Source: Metarhizium brunneum
Taxonomy: Eukaryota; Ascomycota; Sordariomycetes; Hypocreales; Clavicipitaceae
Length of the DNA stretch: 64,000 bases
Assembly (NCBI RefSeq): GCF_013426205.1
Contig: NC_089426.1
Coordinates: 124,001 to 188,000, forward strand
Direction of reading: 5' to 3'
The notes under the pieces are model-generated. The model did no database searches and was not told where the DNA came from. It saw nothing but the letters and a program-made list of their open reading frames with translations. A program made the position numbers and the translations under genes. This document shows positions 1-64,000 of the stretch, in pieces; positions within the stretch are counted from its first letter, which is position 1, and the number at the start of each line of letters is the position of its first letter.

Positions 1-3000
1 CGGGATGTTCAACGACGCTGGTGGCCCTGCACCAAGCCGTCCACACCTTGCGCAACCGCGAGGCCGACATGTCCGTGGTGACAGGGGCCAACGTGATGCT
101 GAATCCGGATACGTTCAAGGCCATCGGGTCGCTGGGGATGCTGTCGCCCGACGGCAGGTCATACGCCTTTGATTCGCGCGCCAACGGGTACGGTCGCGGA
201 GAGGGCGTAGCCACCATCGTCATCAAGCGCCTGTCGGACGCGCTGGCCGCCAACGACCCCGTTCGCGCCGTGATCCGCGAGACGGCCCTGAACCAGGACG
301 GCAAGACGGACACAATCACGACGCCATCCGGCGCCGCCCAGGTAGAGCTCATGCGGGAATGCTACCGCCGGGCCGGCCTCGACCCGCGCGGCACGCAGTA
401 CTTTGAGGCCCACGGCACCGGGACCCCGGCCGGTGACCCGATCGAGGCGGGAGCCGTGGCCGCCGTCTTTGCCGGAGGCCAAGGCCGCGACGACAGGGAA
501 CACTACCTGCGCATCGGCTCCCTCAAGACCAACGTCGGCCATACTGAAGCAGCTTCGGGTCTCGCCGCCGTCGTCAAGGGTGTCTTGTGCCTTGAAAAGG
601 GGCTGATCCCGCCCACTGTAAACTATGAGCGGCCCAACCCGAAGCTGAAGCTGGACGAGTGGCGTCTCAAGGTGGTGAGAATGATGGAGCAGTGGCCTGA
701 CAGTCTGGTTGATGGTCCGCGCCGCATGTCCATCAACAACTTTGGCTACGGCGGAGCGAATGCCCACGTCATTTTGGAGAGCGCCGACCCGTGGACGTCA
801 ACATCAGGTCTGGATCTCGAGCCCGTCAGTGGCAGGCACAGCAAGAATGGAAACAAGGGGCATGTCCACGGCAACGGCTATACCAATGGCAGCCATGACA
901 CAAACGACGCCACCGACGACGCCAAAGTGCTCGTCCTCAGTGCGCGTGACGAGAGGGCATGTCAGCAAATGGTTTCAGAGCTCAAGGCCTATCTGGAAAA
1001 GCACAGGTCGCTTGGACACGAGGACTCTGAGCAGCTGCTGCGCAATCTCAGCTACACGCTGGGCGAGCGCCGGACGCTCTTCCCGTGGGTTGCGGCGCAC
1101 CAGGTGCGTCTCGACAAAGACGGCGGCGTCGAGGCCGCCGTCCAAGCCCTTGACTCGCCTCGCTTCAAGCCCGGCCGCAGAGCGCCGGATCGTCCGCGCA
1201 TCGGCATGATTTTCACCGGCCAGGGCGCGCAGTGGCATGCCATGGGCCGCGAGCTGCTGGCGTCGTACCCCGTCTTCCGCCAGTCCATCGAGGAAGCCGA
1301 GGCGTATCTGCGCGCCCTCGGGGCTGACTGGTCGCTCCTCGAGGAGCTGCAGCGCGACGCCAAGACGACAAGAGTCCACGCCACCAAGATTAGCATTCCC
1401 GTGTGCGTGGCGCTGCAGGTCGCACTGGTACGCCTGCTCGAGGCATGGGGCATCACGCCTTCGGCCGTCGCAAGCCACTCGTCGGGGGAGATTGCGGCCG
1501 CCTTCGCCGTGGGTGCCCTCACGCATCGTCAGGCCATGGCGGCGGCCTACTACCGCGCCGTACTCGTGGCAGACGAGACACAGCACGCGCCGGGCGCTGC
1601 CAAGGGTGCCATGGCGGCGGTAGGCTTGGGTGTTGAGGCGGTGCAGTCCTATCTCGACATGCTGACGACGGGGAACGGCAAGGCTGTTGTTGCATGTGTC
1701 AACAGCCCCCAGAGCGTTACCATCTCCGGTGATGCTGACGCCGTGCAAGAGATGGAGGACCTGTGCAAGCAGAACGACGTGTTCGCCCGTCGTCTCAGGG
1801 TCCAACAAGCATACCACTCACACCATATGGATCCCTTTGCTGAGGCGTACCGGGAGCGCCTTCGGGTCGAAATGGCGCGAGATGTGGTGCAGGGTGGCAA
1901 GCAACATGTGCAGGCAGCCAAGCAACAACTTGGCGTCGTCTTTTCGTCGGCCGTCACTGGCGGACGCATCACCGACGTCAAGGAAATCGCCAGCCCCAAC
2001 CACTGGGTCGGTAGTCTGGTGCAGCCGGTCGAGTTTGTCGACGCCTTTACCGAGATGGTGCTGGGCGATCCCGACGACCCGACGGGCAGAAGCGTCGACG
2101 TATTGCTCGAGGTCGGCCCTCATACGGCGCTTGGGGGCCCTATCCGCGAGATCTTATCCCTGCCCGAGTTTGAGGGCATCGAGCTGCCGTACTGGGGCTG
2201 TCTGGTACGCGACGAGCACGCGGGCGACAGCATGCGATCGGCCGCCATCAATCTGTTTCGCCAGGGGCAGCCCCTGATCATGGACCAGATCAACTTCCCC
2301 CTGCCTGCGTACGACGGGGAGAGCCCCCTGGTCTTGACGAATTTACCGACGTATCCTTGGAACCACACGATGCGTCACTGGCTAGAGTCAAGAGTCAACC
2401 GGGCCATCCGCGAACGCAGTCAGCCACCTCACGAGCTCCTCGGCATGCCCGTCGCCGGCCATGATCCTAGCACGGCCGTCTGGCGCCGCACGTTGCGCGT
2501 CACCGAAACCCCCTGGGTCCGCGATCATATGGTGCAGGGCGCTATTGTGTACCCAGGCTCGGGCTACATTTGCCTCGCGATTGAGGCCGCTAGGCAGATG
2601 GAGAAGGTTGCCGGTGCCGCCGACCGAGACAAGTCCGGCGGGACCATCTCGGGATTCCGTCTGCGCGACGTTCACTTCCTTTTCGCCCTCGTTATCCCAG
2701 ACAGCGCCGACGGCGTTGAGATCCGAACCACGCTTCAGCCTGTCCCCGAGCGGGAAATTGGAGCCCGCGGCTGGCGGCGCTTTGAGGTATCGTCCGTCAC
2801 GCCGGATAATCGGTGGACGCTGCACGCCAAGGGCATGGTCATGGTCGAGCGGGAGGCGGCCGCCCCGGAGACGGCAGAGCGCCGTCCGTTGTCTATTTAT
2901 ACCCGTCATCCAGACCCTCAGGACTTGTTCGCTAATCTCAGGGCACGCAGCGTCTACCACGGCCCCCTGTTCCAGAACACGACCAAGATCATCCAGGATG

Positions 3001-6000
3001 GCCGGGAGCCGCGATCTGTATGCGACATTACGATTCGCCACGAAGCGTCGTCTGATACAGACCCGGTGGAGGCGGCACAGAACACGTTGTTGCACCCAAT
3101 CACCCTTGATGCTATTGTAGTGGCCTTCTATTCCGCGCTGCCGAGCGTCGGAGCTCTGCAGGAAGACCCCAAGCTGCCACGGTCTGTCGCATCCATGTGG
3201 GTATCGAGCAACATCAGCCGCGAGACGGGCCGCACGTTGCGCTGCGACACGCGGCTGCTGCACGGCGACGCGCAAAGCGGCATCGCTGACATGACGGTTG
3301 TTGACGGCCAGACGGACGCGACGGTGCTCAAGATACACGGTGTTGAGTTGGCGTCTCTGGGACGTGGCAGCGGACGTACGGCGCGTCAGCACGCGGCCGT
3401 TCCCAGCAAGTGGGAGCAAGAGCTGTGCAGCAAGCTCGTGTGGGGCCCCGACCTGTCGCTTCGAAACCCGCTGGCTCTCGCACAAATCAAAAAGGAGCTG
3501 GTTCACGCCGAGTCCGCTACTGAAACAGACAAGGCCAGGAGCCTGCAGCGCTTATGTAGTTATTTTGCCCATGATGCGCTACAATCGCTCACTTCGGAGG
3601 ATGTAGCACGACTTCAGGAGCACTCACACTTGGCCAAGTACCACGCGTGGCTGCGTGAATTGACCAAGGCAGCCAAGAATTGCGCGCTGGACGAGCCCGA
3701 GAAGCGCCAAGAATACATAGCCTCCGATGCCCCGCAAGGCATTGATGAGAAGTGGGTCTCCCGGCTCGGGCCGCTCCTTCCATCCATTCTCCGTGGAGAG
3801 CTCCACGTGGACCAAGTGAGTGGGCCGCTGCTGAATGAGTACCATGCCAACGCGATGCGTCGGTCAGTAGCACTGGGACAGCTCTCTACACTGCTATGTA
3901 AGATTGCACACAAAAACCCGAGTGCCCGCGTCCTCCAGATCGGTGCTGGTACCGGCGCCCTCGCGACACGCCGTATGCTGGAGACGCTTGGCGCGTCCAA
4001 AACGCCCCTGGTGGTGAGCTGGCACATTACCGAACCATCATGGGATTCGCTGGAGGATGCCCGCGCTCAACTTGCCGACTGGACCCATTTGCTCGAGTTT
4101 GACCAGCTCGACATCGAGCAGAGCCCAGCCAAGCAAAAGTTTACCCCAGGGAGCTACGATGTGGTTGTGGCCTTCCATGCTCTACGCGCCACCAAGGACG
4201 CGACCAGTGCCGTAGCCAATGTGCGCAGCCTGCTGAAGCCAGGCGGCACGTTTCTGTTTGCCGAGGTGACCAAGGACCAAGTAGATGTAGATTTCACCTT
4301 TGGCTTGCTGCCGAGCTGGTGGCAAGGCGAGGAAGGGTGCGACCACCCGACCCTCAGCGCGTCCTCTTGGGATCGTCTGCTTCGGGACGCCGGGTTTAGT
4401 GGTGTCGATCTTGAGATTCGTGACTCGGAGAGCGACATCATCCACACCAACAGCGTCATCATGTCCACGGTGCCGCTCGCCAAAGACCAGAGCCCCGACC
4501 TGGGCAGGGCTCATCACCGAGAGAGCTTCGTCGTGGTCACAAGTAGCAAGGCACCTCCGCCGCCGGGCTTCGTCGATCTGCTATCCAGGCGTATCCAGGC
4601 CTTGACCGGTGCTGGCAGTCTCGCCCCTGAGCACCTGGTGCTCGAGCAGAGCAGCTCGGACACATACAAGGCCAAGACTTGTGTTTTTTTGGGCGAGATT
4701 GATGAGCCCATTCTGGCGGACCTCGATGCAGTGCGCATGGAGGGCCTCCGCGCCATGGTCACGCAATGCAGCGGCCTGCTATGGGTCACGACCGGCGGTA
4801 CCGTGGCGAGCGAGGCGCCGGAGCGGGCTGTTCACCAGGGTTTCCTGCGTGTGCTGCGCAACGAGTACATCGGCCGTCGCCTTCTCTCCCTGGACCTCGA
4901 TCCTGCACATGCCGCCGACAGATGGTCCTCGGGCGGCGAGGTCGCCGTCTCGGCCATTGTGCAGGTACTCGAAGAGGGATTCGGCCGTCCCAACACGGAG
5001 GCTGGTCCGGCCGAGTTTGAGTACGCCGAGCGTGACGGCGTCCTGCAGGTCCCCCGGTACTACAAAGACGAGAAATGCAATGACATGGTTGCCGGCCCGC
5101 TTGTGCCGAGCTGGGGTGAGGTGCTCCCAGTGGTCAAGGATGACAAGGGAAGCATCGATGCTGTTGCCAGCATTCCCCTAGAGCCCCTATTCCAGGAGGA
5201 CGGGACACTGCGACTGGAAGTGGGCATCCCGGGACACTTGGACACATTGGCCTTCCTTCACTACGAGGCAGACGACGAGGCGCTGACACCCGAGCTCGTT
5301 GAGATTACCCCCCGGGCCTACGGGGTTTGCTCGCGCGACGCCATGGCCGCCATGGGCCAACTCAAGAATCGCTCCATGGGCTTTGAATGTGCAGGCATCA
5401 TTACGCGCGTTGGTGCCGAGGCACAGGAAAAGGGCTATAATGTCGGTGATCGTGTCATGGCGCTCTTGGCCGGCGCATCCTTTGCCAGCCATGCCCGCGT
5501 CCCGTGGCACGGCGTCATCCAGATACCGTACGGCATGGACTTTGTCAAGGCCGCGTCACTTCCCCTGGCTTTTACTCTTGCGTACGCCGGCCTCGTCGAC
5601 ACCGCGCGTCTGTCTGCCGGGCAGTCGGTGCTCATACACGCCGCGACCGGGGCCATTGGGCAGGCCGCCATCATGTTGGCCAAGTGCCTCGGCGTGACGG
5701 ACATTTACGCCACGGCCGGGTCGCAGGAGAAGCGAGACCTTGTCCAGCGCGAGTACGGCATCCCTGCCGAGCGCATCTTCACTAGCCGCGACGCATCCTT
5801 CGCCACGGCTGTTCTGGCCGCCACCAAGGGACGCGGCGTCGACGTCGTGCTCAACTCGCTGCCAGGTCCGCTACTGCAGGCAAGCCTCGACGCAATCGCG
5901 CCCCTGGGCTACCTGATCGAAATAGGCAAGAAAGACATTGAGAGCAACAGCCTGGTGGCACTGGAGTCCTTCTCCCGCGGCATCTCGCTTGTATCATTGG

Positions 6001-7397
6001 ACGCCCCGACGCTCTTGCGCCGCGGACCCGATGTCCGCCGCGCGCTGGGTGAGATGGTCCGCTTGATTGAACTGCAGGTCTTGAAGCCGGTTCACCCCGT
6101 CGCCGTCTACCCCATGCAAGATGCCCAGGCGGCTTTCCGCTTCGTGCAGACGGGGGCACAGATGGGCAAGGTCGTGCTCTCGGCTGGCCCAGACGAACTG
6201 GTCCACGTTGTCCCTCGGCCGAAGGGGGTCACGGCTCGAGTCCGGCTACAAGCCGATGCGTCATACCTCGTCGTGGGTGGTGTAGGCGGCATCGGACGTT
6301 CAGTCGCACACTGGCTGGTAGCCCACGGCGCGAGGAACCTGATCCTGCTTTCCCGTGCCGCCGGCGATCTCGACCTCGACGTCAACAACAACACCCACGG
6401 CGCACTCTTCGTCCGCGAACTGCGCGAGGCGGGCTGTCGAGTCAAGCCCGTCAGCTGCGACATTGCCCTCGCCAGCTCGCTGACCACGGCTCTCAGGGCC
6501 TGCGAGGACGACGGCTTCCCGCCGGTGCGCGGCGTCGTCCAGGGCGCCATGTTGCTGCGCGACGCCGTCTTGGAGCAGATGACGCTCGACGACTGGCGCG
6601 GCGGCCTGCGGCCCAAGCTGCACGGCACCTGGAACCTGCACACCGAGTTCTCGCAGCCGGCCTCGCTCGACTTCTTCGTCATGCTGTCGTCCGTCTCGGG
6701 CGTGGTGGGAATCGCATCGCAGGCCAACTACGCCGCCGGCGGCTCCTACGAGGACGCCATGGCTCGCTGGCGCCAGTCCCGGGGCCTGCCCGGCGTGGCC
6801 ATCGACCTCGGGCCCATCTCCGACATTGGCTACGTCTCGACCACGGCCAAGGTCGCCGAGCGCCTGCGCAAGGACGGCGACTTCGCCATGCTCGACGAGG
6901 ACACGGTGCTGCGCGCCCTCCACGCCGCCGTCCTGCACCCGCTCGGCGGCCGCTCCCAGATCATCGTCGGCCTCAACACGGCCCCGGGCCCGCAGTGGGA
7001 TGCCAACGGCCGATCGCAGCTGGGCCGCGACGCCCGCTTTGCCGCTCTGCGACCGCGCGCCAGGGCCTCGGCGCCGCCGGCCGATGGCGAGAGCGCCGGC
7101 ACCTCGCTCGCCGCGCAGCTCGCCGAGGCGACGGACCAGCAGGAAGGGGCGCGGCTCGTCGGCGCGGCCATTGCGGCCAAGCTGGCCGACATCTTCATGA
7201 CGCCCGTTGCCGAGATTGATCTCGCCAAGCCCCCGGCGCACTTTGGCGTCGATTCGCTGATTGCTGTCGAGCTGAGGAACATGCTTGTCTTGCAGGCCGC
7301 GGCGGATATTTCCATCTTTAATATACTGCAGACGGCGAGCCTTGCTGCCCTGGCGGCCTTGGTGGCGGAGAAGAGCCGCCATTTGCAGAGCGCTTAA
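1..7397 (+). CDS. Highly reducing polyketide synthase 1 (5'-truncated by window edge)
   Basis: Type I iterative HR-PKS; 2464 in-frame codons are visible from base 3 and the N-terminal half of the KS lies outside the window. The KS active-site Cys is the second visible codon (GCSTTLVALHQA, Cys codon 6-8). Numbering residues from base 21, KS HGTGT is near 130 and NVGHTEA near 172. The AT holds FTGQGAQ and a nucleophile motif SHSSGE (Ser487). The DH starts near 795 with HxxxGxxxxP (DHMVQGAIVYP). The C-methyltransferase has an intact SAM loop IGAGTGALA near 1307. The ER has HAATGAIGQAA near 1873, the KR has VVGGVGGIG near 2084 and NYAAGGSYEDA, and the ACP has FGVDSL with Ser2412. Order is KS-AT-DH-MT-ER-KR-ACP, with no release domain. 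No intron is needed in the visible part. It should make a reduced, possibly methylated chain; the neighbours (regulator, FAD oxidoreductase, NmrA, MFS) suggest its own cluster. Confidence 0.96.
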   Translation, partial: GCSTTLVALHQAVHTLRNREADMSVVTGANVMLNPDTFKAIGSLGMLSPDGRSYAFDSRANGYGRGEGVATIVIKRLSDALAANDPVRAVIRETALNQDGKTDTITTPSGAAQVELMRECYRRAGLDPRGTQYFEAHGTGTPAGDPIEAGAVAAVFAGGQGRDDREHYLRIGSLKTNVGHTEAASGLAAVVKGVLCLEKGLIPPTVNYERPNPKLKLDEWRLKVVRMMEQWPDSLVDGPRRMSINNFGYGGANAHVILESADPWTSTSGLDLEPVSGRHSKNGNKGHVHGNGYTNGSHDTNDATDDAKVLVLSARDERACQQMVSELKAYLEKHRSLGHEDSEQLLRNLSYTLGERRTLFPWVAAHQVRLDKDGGVEAAVQALDSPRFKPGRRAPDRPRIGMIFTGQGAQWHAMGRELLASYPVFRQSIEEAEAYLRALGADWSLLEELQRDAKTTRVHATKISIPVCVALQVALVRLLEAWGITPSAVASHSSGEIAAAFAVGALTHRQAMAAAYYRAVLVADETQHAPGAAKGAMAAVGLGVEAVQSYLDMLTTGNGKAVVACVNSPQSVTISGDADAVQEMEDLCKQNDVFARRLRVQQAYHSHHMDPFAEAYRERLRVEMARDVVQGGKQHVQAAKQQLGVVFSSAVTGGRITDVKEIASPNHWVGSLVQPVEFVDAFTEMVLGDPDDPTGRSVDVLLEVGPHTALGGPIREILSLPEFEGIELPYWGCLVRDEHAGDSMRSAAINLFRQGQPLIMDQINFPLPAYDGESPLVLTNLPTYPWNHTMRHWLESRVNRAIRERSQPPHELLGMPVAGHDPSTAVWRRTLRVTETPWVRDHMVQGAIVYPGSGYICLAIEAARQMEKVAGAADRDKSGGTISGFRLRDVHFLFALVIPDSADGVEIRTTLQPVPEREIGARGWRRFEVSSVTPDNRWTLHAKGMVMVEREAAAPETAERRPLSIYTRHPDPQDLFANLRARSVYHGPLFQNTTKIIQDGREPRSVCDITIRHEASSDTDPVEAAQNTLLHPITLDAIVVAFYSALPSVGALQEDPKLPRSVASMWVSSNISRETGRTLRCDTRLLHGDAQSGIADMTVVDGQTDATVLKIHGVELASLGRGSGRTARQHAAVPSKWEQELCSKLVWGPDLSLRNPLALAQIKKELVHAESATETDKARSLQRLCSYFAHDALQSLTSEDVARLQEHSHLAKYHAWLRELTKAAKNCALDEPEKRQEYIASDAPQGIDEKWVSRLGPLLPSILRGELHVDQVSGPLLNEYHANAMRRSVALGQLSTLLCKIAHKNPSARVLQIGAGTGALATRRMLETLGASKTPLVVSWHITEPSWDSLEDARAQLADWTHLLEFDQLDIEQSPAKQKFTPGSYDVVVAFHALRATKDATSAVANVRSLLKPGGTFLFAEVTKDQVDVDFTFGLLPSWWQGEEGCDHPTLSASSWDRLLRDAGFSGVDLEIRDSESDIIHTNSVIMSTVPLAKDQSPDLGRAHHRESFVVVTSSKAPPPPGFVDLLSRRIQALTGAGSLAPEHLVLEQSSSDTYKAKTCVFLGEIDEPILADLDAVRMEGLRAMVTQCSGLLWVTTGGTVASEAPERAVHQGFLRVLRNEYIGRRLLSLDLDPAHAADRWSSGGEVAVSAIVQVLEEGFGRPNTEAGPAEFEYAERDGVLQVPRYYKDEKCNDMVAGPLVPSWGEVLPVVKDDKGSIDAVASIPLEPLFQEDGTLRLEVGIPGHLDTLAFLHYEADDEALTPELVEITPRAYGVCSRDAMAAMGQLKNRSMGFECAGIITRVGAEAQEKGYNVGDRVMALLAGASFASHARVPWHGVIQIPYGMDFVKAASLPLAFTLAYAGLVDTARLSAGQSVLIHAATGAIGQAAIMLAKCLGVTDIYATAGSQEKRDLVQREYGIPAERIFTSRDASFATAVLAATKGRGVDVVLNSLPGPLLQASLDAIAPLGYLIEIGKKDIESNSLVALESFSRGISLVSLDAPTLLRRGPDVRRALGEMVRLIELQVLKPVHPVAVYPMQDAQAAFRFVQTGAQMGKVVLSAGPDELVHVVPRPKGVTARVRLQADASYLVVGGVGGIGRSVAHWLVAHGARNLILLSRAAGDLDLDVNNNTHGALFVRELREAGCRVKPVSCDIALASSLTTALRACEDDGFPPVRGVVQGAMLLRDAVLEQMTLDDWRGGLRPKLHGTWNLHTEFSQPASLDFFVMLSSVSGVVGIASQANYAAGGSYEDAMARWRQSRGLPGVAIDLGPISDIGYVSTTAKVAERLRKDGDFAMLDEDTVLRALHAAVLHPLGGRSQIIVGLNTAPGPQWDANGRSQLGRDARFAALRPRARASAPPADGESAGTSLAAQLAEATDQQEGARLVGAAIAAKLADIFMTPVAEIDLAKPPAHFGVDSLIAVELRNMLVLQAAADISIFNILQTASLAALAALVAEKSRHLQSA

Positions 7398-8638
7398 AGG
7401 GGAGTGAGTGCCGGGATATGGGTTACGGGGCTACATGTACACTTGATCTCTTGCTGGATTGAGATGTGATTTTTTCTTGCAGCAGTTTAACACTGGGATA
7501 AATGGTTTCGTTGGCGCATGTGGGTTATCGGGTTAAATAGATGTGCTTCGTAGTCTTTGTCGTTTCGTTATGTTTAAGTTCGCGGACTAGACTTTACCAT
7601 AGATGTAAACCGTTTAAACAATTCATGCAGCAATATAAGCCTCTTTTTTTGATACTTGCACTACGTTTTCAACTTCTGGGGTGCGGCAATCTACAAGTGT
7701 TGGTTTGTCCCAAGGCTGACATGGAGAGTTGTCACGAGGTTGTATTGTCCTCACCGATCTCTCCTTTGTCCATGTCAGTAACTTGCCGGGTACCTCGATG
7801 TGCAGACGTAAAGGAAAAGAGGCCAATCGTGGGTGCTGGGTTCCTCGCAGACAAAGGAAAATGAGCTCAACCCTGAACCAGAAGCGGGCGGACGATCAAA
7901 GAGGAGGCCGAGGCAAGACAGGTTCTACAAGGGCTCCGGAAGGAGCAGAGGAGCGAGGGAGGTGACAGGGAGGCGTTGCAGTGCCCGCACCGGGGTTTTG
8001 TGAGAGGGCTGTAAACAGTCTTGGTTCTAGGCCACCCCTTGACGTCGAGCTACTTGTTTCATGGATTCTGTCACGGAAATGGCCTGCTACGCAAGGGCTA
8101 CGACTACGAGACCTGGGGCAAAGTCCCTCGCCGACGTCTTGTATTTAAAGACGTCTTTTATCAACGAGGCCTTGAGGAAAACCAAGGACCTTTCATACCA
8201 AAGACTGTTATTAGATGGATTGAGCTATTGACCCCAAGCCCTCTATCGAGCCCCTGTCACAGATTCCTTGTCTTGTGTTTGTCATTTTGGGCTGCGCCTA
8301 CAAGGCATTTCCTTACCAAACCTTGTGATGGTGGGATGTGTAGTGTACACGATGATAATAGAATCAACGTAAGCGACAGTTTTGTTTCAAACTACTGGCA
8401 AACCAACAACCAGGGCGGACACAGAATGCCAACGCCGACAGGAACCTATACAATGAGTATCTGGCACGGCGTAGGAATTTCATCTAGAAACGACCATGTT
8501 GAAAATAAAGTACGGCTTTCGTCACCAAAACTCAACGGATTGTCCGCATGGGCATATTCTAGCACCACCTAAGAGTTACGTCCCTTTTCTACGCCATCAT
8601 TGATCCATACATACATATATACATTTCTATATCAAACC
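7398..8638. other. Intergenic, 1.2 kb, no supported gene
   Basis: This lies between the HR-PKS 1 stop and the 3' end of the convergent regulator gene. It should contain both 3' UTRs. A 183-codon open frame on the plus strand (8021-8572) resembles no family I know and lacks a convincing start, so it is not called. Confidence 0.6.
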
Positions 8639-10797
8639 TCAAATTCTTGGTGAGGGAAGACCGGTTGCATACTGGGGTTCTAATATTTGGATAAAGTTTT
8701 GTGCAAGCTTGCTGAGGCCGGTCGAGGCTCGCAGCATCGTTACGATGCGTGGCATGAGCCTGATGTAGGCGTCGTTTAGCCCAGGGTGGGATTGAGAGAA
8801 CCGGGCGCTTAGGAGAAGCAGGATGGGCGTTAAGGGATGCATCTGCTAGATTGTTAACAATCCGGACTTTTGCCTTATCATGTGCCCCGATGATGTTGGG
8901 GGAAGAGAAAAGGGGAAAAGGAGAGGGGGTCTACTTTACCTGAAAGTGCTGCCCAAGCTCCGCGATCAGGAGATCTATATAGGCGACGGCATCCAGTGAC
9001 TGCTGCTTGTGTTCGGCGTAAAGAGCTTGGGTGAGCTGCGTTCCTTGTGCGTCGGCACCTAGGGGCCTGGATTCGATAATGTCATAGAGCATAAGCACGG
9101 CCGTATGCGCCGCCAGAGTAACAAAGGCGATAATGGGATCCGGGTACTCCAATGACGCGTGTATTCGTAGCATCCTGATGCGTTGGGCTAATAATGCATT
9201 AAGGTAACGATGTCGACGGCAGAAATCTTGACACGGTCCGGTCGGAGGTTTCTGTTTATGTTCCAAGACCCGTCCGCAGATGGTAGCTCCAATGACACTC
9301 TCTGTAAAGGGCGACAGCGTATTGTGTGGCCACTCTAGATCGACGACCGGAATCGTATCCGCGAGAAAGCCCATGTCTATTGGACGGCCACTTGCAAAGT
9401 TTGCCTCGGGAGCCGGCAGGCGGGTACGGATCTGGCACAAAGTCAATAGATGATCCTTGGCACGAAAAGATTACTTTGGGCAAGCTAACCAGTTGTTCAT
9501 CGAAGAACATGTGCAGCCCATCAACCATGCTCGTGAAGCGGTCGATTGTATATGCAAGCCAAAAGGTCCGCCTTTTTGTTTCAACATCGATCCAGTCATC
9601 CTGGACTGGCCCCTGAAGAGAGAGCTGCCCTTGATACTGCTCCAGTCGCATGGTGTGAGGTGGCCCATCAAGTTCGTACAGCCTCATCATCTGAATCAAG
9701 CGAAAGGCCCTGCCGGCGGACATCATACCTCGGTGGAAATCTTGGCACGTTAGCTCATAGATGGCAAGCAAGGTCCACGCTTGGGCCTGCTCGAGGGATA
9801 TTTGGTGACAGGGTTCGTCTGACTCTAGTGAATGCAGAGCTTGTCTGGTCTTTTCATATAGCTTGCGACCGTCAACCTGAAACTGACTGGAGAGTGACGA
9901 GGCCAACGTCCACATGGCGTGCTGTAGGCAAGTTTTCTTCTTGTTCTTGTTTGGTTGTTTAGACCAAGAGCGGTAGCGGTGCTTTTGCAATATTGGCGCA
10001 AATGCATAAGCCCGATCGAAATAAAGTTGGTCTCTATAAGCAGTATTAACATGGCATGTCTGGAAATTGTCCTCCAGAGACAAGACGTACAGGTCGTTGT
10101 GCATCATGGGAGTGATGAGGAGATCGGGCTCCATTGGAATGTGGACCAGATCCTGGATATTTTCCAGGCTGGGAAGTGAGGAAAAGGGCGAACATGCGGA
10201 CGAATTGTCGAAACATTCCCACGTCTCCATGTGGACCATGGGGAATTGGAATTCCATCGATGCCGGCCATTGCGGGATAGCAGCAGCTGTTCCGGGAGTT
10301 GTGCAAGCGGTATGCAGGATTTCCGTATGGTCGGTACTGCTCTCGACACTCCCACTACTTGCAATTTCGTTGTCCGCGTTGCCCGCTTCTTGAGAGGGAG
10401 AAAAGGCGGGTGTCTCAGCAGTAGTAGGAGATGCGGCTTGTTGTTTTTCTAGCTGAGTCTGGAGGTCCTCTGGCAGAACGCAGCTTCATCAGCCTACGAG
10501 TCAGAGGTGCAGAAAGGAGGAGAAAGATTGCGAGCAGCTCTCACCAATTCTTTTCTGCAGCGTCTTGAGATATCCCTTCTTTGGCCCTCTAGGCGGGAAG
10601 CTGTCTCGAACAACGCACTTGACCCCGGAATTAGCACAAGCCATGCATTGCGGCGTTCCCCTATCGCATCGGATCCTTTTTCGTCGACATTCTTCGCACT
10701 TGTCATCTACGTGTTAGTACAGAGAGTCTCTAGACGGACCAAGGCCAAGGTGACCACCTACTGCGCCTCCCGGCTGTTGTCGCGATGGTTGCCCCAT
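8639..10797 (-). CDS. Zn2Cys6 fungal transcription factor (regulator 1)
   Basis: Five exons on the minus strand: 10797-10758, 10706-10545, 10469-9475, 9431-8940, 8842-8639 (1893 nt, 630 aa). Introns are 51, 75, 43 and 97 nt. Exon 1 encodes a short basic leader; exon 2 holds the binuclear zinc cluster Cys17-x2-Cys-x6-Cys-x6-Cys-x2-Cys-x6-Cys ([15 protein letters not shown]). [15 protein letters not shown] linker runs across intron 2 into a coiled-coil-like [11 protein letters not shown]. Exon 3 carries the fungal-specific TF middle-homology domain ([14 protein letters not shown]). The last exon ([19 protein letters not shown] onward) matches the usual C-terminal part of such regulators. It is convergent with HR-PKS 1 and is a plausible activator of that module (inference). 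The first donor (GTGGTC) is weak, but it gives the only reading that joins an ATG to the zinc cluster. Confidence 0.9.
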
Positions 10798-13175
10798 GAA
10801 AGCTGCTTGAGGGCAGGCTATACTCTGTACTTGACCTAGCAGAGGATGGCAGTCGCTCTTTTGGCTGCAGCAAGTTGATACGCTACGTGACAGTTTTGAG
10901 GGAGTTTAAGCAAGGAGTGTCTAAAGTCTCAGTGTATGCTTTGCAAGCCCTCAAAGTATGGCTATCCTTGCCGTTATGTCGACAGAAGCAGAGTCGGGGT
11001 GGATCAGATTGTCTCATCCTTTTGTGAAGCGCACAAGAACAAAGACAGCGTCGGATACGCCCGACTTGGCCGGCTAGGCAATACGACGCTTTCGCCAACA
11101 GACGCCAGCGGCCGACGTCGCGATCGATAAGGCTGGGTGCCTGGGGGCGAGCTTACTCCCCGAACATGACACCGAATCCCCGACATCTGGGCAGTGGCGT
11201 CGGATACACGTGTCTCGGACGCAGCGTTGAGCCAATGGCGGAACACGCTCCGGCCAGAAGACGAATTAACCGAGAAAAACGATGCCATTCGGCTTGTCTA
11301 AGTGGCCCACCGTCCCAAGCCTTCTTTCTGTGACGATGATGACGAAGATGACACTATATGTAAGCACCGGAAGCTCCTATAAAAGGACAAGGCGCCACGC
11401 CAGATACGACTGAATCCAGCTTCCTGGCTGTCAAACGTCAGCAAGGCTTGATTAGGACTTGTCCGTAAGAATTCCTCAACCTAAGTGGCCGGGCACCGCA
11501 TAGAGGCCAAAAATTCCACCACAATTAGCATCCTGCCTCGCATGTAAGCACATGCAGCGATGGCTGCGGGTACGGCCGCAAGAACCACGTCATCCATTCG
11601 CTTTTGTGATGCAAAGGCCTTGGCTAGGCGCCACATTGGTGTAATGCGTTATGGCATCCTGCCACTGTAGTCGGTCAACCCTTGGTTTCCAACCGTCTGA
11701 AGATTCTCTCACCTTGTTTCCAACGGCCAAGCCATTCGGAGTAATTCCTCCTTCACTACTCGAGCGAGGAGTGGCTGGGGGGAGGCTACCAGATCAAGCT
11801 TGCCGTATGTCGTTGACCTCATGCCTACCGAGGCAGCGACAACTCCAACATGAATTGTGTGTGGCCGAGTACCAGCATCGCAGACAAAAATGAAGTCTCT
11901 CAGCTCTTTTTCCGTTGCACATGTGCTGCTCAAGCTCAGAGAGGCGACCAAAAGTACCCCATTCCTGCCAACAGAGAACTTCCGTACCATGGACGGAGTA
12001 CCAGTTGGATGAAATGCAGGTTGGCTGAAATGCAAGTCGACTGAAATGTGGGTTCAAATGCGGCAACTGAAACAATGCCGTAGCTCCCTGCATGCAGTGA
12101 GTTTCTAAAATTCTTTGTTTCTCCATTCACATGCGACGCCAAGCCTGTCTGTTGCACAGATTGGGGCATGTTGTTCTCATCATCAATCTAGCACTTGCGC
12201 ATCTTACGTTAGATGCACCCCTGCCGCTGTTTGTGAATCGCGAATAGAGATATTACGATTACCTTTGACAAATCAATTGAACTTGTTGCAGCTAATAGTA
12301 CCAGCCCATTCAAATTCTTGCCCACTCTCAGTTTTGTGCCTAGACTCGGCAATTGCTCGATATTGATTTTCTTACTCTTATCTACGAGTAGTTGTATCAC
12401 TATTTGGTATCTATGTCTTCGTTGCAAACCAAGTCTTGCGTCATATCCCTTATATTCTGAGGAGGCATGTTCACATTATACTGGCGTATGGAGTAACATT
12501 ATCAAATGTACGTGTGCTTGGAGCAGTGCACACCACCTACGGGGCTAGATAGATGCCCAAGGTCGCAAAGGACCAAGGAATAGCAAACTACATGAACCAA
12601 TCGCCGACAACGCCAAGCTGGTGTTCAAGGCTCTTGACGGGTCTGGTGGAAAAGACGGTGCGAGGGCAAAATCAGGACCAGATTGATCTAGACAAAAGGC
12701 GAGAGCAGGACGAGATTAACCAAGCTTACATAGCTCCTAAGCAGTATGGCGGACCTCTGAGTCACTAGCATGACGCGATTGGATGACAGGCTCGTACAAC
12801 GCAATCCACTTCGCCTCCCGAGAAGCTGAGTGTGATGGGATTGTATAGAACAGTCGAGCTGGGGCAGTGGCTGCAGTAAGCCACGGGAGTAGCTCAGCCT
12901 TGACGGGGGGCCAATCCGTGGTTGCTGCCTTGTTTGCTCTCCATTTCTCATTTCATAGCTCATGTGGCGTTTGGCAATATTGGCTGCTGCCGCCTCGGAT
13001 TCTTTCGCTCAGCTCGCATCGACGCCGGAGTTTCTTTGAAGCTGCCTTCAGCCTTCCAGGGGAAACCAAGTCAGAGGGAATACACTCATCATGGCCCTTG
13101 TGCGTATATTAAAGCGAAGCAGTCGATATCTCACGTCAAACAAGTCCAACTGCCATCTTGGCGCTCGTTTGCAAC
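10798..13175. other. Intergenic, 2.4 kb, promoter-bearing, no supported gene
   Basis: This divergent region lies between regulator 1 (leftward) and the FAD oxidoreductase (rightward). Only short open frames without recognisable domains are present on either strand. A TATA-like TATATTAA sits at about 13105-13112, roughly 65 bp before the FAD gene ATG, and may be its core promoter. Nothing else was resolved. Confidence 0.6.
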
Positions 13176-14579
13176 ATGTTGACCACCCTTTTCTGCATTG
13201 CCAGCGCGGTGGGCGCCTTGGCTGCGTCTGTAGATGCCCGTGATGAGTTTGATTCGTCGGCATATGCTGCCAAAGACGTCGTCGAGCGAGATTTTGCCAT
13301 TATCGGCGGAGGAGCAGCGGGGACGTATGCGGCCGTCAGCCTGGCCGATCGAAACAAAACCTTCACCCTGATCGAAGTTTCGGACAGGCTTGGGGGACAC
13401 ACCAGAACCTTCCACGACCCCGTCACCGGGGCCAAGGTCGATTCTGGAGTGCAGATTCACGTCGATACCCCCATTGTTCGCGACTTTTTTGCCCGTTTGC
13501 GCGCCCCTCTAGCACATGCCGATCTTAAGGATTTCGGCAAGCCCAGATATTACGACTTTGCCAGGCGAGTTGCCCTTGCCAACTACACCAGGGGCGCTGT
13601 CCAGCCGGACTATGTAGCCGAGCTCGACAAGTATCCCTTTGTTGAAAATCTCATCGACCTGCCCAACCCGGTCCCTGCCGATCTGCTCCTCCCCTGGCCA
13701 GAATACGTCAAGAAGAATAATCTCTCCTACAGCTCGGCCCTGGCCGGTCTCTCATGGCCAGCGACCCCCGGCGATCCATTGGATACCACCGCTCTCGCCA
13801 TCTTGAACGATGGCAATCACTGGGAGCTGGCCGCGTTTACCGGCGCTGCTGTTCGCGGTGCCAATCACGACAACTCACAGATTTACGTCAACGCCCTGGC
13901 CGAATTGAAGCCGCATGTGTTTCTGAAGTCGTCCATTATTGCAGCGCGGCGTGGATCGACCCGCAAGTGCGGCGTGCAGCTCGTGGCCAACACCCCATCC
14001 GGCAAAAAGCTCATCAAGGCCAGACAGCTCATCATTGCCATGCCGCCCGTCTTGGACAACACCAAGTATTTCGGCCTCGACCGCCAGGAGCAGGCCATTC
14101 TGGGCAAGCTTTCGGGCAAGTACTACTACGCGGGCGTCGTGAACAACACCGGGCTTGAGGACGACGTTGCTTATAACAACGCCGGCGCCGACAGACCGTA
14201 CCACGTCGCCAGTCTGCCCGGTGTCGTCGAGATCGCCCCTTCAGCTTCGCCTGGGTACCACTTCTACTGGTACAACACGCTCCAGGCACAGACACGGGCT
14301 GAAATCGAGGGCGCTGCTCGAAGCACCATCAAGTGGCTACAGACTCAGAACAATGTGAAGACTTTGGAGCCAAAGTTTGTTGACTTTCAGGATCACTCAC
14401 CGTTCCATCTAAGCCCTCCAACCAGAGACATTGCCGATGGTTGGTATAGCAAGATGAAGGGTCTCCAGGGCTATAGGAACACTTGGTATATCAGTGCCTT
14501 ATTCGTCGTTAGCTCAACCCAGGTCTGGAACAACACCCAGAACATTCTTTCGGATATTATCAACGCCGCTCAGTCTTAG
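13176..14579 (+). CDS. Secreted FAD-dependent oxidoreductase (amine-oxidase fold)
   Basis: Single exon of 467 aa. I chose ATG 13176 because it opens directly into a hydrophobic signal peptide (MLTTLFCIASAVGALAA) followed by a short acidic stretch. The ADP-binding Rossmann motif AIIGGGAAGTYAA is near residues 42-54, followed by the acidic end of the second strand (LIEVSD) and the GGHTRTF signature. These mark the FAD/NAD(P)-binding amine-oxidase-like superfamily; fungal members are often auto-named 'beta-cyclopiazonate dehydrogenase-like', which does not fix the substrate. The predicted location is the secretory pathway or outside the cell. It lies 5.8 kb from HR-PKS 1, with regulator 1 between, so a tailoring role in that module is possible but unproven. 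Confidence 0.9.
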   Translation: MLTTLFCIASAVGALAASVDARDEFDSSAYAAKDVVERDFAIIGGGAAGTYAAVSLADRNKTFTLIEVSDRLGGHTRTFHDPVTGAKVDSGVQIHVDTPIVRDFFARLRAPLAHADLKDFGKPRYYDFARRVALANYTRGAVQPDYVAELDKYPFVENLIDLPNPVPADLLLPWPEYVKKNNLSYSSALAGLSWPATPGDPLDTTALAILNDGNHWELAAFTGAAVRGANHDNSQIYVNALAELKPHVFLKSSIIAARRGSTRKCGVQLVANTPSGKKLIKARQLIIAMPPVLDNTKYFGLDRQEQAILGKLSGKYYYAGVVNNTGLEDDVAYNNAGADRPYHVASLPGVVEIAPSASPGYHFYWYNTLQAQTRAEIEGAARSTIKWLQTQNNVKTLEPKFVDFQDHSPFHLSPPTRDIADGWYSKMKGLQGYRNTWYISALFVVSSTQVWNNTQNILSDIINAAQS

Positions 14580-15494
14580 ACTGCGCCAGAAACCGCAAAT
14601 TGGGTTCCATATTGCACCCGGATCCCAAAACCACAATGATTGCGGTTCTGGAGGACCTTGAGACGATTTGAAAAAAAAAGAAACATTTTTACATAAATAA
14701 AGGTCTTGGCATACATAAATTTCCTGATTTGTTTTACTATATTACTGTTTGTTCACCGTCTTGTTAGTCGCTCTTGTACTTATTAACACTCTAACTCCCC
14801 TGAAAAAAAATAGAGTCTATACTATTTCGCTTATGTTGAAGATATGTAAGCACTTCTATCACCTATGTTATCTAGTAGTTTCTCGCGCTCCTTTTGCTAA
14901 ACATAATCACACACTACTTTACATGTTTCTTACCTGCAGAGATGTACTATTAGGCTCCTAGACACTTGATTAATAAAGGTAGTTACTTGACTTTCGTATC
15001 TGACTAAACGAATAAGAGTGGCGTGATACATTGTCCAATGTTGGCGGGATATATGCTCAAGGAACCTACTACAATATTATGAAACGGAACATGTTTAATC
15101 TGTCTTGTGCACTTCCACGGGTGGCATTGTCATTCGAGGCATGTACCATGCTTAACAGATGGCAATTCTCTGCTTTTGACCTGTTCAAGACCACTACACA
15201 GTAATGTACATGTACATAAAGACAATCACCTCCAGCCAACCTCTGGCTTGACCTTATGAGATGGCTAGAAAAGTATGCAGACTTGCCACAGCTCACATTT
15301 TCACCCGTAATTGCGATGTCATGAGACTCACTACTATGTTTCAATACAATATCTTTTTACTCGTGTACATGAAATACTCGCCAAGTACTTGTCCGCCGCG
15401 GCGCATCTGTGGATCCTACAGCCTTTCTTCCTAAAGCAATTGCCGTGTCAATGTCTATCTATTTATTGATTCAAATCTCGGTAAATGCTGTTGT
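14580..15494. other. Intergenic, 0.9 kb, AT-rich
   Basis: This is the convergent 3' flank between the FAD oxidoreductase and the NmrA-like gene. It is AT-rich and holds A-tracts near 14670-14700. No coding sequence or structured repeat was recognised. Confidence 0.6.
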
Positions 15495-16563
15495 CTAGTG
15501 CGCCATGCGCTCCGCGCGACTCTGCAGGACCTTGACCAGATCAATGCCCACCTTGGTAGCCTCATCCAGGCTCTCATCCGGCAGGCCGAGCAGCTGATTC
15601 TGCGCCTTGGCCGAGACATCACTCGGGTCATCCGGGCTAAATGCCCTCGCGTACAGCAACTTGCCAAAACCAGCCATGTTACCAGTTTTGACTTGAGCCA
15701 GGCCATCCTCGTACCGCGTCTTGGTGGCCTCGTGGGTGATGGTCCAGTCGGCATCAGTGGTGCCCGTGACGCTTTTGACGCTCTCAAACATGTCGTTTTG
15801 GCTGACTACGAAGCTCTTAATGTACACGGCCTTGTTGAGGAACCCCGACAGACTAAGACTCGTGTCGCTCTCGTCGTCGGGGAGCTCCTTGAGGCTCAGC
15901 ACCTTGGCCACGGCTCGCCCGACCTGCGACAAGGTCGAGGTCGAGTTCTTGGTGTTGCCATCGTCATAAATTGTGAGGGAACGCTTGTCAAAGTCGAACC
16001 CAAAGCGCGACTCACCACCCGCCAGGCTGTAATCGTACCAAAATCCGCAGCACACAGTGATCCACTGCATGCCAAGCCTCTCAATTTCGTCCCTTTGGGC
16101 CTTGGCAATGGGCCCCAGCATGGTCTCCTCGCCGAGTTTCGTGTTGGCAATGTCGCCGCCGTACCCGTTGGGCATGATGTAGGGAACGCCAGCCTTGGCA
16201 GCCGCCTGGACGAGCTTGCTGTGGGCGTCCCGCGGCGCGTTGGGAGCCATGGTGATGATGAAAAATTGCTGGTCCTGGAGGGCGGCTACAATGGTGGCCT
16301 CATCGTTGTAGTCGATTGGGGCGACTAGGACGCCCTCGGGGAGCTTGTTGCTGCTGTCTTTTCGGGTGAGGGCCGTGACTGAGTGTTTTCCGGTTTGAAG
16401 CAGGGCAGCTGTGATGTTCGATCCGATGGTGCCCCCGGCCTAAGGTGGATGTGTTAGTGTCACTATGGCTTGTGTATAGTGTTGATGTGCTTACCCCGAC
16501 AATGGCGACCCTCTCGATGGCGTTTTTAAAGCCGACGGGCTGGTTTTTGGCGTACTTGGACAT
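15495..16563 (-). CDS. NmrA-like NAD(P)-binding Rossmann protein
   Basis: Two exons: 16563-16495 and 16439-15495 (1014 nt, 337 aa), intron 55 nt with GTAAGC donor and CTTAG acceptor. Splicing joins RVAIVG to AGGTIGSNITAALL, rebuilding the glycine-rich dinucleotide-binding loop GxxGxxG; this confirms the intron. The middle segment (FFIITMAPNAPRDAHSKLV, then KAGVPYIMPNGYGGD) and WITVCCGFWYDY are typical of the NmrA/isoflavone-reductase-like atypical SDR family (about 300-340 aa). Members act as redox sensors or as NADPH-dependent reductases; which applies is unknown. Likely cytosolic, since no signal peptide is seen. It lies between the FAD oxidoreductase and the MFS gene. Confidence 0.9.
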
Positions 16564-17290
16564 TTTTTTATTCTTGAGCAAGTCGTGGAGTTGAAGTGTA
16601 GAGCGTATTCAACGTGGTGGTCATGTATTATACTATTATCCCTCTTGAGAAGAAAATGTCCGCCCAGCCTTTATGCATGTCGGGCTTAGCCTCGATTTCG
16701 CCGCCTGTCAGCCTGTCAGCCTGTTTCACATCCTACCGGAGGAGGAAATACCTCAACAATCCTTCTCCACCTGGCCCACCCGAGTTCCATCTGTCCCGGT
16801 CCCACTCGGCTCCACCCTGCGCTTCTCGGCCGCAGCAGCCGCAACAGCCGCAGCAGCCGAAGCAGCCACGCGCAAGAGTCCAATACAATGACGTCGACAC
16901 AATAGCACAATCACCAAAGCTGAACGCCCTCTGATGGGCGTCCCTGAAACGGGGGTGGACAAGTCCGCAGCAGCCGCAGCAGCCGCAGCAGCCGCACCGC
17001 AGTAAGCCACAGGATACAACATGGCAGTGATTATTCAACCATGGACTGAGGTAGCAGCTCCGCACGTCTCCCGCAACGCCCAGAACGGGGGAGATGAAAA
17101 TCTCGACATGGAAGTACCAACTTATTTACACTCCATTGCGCCTGGCAGGACCGACACAGCCATACAAATGCGCATTTGTCCATTTCTGCGACGTTGCCAT
17201 CCTTATACTGGCTGATCAAAGCTCACAGGAGTCCTAGTGATTGCGCCCATTCGTCACTTACACCTCACTCCGCCTTCATCAACCACGGCA
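16564..17290. promoter_or_regulatory. Divergent promoter region NmrA-like / MFS, with CAG-rich repeats
   Basis: This 727-bp region separates two divergently transcribed genes and must hold both promoters. It contains two arrays of CAGCAGCCG-type units (about 16829-16869 and 16965-17002). Small open frames through it are poly-Ala/poly-Gln-like artefacts of the repeat. Confidence 0.6.
16829..17002. repeat. Two imperfect (CAGCAGCCG)n arrays
   Basis: The first array (16829-16869) is interrupted (CAACAG, GAAGCAG). The second (16965-17002) is nearly perfect. Both lie in the same orientation about 95 bp apart, in non-coding DNA. Confidence 0.8.
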
Positions 17291-18937
17291 ATGTCTTTAC
17301 AAGAAAAGGGCAACACGCCTCCTGGCGAATGGCCACCTGGCGATGCAACGCCCAGGCAAACACCCGCGCAAACACCCTGCAAAGTCTCAGAAGAGAGCCA
17401 TCACGGCAGCCGTCATGGCCACACCCACGACGACGACCTCGATGACCATACTGAAGCCCGCGTCCAGCGCCCCCAGTCCCTTGCCGGCGAGGTCCTCTTC
17501 ATCGCCGTCATCTGCTCCTCCCAGCTCCTCGCGCAAGCAGGTCTCGCCCTGAGCATCGTGCCCCAGCACATCATTGCTCGCTCCTTTGGCATCGAGAACC
17601 AGCCCGGCGAGGTGAGCTGGTTCTCGGCGGCATACTCCCTCACCGTCGGCACCTTTATCCTCATCGCGGGCCGTCTCGGCGACGTCTTTGGCCACAAGCG
17701 CTTCTTCGTCGGCGGCTTCGCCTGGTACGGTCTGTGGTCCGCCCTCGCCGGGGTTGCCGTATACAGCGGCCCCGTCTTCTTCGCCTTCTGCCGTGCCATG
17801 CAGGGCATCGGCCCGGCCTTCTTGCTGCCCAACTCCATCGCCATCATCGGCCGCTGCTACGACCCGGGCCTCCGCCAAAACATGATCTTCAGTCTGTTCG
17901 GTGCCACCGCCCCCAGCGGCTTCCTCCTCGGCGCCGTTTTCGCCAGCCTGCTCTCCCAGATGGCCTGGTGGCCCTGGGCCTACTGGGTCATGTGCTTCGC
18001 GTGCCTCCTGCTGGCCCTCTTGGGCGTCTTTGCCATTCCCGCGACGCCGCCACCGACCAACCCGGAGCATGAGGGGTCCAGCGCCTGGCAGCGTGTTGAC
18101 GTCTTCGGCTCCGTCACCGGCGTGGCCGCCCTGGCTCTCTTCAACTTTGCCTGGAACCAGGGTCCTGTCGTGGGCTGGCCGACACCTTATACGTACTTCA
18201 CCATGATTATCGGCATCCTCATCTTCGTCGTCTTCGTCTTGGTCGAGAAGAGGGCGCGACACCCCCTGATCCCCTTCGGCGTCCTGAAAATCGACTCCCT
18301 CTTCACCCTGGCCTGCGTCAGCGCTGGCTGGGCCAGCTTCGGCATCTTTATCTACTACATCTGGAATTTTCTCGTGGTCCTGAGGGGTCAGACTCCTCTG
18401 TATACGTCTGCTCAGTTCGCTCCCATCGCCATCAGCGGGCTATTGGCCGCCGTCACCACGGGTCTGGCCTTGAGTCACCTCCGCCCCTCGACCGTGATGC
18501 TCATCTCCATGACCGCCTTCCTCGTCGGAGGCATCATTTTTGCGACGGTGCCCGTCCACCAGACCTACTGGGCGCAGACCTTTGTGTCCGTTATCGTCTT
18601 TCCCTGGGGTATGGACATGTCCTTCCCCGCCGCCACCATTGTCCTGAGTCGGGCTATGCCGCGGCAGCACCAGGGCCTCGCTGCGTCGCTGGTCAACACC
18701 TTTGTCAACTACTCCATCTCCATTGGGCTCGGGTTCGCCGGCACGGTCGATTCGCAGGTAAGCGACGGAGGGAAGAATGTTCTGCGAGGTTACCGTGGCG
18801 CTTTTTACATGGGCATCGGTCTATCCAGCTTGGGCGTAGTTGTGGCTCTGATCTTCTGCTTTTTGGAGCGTCGTCGGTCGAATGTGTCTGAGGAGATAGC
18901 AGGGGGGTCGAGCCAAATGGAAGTGGAGCTCACTTAA
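17291..18937 (+). CDS. MFS transporter (DHA2/YOR378W-like)
   Basis: Single exon, 548 aa. ATG 17291 is the first in-frame methionine and precedes a polar cytosolic N-terminus with a His/Asp-rich patch (HHGSRHGHTHDDD). Multiple hydrophobic helices follow. The loop 2-3 signature is GRLGDVFGHKR, and motif C-like glycines are in SFGIENQPGEVSWFSAAYSLT and FSLFGATAPSGFLLGAVF. The C-terminal part (GYRGAFYMGIGLSSLGVV) is typical of the fungal DHA2 drug/ammonium-transporter-like group (usually 500-560 aa). It is probably a plasma-membrane exporter; a role in efflux of the HR-PKS 1 product is inferred from position. It is convergent with regulator 2, 134 bp away. Confidence 0.93.
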   Translation: MSLQEKGNTPPGEWPPGDATPRQTPAQTPCKVSEESHHGSRHGHTHDDDLDDHTEARVQRPQSLAGEVLFIAVICSSQLLAQAGLALSIVPQHIIARSFGIENQPGEVSWFSAAYSLTVGTFILIAGRLGDVFGHKRFFVGGFAWYGLWSALAGVAVYSGPVFFAFCRAMQGIGPAFLLPNSIAIIGRCYDPGLRQNMIFSLFGATAPSGFLLGAVFASLLSQMAWWPWAYWVMCFACLLLALLGVFAIPATPPPTNPEHEGSSAWQRVDVFGSVTGVAALALFNFAWNQGPVVGWPTPYTYFTMIIGILIFVVFVLVEKRARHPLIPFGVLKIDSLFTLACVSAGWASFGIFIYYIWNFLVVLRGQTPLYTSAQFAPIAISGLLAAVTTGLALSHLRPSTVMLISMTAFLVGGIIFATVPVHQTYWAQTFVSVIVFPWGMDMSFPAATIVLSRAMPRQHQGLAASLVNTFVNYSISIGLGFAGTVDSQVSDGGKNVLRGYRGAFYMGIGLSSLGVVVALIFCFLERRRSNVSEEIAGGSSQMEVELT

Positions 18938-19071
18938 AATGTGTATTATGACCGGTTTCCATACATACGATGCAGCGCTTTAATAGACTATTGCGGAATG
19001 CCACAGCGCGCCTTGATGAGTTGCATCGCCGCCGAGTGAACTCAAGCCGTGTCCAACAGGCCCCCGTGCCA

Positions 19072-20844
19072 CTACCACTGGACGTCAGGACCGAGCATCG
19101 ATAGATATGGCTCGACGAGGAACTGCTCCCAGTCCAACCCCCAGGCCATGTCTTGCACGGCGGTGTTGGCCTCGGAATCCCGTTGCGCCACGGGGGATGG
19201 ATGGCCGGCCCCGACAGCTTCCAGCTGGGCGAGCTCCTTTCGCTTCTTTTCCGTATTTAGAATGAGTAGATGCCGCGCCATGGACAAGGCCTCACGTGTC
19301 GGCCCTGTGTCGGCAGCCCTGACGAGATCCTCCAAGCCCCTGAAGGCAGCGGGAATGTGCAGGGAGGCGGCCGGCGTGTCAATGGCCAGCAGGACGCAGG
19401 CATACTGGAAGACGCTGCCGATGACGTTCCAGAACAGACGACCCTGGTTAGCCAGCTGCTGAGCCGATTCCACTGCAGCGTTGCCACAATCAATGACGAG
19501 CTTGATCATGTCGTCGGATATACCCATCTTTAGCTGATAGATGCGGCGATAGAAACAAAACGCGAGGTCCGCCTTGGTTACCACCAGAAATGGATGAGTG
19601 AATTGGAGCTGTTCCAATGCCTTCAGACGCTCAAACAGCTCCTCCCGAGGAGTTGAAGGCTGGCATTCGAGGTGGAACGGGGAGTTGGGCGCCGGGATGA
19701 TGTGGGCAATTCGCACGAACTGGTCGGCGACGGACCCTGATGTCGGGATGATGGCCTGGCAAGTCACGGCCCGAAACCGTACAGACGAGCGGTCGTACTC
19801 GTAGGACAGCAAGTTGTGCCCGGCCCACGAGATCCAGAATATGCGCCGCAGCCGGTCCGCGTCGTGTCCAACAGCGCCGGCGCCGGCGACGGACGCCATC
19901 TTGTTGATATTCTCTTCCTCGTGCAGCCCCACGGCTTCGCACAGGTGCATCATGGTGCATGAGGCGATCCAGGCATTGTTGGGGCGGCTCGTGGCTCGCA
20001 GGTAAAATACTCGCATGGCCCACGCAACAATGTGGTCGATGCCCAGCATGCGCATCGAGGCTGGATCGTCGAGAATGGCCTTGGCGTACTGCACCAGGTC
20101 AGACTCGCGCGGGTGTCTGTTTGGGGATAGAAACGACCCGAGCGCGGCCACGCCAGCGGCCACGGCGCCAAAGGCGGTCATGGTGCTGCCGCCGCCATGG
20201 TAATAGTCCCGACACCGCTGCGTGTAGATTCTCGGGTCCAGGTAGTCGCCAATGGGTGCTAGTGTCGAGAAGTGCACATCCGAGAAGATGCCCAGATCGT
20301 GCTCCGAGATGAGCGTCCCCAGCAGGGCATGCGCGTTGGAGGCCTCGTCGGGGCGGATGCCAAAGTTATACGCGAGCGAGTGCATCTTGGAATGGCTATC
20401 AGAGCCAAGGACGCCGCTCAATATGTGCGGGAACGCCATCGACGCCGACGCCCCGGCGTATCTAGACTTGTGCTCGTCAAAGATGCCGGCGGGCGCGGTC
20501 GTGGACGCGCCGGCCCTGGGCGTCGGGCTCTTGGTCGACGAGCCATGGGCCTCGCTCGGGCTTTGGCCGACCTGAGACCGGCTGCCGGGACCCGGCGATG
20601 TAGCGGCGGCCCGGCTTGGCATGCCGCTTCCGCCGTCGACGCCGACACGCTTGGCTGGCGGAGGATCATGTCCGCCGCCGGCCGAGGTGCCCGTGGAGTC
20701 ATCGTCACGGGCGGCGTACCTGCAGTTGTATTCATAGGTGGTGCACATGCCACAAGGGTACTCGGCGTCGCATTTCCGCTTGCGCTGGTGGCAAGGGATG
20801 CATGCCTTTCTCGCGCGCTTGCGCCTGGCCGGTGTCGTCGACAT
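19072..20844 (-). CDS. Zn2Cys6 fungal transcription factor (regulator 2)
   Basis: Single exon, 590 aa, ATG at 20844. The N-terminus is basic (TPARRKRARKA), followed by a canonical zinc cluster: Cys15-x2-Cys18-x6-Cys25-x5-Cys31-x2-Cys34-x6-Cys41. Residues about 45-150 are Ser/Pro/Gly-rich and probably disordered. From about 190 the fungal-specific TF domain follows (TMTAFGAVAAGVAALGSFL; CTMMHLCEAVGLHEEE; RRIFWISWAGHNLLSYEYDRSS). No acidic C-terminal activation domain stands out. It lies at the edge of the left module, convergent with the MFS gene; its targets are unknown. Confidence 0.94.
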   Translation of the reverse strand: MSTTPARRKRARKACIPCHQRKRKCDAEYPCGMCTTYEYNCRYAARDDDSTGTSAGGGHDPPPAKRVGVDGGSGMPSRAAATSPGPGSRSQVGQSPSEAHGSSTKSPTPRAGASTTAPAGIFDEHKSRYAGASASMAFPHILSGVLGSDSHSKMHSLAYNFGIRPDEASNAHALLGTLISEHDLGIFSDVHFSTLAPIGDYLDPRIYTQRCRDYYHGGGSTMTAFGAVAAGVAALGSFLSPNRHPRESDLVQYAKAILDDPASMRMLGIDHIVAWAMRVFYLRATSRPNNAWIASCTMMHLCEAVGLHEEENINKMASVAGAGAVGHDADRLRRIFWISWAGHNLLSYEYDRSSVRFRAVTCQAIIPTSGSVADQFVRIAHIIPAPNSPFHLECQPSTPREELFERLKALEQLQFTHPFLVVTKADLAFCFYRRIYQLKMGISDDMIKLVIDCGNAAVESAQQLANQGRLFWNVIGSVFQYACVLLAIDTPAASLHIPAAFRGLEDLVRAADTGPTREALSMARHLLILNTEKKRKELAQLEAVGAGHPSPVAQRDSEANTAVQDMAWGLDWEQFLVEPYLSMLGPDVQW

Positions 20845-21027
20845 GCCTGCCAGGAGGCATGGGCTTCACGATGTGCGGCTGCGGTGCAAATATAACTTTC
20901 CAATGTCAAGGTTGGTTAAAGTTGACTTTTGGCCCCCACTATTTCAATCTGTCAGTGGACGGGTTGATATTCCGCCGGCCACATGTGCAAGGGATGGTCC
21001 CTGCATGTCGCTAAAAAAAGAGAGGCT

Positions 21028-21043
21028 GGTTAGGGTTAGGGTT
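21028..21043 (+). repeat. Interstitial telomere-like repeat
   Basis: About two and a half units of the fungal telomere hexamer (GGTTAGGGTTAGGGTT). A single further unit is at about 23338-23347, and the complementary form (CAACCCTAACCC) is at about 63901-63912. Confidence 0.7.
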
Positions 21044-21523
21044 GGAACCCATCATCCTCGCTTTCATGGGCGCGGGGGAATTTACAGGCCGCCCGACCAT
21101 GCATTGCGCTACGAGCGTCGTGAAGCTAACAGCATTGAAATTAAACTTTAAAATTTATATCATCATTGAATGAACCTCTCACGGTCATCTCACTCAGACC
21201 TTCTTGTTACGCCCCAAACTGGGTTTTCAAGCTGTACCTGGTGCCTCTAAACGCAACATGGACCGTGGATTCCACGTTGTGATCGTTATTAACTGATCGA
21301 TGACATTAGCTCTTGAACCATAGGTTGTTTCCCCCAAAAACACTTAATCTTGCCCTAATGATAGCTCTTGAATTACTACAACTCACAATGCACTTGCGGG
21401 CGCATCTGGTACCTTGTGGCTTGCCAAGCGTGACAGCACAATATATTTGGAACTAAGTTCTAGTGGGAGTAGAATTTAAATCTGTCTGTGGTATTCAATC
21501 AATTTGATGCCTAAGCTAGGCTT

Positions 21524-21570
21524 TACTACTGCCACTGCCACTGCTACTGCTACTGCTACTGCTACTCCTG
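21524..21570 (+). repeat. ACTGCT microsatellite
   Basis: This is a run of CACTGC/ACTGCT units with a few substitutions, in non-coding DNA. A related CTGCTACTC nonamer is repeated about three times at 21761-21787. Confidence 0.8.
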
Positions 21571-21959
21571 TGTGACAAGGGCTCGTTAGAGTGCTTGGAA
21601 CGACAAGGTTCAAATTCAAACATAATATCAAATAGTGTTAAAGGTTCTTAGTTTTTTAAGAGAAAGGAAGGGAACAACAACCGCTATATATATATATGAA
21701 GGGAACGGCTGTGCCTAGGGCTCTTACCCGGGCGCGTGTTTAATCTGTGTAACCAATAGGTCCTGCTACTCCTGCTACTCCTGCTACAATAATACCAACA
21801 TCTCACTGTATTCTCACAAATGCATGGTATTTTGTGCTCCTCTTGTCAGTATCAACGTGACTATAATTGGACTTTTAGTTTTTGCTTCAAGCACTCATGG
21901 CATAATAACGCGAGAGACTTACATGTGACCATTTCCGGTACTGCTCCCTCGTTCGTCTC

Positions 21960-22999
21960 TTACTTTTTCCAGCCGCCGAGGCGAACCAAGGAGAGGATCC
22001 CTCTCATGCGAACTGTTTGGCCTGGGGTAAAGCGTTCTAGGCAAGAGCTATTTTCAAAAGAGGTTAGCCGTACATACGAGGATGAGAATGATTTGATTCA
22101 TCTTGATGTAGACAGTTTCTGGGCGCTTACTCTCCAGAGTAGTCCATGTAGTTGTCGACTGGATCCAGACCGAGCAAGTCGGGACAGGTATCGCGGCCGA
22201 CGGGACACTCATCCAGGTTGTTGGCAGAGGCTTCGGCAGGAGTGTCGGCAACAAAGTCGCCACCCTCCTCGTTGCAACCGCCGTGGAAGGTATGCAATAG
22301 ACCAAACCAATGGCCAACCTCGTGGACAGTAACCATACCCAGGACGCCCGGGTTGCCAGGCAGGGTAAAGGAACCGATCACGCAGCCATCCCTATCCAGT
22401 TCCTCGCCACGGTTGGTGTATATGCCGGGGAATCTGCAGAAACCCCCCAGGCCGTCGTATATGCCAGGCAAGTAATAGAGATTCAAGGTGCGCGAGGTGC
22501 CTTTGTGCAACTTGGTCTTGTAGTCCATTTCGAAATCCTTTGGATGCATGGCCCATGAGGCGTTTTGGTTCCAGGTTGTGCCATTGAGGTTGAAGGTGAG
22601 GTTACTTGGTGCAAATGCGTTGTTGAGGACTTTCATCTGGCTGTCGATTTCCGCCTTCTGCTCAAGGAAACTTGGATTAGAACAACGCAAACGAGTACCA
22701 CAAAAATAGGGCCTGTAAAGGCAAAAGGGGACGTGGAAGCACAAGCTTACAGTCAGCCAGCCGCCTTGCCTGGTTTGATTGGTAGCAATAACGTGAACCC
22801 ACGTCTCCAACGAGATACGCTCACCGGTATCCCGACGAGTCAGGCGTGACTCGTCCTTGGATAACTCCTCGTGCAGAGCCAATATATCGGCATCTGGCTG
22901 GGAATCGCAAAACTCCCCTTGCTCTCTCGTCAACAAAGTTGCGCTGGCAATCGGCCCGAGGGCTAACAAAGCAGCGGCGAGATAAGACAGAGACGGCAT
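21960..22999 (-). CDS. Secreted M43 zinc metalloprotease (MEP1-like)
   Basis: Three exons: 22999-22751, 22657-22131, 22047-21960 (864 nt, 287 aa, the usual family length). A signal peptide opens the protein (MPSLSYLAAALLALGPIASA). The catalytic zinc motif HEVGHWFGLLH fits the M43 pattern HExxHxxGxxH, and a Met-turn lies in DNYMDYSGD. The third exon (SCLERFTPGQTVRM) restores the expected end after the Met-turn; without it the protein would stop right after that motif. Intron 1 (93 nt) has no in-frame stop, so an unspliced reading would insert 31 residues; intron 2 is 83 nt. These fungal enzymes are extracellular proteases of the pappalysin family. It is not obviously linked to either PKS module. 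Confidence 0.92.
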
Positions 23000-24338
23000 T
23001 TTTCAGAAATAGTTTGTCAAAGGTAGAGGAAAGGTGTATCTTATGTCTGGTTTGCGCCCCTTCCACTGCCAGAATGTGGCAACAGAGACTTATATACTGC
23101 TACGGTGCACGGCTGTCGCGTTGAGAAGTAGCTCGCCATGTGCTCTCGCCGACTACGAGCTTCACGCGGGCCCGTACCGAGCTCGGATTGAGAGCATGGC
23201 TATTCTTTTCCCATCGACTTTTCTCTCTTTGCAAGGGAGGTAGGCTAAGTCTACGCTGGGCTGACGAGGCCTACGCCCGTTGTCCATGTCCACAATAGGT
23301 TAAGGTCTCGGTCAGCAGCCGAACCAGGCGATGGCGGGGTTAGGGTTATGTGGGAAGCTGCATGCGCCTAAAATAGTAAATTTTGACTGAGCCTTTTAGA
23401 GTTAATTACAAGGGGCCGTGTTAAGGGTCGGCCTAATCGTGCTACTACAAGACGGTTTATTGCAGGTGGCTGGTTGCAAATACGAAGCTACCAGACCGTT
23501 GACATCATTGATGCCAGGCCTTATTTGGATAACACACCGGTTGAGGGTTGCGCTATGGACAATTTGGTATGCCGACCCGATGTCCCATCAGAGATGCGAT
23601 CAATTGCGACAGCATCGAGTCAGGTGGTTGACCAAGGTGGAAGTTTATTACCCGGGGGCTAAATTGGGCATAAAAGACCGCGGCAATTATGAACCGTTCC
23701 CGGCATATATCATGTCTGGTGCAAATATATCAACTCCACCCTTAACCCACAAAATAAGTTGCTACGGCAGAATTGTACCGTGGTACTTGCTTTGCATCAT
23801 CCATCATGTGCTGGGCGGCATTTGGTGGATTGTGGCTTGAGGTTTTAGCCCGCACGCGAGCATCTGCGGCCGTGTTTGCGCCGTGACAGGGTTCTCCCAC
23901 TTTGTTTCAAGGTTCAATGTTCCTTTGGTCCAAAGGATCTATTGTTTTAACGTGTCTGGTATGCCAAATTTAGGCAAATGGCTACCGCTATCCCTGCTTT
24001 GGCAGACTTGCGGTCGGGTCATGGAGTGTTAAAATTATATATGCCTAAAATTATATTATATTTCACTTACTTACTAACTTTATAATTAGGGGTAATAACT
24101 ATAACAAATATATATATTAAATTACTTTTATTTTATCCCTAGTGCGGCATAAACTGAATAAGGGCTCTCAGCGGAGGTAGCAAGAGGAGCTTGCGCAATG
24201 GGACTAACAGGTTGTAAAGTGTCGCAATGAACCAGACCCAACCCGCGGGACTTTTCCATTGCAACGGCTTCTCCTCGACAGGGTCCCATGGCTTCCATGA
24301 CGGGATGCTTGCCGATGGCGGATAAAGTAAATCACATC
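23000..24338. other. Intergenic, 1.3 kb, AT-rich at right
   Basis: This holds the M43 protease promoter at the left and a strongly AT-rich block around 24020-24135. A 140-codon frame (23418-23840) has no recognisable domain and no ATG-led signal. No functional element was supported. Confidence 0.55.
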
Positions 24339-25133
24339 TTATCTCGACACATAAGTAGTGAGAAGAAAATAAAAGGAGGGTTCAGCATACCAATATTCAG
24401 TATTTGCTGAATCTTCTAACAAAGCGGCTAACTTGGCGGTGTCTTGATTTATTCCTGCATCAAGTATATGAGCCATAGGGCAGCCGCGTGATTGCGAGAT
24501 GGACACACAACCTACTGTCTGTTGCTGTTTGTTAACAATCTCCTTGGCTGATATCCTTTCGTCTGGGCGCGCAATCAGAGTGTCTTTGACTAGGCCCTCT
24601 AGACCGTTTGGTTCTAATCCTCGTTGAAGGACAGCGACTCCATCAAGCCACCTCCTTATCGGTGCGGGATCATCCCTAATAGATCCTATTTGCCATTGGG
24701 GACCAGTAGATTCGGGTAACGGAACTTTTTTCAGCATGTATAGCATTATTACTCCTAATGCGAAAACATCGCTCTCGGGTCCTCTGCAGTCGCCTGTTAG
24801 CAATTCGGCTGGGATGTACCATGGTGTTCCTCCTCGTAAACGGGGGTCGCCGAAGGCAGTAGCAAGACCAAAGTCAATGAGAACAGGCCCCCGTGAAGGA
24901 TCATAGACGATATTTGCAGGTTTGATATCATTATGGATTATTTTTTTACCATGGAGGTATTCTATCGCTGAGGCCATGGTGCCGAAGACACGGATTGCGT
25001 CGTCCGAAGTGCCCGTAAAATAGAAGTCTCCAGCTTTATTTGCCCATGTTGAAGCTGCAAGATCAGGATATGGCAAATGTTCCATATATATAGAGTAAAA
25101 TCTAGCATCTGATCCGTAAAACTTGATAATTGC
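24339..25133 (-). pseudogene. Protein-kinase C-lobe without N-lobe (probable pseudogene)
   Basis: The open frame from ATG 25085 gives 248 aa of eukaryotic kinase-like sequence. It shows a catalytic loop HNDIKPANI (Asn replaces Arg of HRD), DFG (LIDFGLA), an APE-like GTPWYIPAE and SDVFALGVIM. In-frame similarity continues upstream of that ATG (QPAIIKFYG, then RFYSIYMEHLP), which is the strand-5/hinge part of a kinase. A TGA in that frame near 25190 then cuts it off. No glycine-rich loop or ATP-binding lysine was found in any frame upstream. The polypeptide could not bind ATP normally. I read it as a decayed kinase gene; a truncated pseudokinase is the alternative. Confidence 0.6.
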
Positions 25134-27040
25134 AGGCTGGTTCGTTCTCGTTAGTATTTCGAAGCCCCAGACTGCAGCTACAAGTCAACGCTCTCGGAGC
25201 GAGCGTACCACCACCAAGAATTGTCGTGCAGCTAAACCGCCAAAAGGCCCCATACACGGCCATGGCGAAAATAAGTTTGTCACACGGAGTAGCAGGAGAA
25301 TAGCAGGGAAACCGCCAGAGACCGACAGACTTCAATAACGTCAGCACCATATCCAAGCCCTCAACCAAAACCATTCCTTCGGGACGATAGCAATGGCACC
25401 GCAAAAGGAAAATGCCTAAAATCCTGGTGGCTGAGCAGAACAGTAGTATATCCCCTGAAGCACACAGTACGTCAAAGTACTGTAATGTGAGATAAGTATG
25501 CACGGTGCAGGGAGATTGATCCATCGAACGACAAGGAGACAAAGGAGCTATGGCAGAGTATTCAATGCAGTCAAATAATCACACGATGGTTAGACGCAGG
25601 ATTTTTCGCCTGGTATTTTCAGTCGCCTAACCCGAATCCGGCTGGGAAACTCTACAGGGTCGAAGGTGTCAGCTACTGAGGTGATAGTGGCCCGAAATTC
25701 ATTGATTTGGTCATTATTGTGCATTCAAGTTTACGACTGAGCTTAGAAGAAATACAAATCTGGCGAGCTGCGGGTAAACTGTCGAAAGAATCGTGGCACA
25801 GATCAGGTCCCATTCTATGTGATGGAGAAATTTCTGCTTCTTGCAGTAGGGCGAGACAGCCCGACATCTTATTTTTACAACGGATAGCTTGATGCGAGGA
25901 AGGCTTGCACTGCAGTGGGCTCCCACACATATGGACAAAATGGACACCACTTATGCGCGCATGACCAAAGGTGATTCGGCCTAACTGCATGGGGACCCGG
26001 TCAGGATGATAAAGGAAGCCAATGATAAGTTTTACCAGGCTCGTGGATGCTTATATCAGGTGATATGACCTTTGAACAAATGTTTCGAAACCTGATCATC
26101 CGCGGATATGGGCTACATGCTGATAGACTCAATATCATCGTCACTATCGTCAAAACCTTGCCACTCATTCCTGAAACGATCGCTCGCGCCTCTTGGTAGT
26201 ACACACGTTATGGTGCTTGGTCGCATCGGCCATACTGACATGGCGATGCATAACCACTCGATCTGCCATGTCTGGTCTGCTAAATGTAGGGACTTCCGAG
26301 CGGGAAGGGTTGTTGATGCCGAGCCGTGAAAAAGCGAGACGCAATTCAAGTCCAGTGACAAGGCTAGCTTCTCTCGCGTCTTTCCCTCGGGCTCAGACTT
26401 GCTCAGATGAGGAAATTGACCAAGAGCGGCAAGTATCAATTGGTCATATGCTAAATTGAAAGAGGGCTGACCCTGCACCGGCTGGAATACGCCTTCTTGG
26501 ACTTGAACGCACGACTTGTACTTGGACACAACCCAGTAGCTCCTTAATATTTGTTGCAGCGACATTTTCTTGCGTTGACCCTTTCGACCTTTAGCTCTGG
26601 GAACAACTTAACTTCCAGATGATGCCGGCTGCGACGTTCAAACACAGGAGGTTGGCTTGCAGCCATTTGAGACTCGGTAACAGTTGAATGCTGAAGCCTC
26701 CATCATCAGCTGCATATAGTGTATCCAATCGCCTTGTCAAAGGGTCGTAGCCATCAATTGATGCTGCTGTCCAGTTAATTGACCCATGAGGCCACAGGCA
26801 AACATTGTAGACCTGCCTACGGGTTATTACCATGACAGCTACAGTTGCCATATTTAACACGACACCTGCGTGCACTCTTCTTGTACCGCAGCGGGATTAT
26901 TTAGCTGAGTAGATGATGGCATGATACAATATTCCCTGTAAATTCTGCATGAAGAAACTAAATACTTTGCAACATTGCTAATTCCCAGCCAATCGCACAT
27001 TGTTTTTGCCTGCAATAGGGCTCCTCCCTCTTGATACCGC
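25134..27040. other. Gene-poor relic region between kinase fragment and GMC gene
   Basis: Apart from the possible DUF3723 remnant, both strands carry only short frames without domain signatures. Nothing else could be supported. Confidence 0.5.
26113..26565 (-). pseudogene. Possible DUF3723-family remnant
   Basis: A 150-codon frame with a real ATG. The segment VQGQPSFNLAYDQLILAALGQFPHL resembles the conserved core I recall of fungal DUF3723 proteins (a lineage-specific family, often in repeat-rich or subtelomeric DNA). The rest is low in recognisable features and ends in an acidic DDSDDDIES tail. Full-length members are several times longer, so this would be a fragment. This is recognition from memory of a pattern, not an alignment. 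Confidence 0.3.
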
Positions 27041-29252
27041 TCAATGTTTCTCCGAAAGGCCATCCAGGATAACATGGGAAGCCTTTTGACTAATCATAAA
27101 CACAGGGACAACAGGGAACGCACCCGGTGTACGTGGAAAGACGGAGGCATCCACCACACGAAGACCCTCGACACCATTGACATTGAAATCAGGGTCGACG
27201 CAATAATCCGGGTCGTCTTTGGGGCCCATGCGGCAAGTCGATGTGACGTGGTGGCTATACGCATTGTCTTTAATCGATTGCTTCGTCTCAATCTCTGGAC
27301 TGGGTTCAATAATCTCAAAGGGGGCATACGGCGCGCCGGTGGCATTGAAAACACGCTTGACCATGTCGGCCGCCTCCTCGAGAGCCTGCAGGTCGCGTTC
27401 CGCCTTTTGCTCAAACCAGTTAAAGTTGATCAGCGGCGTGTCTCTAGGGTCCGTCGAGCGCAGAGTCACAGTGCCGGCCTCGTTGCCAGTCTGCAACTTG
27501 ACCAGAGACCAGAAGAAGGCGTTGTCCGGTGACCGCACCCGGCTGAATCCGGGGAAGAATCCATGAAAGTCGGCATTGGGGCCGCCAAAAAGAGCGATAT
27601 CGCAGTCTGGGGTCTCGCTCACGCTCGATTTAAACAAGGCCGACAGTGGCGCGCCGCCCTCGCCATAAGGTCCCAGGCCTTGCGATTGCCAAAGTTCGAG
27701 GCATGGATCGTCGGACGGCGGAAGACTTGGGTTCATTTTGCAATTTTCAGAAGGGTTATTCTCCCACGGCGTGTTGGCACGGACACTGACGCCGGTTTCG
27801 TAATTATCCTGCATGTAATTTCCCTGACAAACTTGTTAGCGGCCTCGGACGCCAAGGGGCACAACATCGAATACCGGCTCACCACGGCAGGCAAATCCAC
27901 GACAACTGGTATTCCCAACTTTTCCAATTCAGCTCGGGGTCCGACACCGCTTAATTTGAGTATCTGCGGCGTGTTGAATGCTCCTCCAGCAACAATCACC
28001 TCTCTAGAAGCTGCGACCCTCTTGAGCTCGCCAGAGTTGCTCGCGTTGTATCGGTCGTCGGCCGAGTAAAGGGCCTCGCCGACTAGATACTCGACACCAC
28101 TAGCCCGGGGTTTGCGGCCACACTTGGCATCTTCAAATAAAACGCGGGTCGCCAGGCTGTGTGGGCTTAGTGTTAGAGGGTATTTCGCGGAGCCGTCCTC
28201 ATTCAAGGCGCTTAGTGTATCCGCGATATAGTTTCGGGCCCCGTTTCGGCGTCTTCGAGAGTCGATATGCAGAGCAATGTCAAAGACTTGAGATTTCTCG
28301 TAGCGGTCGGGCTCGATGCGATTTATATCCCGCCTTAGGAGGTCAACTAGTTGTTGCTCACTCTGGACATCGACGCCCTCGAGCTCTCGAATCGCCTCCT
28401 TGACAAGCTTCGTTACCCCCGGACGAGAGGTGGTAAAGGTATCATTTATTTGTGCCGACTGGTATAGTTAGCCAAGTCTCTTTTGGTCGACGGGTCCTGA
28501 CATACCGAAACGAAACCGTCGTAACCGTGGCCCAACTGGTCAGGGGGGAGATAACCGTTTCTTTCAACTTCAACAAAGTATTCTCTCATTTTTTCCGGTA
28601 ACCAAGAGTCGTCATTGGTAAGGTTGGCTATGTGTGTCCAGTCGCTGTCAGGAGGTACAACAAAGTACATGGCGTTGACTTGGGATGAACCTCCAACTGT
28701 TGCCCCACGAGGGTAGTATATACCCAGCCTGTCGTATTGTTAATTGAGATGCCAAGATTTTGGACTGCGGGGTGTCTTACGGCTCTGCACCAGCAGGAGG
28801 ATCCAGTCCAACATAATACGATCCATTGTCAAGCCTGTATGTGTACTTATTGTCCCGCCTTGCCTGAGTTTCATTTTGAAAGTGGTTGACAAAGAACTGC
28901 CAGGAGATTCCAGGTGTTTCACCAGCCATGTTAAACCTGCAGACTGTTAGTGATATGGAGTGTTTTATGCTGGTTAAACTGTGCTTACCAAGCTGGGACT
29001 TGTGCGATCAGGTTCTCGCCTTGATCCTGCCCAGCCTCAATTAGGAACACGGAGTGACCTGCGCGGGCAAGATTGGCCCTGTTTCTTTGTAAGCTGGAAA
29101 TTCCTTGAGTTGGGGGAAAGGGGTTCCTCCTACGCTACTGTGCCACCTCCGGGGCCTGAGCCAACCACAACATATTCGTACTCTTCAGTTTGAACTGGCG
29201 CTCCTGCGCCTAGGGCGGCCAAGAAGGCACCAAGAGTAGCTAGCTTCATCAT
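27041..29252 (-). CDS. Secreted GMC (glucose-methanol-choline) oxidoreductase
   Basis: Six exons: 29252-29134, 29078-28989, 28936-28781, 28728-28506, 28458-27883, 27823-27041 (1947 nt, 648 aa). Introns are 55, 52, 52, 47 and 59 nt. The start ([19 protein letters not shown]) is a signal peptide. Exon 1/2 rebuild the FAD Rossmann motif [19 protein letters not shown], then FLIEAG. Exon 4 carries GMC signature 1 ([15 protein letters not shown]), exon 5 signature 2 ([17 protein letters not shown]). The last exon has the catalytic His region [11 protein letters not shown] and ends with [17 protein letters not shown] in place of the more common NxxP segment. It is an extracellular flavin alcohol oxidase/dehydrogenase; the substrate is unknown. 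It is flanked by relic DNA and not obviously part of a cluster. Confidence 0.92.
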
Positions 29253-31038
29253 GGTGTGAAAATGAGCAAGTAGCTTGATAGGTGTCATAAAGCCCTGTGT
29301 GATGGTTGAGGTCACAGTGAGACCGAAGCGACCTTTTTATAAGGATCTGAGAGGGCTCTAGCGGCGACTCTATGGCTGCCAGCCTAGCTCGTCCGGTCTC
29401 TACATGTATGAACAGAAACGTCCTAAGTCCGAATGCTACTCTCACCTTTGAAACAATTCAAAACTTATCCCAGCATCTTGGAGTTCATGCACAGTAGCAT
29501 TTGGTGTGCCCGGTAATGCTCCTTTGCACCACCATACAGCGGGATATACTGGTGCATGTAATGTAGCACTGCGTGCCGCCTTGCAAAGCAAATGAATTAA
29601 ATGCCCACTCAACTGGTCTTATGTTGCAGTGCGGAAAGAAGTCTGGCACTCGGAGCAAACGACTTTTGTAAACAGTCCCGAACATTATCTCCGAGCAAGC
29701 ACGCATATCAGCTTTTCGACCGCCAAGAACAAAGCACTGCGGCAACGATGTGACCTCATGACAACATGGTTTATGCATGACATTTATGAGCACAGGATCC
29801 AGTTCGGAATTAATACTCCAGGAACAACAGACAGCGGCAGCAGACTTGACTTCGGAACAAGCCGTTCCCCACTGTGGATTTCTGACGCAGCTCGTGATCA
29901 ATTAATTGGGAATATTGATCTCAAGCTCAGAAGAAAAGCATGTACCAAGACCCCCCTGGGAATATGCTTGAGCAAAGTCCATTATTCGTCATCAAGCCCC
30001 ATATGCCTGGACAAGTACCATGCATTGTACGGTTTAGTGTTACATTGTTAATTAACTCAGTACCAGCAGCAACTGAAACTCCCATTTTTTTGCTTAATTC
30101 CCTTTAGAGGAAGGAGGGTTTGTATCATTTACCTGAGTTTCCAAAGGTGGTTAACCACCTCTTGAAACATCCCGGGTCTACCATTTTATGATGATCGTCA
30201 CCAGCTTCAAGTCTGGTGTAGAGACAGCTTTGTCTAGCAACCATGCCATTGAGCAGTGCACCAGACTCTTAGGCAAATGCCTCCACTTGTACACAGACAG
30301 ATGCGGCGCCCTGACTAAACCCGCCAAGTCACTAGCTAGTCATGTCAAGTTGGACAATCCTAGTAGTTATAGAATGACCAAGTAGTACTTTCTGGGCGTG
30401 GTAGTGCATAGTAGATGTGTGTTGCAATCATGCCCTACGAGCGCGTAAGCAGCAATATGGGATTCACTATAGAACTCTTAGTTCTGCTCTAATATAAAGC
30501 AATTCATGGTAAGTTCACTTTCAACAAATACCAACCATCATATTATGAAACCATTCATGGCTATTTAGCAGAACATTGAAACTGAATTGATGTCTGCTGT
30601 TGACCACGCAAGGTTAACTGGCAGGGGCTTCTAGGTGGAGCAGTGGGCCAATCACATGCAATCATGGGGATACTATTAGCGCATCGCACCTTTGTGATTC
30701 TAGAAACCTGACTTGACTAATGTGCATGGAGCCGTGGACCGGAGATGGCTTAAGTCCGGCACAAGACATCCGATTAGCAGCTTCGCCCAGCCTAATATCA
30801 AGTAGTGTAGAATAGGCAAGAACTTGGAATAAATAGCAAGGGTATGGAACTCGGCTCCTGTATCTTGCCATTTCGCACTTGCCTCTGCTTAAAACAACTT
30901 GAGCTTATCAACCATTTTTATCTTTATTTGTACAGAGACAGTCACAGACTTATTGCATAATTTTCGTCTTCAAATTAGCCGCGACTCTCCTACCGTATAC
31001 TCCCTTCCTGTTATACTACATCTCTTTCAAGAAACAAA
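29253..31038. other. Intergenic, 1.8 kb, no supported gene
   Basis: This divergent region lies between the GMC oxidoreductase and the SDR gene. A 140-codon frame (29629-30051) shows no recognisable domain. An everted CCGGA-N11-TCCGG element is near 30739-30759. No other structure was resolved. Confidence 0.55.
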
Positions 31039-31965
31039 ATGTCGACCGTTCTGGTTACCGGCGGCGGCCGCGGCATCGGGCTTGAACTCGTACGGCAGCT
31101 AGTGCAGCTACCAGAGTCACGAATTTCCCTCGTCCTCGTCACAACTCGAGGTCCCTCCCAGCCCTTGGACGAGCTCATCTCTAGCTCGGCCGGCCGCATT
31201 GCGCAAGTCCAGTGTGAGATTACCGACGACAACTCAGTGAAGCAAGCAGCAGCTGTCATTGAGACTAAACTTGCCGGCAAAGGGCTCGACATCCTGATCA
31301 ACAATGTCGGAGTACGTAGTTGGCCCCTGACCAGTCTTCTTTCCGTGCTAACAAATAGGCAAGATAATGTCATACACGGAGGGTAGAGTTGGTGCCTTGG
31401 ATGGACAACAGTTGCTGACTGCTTTCAACGTCAACGTCTTAAGCACGCACCGCATCACCGCAGCATTGATTCCGCTGCTGCAGAAGGGTACCGGAAAGAA
31501 AATAGCCATGATGTAAGTCTGCCAAACGAGTTTCTTTCCAGAAACCATCTAACCTTGCCTAGCTCAACTCCTCTTGGTTCTATCGACTATGCCAACAGGT
31601 ACACGTGGCTCCCAGTGCCATCATACAAAATTACAAAAGCTGCGATGAATATGTTGTCCGTCCAGTACGCCATCGACTACGAAAAGGAAGGATTCACCGT
31701 TGTGGCTGTTTCTCCAGGAGTAAGTTCTAATTTAAATCAAAGATGCAAAGAACTAAGCGATATTAATACCAAAATACAGTGGCTTCGAACCGACATGGGC
31801 TCTCAAGACGCAGACTTGGATGTTGCAACTGGTGTTAGGGCCTTGAAGGATTTGATCTTGTCGGCAACCGTCGACGCCAACGGTAAATTCTACAATATCC
31901 ACGTCCCAGGCTGGGAGAATGCAGAAGGCCCCAACCAGTACGACGGCGCAGTGATCCCCTGGTAG
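31039..31965 (+). CDS. Short-chain dehydrogenase/reductase
   Basis: Four exons: 31039-31311, 31364-31512, 31563-31719, 31780-31965 (765 nt, 254 aa, the classical SDR length). The cofactor motif TGGGRGIG is at residues 7-14. NNVG ends exon 1. Exon 3 begins with the catalytic-Ser strand (STPLGS) and holds the active-site YKITK (YxxxK). Exon 4 gives the typical C-terminus (LRTDMG). For intron 1 I chose the acceptor CAAG at 31363 because it joins NNVG to IMSYTEG; the stronger-looking TAG five bases upstream would hit a stop. It is a soluble NAD(P)-dependent oxidoreductase of unknown substrate, with no nearby biosynthetic partner. Confidence 0.88.
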
Positions 31966-32694
31966 GGTCTGCTCGGGAATTCGACTAGACTAGACTAAAT
32001 AGATTATAGACTAAAGCATCTGACGCCGCTCAACCAACCTGACATTGGGAATCACCCAAAATAGCTTCAGTCTGGTGTTTGTTCTCGGGCATTGTAGAGC
32101 CTTGAGCTGTATCAATTTCCTCTAAAAGTCTCGTCACTTTGGGTGCACTTATCTAGCCCACTCCCGTTCTCCCAGCTAATCATCTTCGGTTTCTAAATAT
32201 TAATCTCGACAGCACAACTCCCAATCAGACCGCTGACATGTAGGCGAATAGGCACAACTTGCTGTATTATCTTGACTCATGAGCAATCTCTCTTTACTTG
32301 GCCAAAGCTCTCAATTAGGGACCGGATGATGGCGTTGTTATAATAGGGTGCCCTTGCTCTTACTTACAGCAAGAAAATGCTGCCAGTGAAGCCACGGCAA
32401 CCCTAGTTGTAGGTGCAAATTCACACATACTTGGATGGTTGCAATATTGTCATAACTGCACCCTCGCGTTCTATTCAACGGCCCAAGGGTTACCAACATG
32501 CGGCTGTCGATCCTCACGCCCATCATCACCAGTACTCGTTGTTTGGTGAGGCCTAGGCTCAGGCTCATCTCCTGTGTTGTCATCCCCTCCGCCTCCAACT
32601 GCAGCTGGCAGAAGCCGAGTCCTCTCGGTGCTCCGCTCTGCTTCTTCGGTATTGGTTACATGGAAACTCACTCCCCTTGTTGGCATTCTCCTAG
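31966..32694. other. Convergent intergenic, 0.7 kb
   Basis: The 3' flanks of the SDR and the tetraspanin gene. No coding sequence or repeat was recognised. Confidence 0.55.
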
Positions 32695-33464
32695 CTAGAG
32701 TGAAAGACGGCCACGGGAAGAAACTTGCCATCTGTACAAGTAAAGGACCTGTCAGGAAACAGCATTGGGTGGTGCTAGCCGGGACGCAGCTCACATACCT
32801 GAAAAAGTCCGATAAACAGCACGATTCCAAAACTAACGCCAGAGTTATTCTGCAATGCTGCCCTCCAAGGTTGGATGCACGCCGTGTCTCGCCCGTACGT
32901 TTCGGCGCATTGTTGGGCGGTATGCTGATTGGGGAAAGGCCAAGCTCTGTCCCTTACCGTATTAAAGCCACAGCAATTCAGGGCATCCTGAATCCGCCGG
33001 ATCGACCCGGCGTCGTGGCTGCTGAAGAAGCGCTGCCAAAGGGTCGATAGCAAGCAGTCGCGGGCGGCTGATGGCAGAATGTTGGAGAAGAGAAGGGTTG
33101 CCAGGACCGTAGTCAGGATTGCTTGGCCAACCTGCAAGGCCTGGGCCACGAGACGATTCAGGCGGCTATTAGAACGGGCGAGACGCGGATATGAGAGTGC
33201 GTTTGCAGCAGCTGCTAGAGGAAGTAGAACTGCGATGATGGTAAGGGTCGGAGAGATTGGCAGCGATAAGCTCGTGGAATGAATGTGCTCGTATCTACGG
33301 TGGTTCGTTAGCGAAGATGGTTATTGACGTCGAGTCGAATTGGACAAACAGTGCCACTCCAAAGAGCGCCAGAACTACCTGCTTCAAGTTAGTTCCAGGT
33401 ACACGATGCTTGCATCTTCGCGTCTTACCACAAGGAAGGCAAAGAGCAAAGTCAACGCACTCAT
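32695..33464 (-). CDS. Tetraspanin (Tsp3-like)
   Basis: Four exons: 33464-33429, 33378-33329, 33294-32799, 32748-32695 (636 nt, 211 aa). The protein begins with a transmembrane segment (SALTLLFAFLVVLALFGVALFV), has two more near residues 50-70 and 85-105, then a large extracellular loop with the tetraspanin CCG motif (ALNCCGFNTVRDRAWPFP) and extra cysteines (QQCAETYG, TACIQPW). A fourth helix (SFGIVLFIGLFQVLYLYRW) crosses the last intron. This is the four-TM fungal tetraspanin plan; Tsp3 is the closest type by memory. Intron 2 as drawn (33295-33328) is only 34 nt, although it has a GCTAAC branch-like site; that boundary is the least certain part. Confidence 0.82.
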
Positions 33465-34090
33465 CTTGGCACTTTGGTTGACTCTTCAGTCTGCGATTTT
33501 GCCACAAGTGACTGGTTTGATTCTATTCGATTGCCAGCTGCTCTCTCGACGCCCAAATGCACACCCAAGATCACGTGGGTTGCTCGCACTTGGTTCAGAG
33601 CACGCTGTGTTTCCGAACATTGAAGGGCGGGCAAGGTTGGGGTGGCGCGGCACGTGCAGAAGCCATGTACACACATGTATACTCCGTACACGGAACAAAA
33701 TACCAGCACAATGCGTTGGCGAATACCATACCAGACAATACCAATTCAATAAATAACGTCGAACAGCCAGTGGTCGCAGCCAGCGCTCGCAGCCATCAGC
33801 GCGCCTGCCCGAAAACTTATGTCAATTATCTCTGATATGTGTACCAAACCTTAACGCCTCTCTCTTTACAAAACTCTTGTCTCATCTGTTTGAGCTATGG
33901 ACGGTATTTTGAAAATTCACTACTGACGGATTTTTCTCTTCTCTTCATCAGAGTTGTTTTATAGAAAAGAAACAACCAGCACATGAAACCATGGTCATAG
34001 AATTGAGCTCTTAAGATTCGCTCATAAGTATAGGGTAACTCTAAAAACGGCCGGATATGCCCTCCCAACCACGACGCCAAATCTTGCCCG
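33465..34090. other. Intergenic, 0.6 kb
   Basis: Tetraspanin promoter and the 3' flank of the glycosyltransferase. No gene was recognised. Confidence 0.5.
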
Positions 34091-35275
34091 CTATGGATAA
34101 TCCGTGAACCCTGCTGACGGCCCATCCCGATTTGTCATGTAGCCAAAGCGCTCCGGCTCCTCAAGCACAAGCGGAGGAATGTCTTTATTCTTTTCAATCT
34201 TGATAAACGTATCCTGTTGCCTCTCCCAGAGATCTCTTCCGTCACTCACGGCGGCAGCAATCTTGTCCTTGTCCCTGTACCGCTCCGCATTCATCCACCC
34301 ATGAGAGAAGCTGGACATTTTGTTGAGGAACTGCTCCATGGTAGCGAAGCAACTGCTACAATGCCAGCCTGCATTGTTCAGCACTCCCTTTTCCCGGCCG
34401 CGCAACAGGGCAAAGCCACCATCCCCGTTGCGCAGATTGGTAGGCTTGAGGGTGCGCGATCCTTGGTAGTAGGTGGCCTGAGGGTGCTGCCACTCGGGTC
34501 CAGCGTGCAGAAACTGGAAAGAGTAGTAGTATAATTTGGAAGCGAGCGTGAGACGCCGGGGGTAGTTGCAGGTGCGAAGCACAAGCACGGTTTGTGGACG
34601 GGGGATCTCATCAACGTCGGCCACGATAATAACGTCGCCTTGCATCGGACTTCTTGGCCCTTCCAATGTGAGCATAACCTGCTCGTACATGGCGTCTCGC
34701 TGCAAGTCTTCGTAATCCCACGCACGGTGGGGGTGAAATGAGGCTGGGAACGCCAACTCGTGATAAATCATCTTGTCATGGTAGCGGCGGAAGTAGGCCC
34801 AGTTATGCTTGATAACGAGGGGCTTCCTGTCACCCTGAAACGTCTTGGGCGATTCCACAATGATGAAGTAGTCGACTTGGTCGTATAGTGTGTTGAGTCG
34901 GATCTCGAGAAAGTCCAGCTCCGAGTTGACCATGACGAGGTCGTATACTTTGCGCTCACTGGAGACGCTGGGCGGCGCAAACACCGGATATCCATGGGCG
35001 GCGCAGAAGTCACGCGCCGCATTGGAGGCGTAGTACTCTGTAGGCTTCTGGCTATCATGTAAAGCCGCCTTTAACAAATCTAGCGGTGTGTTTGTGACTT
35101 GGTGAAAGCTACTATGGTGTAGCGTGGGTCTGAAGAAAAGCCACCAGATGAAGGAGAGAAGTCCTATGCCGAGGATTATTTTGGCGCGCCGTCGAGCTGC
35201 CATGATCAAAGATGCACAGAGGGGTATTAGAGAAGACGCTTGGAATAAAATGTATGGCAAAATCGCCATGCTCAT
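34091..35275 (-). CDS. GT17-like glycosyltransferase (beta-1,4-N-acetylglucosaminyltransferase type)
   Basis: Single exon, 394 aa from ATG 35275; a second Met (35203) gives 370 aa and a more usual type II start with basic MAARRRAK before the helix IILGIGLLSFIWWLFF. The lumenal domain shows the GT17 hallmarks: KVYDLVMVNSELDFLEIRLNTL, VDYFIIVES, NWAYFRRYHDKMIYHE and an acidic metal-binding DVDEIP. Near the C-terminus are AGWHCSSCF and SFSHGWMN. The family (MGAT3-like) adds GlcNAc to N-glycan cores in animals; the fungal substrate is unclear. It is probably Golgi-resident. The start choice is the main uncertainty. Confidence 0.88.
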   Translation of the reverse strand: MSMAILPYILFQASSLIPLCASLIMAARRRAKIILGIGLLSFIWWLFFRPTLHHSSFHQVTNTPLDLLKAALHDSQKPTEYYASNAARDFCAAHGYPVFAPPSVSSERKVYDLVMVNSELDFLEIRLNTLYDQVDYFIIVESPKTFQGDRKPLVIKHNWAYFRRYHDKMIYHELAFPASFHPHRAWDYEDLQRDAMYEQVMLTLEGPRSPMQGDVIIVADVDEIPRPQTVLVLRTCNYPRRLTLASKLYYYSFQFLHAGPEWQHPQATYYQGSRTLKPTNLRNGDGGFALLRGREKGVLNNAGWHCSSCFATMEQFLNKMSSFSHGWMNAERYRDKDKIAAAVSDGRDLWERQQDTFIKIEKNKDIPPLVLEEPERFGYMTNRDGPSAGFTDYP

Positions 35276-35440
35276 CCCCCTTTCATGTTGTCACGTGTTG
35301 GGATCGCCGTACGCAGCCTTGTTACGAGGTTGGGACGTGCACGGAATGGCGTATGCAGGTGCGTCATTATTATCCTACGCATCGGGCTGCGAGTAAATTA
35401 CGATAACAGGGATGTGGGGGTGTAATAGTTGCCCAGATGA

Positions 35441-37690
35441 TGCCGAGGACGAGACGTCCGGTGCAAACAATATGGTTTCGTAGGAGGCTGTTTTGGCCAG
35501 GGCTGCCGGGTGGCCAAGGGAGCAAACCTGATACCTAATGCTCGTAATAGGAGCGACCCTATGGATACTCTCGGCCACGGCACTCAAGTAGCTGGTATTA
35601 TAGCAGGATATGATGCCGAAAATGGCTTTATTGGGGTACTCCCCAACGCCACTATTCATGCCTACGCCGCTGAATCCGACTTGACAACTTCTACAGAAGA
35701 CACCATGATAGCAGCTTGGCTTGAAGCCTACAAGGATGGGGCACAAGTCATAGTCTCTAGTATTGACCTTTCAAGCAGTTGGGCAGAAAGGCCATCTGCT
35801 CTTGTTGTCTCGCGTATTACAGCAAGAGGCATTCCCTGCATTGTTGCTCTTGGCAATGGCCACTTGGGTCCATTCGACGCCGTGTCGCCAGGCACCGGCC
35901 GCGGCGCGGTGGCGGTGAACTCGGTGTCCCGCAGCCATGGCCGAATAACAGGCGAGTATGTCTATCGCATTAATAGCGACGCTGATATTGCCTTCGGAGT
36001 CAGGATGGGAGAGCCGCACGCCTGGGATACCGAGGAGCTCGCGGTACATGATATCGACGCCGACTACGGAGGCAATATAGACGACATGGAAGGCCCTTTG
36101 CCTGATTGCCAGCCGAGGCCGGGCGATGATGGTAAAAAAGACTTGACTGGGCGCGTAGCACTTATTCGCTACCCCGTTAGAGACGAACAGCACTGCATCT
36201 TCGAGCAAAGGGTGCTGAACGCAACGGCCCGCGGCGCGATCCACGTCCTGGCATAGTCGGGAAGAAACGCCCTTCCACTCTCTGCACCTAAAGATGCCAA
36301 GGGAATCGTCGCAATAAGCATGACAGACGCCACTGTTGGCGAAGCCTTGGTCAGAGCTCTCTCCGCTGGCATGACTGTCAGGGTGCGCCAGGTTGGTCCT
36401 CATCGCATCACAACAGGCAGCATTGCCAAGTTATCATCATACGGGCCAACTTATACCCTTGACATTAAACCCAGCGTGCTTGCACCGGGGGATGATGTGC
36501 GTTCCACGTTATACGGCGGTGGTTATGGAGGAGTGGCGGGCACGTCCTTTGCCGCGCCGCTCGTCGCCGGCATCTACGCTCTTGTTGGCGAGGCGCGAGG
36601 CACGTTTGACCCAGCTATTCTTGACAGCGTTATTATGGGAACGGCCGAGCCGCAATTCTCGAGTCACAGTCATTACTCTGAGGGCGCCCATGACTTCTTG
36701 AGTGTCGCGCAGCAGGGCGCAGACCTTGTCAAGTCCTGGGAAGCTGCTCACGCCACAACGCTTGTCGCTCCAGCTAGTTTCGCCTTCAATGATACGACTA
36801 ATCGTGTTTCTTCCATTACCCTTTCTATTAAGAATACGGCTGATACTACGGTCCAATACCAACTTACACATATCTCAGCCAAAACTCTCTATACTCTGGA
36901 TCAGAATTATACTACCAGAGGCACTGAAGAGATTGATGCTCCAGTCCAAATCTCCTTGAGTGAAGATACTATCACGCTTAGTTCTGGAGAGTCTGATACT
37001 ATTATTATCTCTGCCTCGGATCCTCAAGGGGTAGACCTTGAGCGTTTACCCCTATGGTCTGGCTGGATTGCTATTAATGGATCGGATAGCACTCGGTTAA
37101 CGGTACCGTATCTCGGTCTTGCGGGGTCACTCCGCGGCGCTCCTGTTTTCACACCAGGGATCAAGTCGGTATTGGCTCGTGGAAGATTTTATGAGGGTAA
37201 TGTTGGCGAGGGCTCTACCGTGCTTTTAAGGGGCCCTCCAGATACCACAGTCCAGCATACTGGCTTGTCACGTCGCTCTAGGGCCCGGGTGATACTGACC
37301 CATTTCGTCCTGGCTCTTGGCTCACCTGAGGCTCAGATCTATGTTGTCCTTCTTGATATTTGTCCCGATGCCGAAATAAAGCCAATAGCTCTAGAGCTAG
37401 ACCTTAAGAGAAGTTGCGTTCCCAAGACTAGCATTATACAGGTAGGCGAATTTCAGACTATTGGTCAGATTGCCAACTCTCCTTTCCGCTATATTGGCGG
37501 CCGTTCTATGAAGGAACTTTGGGATGGCTCTCTTTCATCAGGCCAATTTGCTCCTCCTGGTAGATACAAGCTTATGGCTCGAGCTTTATCTATCCAAGGA
37601 GATAGGAATATTCCATCTGACTGGCAGGTCGCTGAGACGACAGAGTTTGTTGTGGCGTATGAAGGTACAGGTAGCGCAGGCTCCGCTTAG
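35441..37690 (+). pseudogene. Subtilisin-like serine protease (S8) pseudogene
   Basis: One frame is readable from about 35483 to the stop at 37690, apart from a single in-frame TAG at 36254-36256. It carries the catalytic His block (DTLGHGTQVAGIIAG), an oxyanion-Asn block (CIVALGNGHLGPFDAVSPG), a PA-like insert, the catalytic Ser block (GTSFAAPLVAG) and a C-terminal beta-rich Fn3-type region. The first recognisable segment is GGCFGQGCRVAKGANL, which normally lies just after the catalytic Asp block. That block, the propeptide and the signal peptide are absent, and a TGA closes the frame at 35438. It is 5'-truncated and carries a nonsense codon, so it cannot give an active protease. The C-terminal half is unusually well preserved, which suggests recent decay. 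Confidence 0.85.
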
Positions 37691-37962
37691 TCTATTCTCT
37701 ACAGTCTATCTTTTACATTCTTAACAAATGGTGTAAGGGTGTCACATGGTAGGGCCAACACCGGTTACACAGGATAATCAAGAGACCAAGATAGAGATGT
37801 CAGTCGTCTGTTGCCTTGGCCTTGAAGCCTAACCATGTTTTTGTCTTCATAAGAGACTATTAGTGTAAATATTCTCACAAAAACAAGGGGCCTTGAAGAA
37901 CAAATAGGATTCTTATTCCACTTAAGGGGCGTTTATTCAGTGAGAAATCAGCTTCTTGGTGA
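37691..37962. other. Spacer between two relics
   Basis: About 270 bp with no recognisable coding similarity separate the subtilase relic from the ACP scrap. Confidence 0.5.
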
Positions 37963-38199
37963 CCTTATCTAGCACGTCTAGCGATTACAACACGCATAGC
38001 TGAGTTTCTAGGTGTGGCAACTGACGACGTTGACTCTGCTAAGCCAGTTTCACGATACGGTGTGGATAGTTTAGTAGCAGGAGAGTTGAGGAACTGGTTG
38101 ATCAAGACATTTGGTCTGCAACTGACAATGCTTCAGTTGTTGAATAAAAAGGCAAAGATTGAAGATTTAGCAATGGACGCTGCTGGAGTTGAGGCCTAG
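37963..38199 (+). pseudogene. Orphan acyl-carrier-protein fragment of an HR-PKS
   Basis: The frame reads LARLAITTRIAEFLGVATDDVDS, then SRYGVDSLVAGELRNWL, and stops at 38197-38199. This is the C-terminal ACP of a reducing PKS, with the phosphopantetheine Ser in GVDSL intact and the usual short tail. Nothing PKS-like precedes it: the frame is closed by a TGA just upstream and no KR sequence is seen. The sequence differs clearly from the ACPs of HR-PKS 1 and HR-PKS 2, so it is not a fresh copy of either. The best reading is the 3' remnant of a third PKS gene. A free-standing ACP starting at the internal Met (38014) is a less likely alternative. Confidence 0.7.
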
Positions 38200-38415
38200 T
38201 AAATTAAATAAGACTGAAGATATATTCTATATAACAATTAATGTATAAGTTTAGATTCTTCTAATAAGCAACCCTCCTTCTATAAACGATAAAGTAATAT
38301 GCAATGCCCAGGTAGCGCCGAGATGCGTGTACACAAAATAGCAAAAGAGCAGCCTGCGATATTATACTGCTACCAAAATCGAACAAGACCACGCAAGTAA
38401 TTTCACCCCAACAGA

Positions 38416-41400
38416 CTAGTTCAACTTCACCAAAGTAGACATGGATGCAATCTTCTCGCACAACGCCGTGATAGACACGTTGGAAAGAACATCAAACACC
38501 GTCAGCTTAGCGTCCAGCGTCTTGAACATCCACTTGACCGTTTCCACGGCCACCAAGGAATCTACACCGTACGAGTGCAGTGGCCGGGAGGGATCAATTT
38601 CCGCCACGGAGCTCTGAAGGGTCCTTGCCACGCGCTCAAGAAGCACCGTCTGGACGGCGGCGGCGGCTTCAGCCACGGAATGAGCCTGAGAAAGCTGCGT
38701 TCGCACAGAAACCTTGCCGGCATCGGCGTCACCAGACCCAGCTGCAGACGAGGCACCGGCCGAGGTACGTGTCTGGGCCAGGATGGAGAAACGGGCATCA
38801 TCAAAGTAGAACGGCGTGCTTATACCGGCTGCCTGCGCAGACCGGGCCGTGGCCAGGCCGGTTGGGATCTGCACCACGGAGCGTTCAGTCAGGGGCTGTG
38901 TCGTCGACATGATGGCTGACTTGATGAGCGCATGGAACTCGGGCTCGCGGATTCCAAACGGCTCCTCCCACTCGCGGAGATAGTCGGTGATGCCGTTCTC
39001 GGCGAGAACACCCACGTCTCGCATGATGCCCAAGTCGATGGTGATGGCCCTCTGGCCCAGAGACTGCCGATGGTGTGCCATGGCATCCTCGTACGCGCCC
39101 GCAGCGGCGTAGTTGCTCTGCCCACGGCTTCCAAAGACGCCCGCAAAGGAACTCAGCGTGATGAAAAAGTCGGACACTGGGATCTGCTCGTGCAGGTTCC
39201 ACGTGCCCTGCACCTTGGGCCGCGTGCTTTCGGTCCACTGATCGTGAGCCATCCTCTCAAAGAGACCGTCACGGAGGACCATGGCACACTGAATGACACC
39301 CCGGATAGGCCCAAGAGCCGCCCGGCATTGCTGGACGACGCGGGATACGGTGTCGGCGTCGGACACGTCCCCTTTGCAGACGAGGACGCGCACTCGATGC
39401 TGCATCTCGAGTTCCTTGACGAGGGCGCGCGCCTCGCTGCTTGCTGCGCCGGAGCGAGAGAAGAAGCACAGCCGGCGCGCCCCAAGCTGCACCAAGAGCC
39501 GTGCAAGACTCCGGCCCAGGCCGCCGAGTCCTCCGACGAGGAGGTAGGTGCCAGAGTCACTTAGGCTGAGGTCCGGTCTGACGACGGGGACAACATCTCC
39601 CGCCTGGAATGTCAGCACGAGCTTCCCCAGGTGCTGGCCCGTTTGAATCTTGCGGAATGCCGCTTCCACCTGAGACGCGGGATACGAGGTGAGCGGCGTC
39701 GCGGGCTTGAGAGCGCCGGAACGTACAAGGGCCATTGTCTCTCGGAGAGCCTCTCCCATGAGGTCTGGCCGCTCCTTTTGGACACGGTTCAGGTTGAAGA
39801 AGACAAACGTGGCATCCTGGAGGAAGGGCTTCATGTCCAGGCGTGCGTTGTCCAAGATGTCCTTCATGCCGAGCTCGACAAAGGTGCCAAAGGGGGCCAG
39901 GCAGTGCCACGTCTGCCGGAGAGCTTCCCCGGCAAGCGAATTGACAACAATATCGACTCCGCGGCCTTTGGTCATGCGCTTCACGCCCATGGCAAAGCTG
40001 GCGTCTCGCGAGTTGAAGATGTGGTCGTGGGGAACCCCGTACGTTTCGTGCACAAGCTTCCTCTTCTCCTCGGAACCAACCGTCGCGAAAACCTGTAGTC
40101 CTAGATGTCGAGCAAGCATGAGGACGGCCTGGCCAACACCACCTGCGGCAGCGTGAACGAGGACTGACTGGCCGGCTGTTGCGCGCGCCGACTTGACGAG
40201 TGCGTACCAAGCTGTCGTGTGGACGAGGAGAATGGCCGCGCCCTCTTCAAAGCTCATGGTATCAGGCATAGGCATAGCGTAGTCGGCACGTACGCGATGG
40301 ACTGTCCGGTGTGCTCCGTGAGCGAGGAAGACGACTCGGTCTCCCGGGCGGAGGCGCGTCTCTGAAGCATGTACACGGCGAACGACACCAGCGCCCTCGA
40401 ACCCGAATGCCCGGTCCGGGATCTGTCCCAAGGCGACCATGACATCTCGGAAGCTGCACAATGTTAGTAATGGGAACCATGGTGGGATAATCAGTGACAC
40501 TTTGAACTTCTGGGGAGACTCACTTGACTCCGGAGGCCTTGACGTCGACTTCCACTTCGCCTGCTTCCAGGGGCTCCAAAGCCAACAAATCGGGCTCAAA
40601 GCAAACAGAGTCCAGCATGCCAATCTGGCGCATGCACAGCTTCAGTCCTTCTGGCTTCTCCTGTAGCGTAGTCGCAACCGCGGCCTTTTCTCCCTGGCCC
40701 AGCAGCTGCGCAATCTCCTTGTTTCGGGCCTCATCCTCGACCAGGCGGCTGACAAGCAGCGCGTCTGAATGCCACCGAAACTCTGTATCGGGACCACTAT
40801 ACCGGAAGACACGAGTGACCAGGTCGGCGTAGCTGTCTGCCCCGGGGCCAGGCAGATCAGTCACCTCAAGCGTGCGTATATGGACGTCAGCCGCCTCGTT
40901 GCAAACGCTGCGAGACAGGCCCGTGATCAGAGCAGCATCGGGCCCCAGGGGACCACTCACCCAGAGGGTGCTCTCGGCATTCGAAAACAGCGACTGCAGG
41001 GCCGCGAGATCCTCTGGTGCCGGGTCCTTGAGAAGCGCAGACTCCAAGTCCGTCAGGACGATGCAAGGCTGGCCCTTGAGCTGCGACACGTCGGAGCCCC
41101 AACGGACGCGCTTTGTGGGAATCGACGCCTTCTCAAGATTCTGGGCCACGGCTGCCGCGATAGCTTGGGCCGTGGCAGATGCATTGGCGGATTCTATGAG
41201 GGTGACTTGCTGCGGCTGGCGATTGTCACTGTTGGCCGACTCGGCGGCATTGCCTGTGAGACTCAGGCGGAAGTGTCCGTGAACGGCGGACTCTGTGTCC
41301 ATGTCAATGAGTTTGAGAGCAGGCGTCAGTCCCGAGCGCGCGAGACACGATGTCCAGCTGCTGCTGCTCTGGGCAACGTCTAGGTTTCTGCAGAAGAGCA

Positions 41401-44400
41401 ATGTTAGCAACCTCCTTTTGAATATGGCTCCGACCGCAGCCAGCCGAAGCCAACAAGAACAAAAGCGTCCAGATGTCATTACAAGTACGTACCTTGTCCA
41501 CTGAAGACAGCCCAGTGCTGTGCCCAAGTAGAGCCCAGGCTCGCCGACTTCTGCGACGATGATCCTGCCCCCTGGGTTCAACAGCTTGCGCGCGTTGCGC
41601 AAAACGACCTCTAGCTTTGCGTGTATGAAGCCAGGGTCAAATATGAGAATGACATCGTGCTTTCCCAAGGCCTCGTCGAGTTTCTTTGTAAAGTCTGCAG
41701 CGGAGACTTCAATGTCGGAAGCCTGAGACCCAAACTGGGCCCTGACGCGGTCGGCGACGCCCTCTTGCGATACTCTAATAGCGTACTGCGCTGTCTGGAG
41801 AATCTTATGTCGACTGGGCAGAGCTGCGAAGACAGAGTATGGCACCGAGTCCAGGCTCAGCTCAAGAATCGACAGGTCGGGCTTGGCATGATGGCGAAGG
41901 TCGATATACTACGTCGTGTATTAGCACCCTGCACTTGGCGTCTTGCATGCGGCATAGAAACATGAAACTTGTACTTACTGCGTCGAGTGACTTTAATAGA
42001 ATGGACAGAGCGCCGTTTTGCTCCACCTCTCTCAACATCTTGTCTTGTTGTTCTGGTGATGGAATGCTTCCTTCTCGCACTGCGGTCAAGGCGTCTCTCA
42101 TTGCGAGCATGTCACCGCCGGGGGATGGACGTTTGGATGATGAAGCAGCCCCATTCGTGAGTTTTGCAGACTTGGCCGACAGCCAGTCAGACAAGTTTGC
42201 CATGGCAGGATCCACGGCAACACGAGGTAAAGTTTCTTCAAGGTGATGGACATGATTGTTCAGCTCTGTGGCGCGGGCGACGTTGGACGCACCCTCCTGC
42301 TTGACACAATGGTCAAGATATGTCCGTAGCTGCTCACCGGTCAGCAAGTCGATTGCCGGCTTCCACTCGAGACGGAAGCCAATCGGCCGACTCTCTGCTG
42401 ACGCCGCCTCCGACTCGGTCATGCGCCCCCCGGATACGTCGGCGCAACGGAACCCCTTGATTTGCACAAGTGCTCTGCTGTTTTGGTCATCCAGCATGTC
42501 AATGTCGGAGATGAGCTCTCTGAAGCCGTGAGGAGAGGAGCGCGAGACTCCGCGAAGCAGAGTGCCAGGGGTGTTTGGTGTGTCTGCTGCCACGACCAGC
42601 TCGTCGATTGTCGTTGGGACCATGGGGCCCGGAAGCAACGAGTCCTCGAGCGCCGCAAAGGCAAGGTGGAAGACGGCATCCAACGTCCCCGGATGGATGA
42701 CGTGAGGATGGCTGCGGTATGCGGGCGGCACGAGGCTGTCCACGGCCGGAATACGGACGGCGCCGATACACTGGCCCTGGCCCGTTCTCCGAATCTCCGT
42801 CACGTTTGCAAAGGTTGGCCCGTAAACAAGGCCAAGAGAAGCAAGGCGCGAGTAGAACTTGCCCACGTCGACAGACTGCTGGCAAGAGACGTACGTTTTC
42901 TTGTACCAGTCACAAACCATGTCCGACTCCAGGGCACGCTCGCGGTCCATGGCCGAGTCTGCGTCGGCGGCATACTCGATCATGATGAGGCCGGAGCAGT
43001 TCTGACGCAAATCGCCGCCGTCAATAGATGAATTGACGGTAAACTCCATCCAGGACGACTGGCTGCTGCCCGGCGCGAGAAGATGCGGTCGGAGTTGCAG
43101 AATGGCCTCGGCGGTGCTGTCCTCGGTCACCACCAAGGCGGCGTCGAGGTGCACGTCGCGCAGTCGGAATGCGCTTACTTTGCGCTGCTCGCCTGCATGC
43201 TGTGAAGCCGCTTCGATGGCCATGATCAAGAAGCCGGCCCCGGGATACAGGATGGACCCCTGAATCTCGTGGTCCCGGATCCAGGGCTCCTCCTCCAGCC
43301 TCACCATGCCGCGCCAGTATCTCTCGCGGGCGCCCATCGTGGGACACGGGCTTCCCAACAGCGGCAGGCGGGCGTGCTTGCGCAGCCGATACTCTCGGGA
43401 AAGACGCGACTCGGCCCAGAATCGAGTCGAGCGGTTCCAGGGATAGGGGGGCAGGTCGACCAACGGACTCGGCTGCGGCCCGGACTCCAAGTTTACGCGA
43501 GACATGGCGACGGGCACACTCGACAGGACGAGCTCGCCGGCGCACGCCAGAGCCGTCTTTACGGCGCTCTGTCCCCGGGAGAGGACACTCGTGTACTTGA
43601 GCGCGGACACGCCCTGGGCCTGGAGGATCTGCTGGACGGGCCCCTTGAGCGCGGCGTGCGGCCCAATCTCGACGAGCACATCGACGGCCGGCTTGTCCCC
43701 GTCGGAGAGGAGGCTCGACACGGCTTCGGAGAAGCGCACCGGGGAGACGAGGTTTTGCACCCAGTTGGAAGCGCCGAGCTCCGCGGCGTCGATGACACGG
43801 CCCAAGACGCTCGAGTGCATGGTGCGCCCCGGACGCGCCGGCAGCGGCGCAAGATCCTTGAGGAGCTCAGCGTACGCGGAAGAAACCGACTGCATGTGGT
43901 GAGAGTGATAGGCCACGTCCACCTGCAGCTTGCGCCCAAACACGCCGGCCTCTTGGACCATGGCGAGAAGCTCGTCGATGCCCGCGGCGTCCCCGGATGC
44001 CGTGACGCTGGTCGGCGAGTTGATGCAGGCGACGACGACTCGTCCCCGGGTCAGCTTGGCCAGCCACGCCTCGACCTCTTCGGGGGAAGCCCCGACGGCC
44101 ATCATGGCCCCCCTGCGATCCCCGTGCGTCTGCTGCATCTCCGAGGACAGGATCCCGCGGTAGTAGGCCACCCGCAGACTGTCGTGCTTGGTCAGGGCGC
44201 CCAGGCAGTACGCGGCGGCGATCTCGCCGCTCGAGTGCCCGGCCACGCGCGCGGGACAGACGTTCCAGTCCTCGAGCAGGTCGACGGTGGCGATTTGGAG
44301 AACCGTGCAGAGCGTCTGGCTGTAGGCCGCCTCGGAGAGCCGCGACGTGGCCTGCGGCTTGGCCAGCTCGTCGACGGCAGACCAGGGGCACCCGAGGGCG

Positions 44401-46263
44401 CTGCGCAGGAACTCGTCCGACGCCTCGACGCTCTGGCGGAACACGGGGTACGCCATCAGCTCGACGCCCATGCGAGCCCACTGCGCGCCCTGGCCGGTGA
44501 AGATGAAGCCGAGCCGGGGGGCCGAGGCGGCGACGCGAGTCTCGGGAGCCGCCCACGCGCCGCCCTCTTGCTGGAGCGCCTGGAGCAGCTCCGAGGGCGT
44601 GGAGGCTGTGGCGTACGTCTGCCATTGGAGATGGGACCGTCGACTGGCCAGGGTGAAGGCCAGATTGTGTAGGTATGCGCCGCCGTCTCTCGAGTCCTGC
44701 GGCCACGACTTGAGGAGCTGCTCGAGATGCTGGGCCAGCGACGAGCGGACGCGCCCCAGGCCCTCGCGATCGTTTGCGCGGAACAGAAATAGCCGTGGCG
44801 GCTGGTCATTTGGCACGGCTTCATGCATTGCCGAAGTCAAAAGTCTCCGTGTCTGGGGATGTGTGCGGGTGTAGTGGTGGCCCCTGAGTTTGCGTGCCTC
44901 GAGATAATGGGCCGCGTCGTCGAGGATCAGATGCGCGTTTGTACCGCCATATCCAAAACCCTGGGTGCTGAGCCGCCGCAGGCCTTCGGTCGGCCAAATT
45001 GTTTGTGTCGCAGGCACCTTGAGATGCCATTCCTCCCAGCGGATCTTGGGATTCAGGACGCGGACGCTCGGCGTCGGGGGTATCACGCCCGTTTCCAGGA
45101 TGTAGACGCACTTTATGAGCGAGGCCAGTCCCGCGCAGGCTTCGAGATGCCCGATATTTGCCTTGACTGATCCCACCAGCAGCTCGTCCGACGCCGTGCG
45201 GTGCTGGCTGAATGTGCGGGCAATGCCTTCCATCTCACGCGTGTCGCCGGCCTGGGTGCCCGTTCCGTGAGCCTCGACGTAGCGCGTCTCCGCAAGCGAG
45301 AGGCCGGCGTTGCGGTACGTTTCTGCAATGAGGGAGGCTTGCGCCTCGACGCTGGGGATGGTGAAGCCCTTTGTATGGCCGTCCTGGTTGCATCCGCTGC
45401 CACGGATGACGGCGCGGATCGGGTCGCCGTCGCGGAGGGCGTCGGCAACTCGCTTCAGGATGACGACGCCGATGCCGTCGCCCCTGGCGTAGCCGTCGCC
45501 CGACTCGTCAAAGCTCTTGCACTGGCCGTCGGGGGCCAGAAACTGCTGGTTGGAGAGGTACAGGAACATGTCGGGGTTCAGCAGCAGGCTGGTGCCGCCG
45601 ACAATGGCGCTCTCCGTCTCGCCGCTCCATAGGCTCTGGCAGGCGAGATGGCAGGCGACCAGACTGGACGAGCAGGCCGTGTTGACGGTGAAGCTGGGCC
45701 CGCGCAGGTCGAAGAACCACGAGACGCGGTTCGAGGTCGACGTGTTGCTGGTGCCCGTTGCGGTGTACAGAGGCGCCGTCTCGGCATCGCGGTACAGCAT
45801 CTCCCGGTAGTCGCTTGTGAAGCTGGCCATGAAGACGCCCGTCCGCGAGCCCGCGAGCTCGTCGACGCGGAGGCCGGCGCTCTCCATGGACTCGTACGTC
45901 ACCTCCATGATGATGCGCTGCTGGGGGTCCATGGACTCGGCCTCGACCTTGGAGAGGTTGAAGAAGTTGGCGTCGAAGGCGGCCACATCTTGCTTCATAA
46001 AATGCCCTCCCCGGGGCAGACTGGTGTTGATCTTTTTCTCACCGTAGTGAAAAGCATCCGGCGTCCACCGATCCGGATTCTCAGAGTATGCATCTGTCTT
46101 GTGGTCAGTGGCAGGGTCCAGCATGAGGCATGGCGGCACGGTACATACTACGTCCATTGCAGATGAAATCCCAAAAGTGCTCGGCGGTATCTGCTTCGCC
46201 CGGGAAGCGGCACGACAAGCCGACGACGGCAATGTCGTCTCTTGATGGTGCTGGCGCTTGCAT
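38416..46263 (-). CDS. Highly reducing polyketide synthase 2
   Basis: Five exons: 46263-46149, 46093-41979, 41908-41493, 41387-40524, 40453-38416 (7548 nt, 2515 aa); introns 55, 70, 105 and 70 nt. The KS begins at DDIAVVGLSCRFPG and has Cys179 in NTACSSSL, EAHGTGT and NIGHLEA. The AT has FTGQGAQWARMG and GHSSGE (Ser659). The DH has RDHEIQGSILYPGAG (His980). The methyltransferase region (about 1370-1580) keeps its flanks but has lost the SAM glycine loop. A structural KR half, then the ER (from about 1838, HAAAGGVGQAV near 1938), KR (VGGLGGLG near 2147) and ACP (YGVDSL, Ser2469) follow; no TE. It should make a fully or partly reduced, probably unmethylated chain. It diverges from the discrete TE gene and probably supplies the starter for the NR-PKS (inference). 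Confidence 0.95.
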
Positions 46264-47018
46264 GGTGCACGTCCGTACCGAACGGACTGTGTGCAAGGTC
46301 ACAATGAATAATGTTTGCAAATACTAGGCAATACAAGGGAAGACGAGGGTGATGAAGAGGAGAGTGATGCAAGTCGGAGACTGCTGAACTTGAAGATATA
46401 CCCATCAACAATCAAGGCGCTCCCAGCAGCACCCGCGACTTTTATTTGAGCCAGCCATGTCTCGCAGGTCGTGCCTATCGTGCACATCGCCAATCCACAG
46501 GGTCCATAGCGTGCACATGGTCCTCATGGTTCCATCAATTGATGTCCGTCGGTGGCCCGGACAGATGTCGCACGGCCACGGCCCCGCCTCGACGCTGCGT
46601 CCGTGAGCCGGTGGCGTGTAAGCAAGAGGCTCCGACGAGATGAAAACAGGCACGGGGCATTCCATGTTCCCGAGGCCCGGCTGAAAAAGCTGGAGCCTCC
46701 AAAAACTCGCCGTCGGCATTTCATGGGGCCCAAACACTCAGGTAATGCTCGTTTCAGGTCGATCATGGTGTGCGGCGAGTCGCCCGCCGCCTTGTCACGC
46801 CCGGGGTGCATTGTTCAAACGTCGCGTCGAATGTCTAATTTTGGCACTCTTGGGAAGAAATACCAGTTCCAGTCGACATGCATTCTTGCGAGTTGTCAAC
46901 ATGTATAATGTCGAGGCCATGTGCCAGCCCCCGGCCCTGACAACTTGCAAGAATCATCAATACCTTCCCTCCTTGCCCATTTGCCTCAACATCATTCATT
47001 CACATACATCCTTTCGCC
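46264..47018. promoter_or_regulatory. Bidirectional promoter, HR-PKS 2 / thioesterase
   Basis: 755 bp lie between the two divergent start codons. Two inverted repeats share the half-site GTCCG/CGGAC: 46271-46287 (spacer 7, the arms extend to GTCCGT/ACGGAC) and 46544-46562 (spacer 9). Opposed CCG/CGG half-sites are the usual form of Zn2Cys6 targets. The first repeat lies only 8-24 nt before the HR-PKS 2 ATG, so it could also form a 5' UTR hairpin. Confidence 0.65.
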
Positions 47019-48200
47019 ATGGCCGTCACCGTGTGGCAAGATGCGCTCAACATCATTGCGCAGGAGAGCGGGCTGGAGCCCGCAGAAATCATCGAGACGG
47101 AGGACACGGCGTTTCTCACGCTCGGCATCAATCAGATCCTCGCCACGGCCATCCTGGCGCACCTGAGAGGGCCTCGTGGAGAGCCTCTCCCACGAGACAT
47201 CTTTGACCAGAAGCCCACGGTTGGTGCGTTCCGCCGCTTCTACGAGACCCCTATTCACCTGGACATTGCTCCCGTCGCGGCACCCGCGCCGCCCAAGCTG
47301 AAGCGCGTGCCGTCGTCCTCTGTCCCGCTGTCCATCGTCTTGCAAAACAACCCGGCGTCGAGCCGGCACACGGTGTTCCTCCTCCCGGACGGCAGCGGCT
47401 CGGCCATGGCCTACGCCAACCTCCCGCCCGTCCACCCGGCCGTCTGCATCGTCGGCATGAACAGCCCGTACCTGCGCGACGCCGGCTCGTACCGCTGCTC
47501 CGTGGAAGACCTGGCATCGCAATGGGTCCGTGAAGTCTACCGCCGCCAACCACGGGGGCCGTACATTGTCGGCGGGTGGTCGGCCGGAGGCTACTACTCG
47601 TACGAGGTGGCCAAGCGCCTCCTGCAGGACGGACACGCCGTCGCCAAGCTGATCCTGATCGACTCGCCGTGCCGCACCGTCTTTGAGTCCCTGTCCATGG
47701 ACGTCGTCAACTACCTCTCCTCTCGAAACCTCATGGGCAACTGGGGCTCTCCGGAGATGCCCGAGTGGCTGGTGCAGCATTTCCGCTCGACGCTGGCCGC
47801 CGTGGGCAAGTACCGCCCGCGGCCCATCGGCTCGGCTGGCAAGATGCAGACGTACATCATCTGGAGCCGAGACGGCGTGCTGGATCACGACGCGCTGGCC
47901 AGGTCTGGACTCGACACGAGCGTCAAGGTGTCCCGATTTCTGCTGCAGGGCAAGGATGACCTGGGGCCGAATGGATGGGACGACCTGCTGCCCAGCAAGG
48001 ACATGGCTATTGCGACGCAATCGGGGACGCACTTCACCATGATTAACAAGCCTCATGTAAGTATTTTGACACGTGGCCCAAAAATGTATTTCTGCTAAGT
48101 GAAGTTGCAGGTGGCGCAGATGAGCGATCTCTTGCGTGATGCCGTGATTGGCATCGGCTCTGACCGACAGTCGCACTGGCAGCGAGTGAGCGAGTCATGA
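47019..48200 (+). CDS. Discrete pseudo-ACP + thioesterase didomain protein
   Basis: Two exons: 47019-48056 and 48111-48200 (1128 nt, 375 aa). Residues about 1-75 have an ACP-like layout (ALNIIAQESGLEPAEI; DTAFLTLGINQILATAIL; PTVGAFRRFYE). The carrier motif LGxDSL reads LGINQI, so the phosphopantetheine Ser is Gln39. After a Pro-rich linker comes an alpha/beta-hydrolase TE of the NR-PKS C-terminal type: TVFLLPDGSGSAMAY, GWSAGG (nucleophile Ser188), LILIDSP, YIIWSRDGV, LGPNGWDDLL and GTHFTMI (catalytic His). The protein looks like the detached end of an NR-PKS. It is expected to release the NR-PKS product by hydrolysis or lactonisation. It diverges from HR-PKS 2, and the cluster's NR-PKS lacks a TE. 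There is no signal peptide, so it is presumably cytosolic. Confidence 0.93.
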
Positions 48201-48702
48201 TATAAGTGTGTGTGTTAGATCTTGAGGGTTTTTAATAAGCATGGTTAATGTAGACATAGATTCAAGTCCGGCGGGCCGGCAGGAGCCTACATATGTAGGA
48301 TTGCAGTTTTATAGAGCAGCACTGAGTAGACGCGTGTTGGATGAGAGCACTGAAAACGCAGAGAGTTTATCAGAATATCGAACCAGACATTACTGTTGAG
48401 TTTAGAGCAATATGCGTGGGGAGGCCCCTTAGGACCTTAATTGATAGCTTTTTATTGATGATGATAATGATGGAATTGAGTTGATTGATGAAATCCTGCA
48501 AATTTGACCCCTTTTCTAACCGGTCGGGGGGCCCTGCAAGCCCCTTGGGACCCCTGACGATACATGTAACCTCAATTTTGGCCCTTTTTGACTCAACAAT
48601 TACTTGATGCCAACTATGCATAACGCAGTAAAACCGCGCCATGTCGTCTCAGCTGTTTGAATATTGTTGTAGACAGGAATTTTGCTATTCAGTGCTTCGC
48701 TA
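48201..48702. other. Convergent intergenic, 0.5 kb
   Basis: The 3' flanks of the TE gene and the AflR-type regulator. No coding sequence was recognised. Confidence 0.55.
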
Positions 48703-49988
48703 CTACTCTATGGCAATTCTCTTTTGCAGATTCTCTGCCGACTCTATCAAACTTTGCAACGGCTGTCCAAAAAGGCCCTGCCCTCCTCCTGGGGGCTCTA
48801 AAACTGAAAATAGCCGGCTACAACCCGGACTTGATAGAGACGACGGTGATGGTTCAGGGGTGTGCAACTCGAACGCAGGGGGCAGCCCGCCGGGCCGGTT
48901 CATTGGAGAGGTGCGCTCTTGAATTTCAGCCAGGATATCAACGACAGAGTCCATGCTGCGCAAGAGCAGAGTGCGCATAATGGCTTGGGATTCGCCCCGG
49001 GCCAGCTCGTAAGCCACGGGCATTTGACACGAGCCATTCACGGGGGTCGCCTGGAGAGAAAAGGCAACCTGGCCGCTCAGATCCAGATTGTTGCTTATCC
49101 ATTCCATTATGGGCAGTACCATGCGGATCTCGACGATGCACAGGAGGAGCGTGTCGCTGTCAGCCGATTCCATGCAGGTGGTGCACTGTAAATGGCGCTT
49201 CCATGCCGACACGCCCTCGCGGACCTGCGAGATGGCCACGGCTGCCTGTAGGGGACCACCACGTCGGGCGTGGACTTTAAGCTGCACAAACAGAGCCGCC
49301 AGTTGTTGCAGGCAGTCGCAAGACGCACATGGCTGTCGACAGCGGGAAGAGGACAAGGGGCTGCGTAGGTGGTGGACATCTTCAAAGTCGAATGCTCGAA
49401 GCGGTTGCCTCTGCGGAACGGGCAGTGCCACAGATGGAGGCAGAGAGTATTGCGATGAATTCGCGGTGTAGATGAGCCCCGTGGCGCTGGAGGTATCATC
49501 TACGTCGGCAGACCTTGGATCTAAACAACCCATCTGTTTGAAGTCAGAGGCCGAGCATATATAAAGCATCCAAACACACATACCAGCAGGGCATCCATCT
49601 GATGCGCATGGAAGCCCCTCCATTCGGGGGCGTTGATTTCCATGTCTGTTGGGAGATGGCACGGAGAGGAAGACGCCGTGGAATCGGCCGACGTGGATGC
49701 TGCAGGCGTCGAGCTCAAGCTGGAAGCGGGCGGCTCGCCATCAGCGCCGGCGGCTTCCCGCATGTGTGCTCGCAGGCGTTGGCGTGTCACCTTGTTCTTG
49801 ATGCCTCGGGGCCGTCCGGTGCGGTTTGACGAGCTGTAGTGGCAGCGCGCGCCCAACTTGTGGCATCCGCTGCACGGATTCCCACCACTGCACTTGACTT
49901 TGCTCTGGTGGCACGAGTCGCAGGCTGATCGCATCCTGCACGAGGACGGGCTCCGGGACTGCTGCATGTCCTGCTTGATGTCGGTCAT
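48703..49988 (-). CDS. AflR-type Zn2Cys6 cluster regulator
   Basis: Two exons: 49988-49584 and 49533-48703 (1236 nt, 411 aa), intron 50 nt. The zinc cluster is Cys23-x2-Cys-x6-Cys33-x5-Cys39-x2-Cys-x6-Cys49 (CDSCHQSKVKC, CSGCHKLGARC), followed by the RTGRPRGIKNK linker typical of the AflR/sterigmatocystin-regulator group. A Ser/Thr-rich spacer leads to an AflR-like C-terminal domain (CDCLQQLAALFVQLK; CMESADSDTLLLCIVEIRMVL). Such proteins are pathway-specific activators of aromatic polyketide clusters. I took the ATG at 49988; the frame stays open upstream, so an earlier start is possible. It most likely controls HR-PKS 2, the TE and the NR-PKS (inference). Confidence 0.92.
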
Positions 49989-50733
49989 CTGTGTTGATTC
50001 GGGGTTGGTGGTAGTGCGGTTGGAATTTGGAGCCTTGACGCGATGATGCCCATGGTGATGAATCAAAAGGCGGGTCCAAGGTATTTTAGGAGACGGGTTG
50101 ACATGGAAGCAATCGACCAGACGCCAAGAGTGACAGACGTGGAGGCATCTGCGACGGCCCACAACATGCCATGCATCTTGCTGCAGCTGCGAGATGGAAG
50201 ATCGTCGGCATGGGTCGCAGACAGGGATTGTGGAAGCCACCACATGTCGGGTGCGTGTTGTTTGGCCGTGCACTCGACATTTGAACTGAGTGATGCGTCC
50301 ACGATGCGCAAGACTGGGACTCCGGCGTGACGTGGGGCGTGACGTGGGGCGTGACGTGGGGCGTGTGACTGGGGCGTGGGGTGGGGCGGCCCTACCCGAG
50401 ACCAGGATGCCTGGCCAGGCACAGATCGTTGCCGACATGCAAAACACGCAGAAACATGGACCTTGGCCCCCACAAGATACCACGGCCCAGTGTTTCATAG
50501 ATAGGGCTCCCGACATGAAGACTCTTTGTGCTCGGATGGCGCTAATTTGGGCGAGATGAAGCCCCGGCTTTATATCAACTGATATGTATACCGTCGATTC
50601 ACCGTACTTACCACAGCACGTTATCGTGTAGTGCCGCCCTGTTCAGCCGCAAGACTGCCACTCCTCAACAACAGCCAACGGCCTGGCGAGCCGTAACAAC
50701 AAAAGGCCATCGTCGACAGCATCACTTGTCAAC
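49989..50733. promoter_or_regulatory. Divergent promoter AflR-type regulator / DUF3112, with 12-bp tandem repeats
   Basis: 745 bp between the two start codons. The notable element is three perfect tandem copies of GTGACGTGGGGC (50327-50362), trailing into degenerate GTGGGG units up to about 50388. Each copy contains TGACGT, the core of CRE/bZIP-type sites. Confidence 0.7.
50327..50388 (+). repeat. Tandem 12-bp repeat (GTGACGTGGGGC)3 plus degenerate tail
   Basis: Three exact copies, then GTGTGACTGGGGC and G/T-rich remnants. It sits about 340 bp before the start codon of the AflR-type regulator and about 350-400 bp before the DUF3112 gene. Confidence 0.9.
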
Positions 50734-52059
50734 ATGTCGGCACAGGTCCTTCCCAGCGAGCCGGCCCTCGCTGGGGGGCAGATGGAGATGCCGCCGCCTG
50801 AGGTGAAGAAGTTCCTGGGAGGCATTCCAACGCCCACGCTCGACGTTCCCGTCACAATCGTCTTTCTCGTCCTGTTTTCCCTGGGCGCCTACTTGCACAT
50901 CAGCGTCTACAAGGCCAACGCCAAGCGCGGCCACAAGTTCCTCCTTTCGAGTCTCATGTTCGACTTCTGCATGGTCCGAGTCACCACCTGCCTCTTTCGC
51001 ATTCTCTGGGCCTTTATCGGCCTCCAGGCGCCCGGCATCGTCCTGGTCGCCAATGTCTTCCAAAACGGCGGGTAAGTCTTTATCAATCCATCTCCCGCCA
51101 TCTCCTATAGCACCAGACTGATCGCCATGCGTCTCAGCGCCGTCGTCGTCTTCGCCGTCAACCTCTTTTTTGCGCAGCGCCTCATTCGAGCCATGCATCC
51201 TTCCATCGGCTGGCACCCCGTCTTCAGCCGCTACTCCCTGTTCCTGATCTGGACCTGCCCGGCCGTGACCATCATGAACATTATTGCTGTTTGCGTCAAC
51301 TTCCTGGTACCCGCCCGGGCGCAAGGGGCTGAGACGGTGCTGCAAGTAGGCGCCTGCTGGAACATGATGCTGGTTGTCACGCCTCTCTTGTGGCTGTTCA
51401 TCGCGAGCGCCAAGCCGGGCCCGACGCCCGAGAACTTTGGCACTGGTGACTTCCGCGCCAAAGCAAGTTTGCTCGTCTTTAGTGCCTCCGTCATGACGGT
51501 TGGAGCCGCCGTGAGGTTAACCATAGCCTTCAACCACAACGGCCCCGAGCAGCTGTTCAGCAAAGCCTCGCTGTACACTACGCAGTTTATTCTCGAGTAC
51601 TTGGTGGTCGCCGCATACGCCTTCTTCCGCATTGATCAAATCTATCACATTCCCAATGGGTCAAGTGGACCGGGAGACTACTCTTGGAATGGGTGCCCCA
51701 AGCGTGGGTTATGGACGCCAGAGGACATTGAAAGAGAAATTGGCAAGCTTGGTGTCCGCTACGATATTCTCACCTCTAGAGGCATGAACAAGAAGGGGCC
51801 TGTATTTGCGTTGCTGTACCCGGCCTGCAGTGAGCAGCCTTTTGCCCACGACAACAAGGACTTACCACAAGTGCCTCCAGAGTACGTGGATGGCTTTCTC
51901 CCTCCGAGGCCTCGAAGGGTGAGCCGCATGGACATTCTTACTGGTAGCTATTCCCCCGAGCGACCTCCGCGGTCGAAAAGGACGACCATGTTTATGACCA
52001 AGGACGTGGAGTTGACTCCAACAATAACATCTTCACCATACCAGAAATTTTACGATTAG
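50734..52059 (+). CDS. DUF3112-family integral membrane protein
   Basis: Two exons: 50734-51071 and 51138-52059 (1260 nt, 419 aa), intron 66 nt; splicing joins FQNGG to AVVVFAVNLFFAQR. Around seven hydrophobic helices follow a polar N-terminus (PTPTLDVPVTIVFLVLFSLGAYLHI onward). The pattern YKANAKRGHKFLLSS, FDFCMVR, AQRLIRAMHPSIGWHP and FRIDQIYH matches the fungal DUF3112 family as I remember it. The C-terminal 130 residues are cytosolic and polar, ending in basic/Ser-rich sequence. The function of the family is unknown. Its place between the AflR-type gene and the monooxygenase suggests co-regulation, possibly in transport or sensing (inference). Confidence 0.87.
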
Positions 52060-53036
52060 ACGTATACTTTGCAGTAAAAAATAGAAGCGGTATATAATTT
52101 CTAGTTGAAGAGTTGGGGGATTTTTTTAAATGTAGCCCAAAGTTGTATTAATCACTAATTAGCATTGTTTGGATGTGAAAACAATTACACATGGCATCAC
52201 TTCATTTTAAATCACAATTCTAGTCATACGCCGCGTGCTCTTCTGATGTATTGGCATGAGCGTAAAAAGAATATACGCTACGACGATGCCTCTAATGCCA
52301 CACAGTCACCTCAGTGTATCCAGGGTCATGATTTCTCGGATATTGCGCATCCGGGCTCAGCTCAATGTGTGACACAAGCCACAGAACCCCAACCGCAGTC
52401 TTGTTTACATTTTGGCGCATCCCCAAGCACAACATTGAACAGCAAGACCCGGACGTCGCCGGCACCAAGGAACACCATGGACCTTGGATGTGCCGTCGAA
52501 CAAACAACATTTCAGGTGCCAGGCCAGTGCGCGCGACGACGAACCAGGGGGCATGAATTCAGGTTGTGTATGACGGGAACGACACGCTAGTGGTGCTGAA
52601 GAAGCTCGAAAGCAGGCTTGAGATGCTCTGTTGGGCAAACCAACCCATTTAAATAACGGTGGCTTGGAATGTTTGTGGGACAAGCGGTTGCTGGCTGACC
52701 TGAATCAAACCAGACCAGATTGGCTTTTCGCATGGGCGAAAGCTTGTTCACAGGGGGCGTGCCTTTATCAATCCAGTCGATCCCATCCGAACCAAAAGCC
52801 TCCGAAAACAACAATTGAACGCCGATGTGTCCCGGGGACGGGGGGTGGGACTTGGCTCCGAACACCCACGGACACCAAGCATTTCGCGAAGAAACGACAT
52901 GGGCCGCCACGAACAAATAGGGGTTCAAATGGTGTAGGCGTTTATTTTATTTATTAATTTTTTTTTCCTCTTGGGATTACAGGCCATGAGGAGAAACAGC
53001 AGCTCTGAACCGGCTCCCTAGATTTCGCCACAAACC
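52060..53036. promoter_or_regulatory. Intergenic, 1.0 kb, promoter of FAD monooxygenase
   Basis: No coding sequence was supported; the 141- and 113-codon frames have no domain signature. A TCCG-N8-CGGA inverted element at 52857-52872, about 165 bp before the monooxygenase ATG, resembles the GTCCG/CGGAC repeats of the PKS promoters. A pyrimidine/A-T tract follows near 52940-52970. Confidence 0.5.
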
Positions 53037-54714
53037 ATGCCCCTGGACATTGCCATTATCGGCGCGGGCATCGCCGGGTTGACCGCCGCCGTGTCCCTCC
53101 GCCGCAGTGGCCATCGTGTTCAGGTAGGTGGGCATGGGCTTTCATTTTTAAAGACAATGACAGCTGACGATTCTCACTGCGGCAGATTTACGAAGCATCA
53201 GCCTTTTCTGGCGAGATTGGCGCAGCCTTGAACCTGACGCCAAATGGCGTCCAGGTACTCCAACATCTCGGGTTTGACTTTGAACGGGCCAAGGCCGTCC
53301 AGATGGTCAACTGGGACACCGTCAGTGGCATAGACCTTGGCAGAATCGCCTGCCAAGATTTGCACGCCGCCGCCGACAAGTTTGGCGCTCCCTTCTTCGC
53401 CGTTCACCGGGTGGACTTGCACGGGGAGCTCATGAGGCTGGCCAACGTCTCCGAGGCGCGAGGGCCAGCAACGGGCCAGCAAGCAGACGGCATCCTGCTT
53501 CAGCTTGCCTCGCCCGTGACAAGGGTGGACGCCGAGGAGGGGCGGATTGAGTTTGCAGACGGGACCGTCAGGCATGCCGACCTCGTCGTGGGCGCCGACG
53601 GCCTGCGTTCTGTCGTGCGCGATGCAGTGGCTCGCGGCGCCGGCGTTGGTGAGCCCGTTGGCCTCGTGGCGACGGGCCAGAGCGCTTTTCGCTTTCTCGT
53701 CCCGACCGAGGACCTGCAGGCCACTGCGTCTGGGCGCAAGCTGCTGGCGTGGAAGACCCCTGGTGCCTGCTTGCTGGCCGACACCAAGCTTGTGGACAAG
53801 GAGCGGCACATCATGTGGTATCCCTGTCGAGAGTAGGTCGTATGTGACGGTGAATATTGTGGTACAGAGGCTGATTGTGATGAATCCAGTGGCGCTGTTC
53901 AGAACTTTGTAGGGATACATCCGTCTCTGGACACGTCGGAAGCGGATGCGGCCCCAGATGTGCAGGCTCAGATGTTGCGACAGTTTGGGCATTTCGACGC
54001 AGATGTTGTACAGATTCTCAGGTAACCTGCTCTTATACCTATATGCAGCCATTGTCCCGCAATATTGACCGACCAATCTACTATTGCTAGGGACGCCAAG
54101 GACACCAAGTGCTGGCCGCTCTTCTCGATGAAGCCGCTTTCATCCTGGACATTTGGCAAAGCCGTATTGATTGGCGACGCTGCTCATCCGGTAAGAGTGT
54201 CAGGTTTCATGAATAGCCATAGTCTACGTCTCTGACTTGGAACTTGTTTCCAGATGCTTCCATTCGGCGGGCAGGGCTCCAACCAAGCCATCGAGGACGG
54301 CGGCGTCTTGGGTCGTGTCCTCACCGGCGTCCAAGATGCCGCAGGGCTTCCTCAACGTCTGGAGCTCTTTGACAAGCTTCGGGTGCTTCGGGCCTCGCGG
54401 ATCCAGGTTCTGTCCAGCGTCCGGGCCAACAACGAACATCTTGTCCAGGACCAGATCGCTCAATACATGGAGCCTGGAGTGCCGCGTACGTGCAGCCCCT
54501 GACTGCCTAGATTTGAAGCAGATGCTGATATGATTATGACGCTTAGTACCCAACTCATTCCTTGGCCGGCTGGTTCACGATGCTCGGTAAGTCATCCATA
54601 TCCATGTTGCCTGTTACGGATTGCCACTAATGCTCTTTTACTTGGAGATTTGACGCATTGGCGCACTGTGAGGAAGGGCTTCGGGAATTGAACAATGCAG
54701 AAACACTGCATTGA
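53037..54714 (+). CDS. FAD-dependent monooxygenase (salicylate-hydroxylase-like)
   Basis: Seven exons: 53037-53123, 53186-53832, 53890-54021, 54091-54190, 54254-54485, 54547-54586, 54648-54714 (1305 nt, 434 aa). All junctions keep frame and domain continuity. It has the three group A flavoprotein hydroxylase motifs: the N-terminal GxGxxG (AIIGAGIAGLTAAV) with the acidic residue after intron 1 (IYEAS), the DG motif (DLVVGADGLRS) and the GD motif (AVLIGDAAHPMLPFGGQG). Such NADPH-dependent enzymes hydroxylate aromatic rings; in azaphilone and sorbicillinoid pathways relatives carry out hydroxylative dearomatisation. Next to the NR-PKS, it is the obvious tailoring enzyme for the aromatic product (inference). 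It is cytosolic. Confidence 0.94.
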
Positions 54715-56835
54715 TAAATGGATAGCTTGTAAAACTTTGTTCATGGCATACAGCTTCTTCTATAACGTGGTATCTAGAGTAGATTTTCTAGCTACTTCTA
54801 TTTGTTTTACTATTTTCGCAGAAATATAGCTTTCACACGTCCAGACCCAACCAAGCTTACCCAAATCTACACTTACCATCACTCAACACAAACTATAGGG
54901 TAACAGTTTGGTTCTGCTTGGAATAGAATTGACTAGAATGACAAAGGCAACGGTAGTACTCAAGCCTTGTCTTGTCCTACCCTAAATCAAAGCGCGGGCT
55001 GTTTCTGTGCCTGATGATGGAATAACAGGGAGTGTTGGTAATTTGATATCCGTTTACATGGTATCACAATTTAATTTTCCTTTTAGTCTTGACGCCTATA
55101 CTACCAAGTCTGCGGTTCACGATGGTATCAACGATCTGATGGGACACGACAAGCCTAGCAGGAGCCCCCCTGCCCCACACATCGTGAGAAATAAAACGAG
55201 TACATGTTTTTGAATAAAAATAAACATGAATGTCATGTAATTATTTATAGCTGATAGGGTTATTGGTACAATTGTTATCTGCTAATTCTTGAATAAATCA
55301 AGGTACCATTTAACCGTTATTGCCTCAACAGTTGATGACCCCGGTGCCCTGGAACTAACTGTCCTGGCTCTCTGGGTAAGGGGGCACTCTGCATTGACCC
55401 CACATGTCCCCATGTGTTTTAGCGTGAACCCACTTCTAGCCGCGGATCCTTGACATGTGAACTGGTCGATTGCTTTCTAGAAGCACGGTGCGCCGTGTTA
55501 ATAGCCCTTTTGCCGCGGCAATATGCTTTGTCTTGGATATTGTATGATACTTGGTAGTTTTATATTAAAAAGTGCACACATGTATCTAGTTGTATATAGT
55601 TTAATTCGGTTTATATAAATACAGTATTCCTATACACATAGAGCGGTTTTATATATGGAGAGCAATTTTGTATATGAAGAACTTTTAGAGCCAAGGTCGC
55701 CAAGATATCGCAACGACCGGACGACGACAAGCGTCAAAACCTCGTGGACCATGCGTGCTCAAAGTGGCAAATTCAAGGGCTTATGCGTCTTCGGCATGAT
55801 ACGTTCCATGCCCACAAATGCGGTTGATTCGACGCCTATACTGGGTTTGTACTAGTGCCTAGTTCCAACTGAACCGTCAAAGCACGATGCGCCACGCGAA
55901 GATCACGTCACCACATGTGAAGCCACGACGATCCTTGCACCGGCGGCCCAACGCGCCTTTGCACGAGCCACCAGAAATTCTCTCCTATTCTGAAAAAGGG
56001 GCACCGAGCCCTGGCGTGACATTGACTACATCTAGCAATACAAGTTATTACCTGGTTTGGGCCGAGTGTCTATCCCTTTCTTTGGCATGCGCGATGCCTC
56101 TGTAGTCGTACCCAAGGTGTGCCTCTCAGTCTCGATGGGTAGAGTAGAAACTAATAATAGAATGACTACTCGCCTCCGTTTTTTGCAACGTGCGCCCCGG
56201 AATTTCGTCCTAAAACTGCATGTGCCCCGTTGGTGTATGATAAAACACCGGCTTCTCTGTACACCCCAATCATCTGAAGCACGGTCCGAGATGCTCAGAC
56301 CTACGTGGTCCCTAACACTCTGTTTTATGGAACCTGGAAAACTCACCGAGCTAAAACAGAAAAAAACAGGGACTGCAATTGCACACATGGTCCCTTGGTG
56401 GTTATCGACACTTGCACAACCAAACGTAAAAATCTCGCCGAGACATGGACCGGTGACTGGCTCGGACTTGGCTGCTTTTCGTCAATGCCAGACCATATCA
56501 AATGACCCTCGACTCGTGCTCCGTACCCCGTGCTCGAACGTCCGGTGCCCGGACACTCTATGATCCCGTTGAAGGGATAAGGGGGAATTGGCGGCACCCG
56601 AGCCGAATTGGCCCCATACAAGGCAGTGCTTGTTAGTTAGATAATATATCGTGGGTAGAGACTATTTCCCTACAACTTGACGATTTGATTCTCAGACTCG
56701 CCCTTCTCTCATCATCCACCAATTGCACTCTCCCCTAGATATCTTGAGCAGCACATCAAGACCAGCTTTGAGGAATTTAGTACGACACAAACTCCTTATG
56801 CAGCATTTAAACCCTCAAACCCCATATACTCAACC
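54715..56835. other. Intergenic, 2.1 kb, containing the NR-PKS promoter
   Basis: Mostly AT-rich DNA without recognisable genes; a 168-codon frame at 56057-56563 lacks any domain. A 15-bp perfect inverted repeat (GTCCGG-TGC-CCGGAC) at 56540-56554 lies about 280 bp before the NR-PKS ATG. Confidence 0.6.
56540..56554. promoter_or_regulatory. Inverted-repeat candidate operator upstream of NR-PKS
   Basis: GTCCGGTGCCCGGAC: perfect 6-bp arms around a 3-nt centre. It shares the half-sites GTCCG and CGGAC with the two elements in the HR-PKS 2/TE promoter. Binding by a Zn2Cys6 regulator is inference. Confidence 0.5.
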
Positions 56836-59800
56836 ATGAAACTGCGTGTCGCAAATTTCCTCCTCTTTGGGGACCAGACCGTAGAGAAGCTCCCAGCCAT
56901 TCGGCACCTGGTGAGCCATGGCTCATCCTCACCACTCGTCCAGAGATTCCTGCGCGAAGTGTGCGATGCTGTACAGCTTCAGGTCAGCAAGCTGCCTCAG
57001 CACTCGGAGCAGCGCAGCAACATTGGGAATTTCGACAGTATCCTTCGACTAGCCGAGAATAATGCCCGGCTGGAGGAGCCCAACGAGATTATTGCCACCG
57101 TCTTGATGAATATCGCACGTCTGGGAGAGCTCATTCTGTACGCTGGCGAAACAATCCCATGCCATTTGCTATCATTCCGTGTCGGCTGACCACGTCCAAA
57201 CTAGATATGCAGAGCAAGACCCTACTGTTCTCGCCTCCAAAGGCAACCGCAACTGTATTCTGGGATTCTGCACCGGCGAGGTGGCCGCTGCTGTGGCCGC
57301 CGTCGCGCAGGACACCAACGAACTCGTTGAGCTGGGAGTTGAGGTGACACACATCATCTTTCGCATGGCCCGCGAACTCAATCGCCGGTCTCTCATGGTT
57401 GACCGTACCAACGGCCCCTGGGCCAGGACAATACTGGGCATTTCAGTCGATCGCGTCCGGGAAATCCTACAAGACTTCCACGAGAACCAGGTCAGTCATG
57501 CAAGTCCCAAATTCCCACCCGCCGCGTGATTCAGCGTTTGCTTATAGTATTGGTTCTCACAGTCTATTCCTCGCGCGCGACAAGTCTGCATTGGCTTCGT
57601 CTCAGATGGCTGGTTGACACTCTTTGGCCCGCCCACAACTCTGCAACGGCTTTTAGAATGGTCGGCAGAGTTGGAAGACGCTCCGCAAATCGACACGGAC
57701 GCCCGCGGAGGCGTGCACATGGAGACGCTGCCAGAAGTTGACCCGGATCGGATTCTTGGCTCATCGCCATGGCTGGACCGGGCCCCCGTGCACACGGCCA
57801 CCATAATCTCTCCCTACACGTGCAAACCGCGGCAGCAGAAGACGTTGAGGGGGCTTCTGGAGGAAATCATTGCAGATGTCGGGCAGAGGACGTTGAATTT
57901 GGCCACGTCAATGAACGCGGCCCTTGAGCTCGCACAGGCAGACAAGATCCGCCTTGTCATGCCCGGCTACACGAGCCACGACGTCTACTTTCAAAAATTG
58001 CTGCAAAAACGTGGCATAGAGTATTCCGTCATGTCACACGGGGACCATTTGTCGTCAGGTCCCAGCCGACAGGGTTCAGGCCTTGTGGCTGTCGTCGGCA
58101 TGTCTGGGAGGTTCCCAGGGAGCGGCGACATCAACGCATTTTGGGAGGGTCTTTTGGAGGGCAAAAGATATATCCAAGAGGTCAGATTCAGTCCATGCAG
58201 CCCCTCTTACCCCTATTTTAGTATATCGCAGGGTCACTCACTCATGACAGATTCCAAATACACGGTTTGACCTGGAGCAATGGTACGATGCCACGGGAAA
58301 ACAAAAGAACTCTACCCTGGCGCGGACAGGAGCCTTCCTCGACAAGCCGGGCATGTTCGACAACCGCCTATTCGACATGTCGCCCAGGGAGGCCATGCAG
58401 ACAGACGTCCAGCACCGGCTGCTCATGACAACCAGCTACGAGGCACTGGAGATGTCGGGCTACTATCCCGACGGCACGCTTTCGACAAACAAGGACCGCG
58501 TCGCCTCCTTCTTTGGCCAGACGTCTGATGACTGGAGAGAGGTGGTGGTCCACCAAGGGGTAGACATCTACTTCGCCACGGGAAGCTGCCGCGCTTTCGG
58601 ACCAGGCAGACTGCATCACCACTTCAAATGGGGAGGTCCGTCTTATAGCGTCGACTCGGCCTGCTCTTCCAGCATCGCAGCCGTCGGTTTAGCGTGCTCG
58701 GCGCTCCTCGGCCGCGAATGCGACATGGCTGTGGCTGGTGGAGGATCCCTCCTCCTCTCCCCATCACCCTTCTCGGGGCTAAGCCGTGGCGGTTTCCTGT
58801 CCGCTCATGGAGGGTGCCAGACGTTCCACGACAATGCCGACGGTTACGTCCGTGGAGAGGGAGTTGGCGTGGTCGTTCTCAAACGGTTGGAGGACGCGCT
58901 GGACGACCAAGACAACATCCTCGGCGTCGTCCGGGGATCCGGACGCAACTACAGCAGTGATGCTTCTTCCATGATGCATCCCTCGGCAAATGCCCAGAAA
59001 AAGCTGTACTGCGATGTGCTGGAGCAAAGCGGTGTAGACGCCAACAGCATCTCGTACGTGGAGATGCATGGAACCGGGACACAGGCCGGAGACTTTATGG
59101 AAATGTCCTCGGTCTTGTCAACATTTGCAGAAAAGCGAGGCTCGGATAATCCGCTCATTGTTGGGGCCCTGAAGGCAAATATTGGCCACGGGGAAGCTGT
59201 AAGTTTCTGACAAGAGTGTCTTTGGAAAGATTCCTGTGCTCATGCTCTATAGGCGGCCGGCGTTTGCGCTCTTATCAAAACCCTCATGATGCTCCAGTCT
59301 CGACAGATCCCCCCCCAGCCCGATCTTCCTGGACCTATTAACCACCGCTTTCCTGATCTAGCAGCCCGTAATGTATACATCGCGGCCCGCAACATGAGAC
59401 TGGAGGCCAGTCCGGTGGCCAAGGGCACGCTACGCGTGTTTCTCAACAGCTTCGACGCCTCGGTAAGAACGAACCCTCAAGGTCAGTCACGCGTGATGCC
59501 CAGGCTTACACGATGCGTTTTAGGGAGGAAATTCGTGCTTGCTTCTTGAAGAAGCTCCGCCACGGGCCGTCAAGGATGCAGACCCTCGAGGTCACCACGT
59601 CGTGACGCTTTCAGCCCGTTCCCAGAAGTCACTCATTGGCATCAAAGAGAGGTATCTGGCTCATCTGCGCCAACATCCGGGCACCAAACTGGCCGACTTG
59701 GCCTATAGCACAAGCGCTCGACGCATTCATGGGTTATTGCGGTACGCCATTGCCGCATCTTCCATTGACGAGGTCGTGCAATGCCTGGAGACGGATCTCG

Positions 59801-62307
59801 CCCAGGGGAAAACACCACGTCAGCCTCCGGCAACACCGACGGTAGTCTTTACATTTACCGGCCAAGGCGCACACTATGTCGGCATGGGGGCAAACTTGTG
59901 GGAGACGTCTGCCACATTCCGCAATACGCTTCACGACTACCAGACAATGGCCAGTGCTCAAGGCCTCCCCCAGTTCCTGCATCTCATCACAGACAGCAGC
60001 ACACCCGCGCCACAGTCAGGCCCGGATACTGTGCAGGTACAGCTGGCCATGGTAAGCTTAGAACTGGCCCTGGCCAAGCTCTGGCGCTCCTGGGGCATCC
60101 AGCCAGCCATGGTCTTGGGCCACAGCCTGGGCGAATACGCGGCCTTGTGCGTGGCCGGAGTCTTGTCCGTGAGCGACACTCTGTACCTCGTCGCCAAGCG
60201 AGCACAAATCATGGCCGGAGCCCTGACGCCGCACGAATACGGAATGCTGGCTGTGAATCTAAGCGTTGCTGACACGCGGGAAGTGCTCTCGTCTGGCGAG
60301 CATACGTCCTGCGCCGTGGCTTGCATCAACGCGCCCAAGATGACAGTGGTGAGCGGCTTGCGCTCCAAGCTGGACGATCTCCAGGACCAACTCAAGTCGG
60401 ACGGCACCCGGTGCACTCCCCTATCTGTTCCCTACGGCTTCCACTCCAGCCAGCTTGATCCCATCTTGGGCCAGTTCGAAGAGGCCTGCCAGGGGGTGAC
60501 CTTTTCCGCGCCGAATGTCCCGGTCGTTTCCACGCTCTTGGCTACGACAGTCCGGGAAGAAGGAACATTCTCTCCGGAGTATCTGGCACGACAGGCGCGC
60601 GAACCCGTCGACTTTGTCGGGGCATTGGGCGCGGTGCAGGAGCACAAGCTTCCCTCCCTGACCTTCCTCGAGATTGGGCCCGATCCCGTGTGCTCGGGTC
60701 TTGTGAATGCTACGCTAGGTGCCGATGAGGCTGCGTCGCGCTGCGTTGCCTCGATGCATCGCGGAAAGGCCAACTGGGCGTCGATATCGTGCAGCTTGAG
60801 GGATCTCTATACGGCGGGTGCCGCCATTGACTGGCCCGCACATCACCGGGATTTCAAATCATCGGTATCCCTGCTGGACCTCCCAAAGTACTCGTTTGAC
60901 GAGAAGGAATTCTGGGCCTCGTTCCCCGACCGAGACCTTCAGACCATTGGAGAGGTCCAGACCAAGCACAGCCAGCCGCCTGCCATTGTTCCCTCGGTAC
61001 AAGGGTATTGCACGACGACTCTGCAGCGGATCACGAGGGAAACAATCGAGCCCGATGGACTGTCGGTGACTTTTTCATCAGACCTAGCCGACCAGCACCT
61101 ACGTGCAGCAGTGCGAGGGCACGCCGTGGCCGATGTGGAAATTTGCTCCAGCAGTCTGCTCTTGGACATGGCACTCTCCGCGGCCCAATATGCTTACATG
61201 AAGCATTCTCCTGGTCAGAAAATGCCAGTGCCATTGACGGTCCGCAACTGCTATTTCCACCGGGGTGTTGTCTTGACGGACAAGGCCCAGACCGTGGAAG
61301 TCACCGTTACTCTTACATCCTCGGCCAAGACTGCGGATATCCGGTACCACTGCCGCACGCCTGACGAGTATTACGAGGTTGGGGCCTGCCAGGTCGTCTT
61401 GAAGCCAGCGAGCAAACCGGACCAAGCCGGCTTCCTGGTTCGGTCCCGCATGGCTGCTCTCAAGGCGTCCGCAAGTCACCGGCTAGGCAGACGCGCAGTC
61501 TATCGATTATTCGACAACGTTGTGCGCTATTCCGAACAGTACCAGGGGCTAGACAGTGTCCACCTGTCAGAGGACATGCAGGATGCCGTGGCGGAAATCA
61601 ACATGGCACACGTCCCAGCCGCGGGCGGCCATTACCTCCACCACCCGTTCTTGCTCGACTCGATTGTTCATTTGTCGGGGTTCTTGGTGAACAATGGGCT
61701 TCGCTATTCCAGCGAGTGGGCTTGCCTTTCCACCGGCTTTGACGAGTGGCACCTGCTCAAGCCGCTTGATCCCACCACTGTGTACACCAGCTACACCTTC
61801 ATGGAGGACTCTCGGTCGACGAGCAATCTGGTAACGGGCGATGTATACGTCTACGACGGAGAGGAGCTGGTCTCGGTGCTGACGGGGCTGCAGTTCCAAA
61901 AGATGAAGAGGACGGCACTCACCCATCTACTGAGCCCCCCGACAGTCGGTAGCATGGCTGCCAAGCCGAGTACATGTATGCCAACCAAGGCACAAACGGA
62001 GCTGTTGCCGGCTCAAGCCAGAGTGGTCGGCTCGCCGGTTCCCACACCACCGGCTACAGCAAGTGTTGATGACGGCGAGGGGGAGAAGTTCGACTTGGTC
62101 AATACACTCTTCTCCATTATTGCGCGCGAGGTGGGCGTGGAACCAAGCGACTTGGAGGGCGACGTCAACCTGGCGAATTTGGGCATAGACTCCCTCATGG
62201 CCATTACCATAATTTCGGTCATGCAGCAGGAAACAGGTGTCGAGTTGCCGGGGACCTTTTTCCTCGACAATGCCACTACGACGGCAGTGATTGCGGCGGT
62301 AGGGTAG
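56836..62307 (+). CDS. Non-reducing polyketide synthase (SAT-KS-AT-PT-ACP, no TE)
   Basis: Six exons: 56836-57137, 57205-57490, 57563-58180, 58251-59198, 59253-59462, 59524-62307 (5148 nt, 1715 aa). The starter-unit ACP transacylase has its nucleophile in GFCTG (Cys123). The KS starts near 372 (LVAVVGMSGRFPGSGD) with Cys540 in DSACSSS, MHGTGT and NIGHGEA spanning intron 4. The malonyl AT has FTGQGAHYVGMG and GHSLGEYAAL (Ser989). The product template domain carries the catalytic pair His1321 (RGHAVADVEICSSSL) and Asp1500 (HHPFLLDSIVHLSGF). One ACP (LGIDSLMAI, Ser1678) ends the protein only 37 residues later; no TE, reductase or methyltransferase follows. An active SAT implies an ACP-bound starter, probably from HR-PKS 2. 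Release must occur in trans, most simply by the discrete TE at 47 kb. Confidence 0.95.
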
Positions 62308-64000
62308 CTTAGTGTCTAGTCAGAGATGACGATGGCGAAGATGGTCATCTTGCCCGTTAGTGGTGAACTGGAGCTTGAAAGAGGTGCGAGTGTGCTTGGC
62401 CTTTGAAGCTGGCCGAGACTGCCGGGTCAGCGTGGACGGTGAAGTGAGAAGTACTCGACATGGTTGTTTTGTTTAAAGTGTTTTATCGAAAGTTTTGGCT
62501 CTATTTAGTAATGGCATATAGGATAAGGAGTTGTGCAATAGTGTAAAGATGATAGAGTTGTTCCGAACTCGGCCAAGGAAAGCACCTAATATTGAACTAG
62601 ACAGACCTGTTAGGCGTAGTTATTTGATTTATTGCTCGTAGATGAGCAGCCGCCGTGCGTCTTGAAACTCGATATGAAATCTCAGATACTCAAGGTTATT
62701 AATAATAGCAAGTCGGCTCCTGACACGTAGTTGAATTGTACATTGATCCCCACAGCACAAGTTCCCAGGTCTTTTTGGCACATCTTGATATTTCTGTCAA
62801 ATTTCCATCTGATAAATAGCAAGAATTGCCTTTAGACGGGCATCGCAGCATGACACTCGACCATCGACTTATATGCGCCCGTTTATCGCTGTCTTACCTA
62901 AAAGCTAAGGCTATCTAGTAAAGCAATTGTGGACTGTCCGATTTTACCTGTTTATTAGCTAATACTTTGCTATGTAAAGTTTTATTACAGCTTAGGTCTT
63001 TTTACAATTTGGTTAGATAAAACTTGCGAAATTACTCAGGCTTCCAGTAGGTTTTAAATTTAAGAATAATTTCTTTTCACTGATTCTAGTCCCCCTTTAA
63101 AGGTTTCGGGTAAATAAATGTCACGATTTCTCAGCTATAAATCGTATTAAATATTGGACTAGTCCTAGATTGAAGCTTTCTAGCTAGAGAGTTTATGTTC
63201 ATTTTGTAGGCATCGTAGATTATCAATTGAGCCATTCAATGGGGAGTTTATTTGTGTTGAACTTAACAGGTTCAATTGGACCTGTGGCGCGAGGCGTTAT
63301 AAAGCTTTCCCAGTCTTTTTAGTAATGCTCATCAAATGTAATTCTTTCCGTTATCATTGAAGCTGGCTTTTAGCCGCACTTTAATAACAACCTTTAAAAT
63401 ACTTGTTACTTTGTCCCAAAAGTACAATTCACTCGTTGAATTACAACTACTGTGACAAGGGCCTAGCTACACATATTCCGCACGGCGTATTCACCCGATT
63501 AGTTCTTTTTCTTTATTGTCATAGCATTAAATATCTACCAGACATATGCAACGATTCTATTGCCACTCTTAGTCCGGGGGGTGAGACTTTGCCCCTCACA
63601 AACTGCCGAGTTTCAGGTTTAGACTATGAACAGACGACCCACTTGCGCCCGAGGTTGGGAGGGTGGCCATGATCGACGTCGACAGAGGTCCGTTCGTATC
63701 TATGTTGGAATCTCTGTTTCTATTACTAGATGCATGGTAGATTACAATCCTCCCAGCAAGATATCAAACTCAACCGTGCGTCATGTTTTGCGTTACGCCA
63801 ACCGGTTATCATGTATCCCGTATCATTCCCGGAAATTGCCACTATTTGAGTGGGGGGTCATATGATACGATTAATTGACCCAGGTGCCCCTTTGAAACCT
63901 CAACCCTAACCCTTCTCTGGCGTTGTGTCAATTGCATCAACCCATCCTCGAGACCCGACACCACAATCCAGGGTGGGCGTGTCTCGACCGAAAGATGAAG
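62308..64000. other. Right-end AT-rich intergenic region, 1.7 kb
   Basis: No gene was recognised. The block 62460-63560 is strongly AT-rich and gene-empty. A telomere-like CAACCCTAACCC unit lies at about 63901-63912. This marks the right boundary of the visible cluster. Confidence 0.6.

What the first reader, a model, noticed from the sequence alone, without database searches (positions are those of the whole stretch)
47019..48200. Thioesterase split from its PKS, still carrying a dead ACP-like domain
Seen: a 375-aa protein has an ACP-shaped N-terminus in which LGxDSL reads LGINQI (Asp38 to Asn and Ser39 to Gln by position), then a complete NR-PKS-type TE with GWSAGG. Known: TEs of NR-PKSs normally follow one or two active ACPs in the same polypeptide. 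Inference: this is the detached ACP2-TE end of an ancestral SAT-KS-AT-PT-ACP-ACP-TE enzyme. The dead ACP may be kept as a docking domain that presents the TE to the NR-PKS or mimics the carrier. I know of no described system built this way, but cannot search.
Basis: partly seen in the sequence, partly recalled or inferred. Interest (0 to 1): 0.8.

Follow-up and report, generated by a model that had tools for sequence, protein, structure and literature searches.

The report
Separate thioesterase with dead carrier domain
The gene makes a separate release enzyme for a fungal pathway to olivetolic-acid-like compounds, already studied in a sister species; its relatives look like an old partnership in which one protein kept the working carrier and the other kept the working scissors.

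Summary
In detail: 47019-48200 (+) encodes a 375-aa protein, an ACP-like domain without its serine (LGINQI) followed by a complete NR-PKS-type thioesterase. The window is chromosome 5 of Metarhizium brunneum ARSEF 4556. Neighbours are an HR-PKS and an NR-PKS that stops right after its one active ACP. I take it as the orthologue of the M. anisopliae OvaA/OvaB/OvaC set, published as making olivetolic and sphaerophorolcarboxylic acids, so a described system exists.

Of 20 NR-PKSs linked to a separate ACP-TE, 8 have no TE of their own but 12 still carry one: 7 with a broken catalytic triad, 5 with the triad but an altered nucleophile elbow. The separate TEs form one clade next to pigment-type NR-PKS TEs, not next to the partner's TE (p-AU 1.1e-5). 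The dead ACP is family-wide: serine in 2 of 119 listed homologues, TE triad intact in 121 of 121. All 20 linked NR-PKSs fall in one clade of 61 sampled enzymes, none with a canonical TE. So the pair looks like reciprocal decay: one partner keeps the carrier, the other the TE. Docking by the dead ACP is inferred.

The parts
47019..48200 (+). psiACP-TE gene (OvaC orthologue), exons 47019-48056 and 48111-48200, 375 aa
47019..47252 (+). serine-less ACP-like domain, residues 1-78; LGINQI at residues 35-40
47328..48056 (+). thioesterase domain in exon 1 (residues 104-346), triad S188/D215/H338
48057..48110 (+). intron
   Evidence: GT..AG; homologues read across it
56836..62307 (+). NR-PKS (OvaB orthologue), 6 exons in my model, 1715 aa: SAT-KS-AT-PT-ACP, stop right after the ACP, no TE
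   Evidence: the next 8 kb hold no complete open frame of 200 aa or more
38416..46298 (-). HR-PKS (OvaA-like): KS, AT, DH, ER, KR, ACP matches, no methyltransferase match; outer limits of three open frames, exons not modelled
48703..50642 (-). likely Zn2Cys6 regulator; domain found in 49524-50516; outer limits of two open frames, gene not modelled
51127..52059 (+). DUF3112 protein (weak, 23.9 bits against cut-off 23.3); membership in the cluster not shown

Best explanation
This is the OvaC orthologue of M. brunneum. The HR-PKS builds a short acyl starter; the SAT of the NR-PKS (GFCTG) takes it; KS, AT and PT extend and cyclise it to a 2,4-dihydroxy-6-alkylbenzoyl thioester on the single active ACP (LGIDSL); the separate psiACP-TE hydrolyses it off with S188/D215/H338. 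The psiACP cannot carry a chain because it has no serine; most likely it is kept as a docking or positioning domain that brings the TE to the NR-PKS. Shown here: domains, catalytic residues, loss of the serine, no fused TE, co-location, phylogeny. Reported in print for M. anisopliae: release by OvaC. Inferred: the same product here, and docking.
For: Published set OvaA (HR-PKS), OvaB (NR-PKS), OvaC (thioesterase that releases the product): passages of PMC12134893. The window's NR-PKS is 99% identical to an M. anisopliae NR-PKS (P0121). In 121 aligned rows (window and 120 listed of 414 hits) the TE triad is invariant, and the ACP serine stands in 2 of 119 rows with a residue there. The ACP-like part is present (60 or more of 77 columns) in 118 of 121 rows; PF00550 matches 40 of 44 rows scanned. 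Distances among separate TEs and among NR-PKSs go together over 20 linked pairs (Mantel r 0.946, 0 of 9999 permutations as high).
Against: The original 2021 paper is not held, so I could not compare the published accessions or see whether it describes the dead ACP; the link to OvaB/OvaC rests on identity and gene set. The ACP part varies more than the TE (mean pair identity 0.33 against 0.54), which weak constraint would give too. No interaction data; no complex was modelled. The Mantel result also follows from plain vertical descent.
Confidence: 0.85

Rival explanations
1. One reading: the gene is the cut-off ACP2-TE end of its own partner NR-PKS.
For: It is homologous to an NR-PKS ACP-TE end, and the partner here ends at its ACP.
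Against: 12 of 20 linked NR-PKSs still carry a TE-like end beside a separate ACP-TE. Separate and partner TEs held as one clade: log-likelihood 76 lower, p-AU 1.1e-5. Separate TEs group with pigment-type TEs (98). The short ACP alone cannot decide (psiACP with partner ACP p-AU 0.20).
Confidence: 0.06
2. The psiACP is a relict without a job; the TE finds the NR-PKS ACP by itself.
For: ACP part less conserved than the TE; no functional data.
Against: Kept in 118 of 121 rows, with LG and several core positions conserved while the serine is gone.
Confidence: 0.3
3. It is an editing (type II) TE that clears stalled chains, not the normal release enzyme.
For: Five linked NR-PKSs keep S, D and H in their own TE, so a second TE there could be for editing.
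Against: In M. brunneum the NR-PKS has no TE, and M. anisopliae OvaC is published as the releasing enzyme.
Confidence: 0.07
4. The ACP-like domain still carries a chain in some species.
For: M. album reads LGVDSI and Cladobotryum LGINSM.
Against: No serine in the window, nor in 117 of 119 rows; the partner ACP has its serine.
Confidence: 0.03

Closest known systems
OvaC of Metarhizium anisopliae (OvaA/OvaB/OvaC pathway; Okorafor, Chen and Tang 2021, not held; seen through passages of PMC12134893)
   Same: Separate thioesterase working with one HR-PKS and one NR-PKS; same genus; the NR-PKS here is 99% identical to an M. anisopliae one.
   Different: Activity of the M. brunneum proteins is untested. 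The passages I saw call OvaC only 'a thioesterase'; I recall a psiACP-TE label from the 2021 work but no call shows it.
TE of PksA (norsolorinic acid synthase, 3ils) and pigment-type NR-PKS TEs (Pks1/PksP)
   Same: Same TE family and fold.
   Different: Those are fused behind active ACPs; this one is a separate protein behind a dead ACP.
Metallo-beta-lactamase-type TEs of group V NR-PKSs (PMC5591372, passages)
   Same: Physically separate release enzyme for a TE-less NR-PKS.
   Different: Another enzyme family. Here an alpha/beta hydrolase TE with an ACP-like domain.

Membership tests
OvaC-type separate psiACP-TE | separate gene, not fused to a PKS | tested here: met
   own ATG, intron and stop
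OvaC-type separate psiACP-TE | complete NR-PKS-type TE with Ser/Asp/His | tested here: met
OvaC-type separate psiACP-TE | N-terminal ACP-like domain without the serine (counted here as a family trait; whether the 2021 paper defines it so is recalled only) | tested here: met
   serine in 2 of 119 rows
OvaC-type separate psiACP-TE | beside an HR-PKS and an NR-PKS without a TE | tested here: met
OvaC-type separate psiACP-TE | releases alkyl dihydroxybenzoic acids | not testable with these tools
   published for M. anisopliae
NR-PKS-fused TE | in one polypeptide with KS, AT, PT and active ACP | tested here: not met
group V metallo-beta-lactamase TE | metallo-beta-lactamase fold | tested here: not met
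   Pfam and Foldseek give alpha/beta hydrolase thioesterases
type II editing TE | clears stalled chains, not needed for release | not tested
   needs an assay

The most novel reading that the evidence does not exclude
Across a clade of at least 61 sampled ascomycete NR-PKSs, carrier and release functions have been split between two proteins by reciprocal decay: the NR-PKS keeps an active ACP and loses its TE (triad broken, elbow altered, or gone), while a partner that came from a separate, pigment-type ACP-TE lineage keeps an active TE and loses its ACP serine. The dead ACP is then a docking part. A foreign TE took over from a resident one, which decayed and was discarded several times.
Probability: 0.6. 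Interest if true: 0.62.

Novelty: new member of a known kind. Interest (0 to 1): 0.45.

Why it matters
It corrects the claim of an undescribed system, and it gives OvaC a wider setting: separate psiACP-TEs occur in many ascomycetes (one search lists lichen-forming genera among them), and their NR-PKS partners can carry TEs that domain searches still report but that have lost catalytic residues. That matters for predicting release chemistry in HR-PKS/NR-PKS clusters and for rebuilding such pathways, since the separate gene is probably needed. It also makes a testable case of a pseudo-carrier domain used as an adapter.

Tried and rejected
Considered and dropped: origin by cutting off the partner's own ACP-TE end; metallo-beta-lactamase TE; chance resemblance to an ACP. 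Led nowhere: AlphaFold2 of the ACP piece alone (pLDDT 56); the ACP-only tree for the origin of the psiACP (psiACP with partner ACP p-AU 0.20, with pigment ACP2 0.54, with pigment ACP1 0.73, none rejected). That tree and the profile comparison held one row, taken from P0187, that is a stray motif and not an ACP; the profile comparison was repeated without it, the tree was not.

Papers: ten searches, of which I saw the listings. No listing named a dead ACP on a separate fungal TE or reciprocal decay. I also saw passages of PMC12134893, PMC7842015, PMC5591372, PMC9963667, PMC8902786, PMC9505985, PMC10219323, PMC11514314 and PMC12470490. Most subscription papers are not in that library, the 2021 OvaABC paper among them, so I cannot say that it is not in print.

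Limits of the counts: 120 of 414 separate ACP-TE hits and 120 of 3436 NR-PKS hits were listed and used. Seven of the 120 NR-PKS rows had no ACP motif and were left unclassified. Among the 17 TE-less rows two are named 'partial' in their records (P0144, P0176), and gene-model errors are possible in others. 'Broken' is read from an alignment column; the histidine is the least safe in divergent rows. The clade of 61 was picked after seeing the tree and is one clade, so the Fisher value printed is not a test of independent events and I do not use it.

Full report
What is there. The gene at 47019-48200 (+) has two exons and encodes 375 aa. Its first 78 residues match the ACP family (CTB1 ACP 6fik; profile-profile probability 99.8 against 43 NR-PKS ACPs, with five shuffled controls at 2.7 or less) and are modelled as helices. 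The active-site motif reads LGINQI. The rest is a thioesterase whose best match among solved structures is that of PksA, with S188, D215 and H338 in place.

Where it is. The assembly has 37,771,916 bases in 7 contigs. The M. brunneum ARSEF 4556 assembly has 37,796,881 bases with a mitochondrial genome of 24,965 (PMC7842015, passages); the difference is the same number, and contig 7 has the length printed there for chromosome 7, 2,842,132. The window is C5:124001-188000 of that strain.

Neighbours. On the minus strand at 38416-46298 lies an HR-PKS with KS, AT, DH, ER, KR and ACP matches and no methyltransferase match. At 56836-62307 my six-exon model gives a 1715-aa NR-PKS with SAT (GFCTG), KS (DSACSSS), AT, PT and one ACP (LGIDSL), then a stop (Pfam). 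The 8 kb beyond the window hold no complete open frame of 200 aa or more. Among the other own-genome matches to this TE, five genes (L002, L003, L004, L005, L006/L008) lie with PKS frames; L007 and four weaker matches were not placed.

What it is. M. anisopliae OvaA (HR-PKS), OvaB (NR-PKS) and OvaC (thioesterase) together make sphaerophorolcarboxylic acid and olivetolic acid in A. nidulans and in yeast (PMC12134893, passages only). The window's NR-PKS is 99% identical to an M. anisopliae protein, so I take the three genes as the M. brunneum orthologues. The original paper is not held. I recall that it draws OvaC as psiACP-TE, but no call shows this.

The dead ACP is a family trait. In 121 aligned separate ACP-TEs (the window and 120 listed hits of 414), the serine position holds serine in 2 of 119 rows with a residue there: M. 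album (LGVDSI) and Cladobotryum (LGINSM). The TE serine, aspartate and histidine are invariant in 121 of 121. The ACP-like part is nonetheless kept in 118 of 121, and 40 of 44 scanned rows still match the ACP family.

The partner's own TE has decayed. Of 120 listed NR-PKS homologues (of 3436 hits), 97 have 200 or more residues after the last ACP motif, 16 end at or just after the ACP, and 7 had no motif and were left out. With the window's NR-PKS added, 114 rows were classed: 50 intact, 33 with a broken triad, 14 with the triad but a changed elbow, 17 without a TE. In a tree of 118 rows (4 pigment NR-PKSs added) one clade of 61, support 100, holds 33 broken, 17 without TE, 11 with a changed elbow and no intact one; outside it stand 50 intact, 4 pigment and 3 with a changed elbow. 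Examples seen in full: Penicillium hispanicum P0126 and Rasamsonia P0130, both with alanine for the serine. Absence of a TE needs 4 changes on that tree.

Where the separate TE came from. In a 77-row tree the separate TEs are one clade (SH-aLRT 99) that groups with pigment-type TEs (98), while the partner TEs form their own clade (99). Holding separate and partner TEs together costs 76 log-likelihood units, p-AU 1.1e-5. A FastTree of 222 rows agrees: 121 separate TEs in one clade (0.915), next to four own-genome NR-PKS TEs. The quick method was used and some partner rows have long branches, so the exact sister is less sure than the rejection. The ACP part alone decides nothing.

How it works, most likely. 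The NR-PKS ACP holds the finished ring thioester; the separate TE, positioned by its dead ACP, hydrolyses it. The chemistry is published for M. anisopliae; the positioning role is inference. What fits less well: the ACP part varies more than the TE (0.33 against 0.54 mean pair identity), and 5 of 20 linked NR-PKSs keep S, D and H in their own TE.

Novelty. The gene is a new member of a published kind. What I did not find in the listings of my searches is the clade-wide reciprocal decay and the foreign origin of the separate TE; the library is partial, so this may be in print.

Noticed in passing
P0005 (Metarhizium album), P0012 (Cladobotryum mycophilum): The only two of 119 separate ACP-TEs with serine at the active position (LGVDSI, LGINSM). 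M. album lies among serine-less relatives in the TE tree, so this may be a regain.
   Followed up: partly
1-7397 (+): A second HR-PKS, cut by the window start, with a methyltransferase domain (KS, AT, DH, MT, ER, KR, ACP). PKS matches also lie upstream of the window at C5:113-116 kb.
   Followed up: no
13113-20865: FAD-dependent oxidoreductase, MFS transporter and Zn2Cys6 regulator in a row, perhaps the rest of the first HR-PKS cluster.
   Followed up: no
22127-37690: M43-type metalloprotease piece, protein kinase, GMC oxidoreductase, family 17 glycosyltransferase and subtilase between the two PKS regions.
   Followed up: no
P0126, P0130, P0131, P0132, P0137, P0148, P0184: Seven linked NR-PKSs whose TE triad is broken are all still listed with the Pfam Thioesterase family, so a domain hit alone overstates TE activity.
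   Followed up: yes
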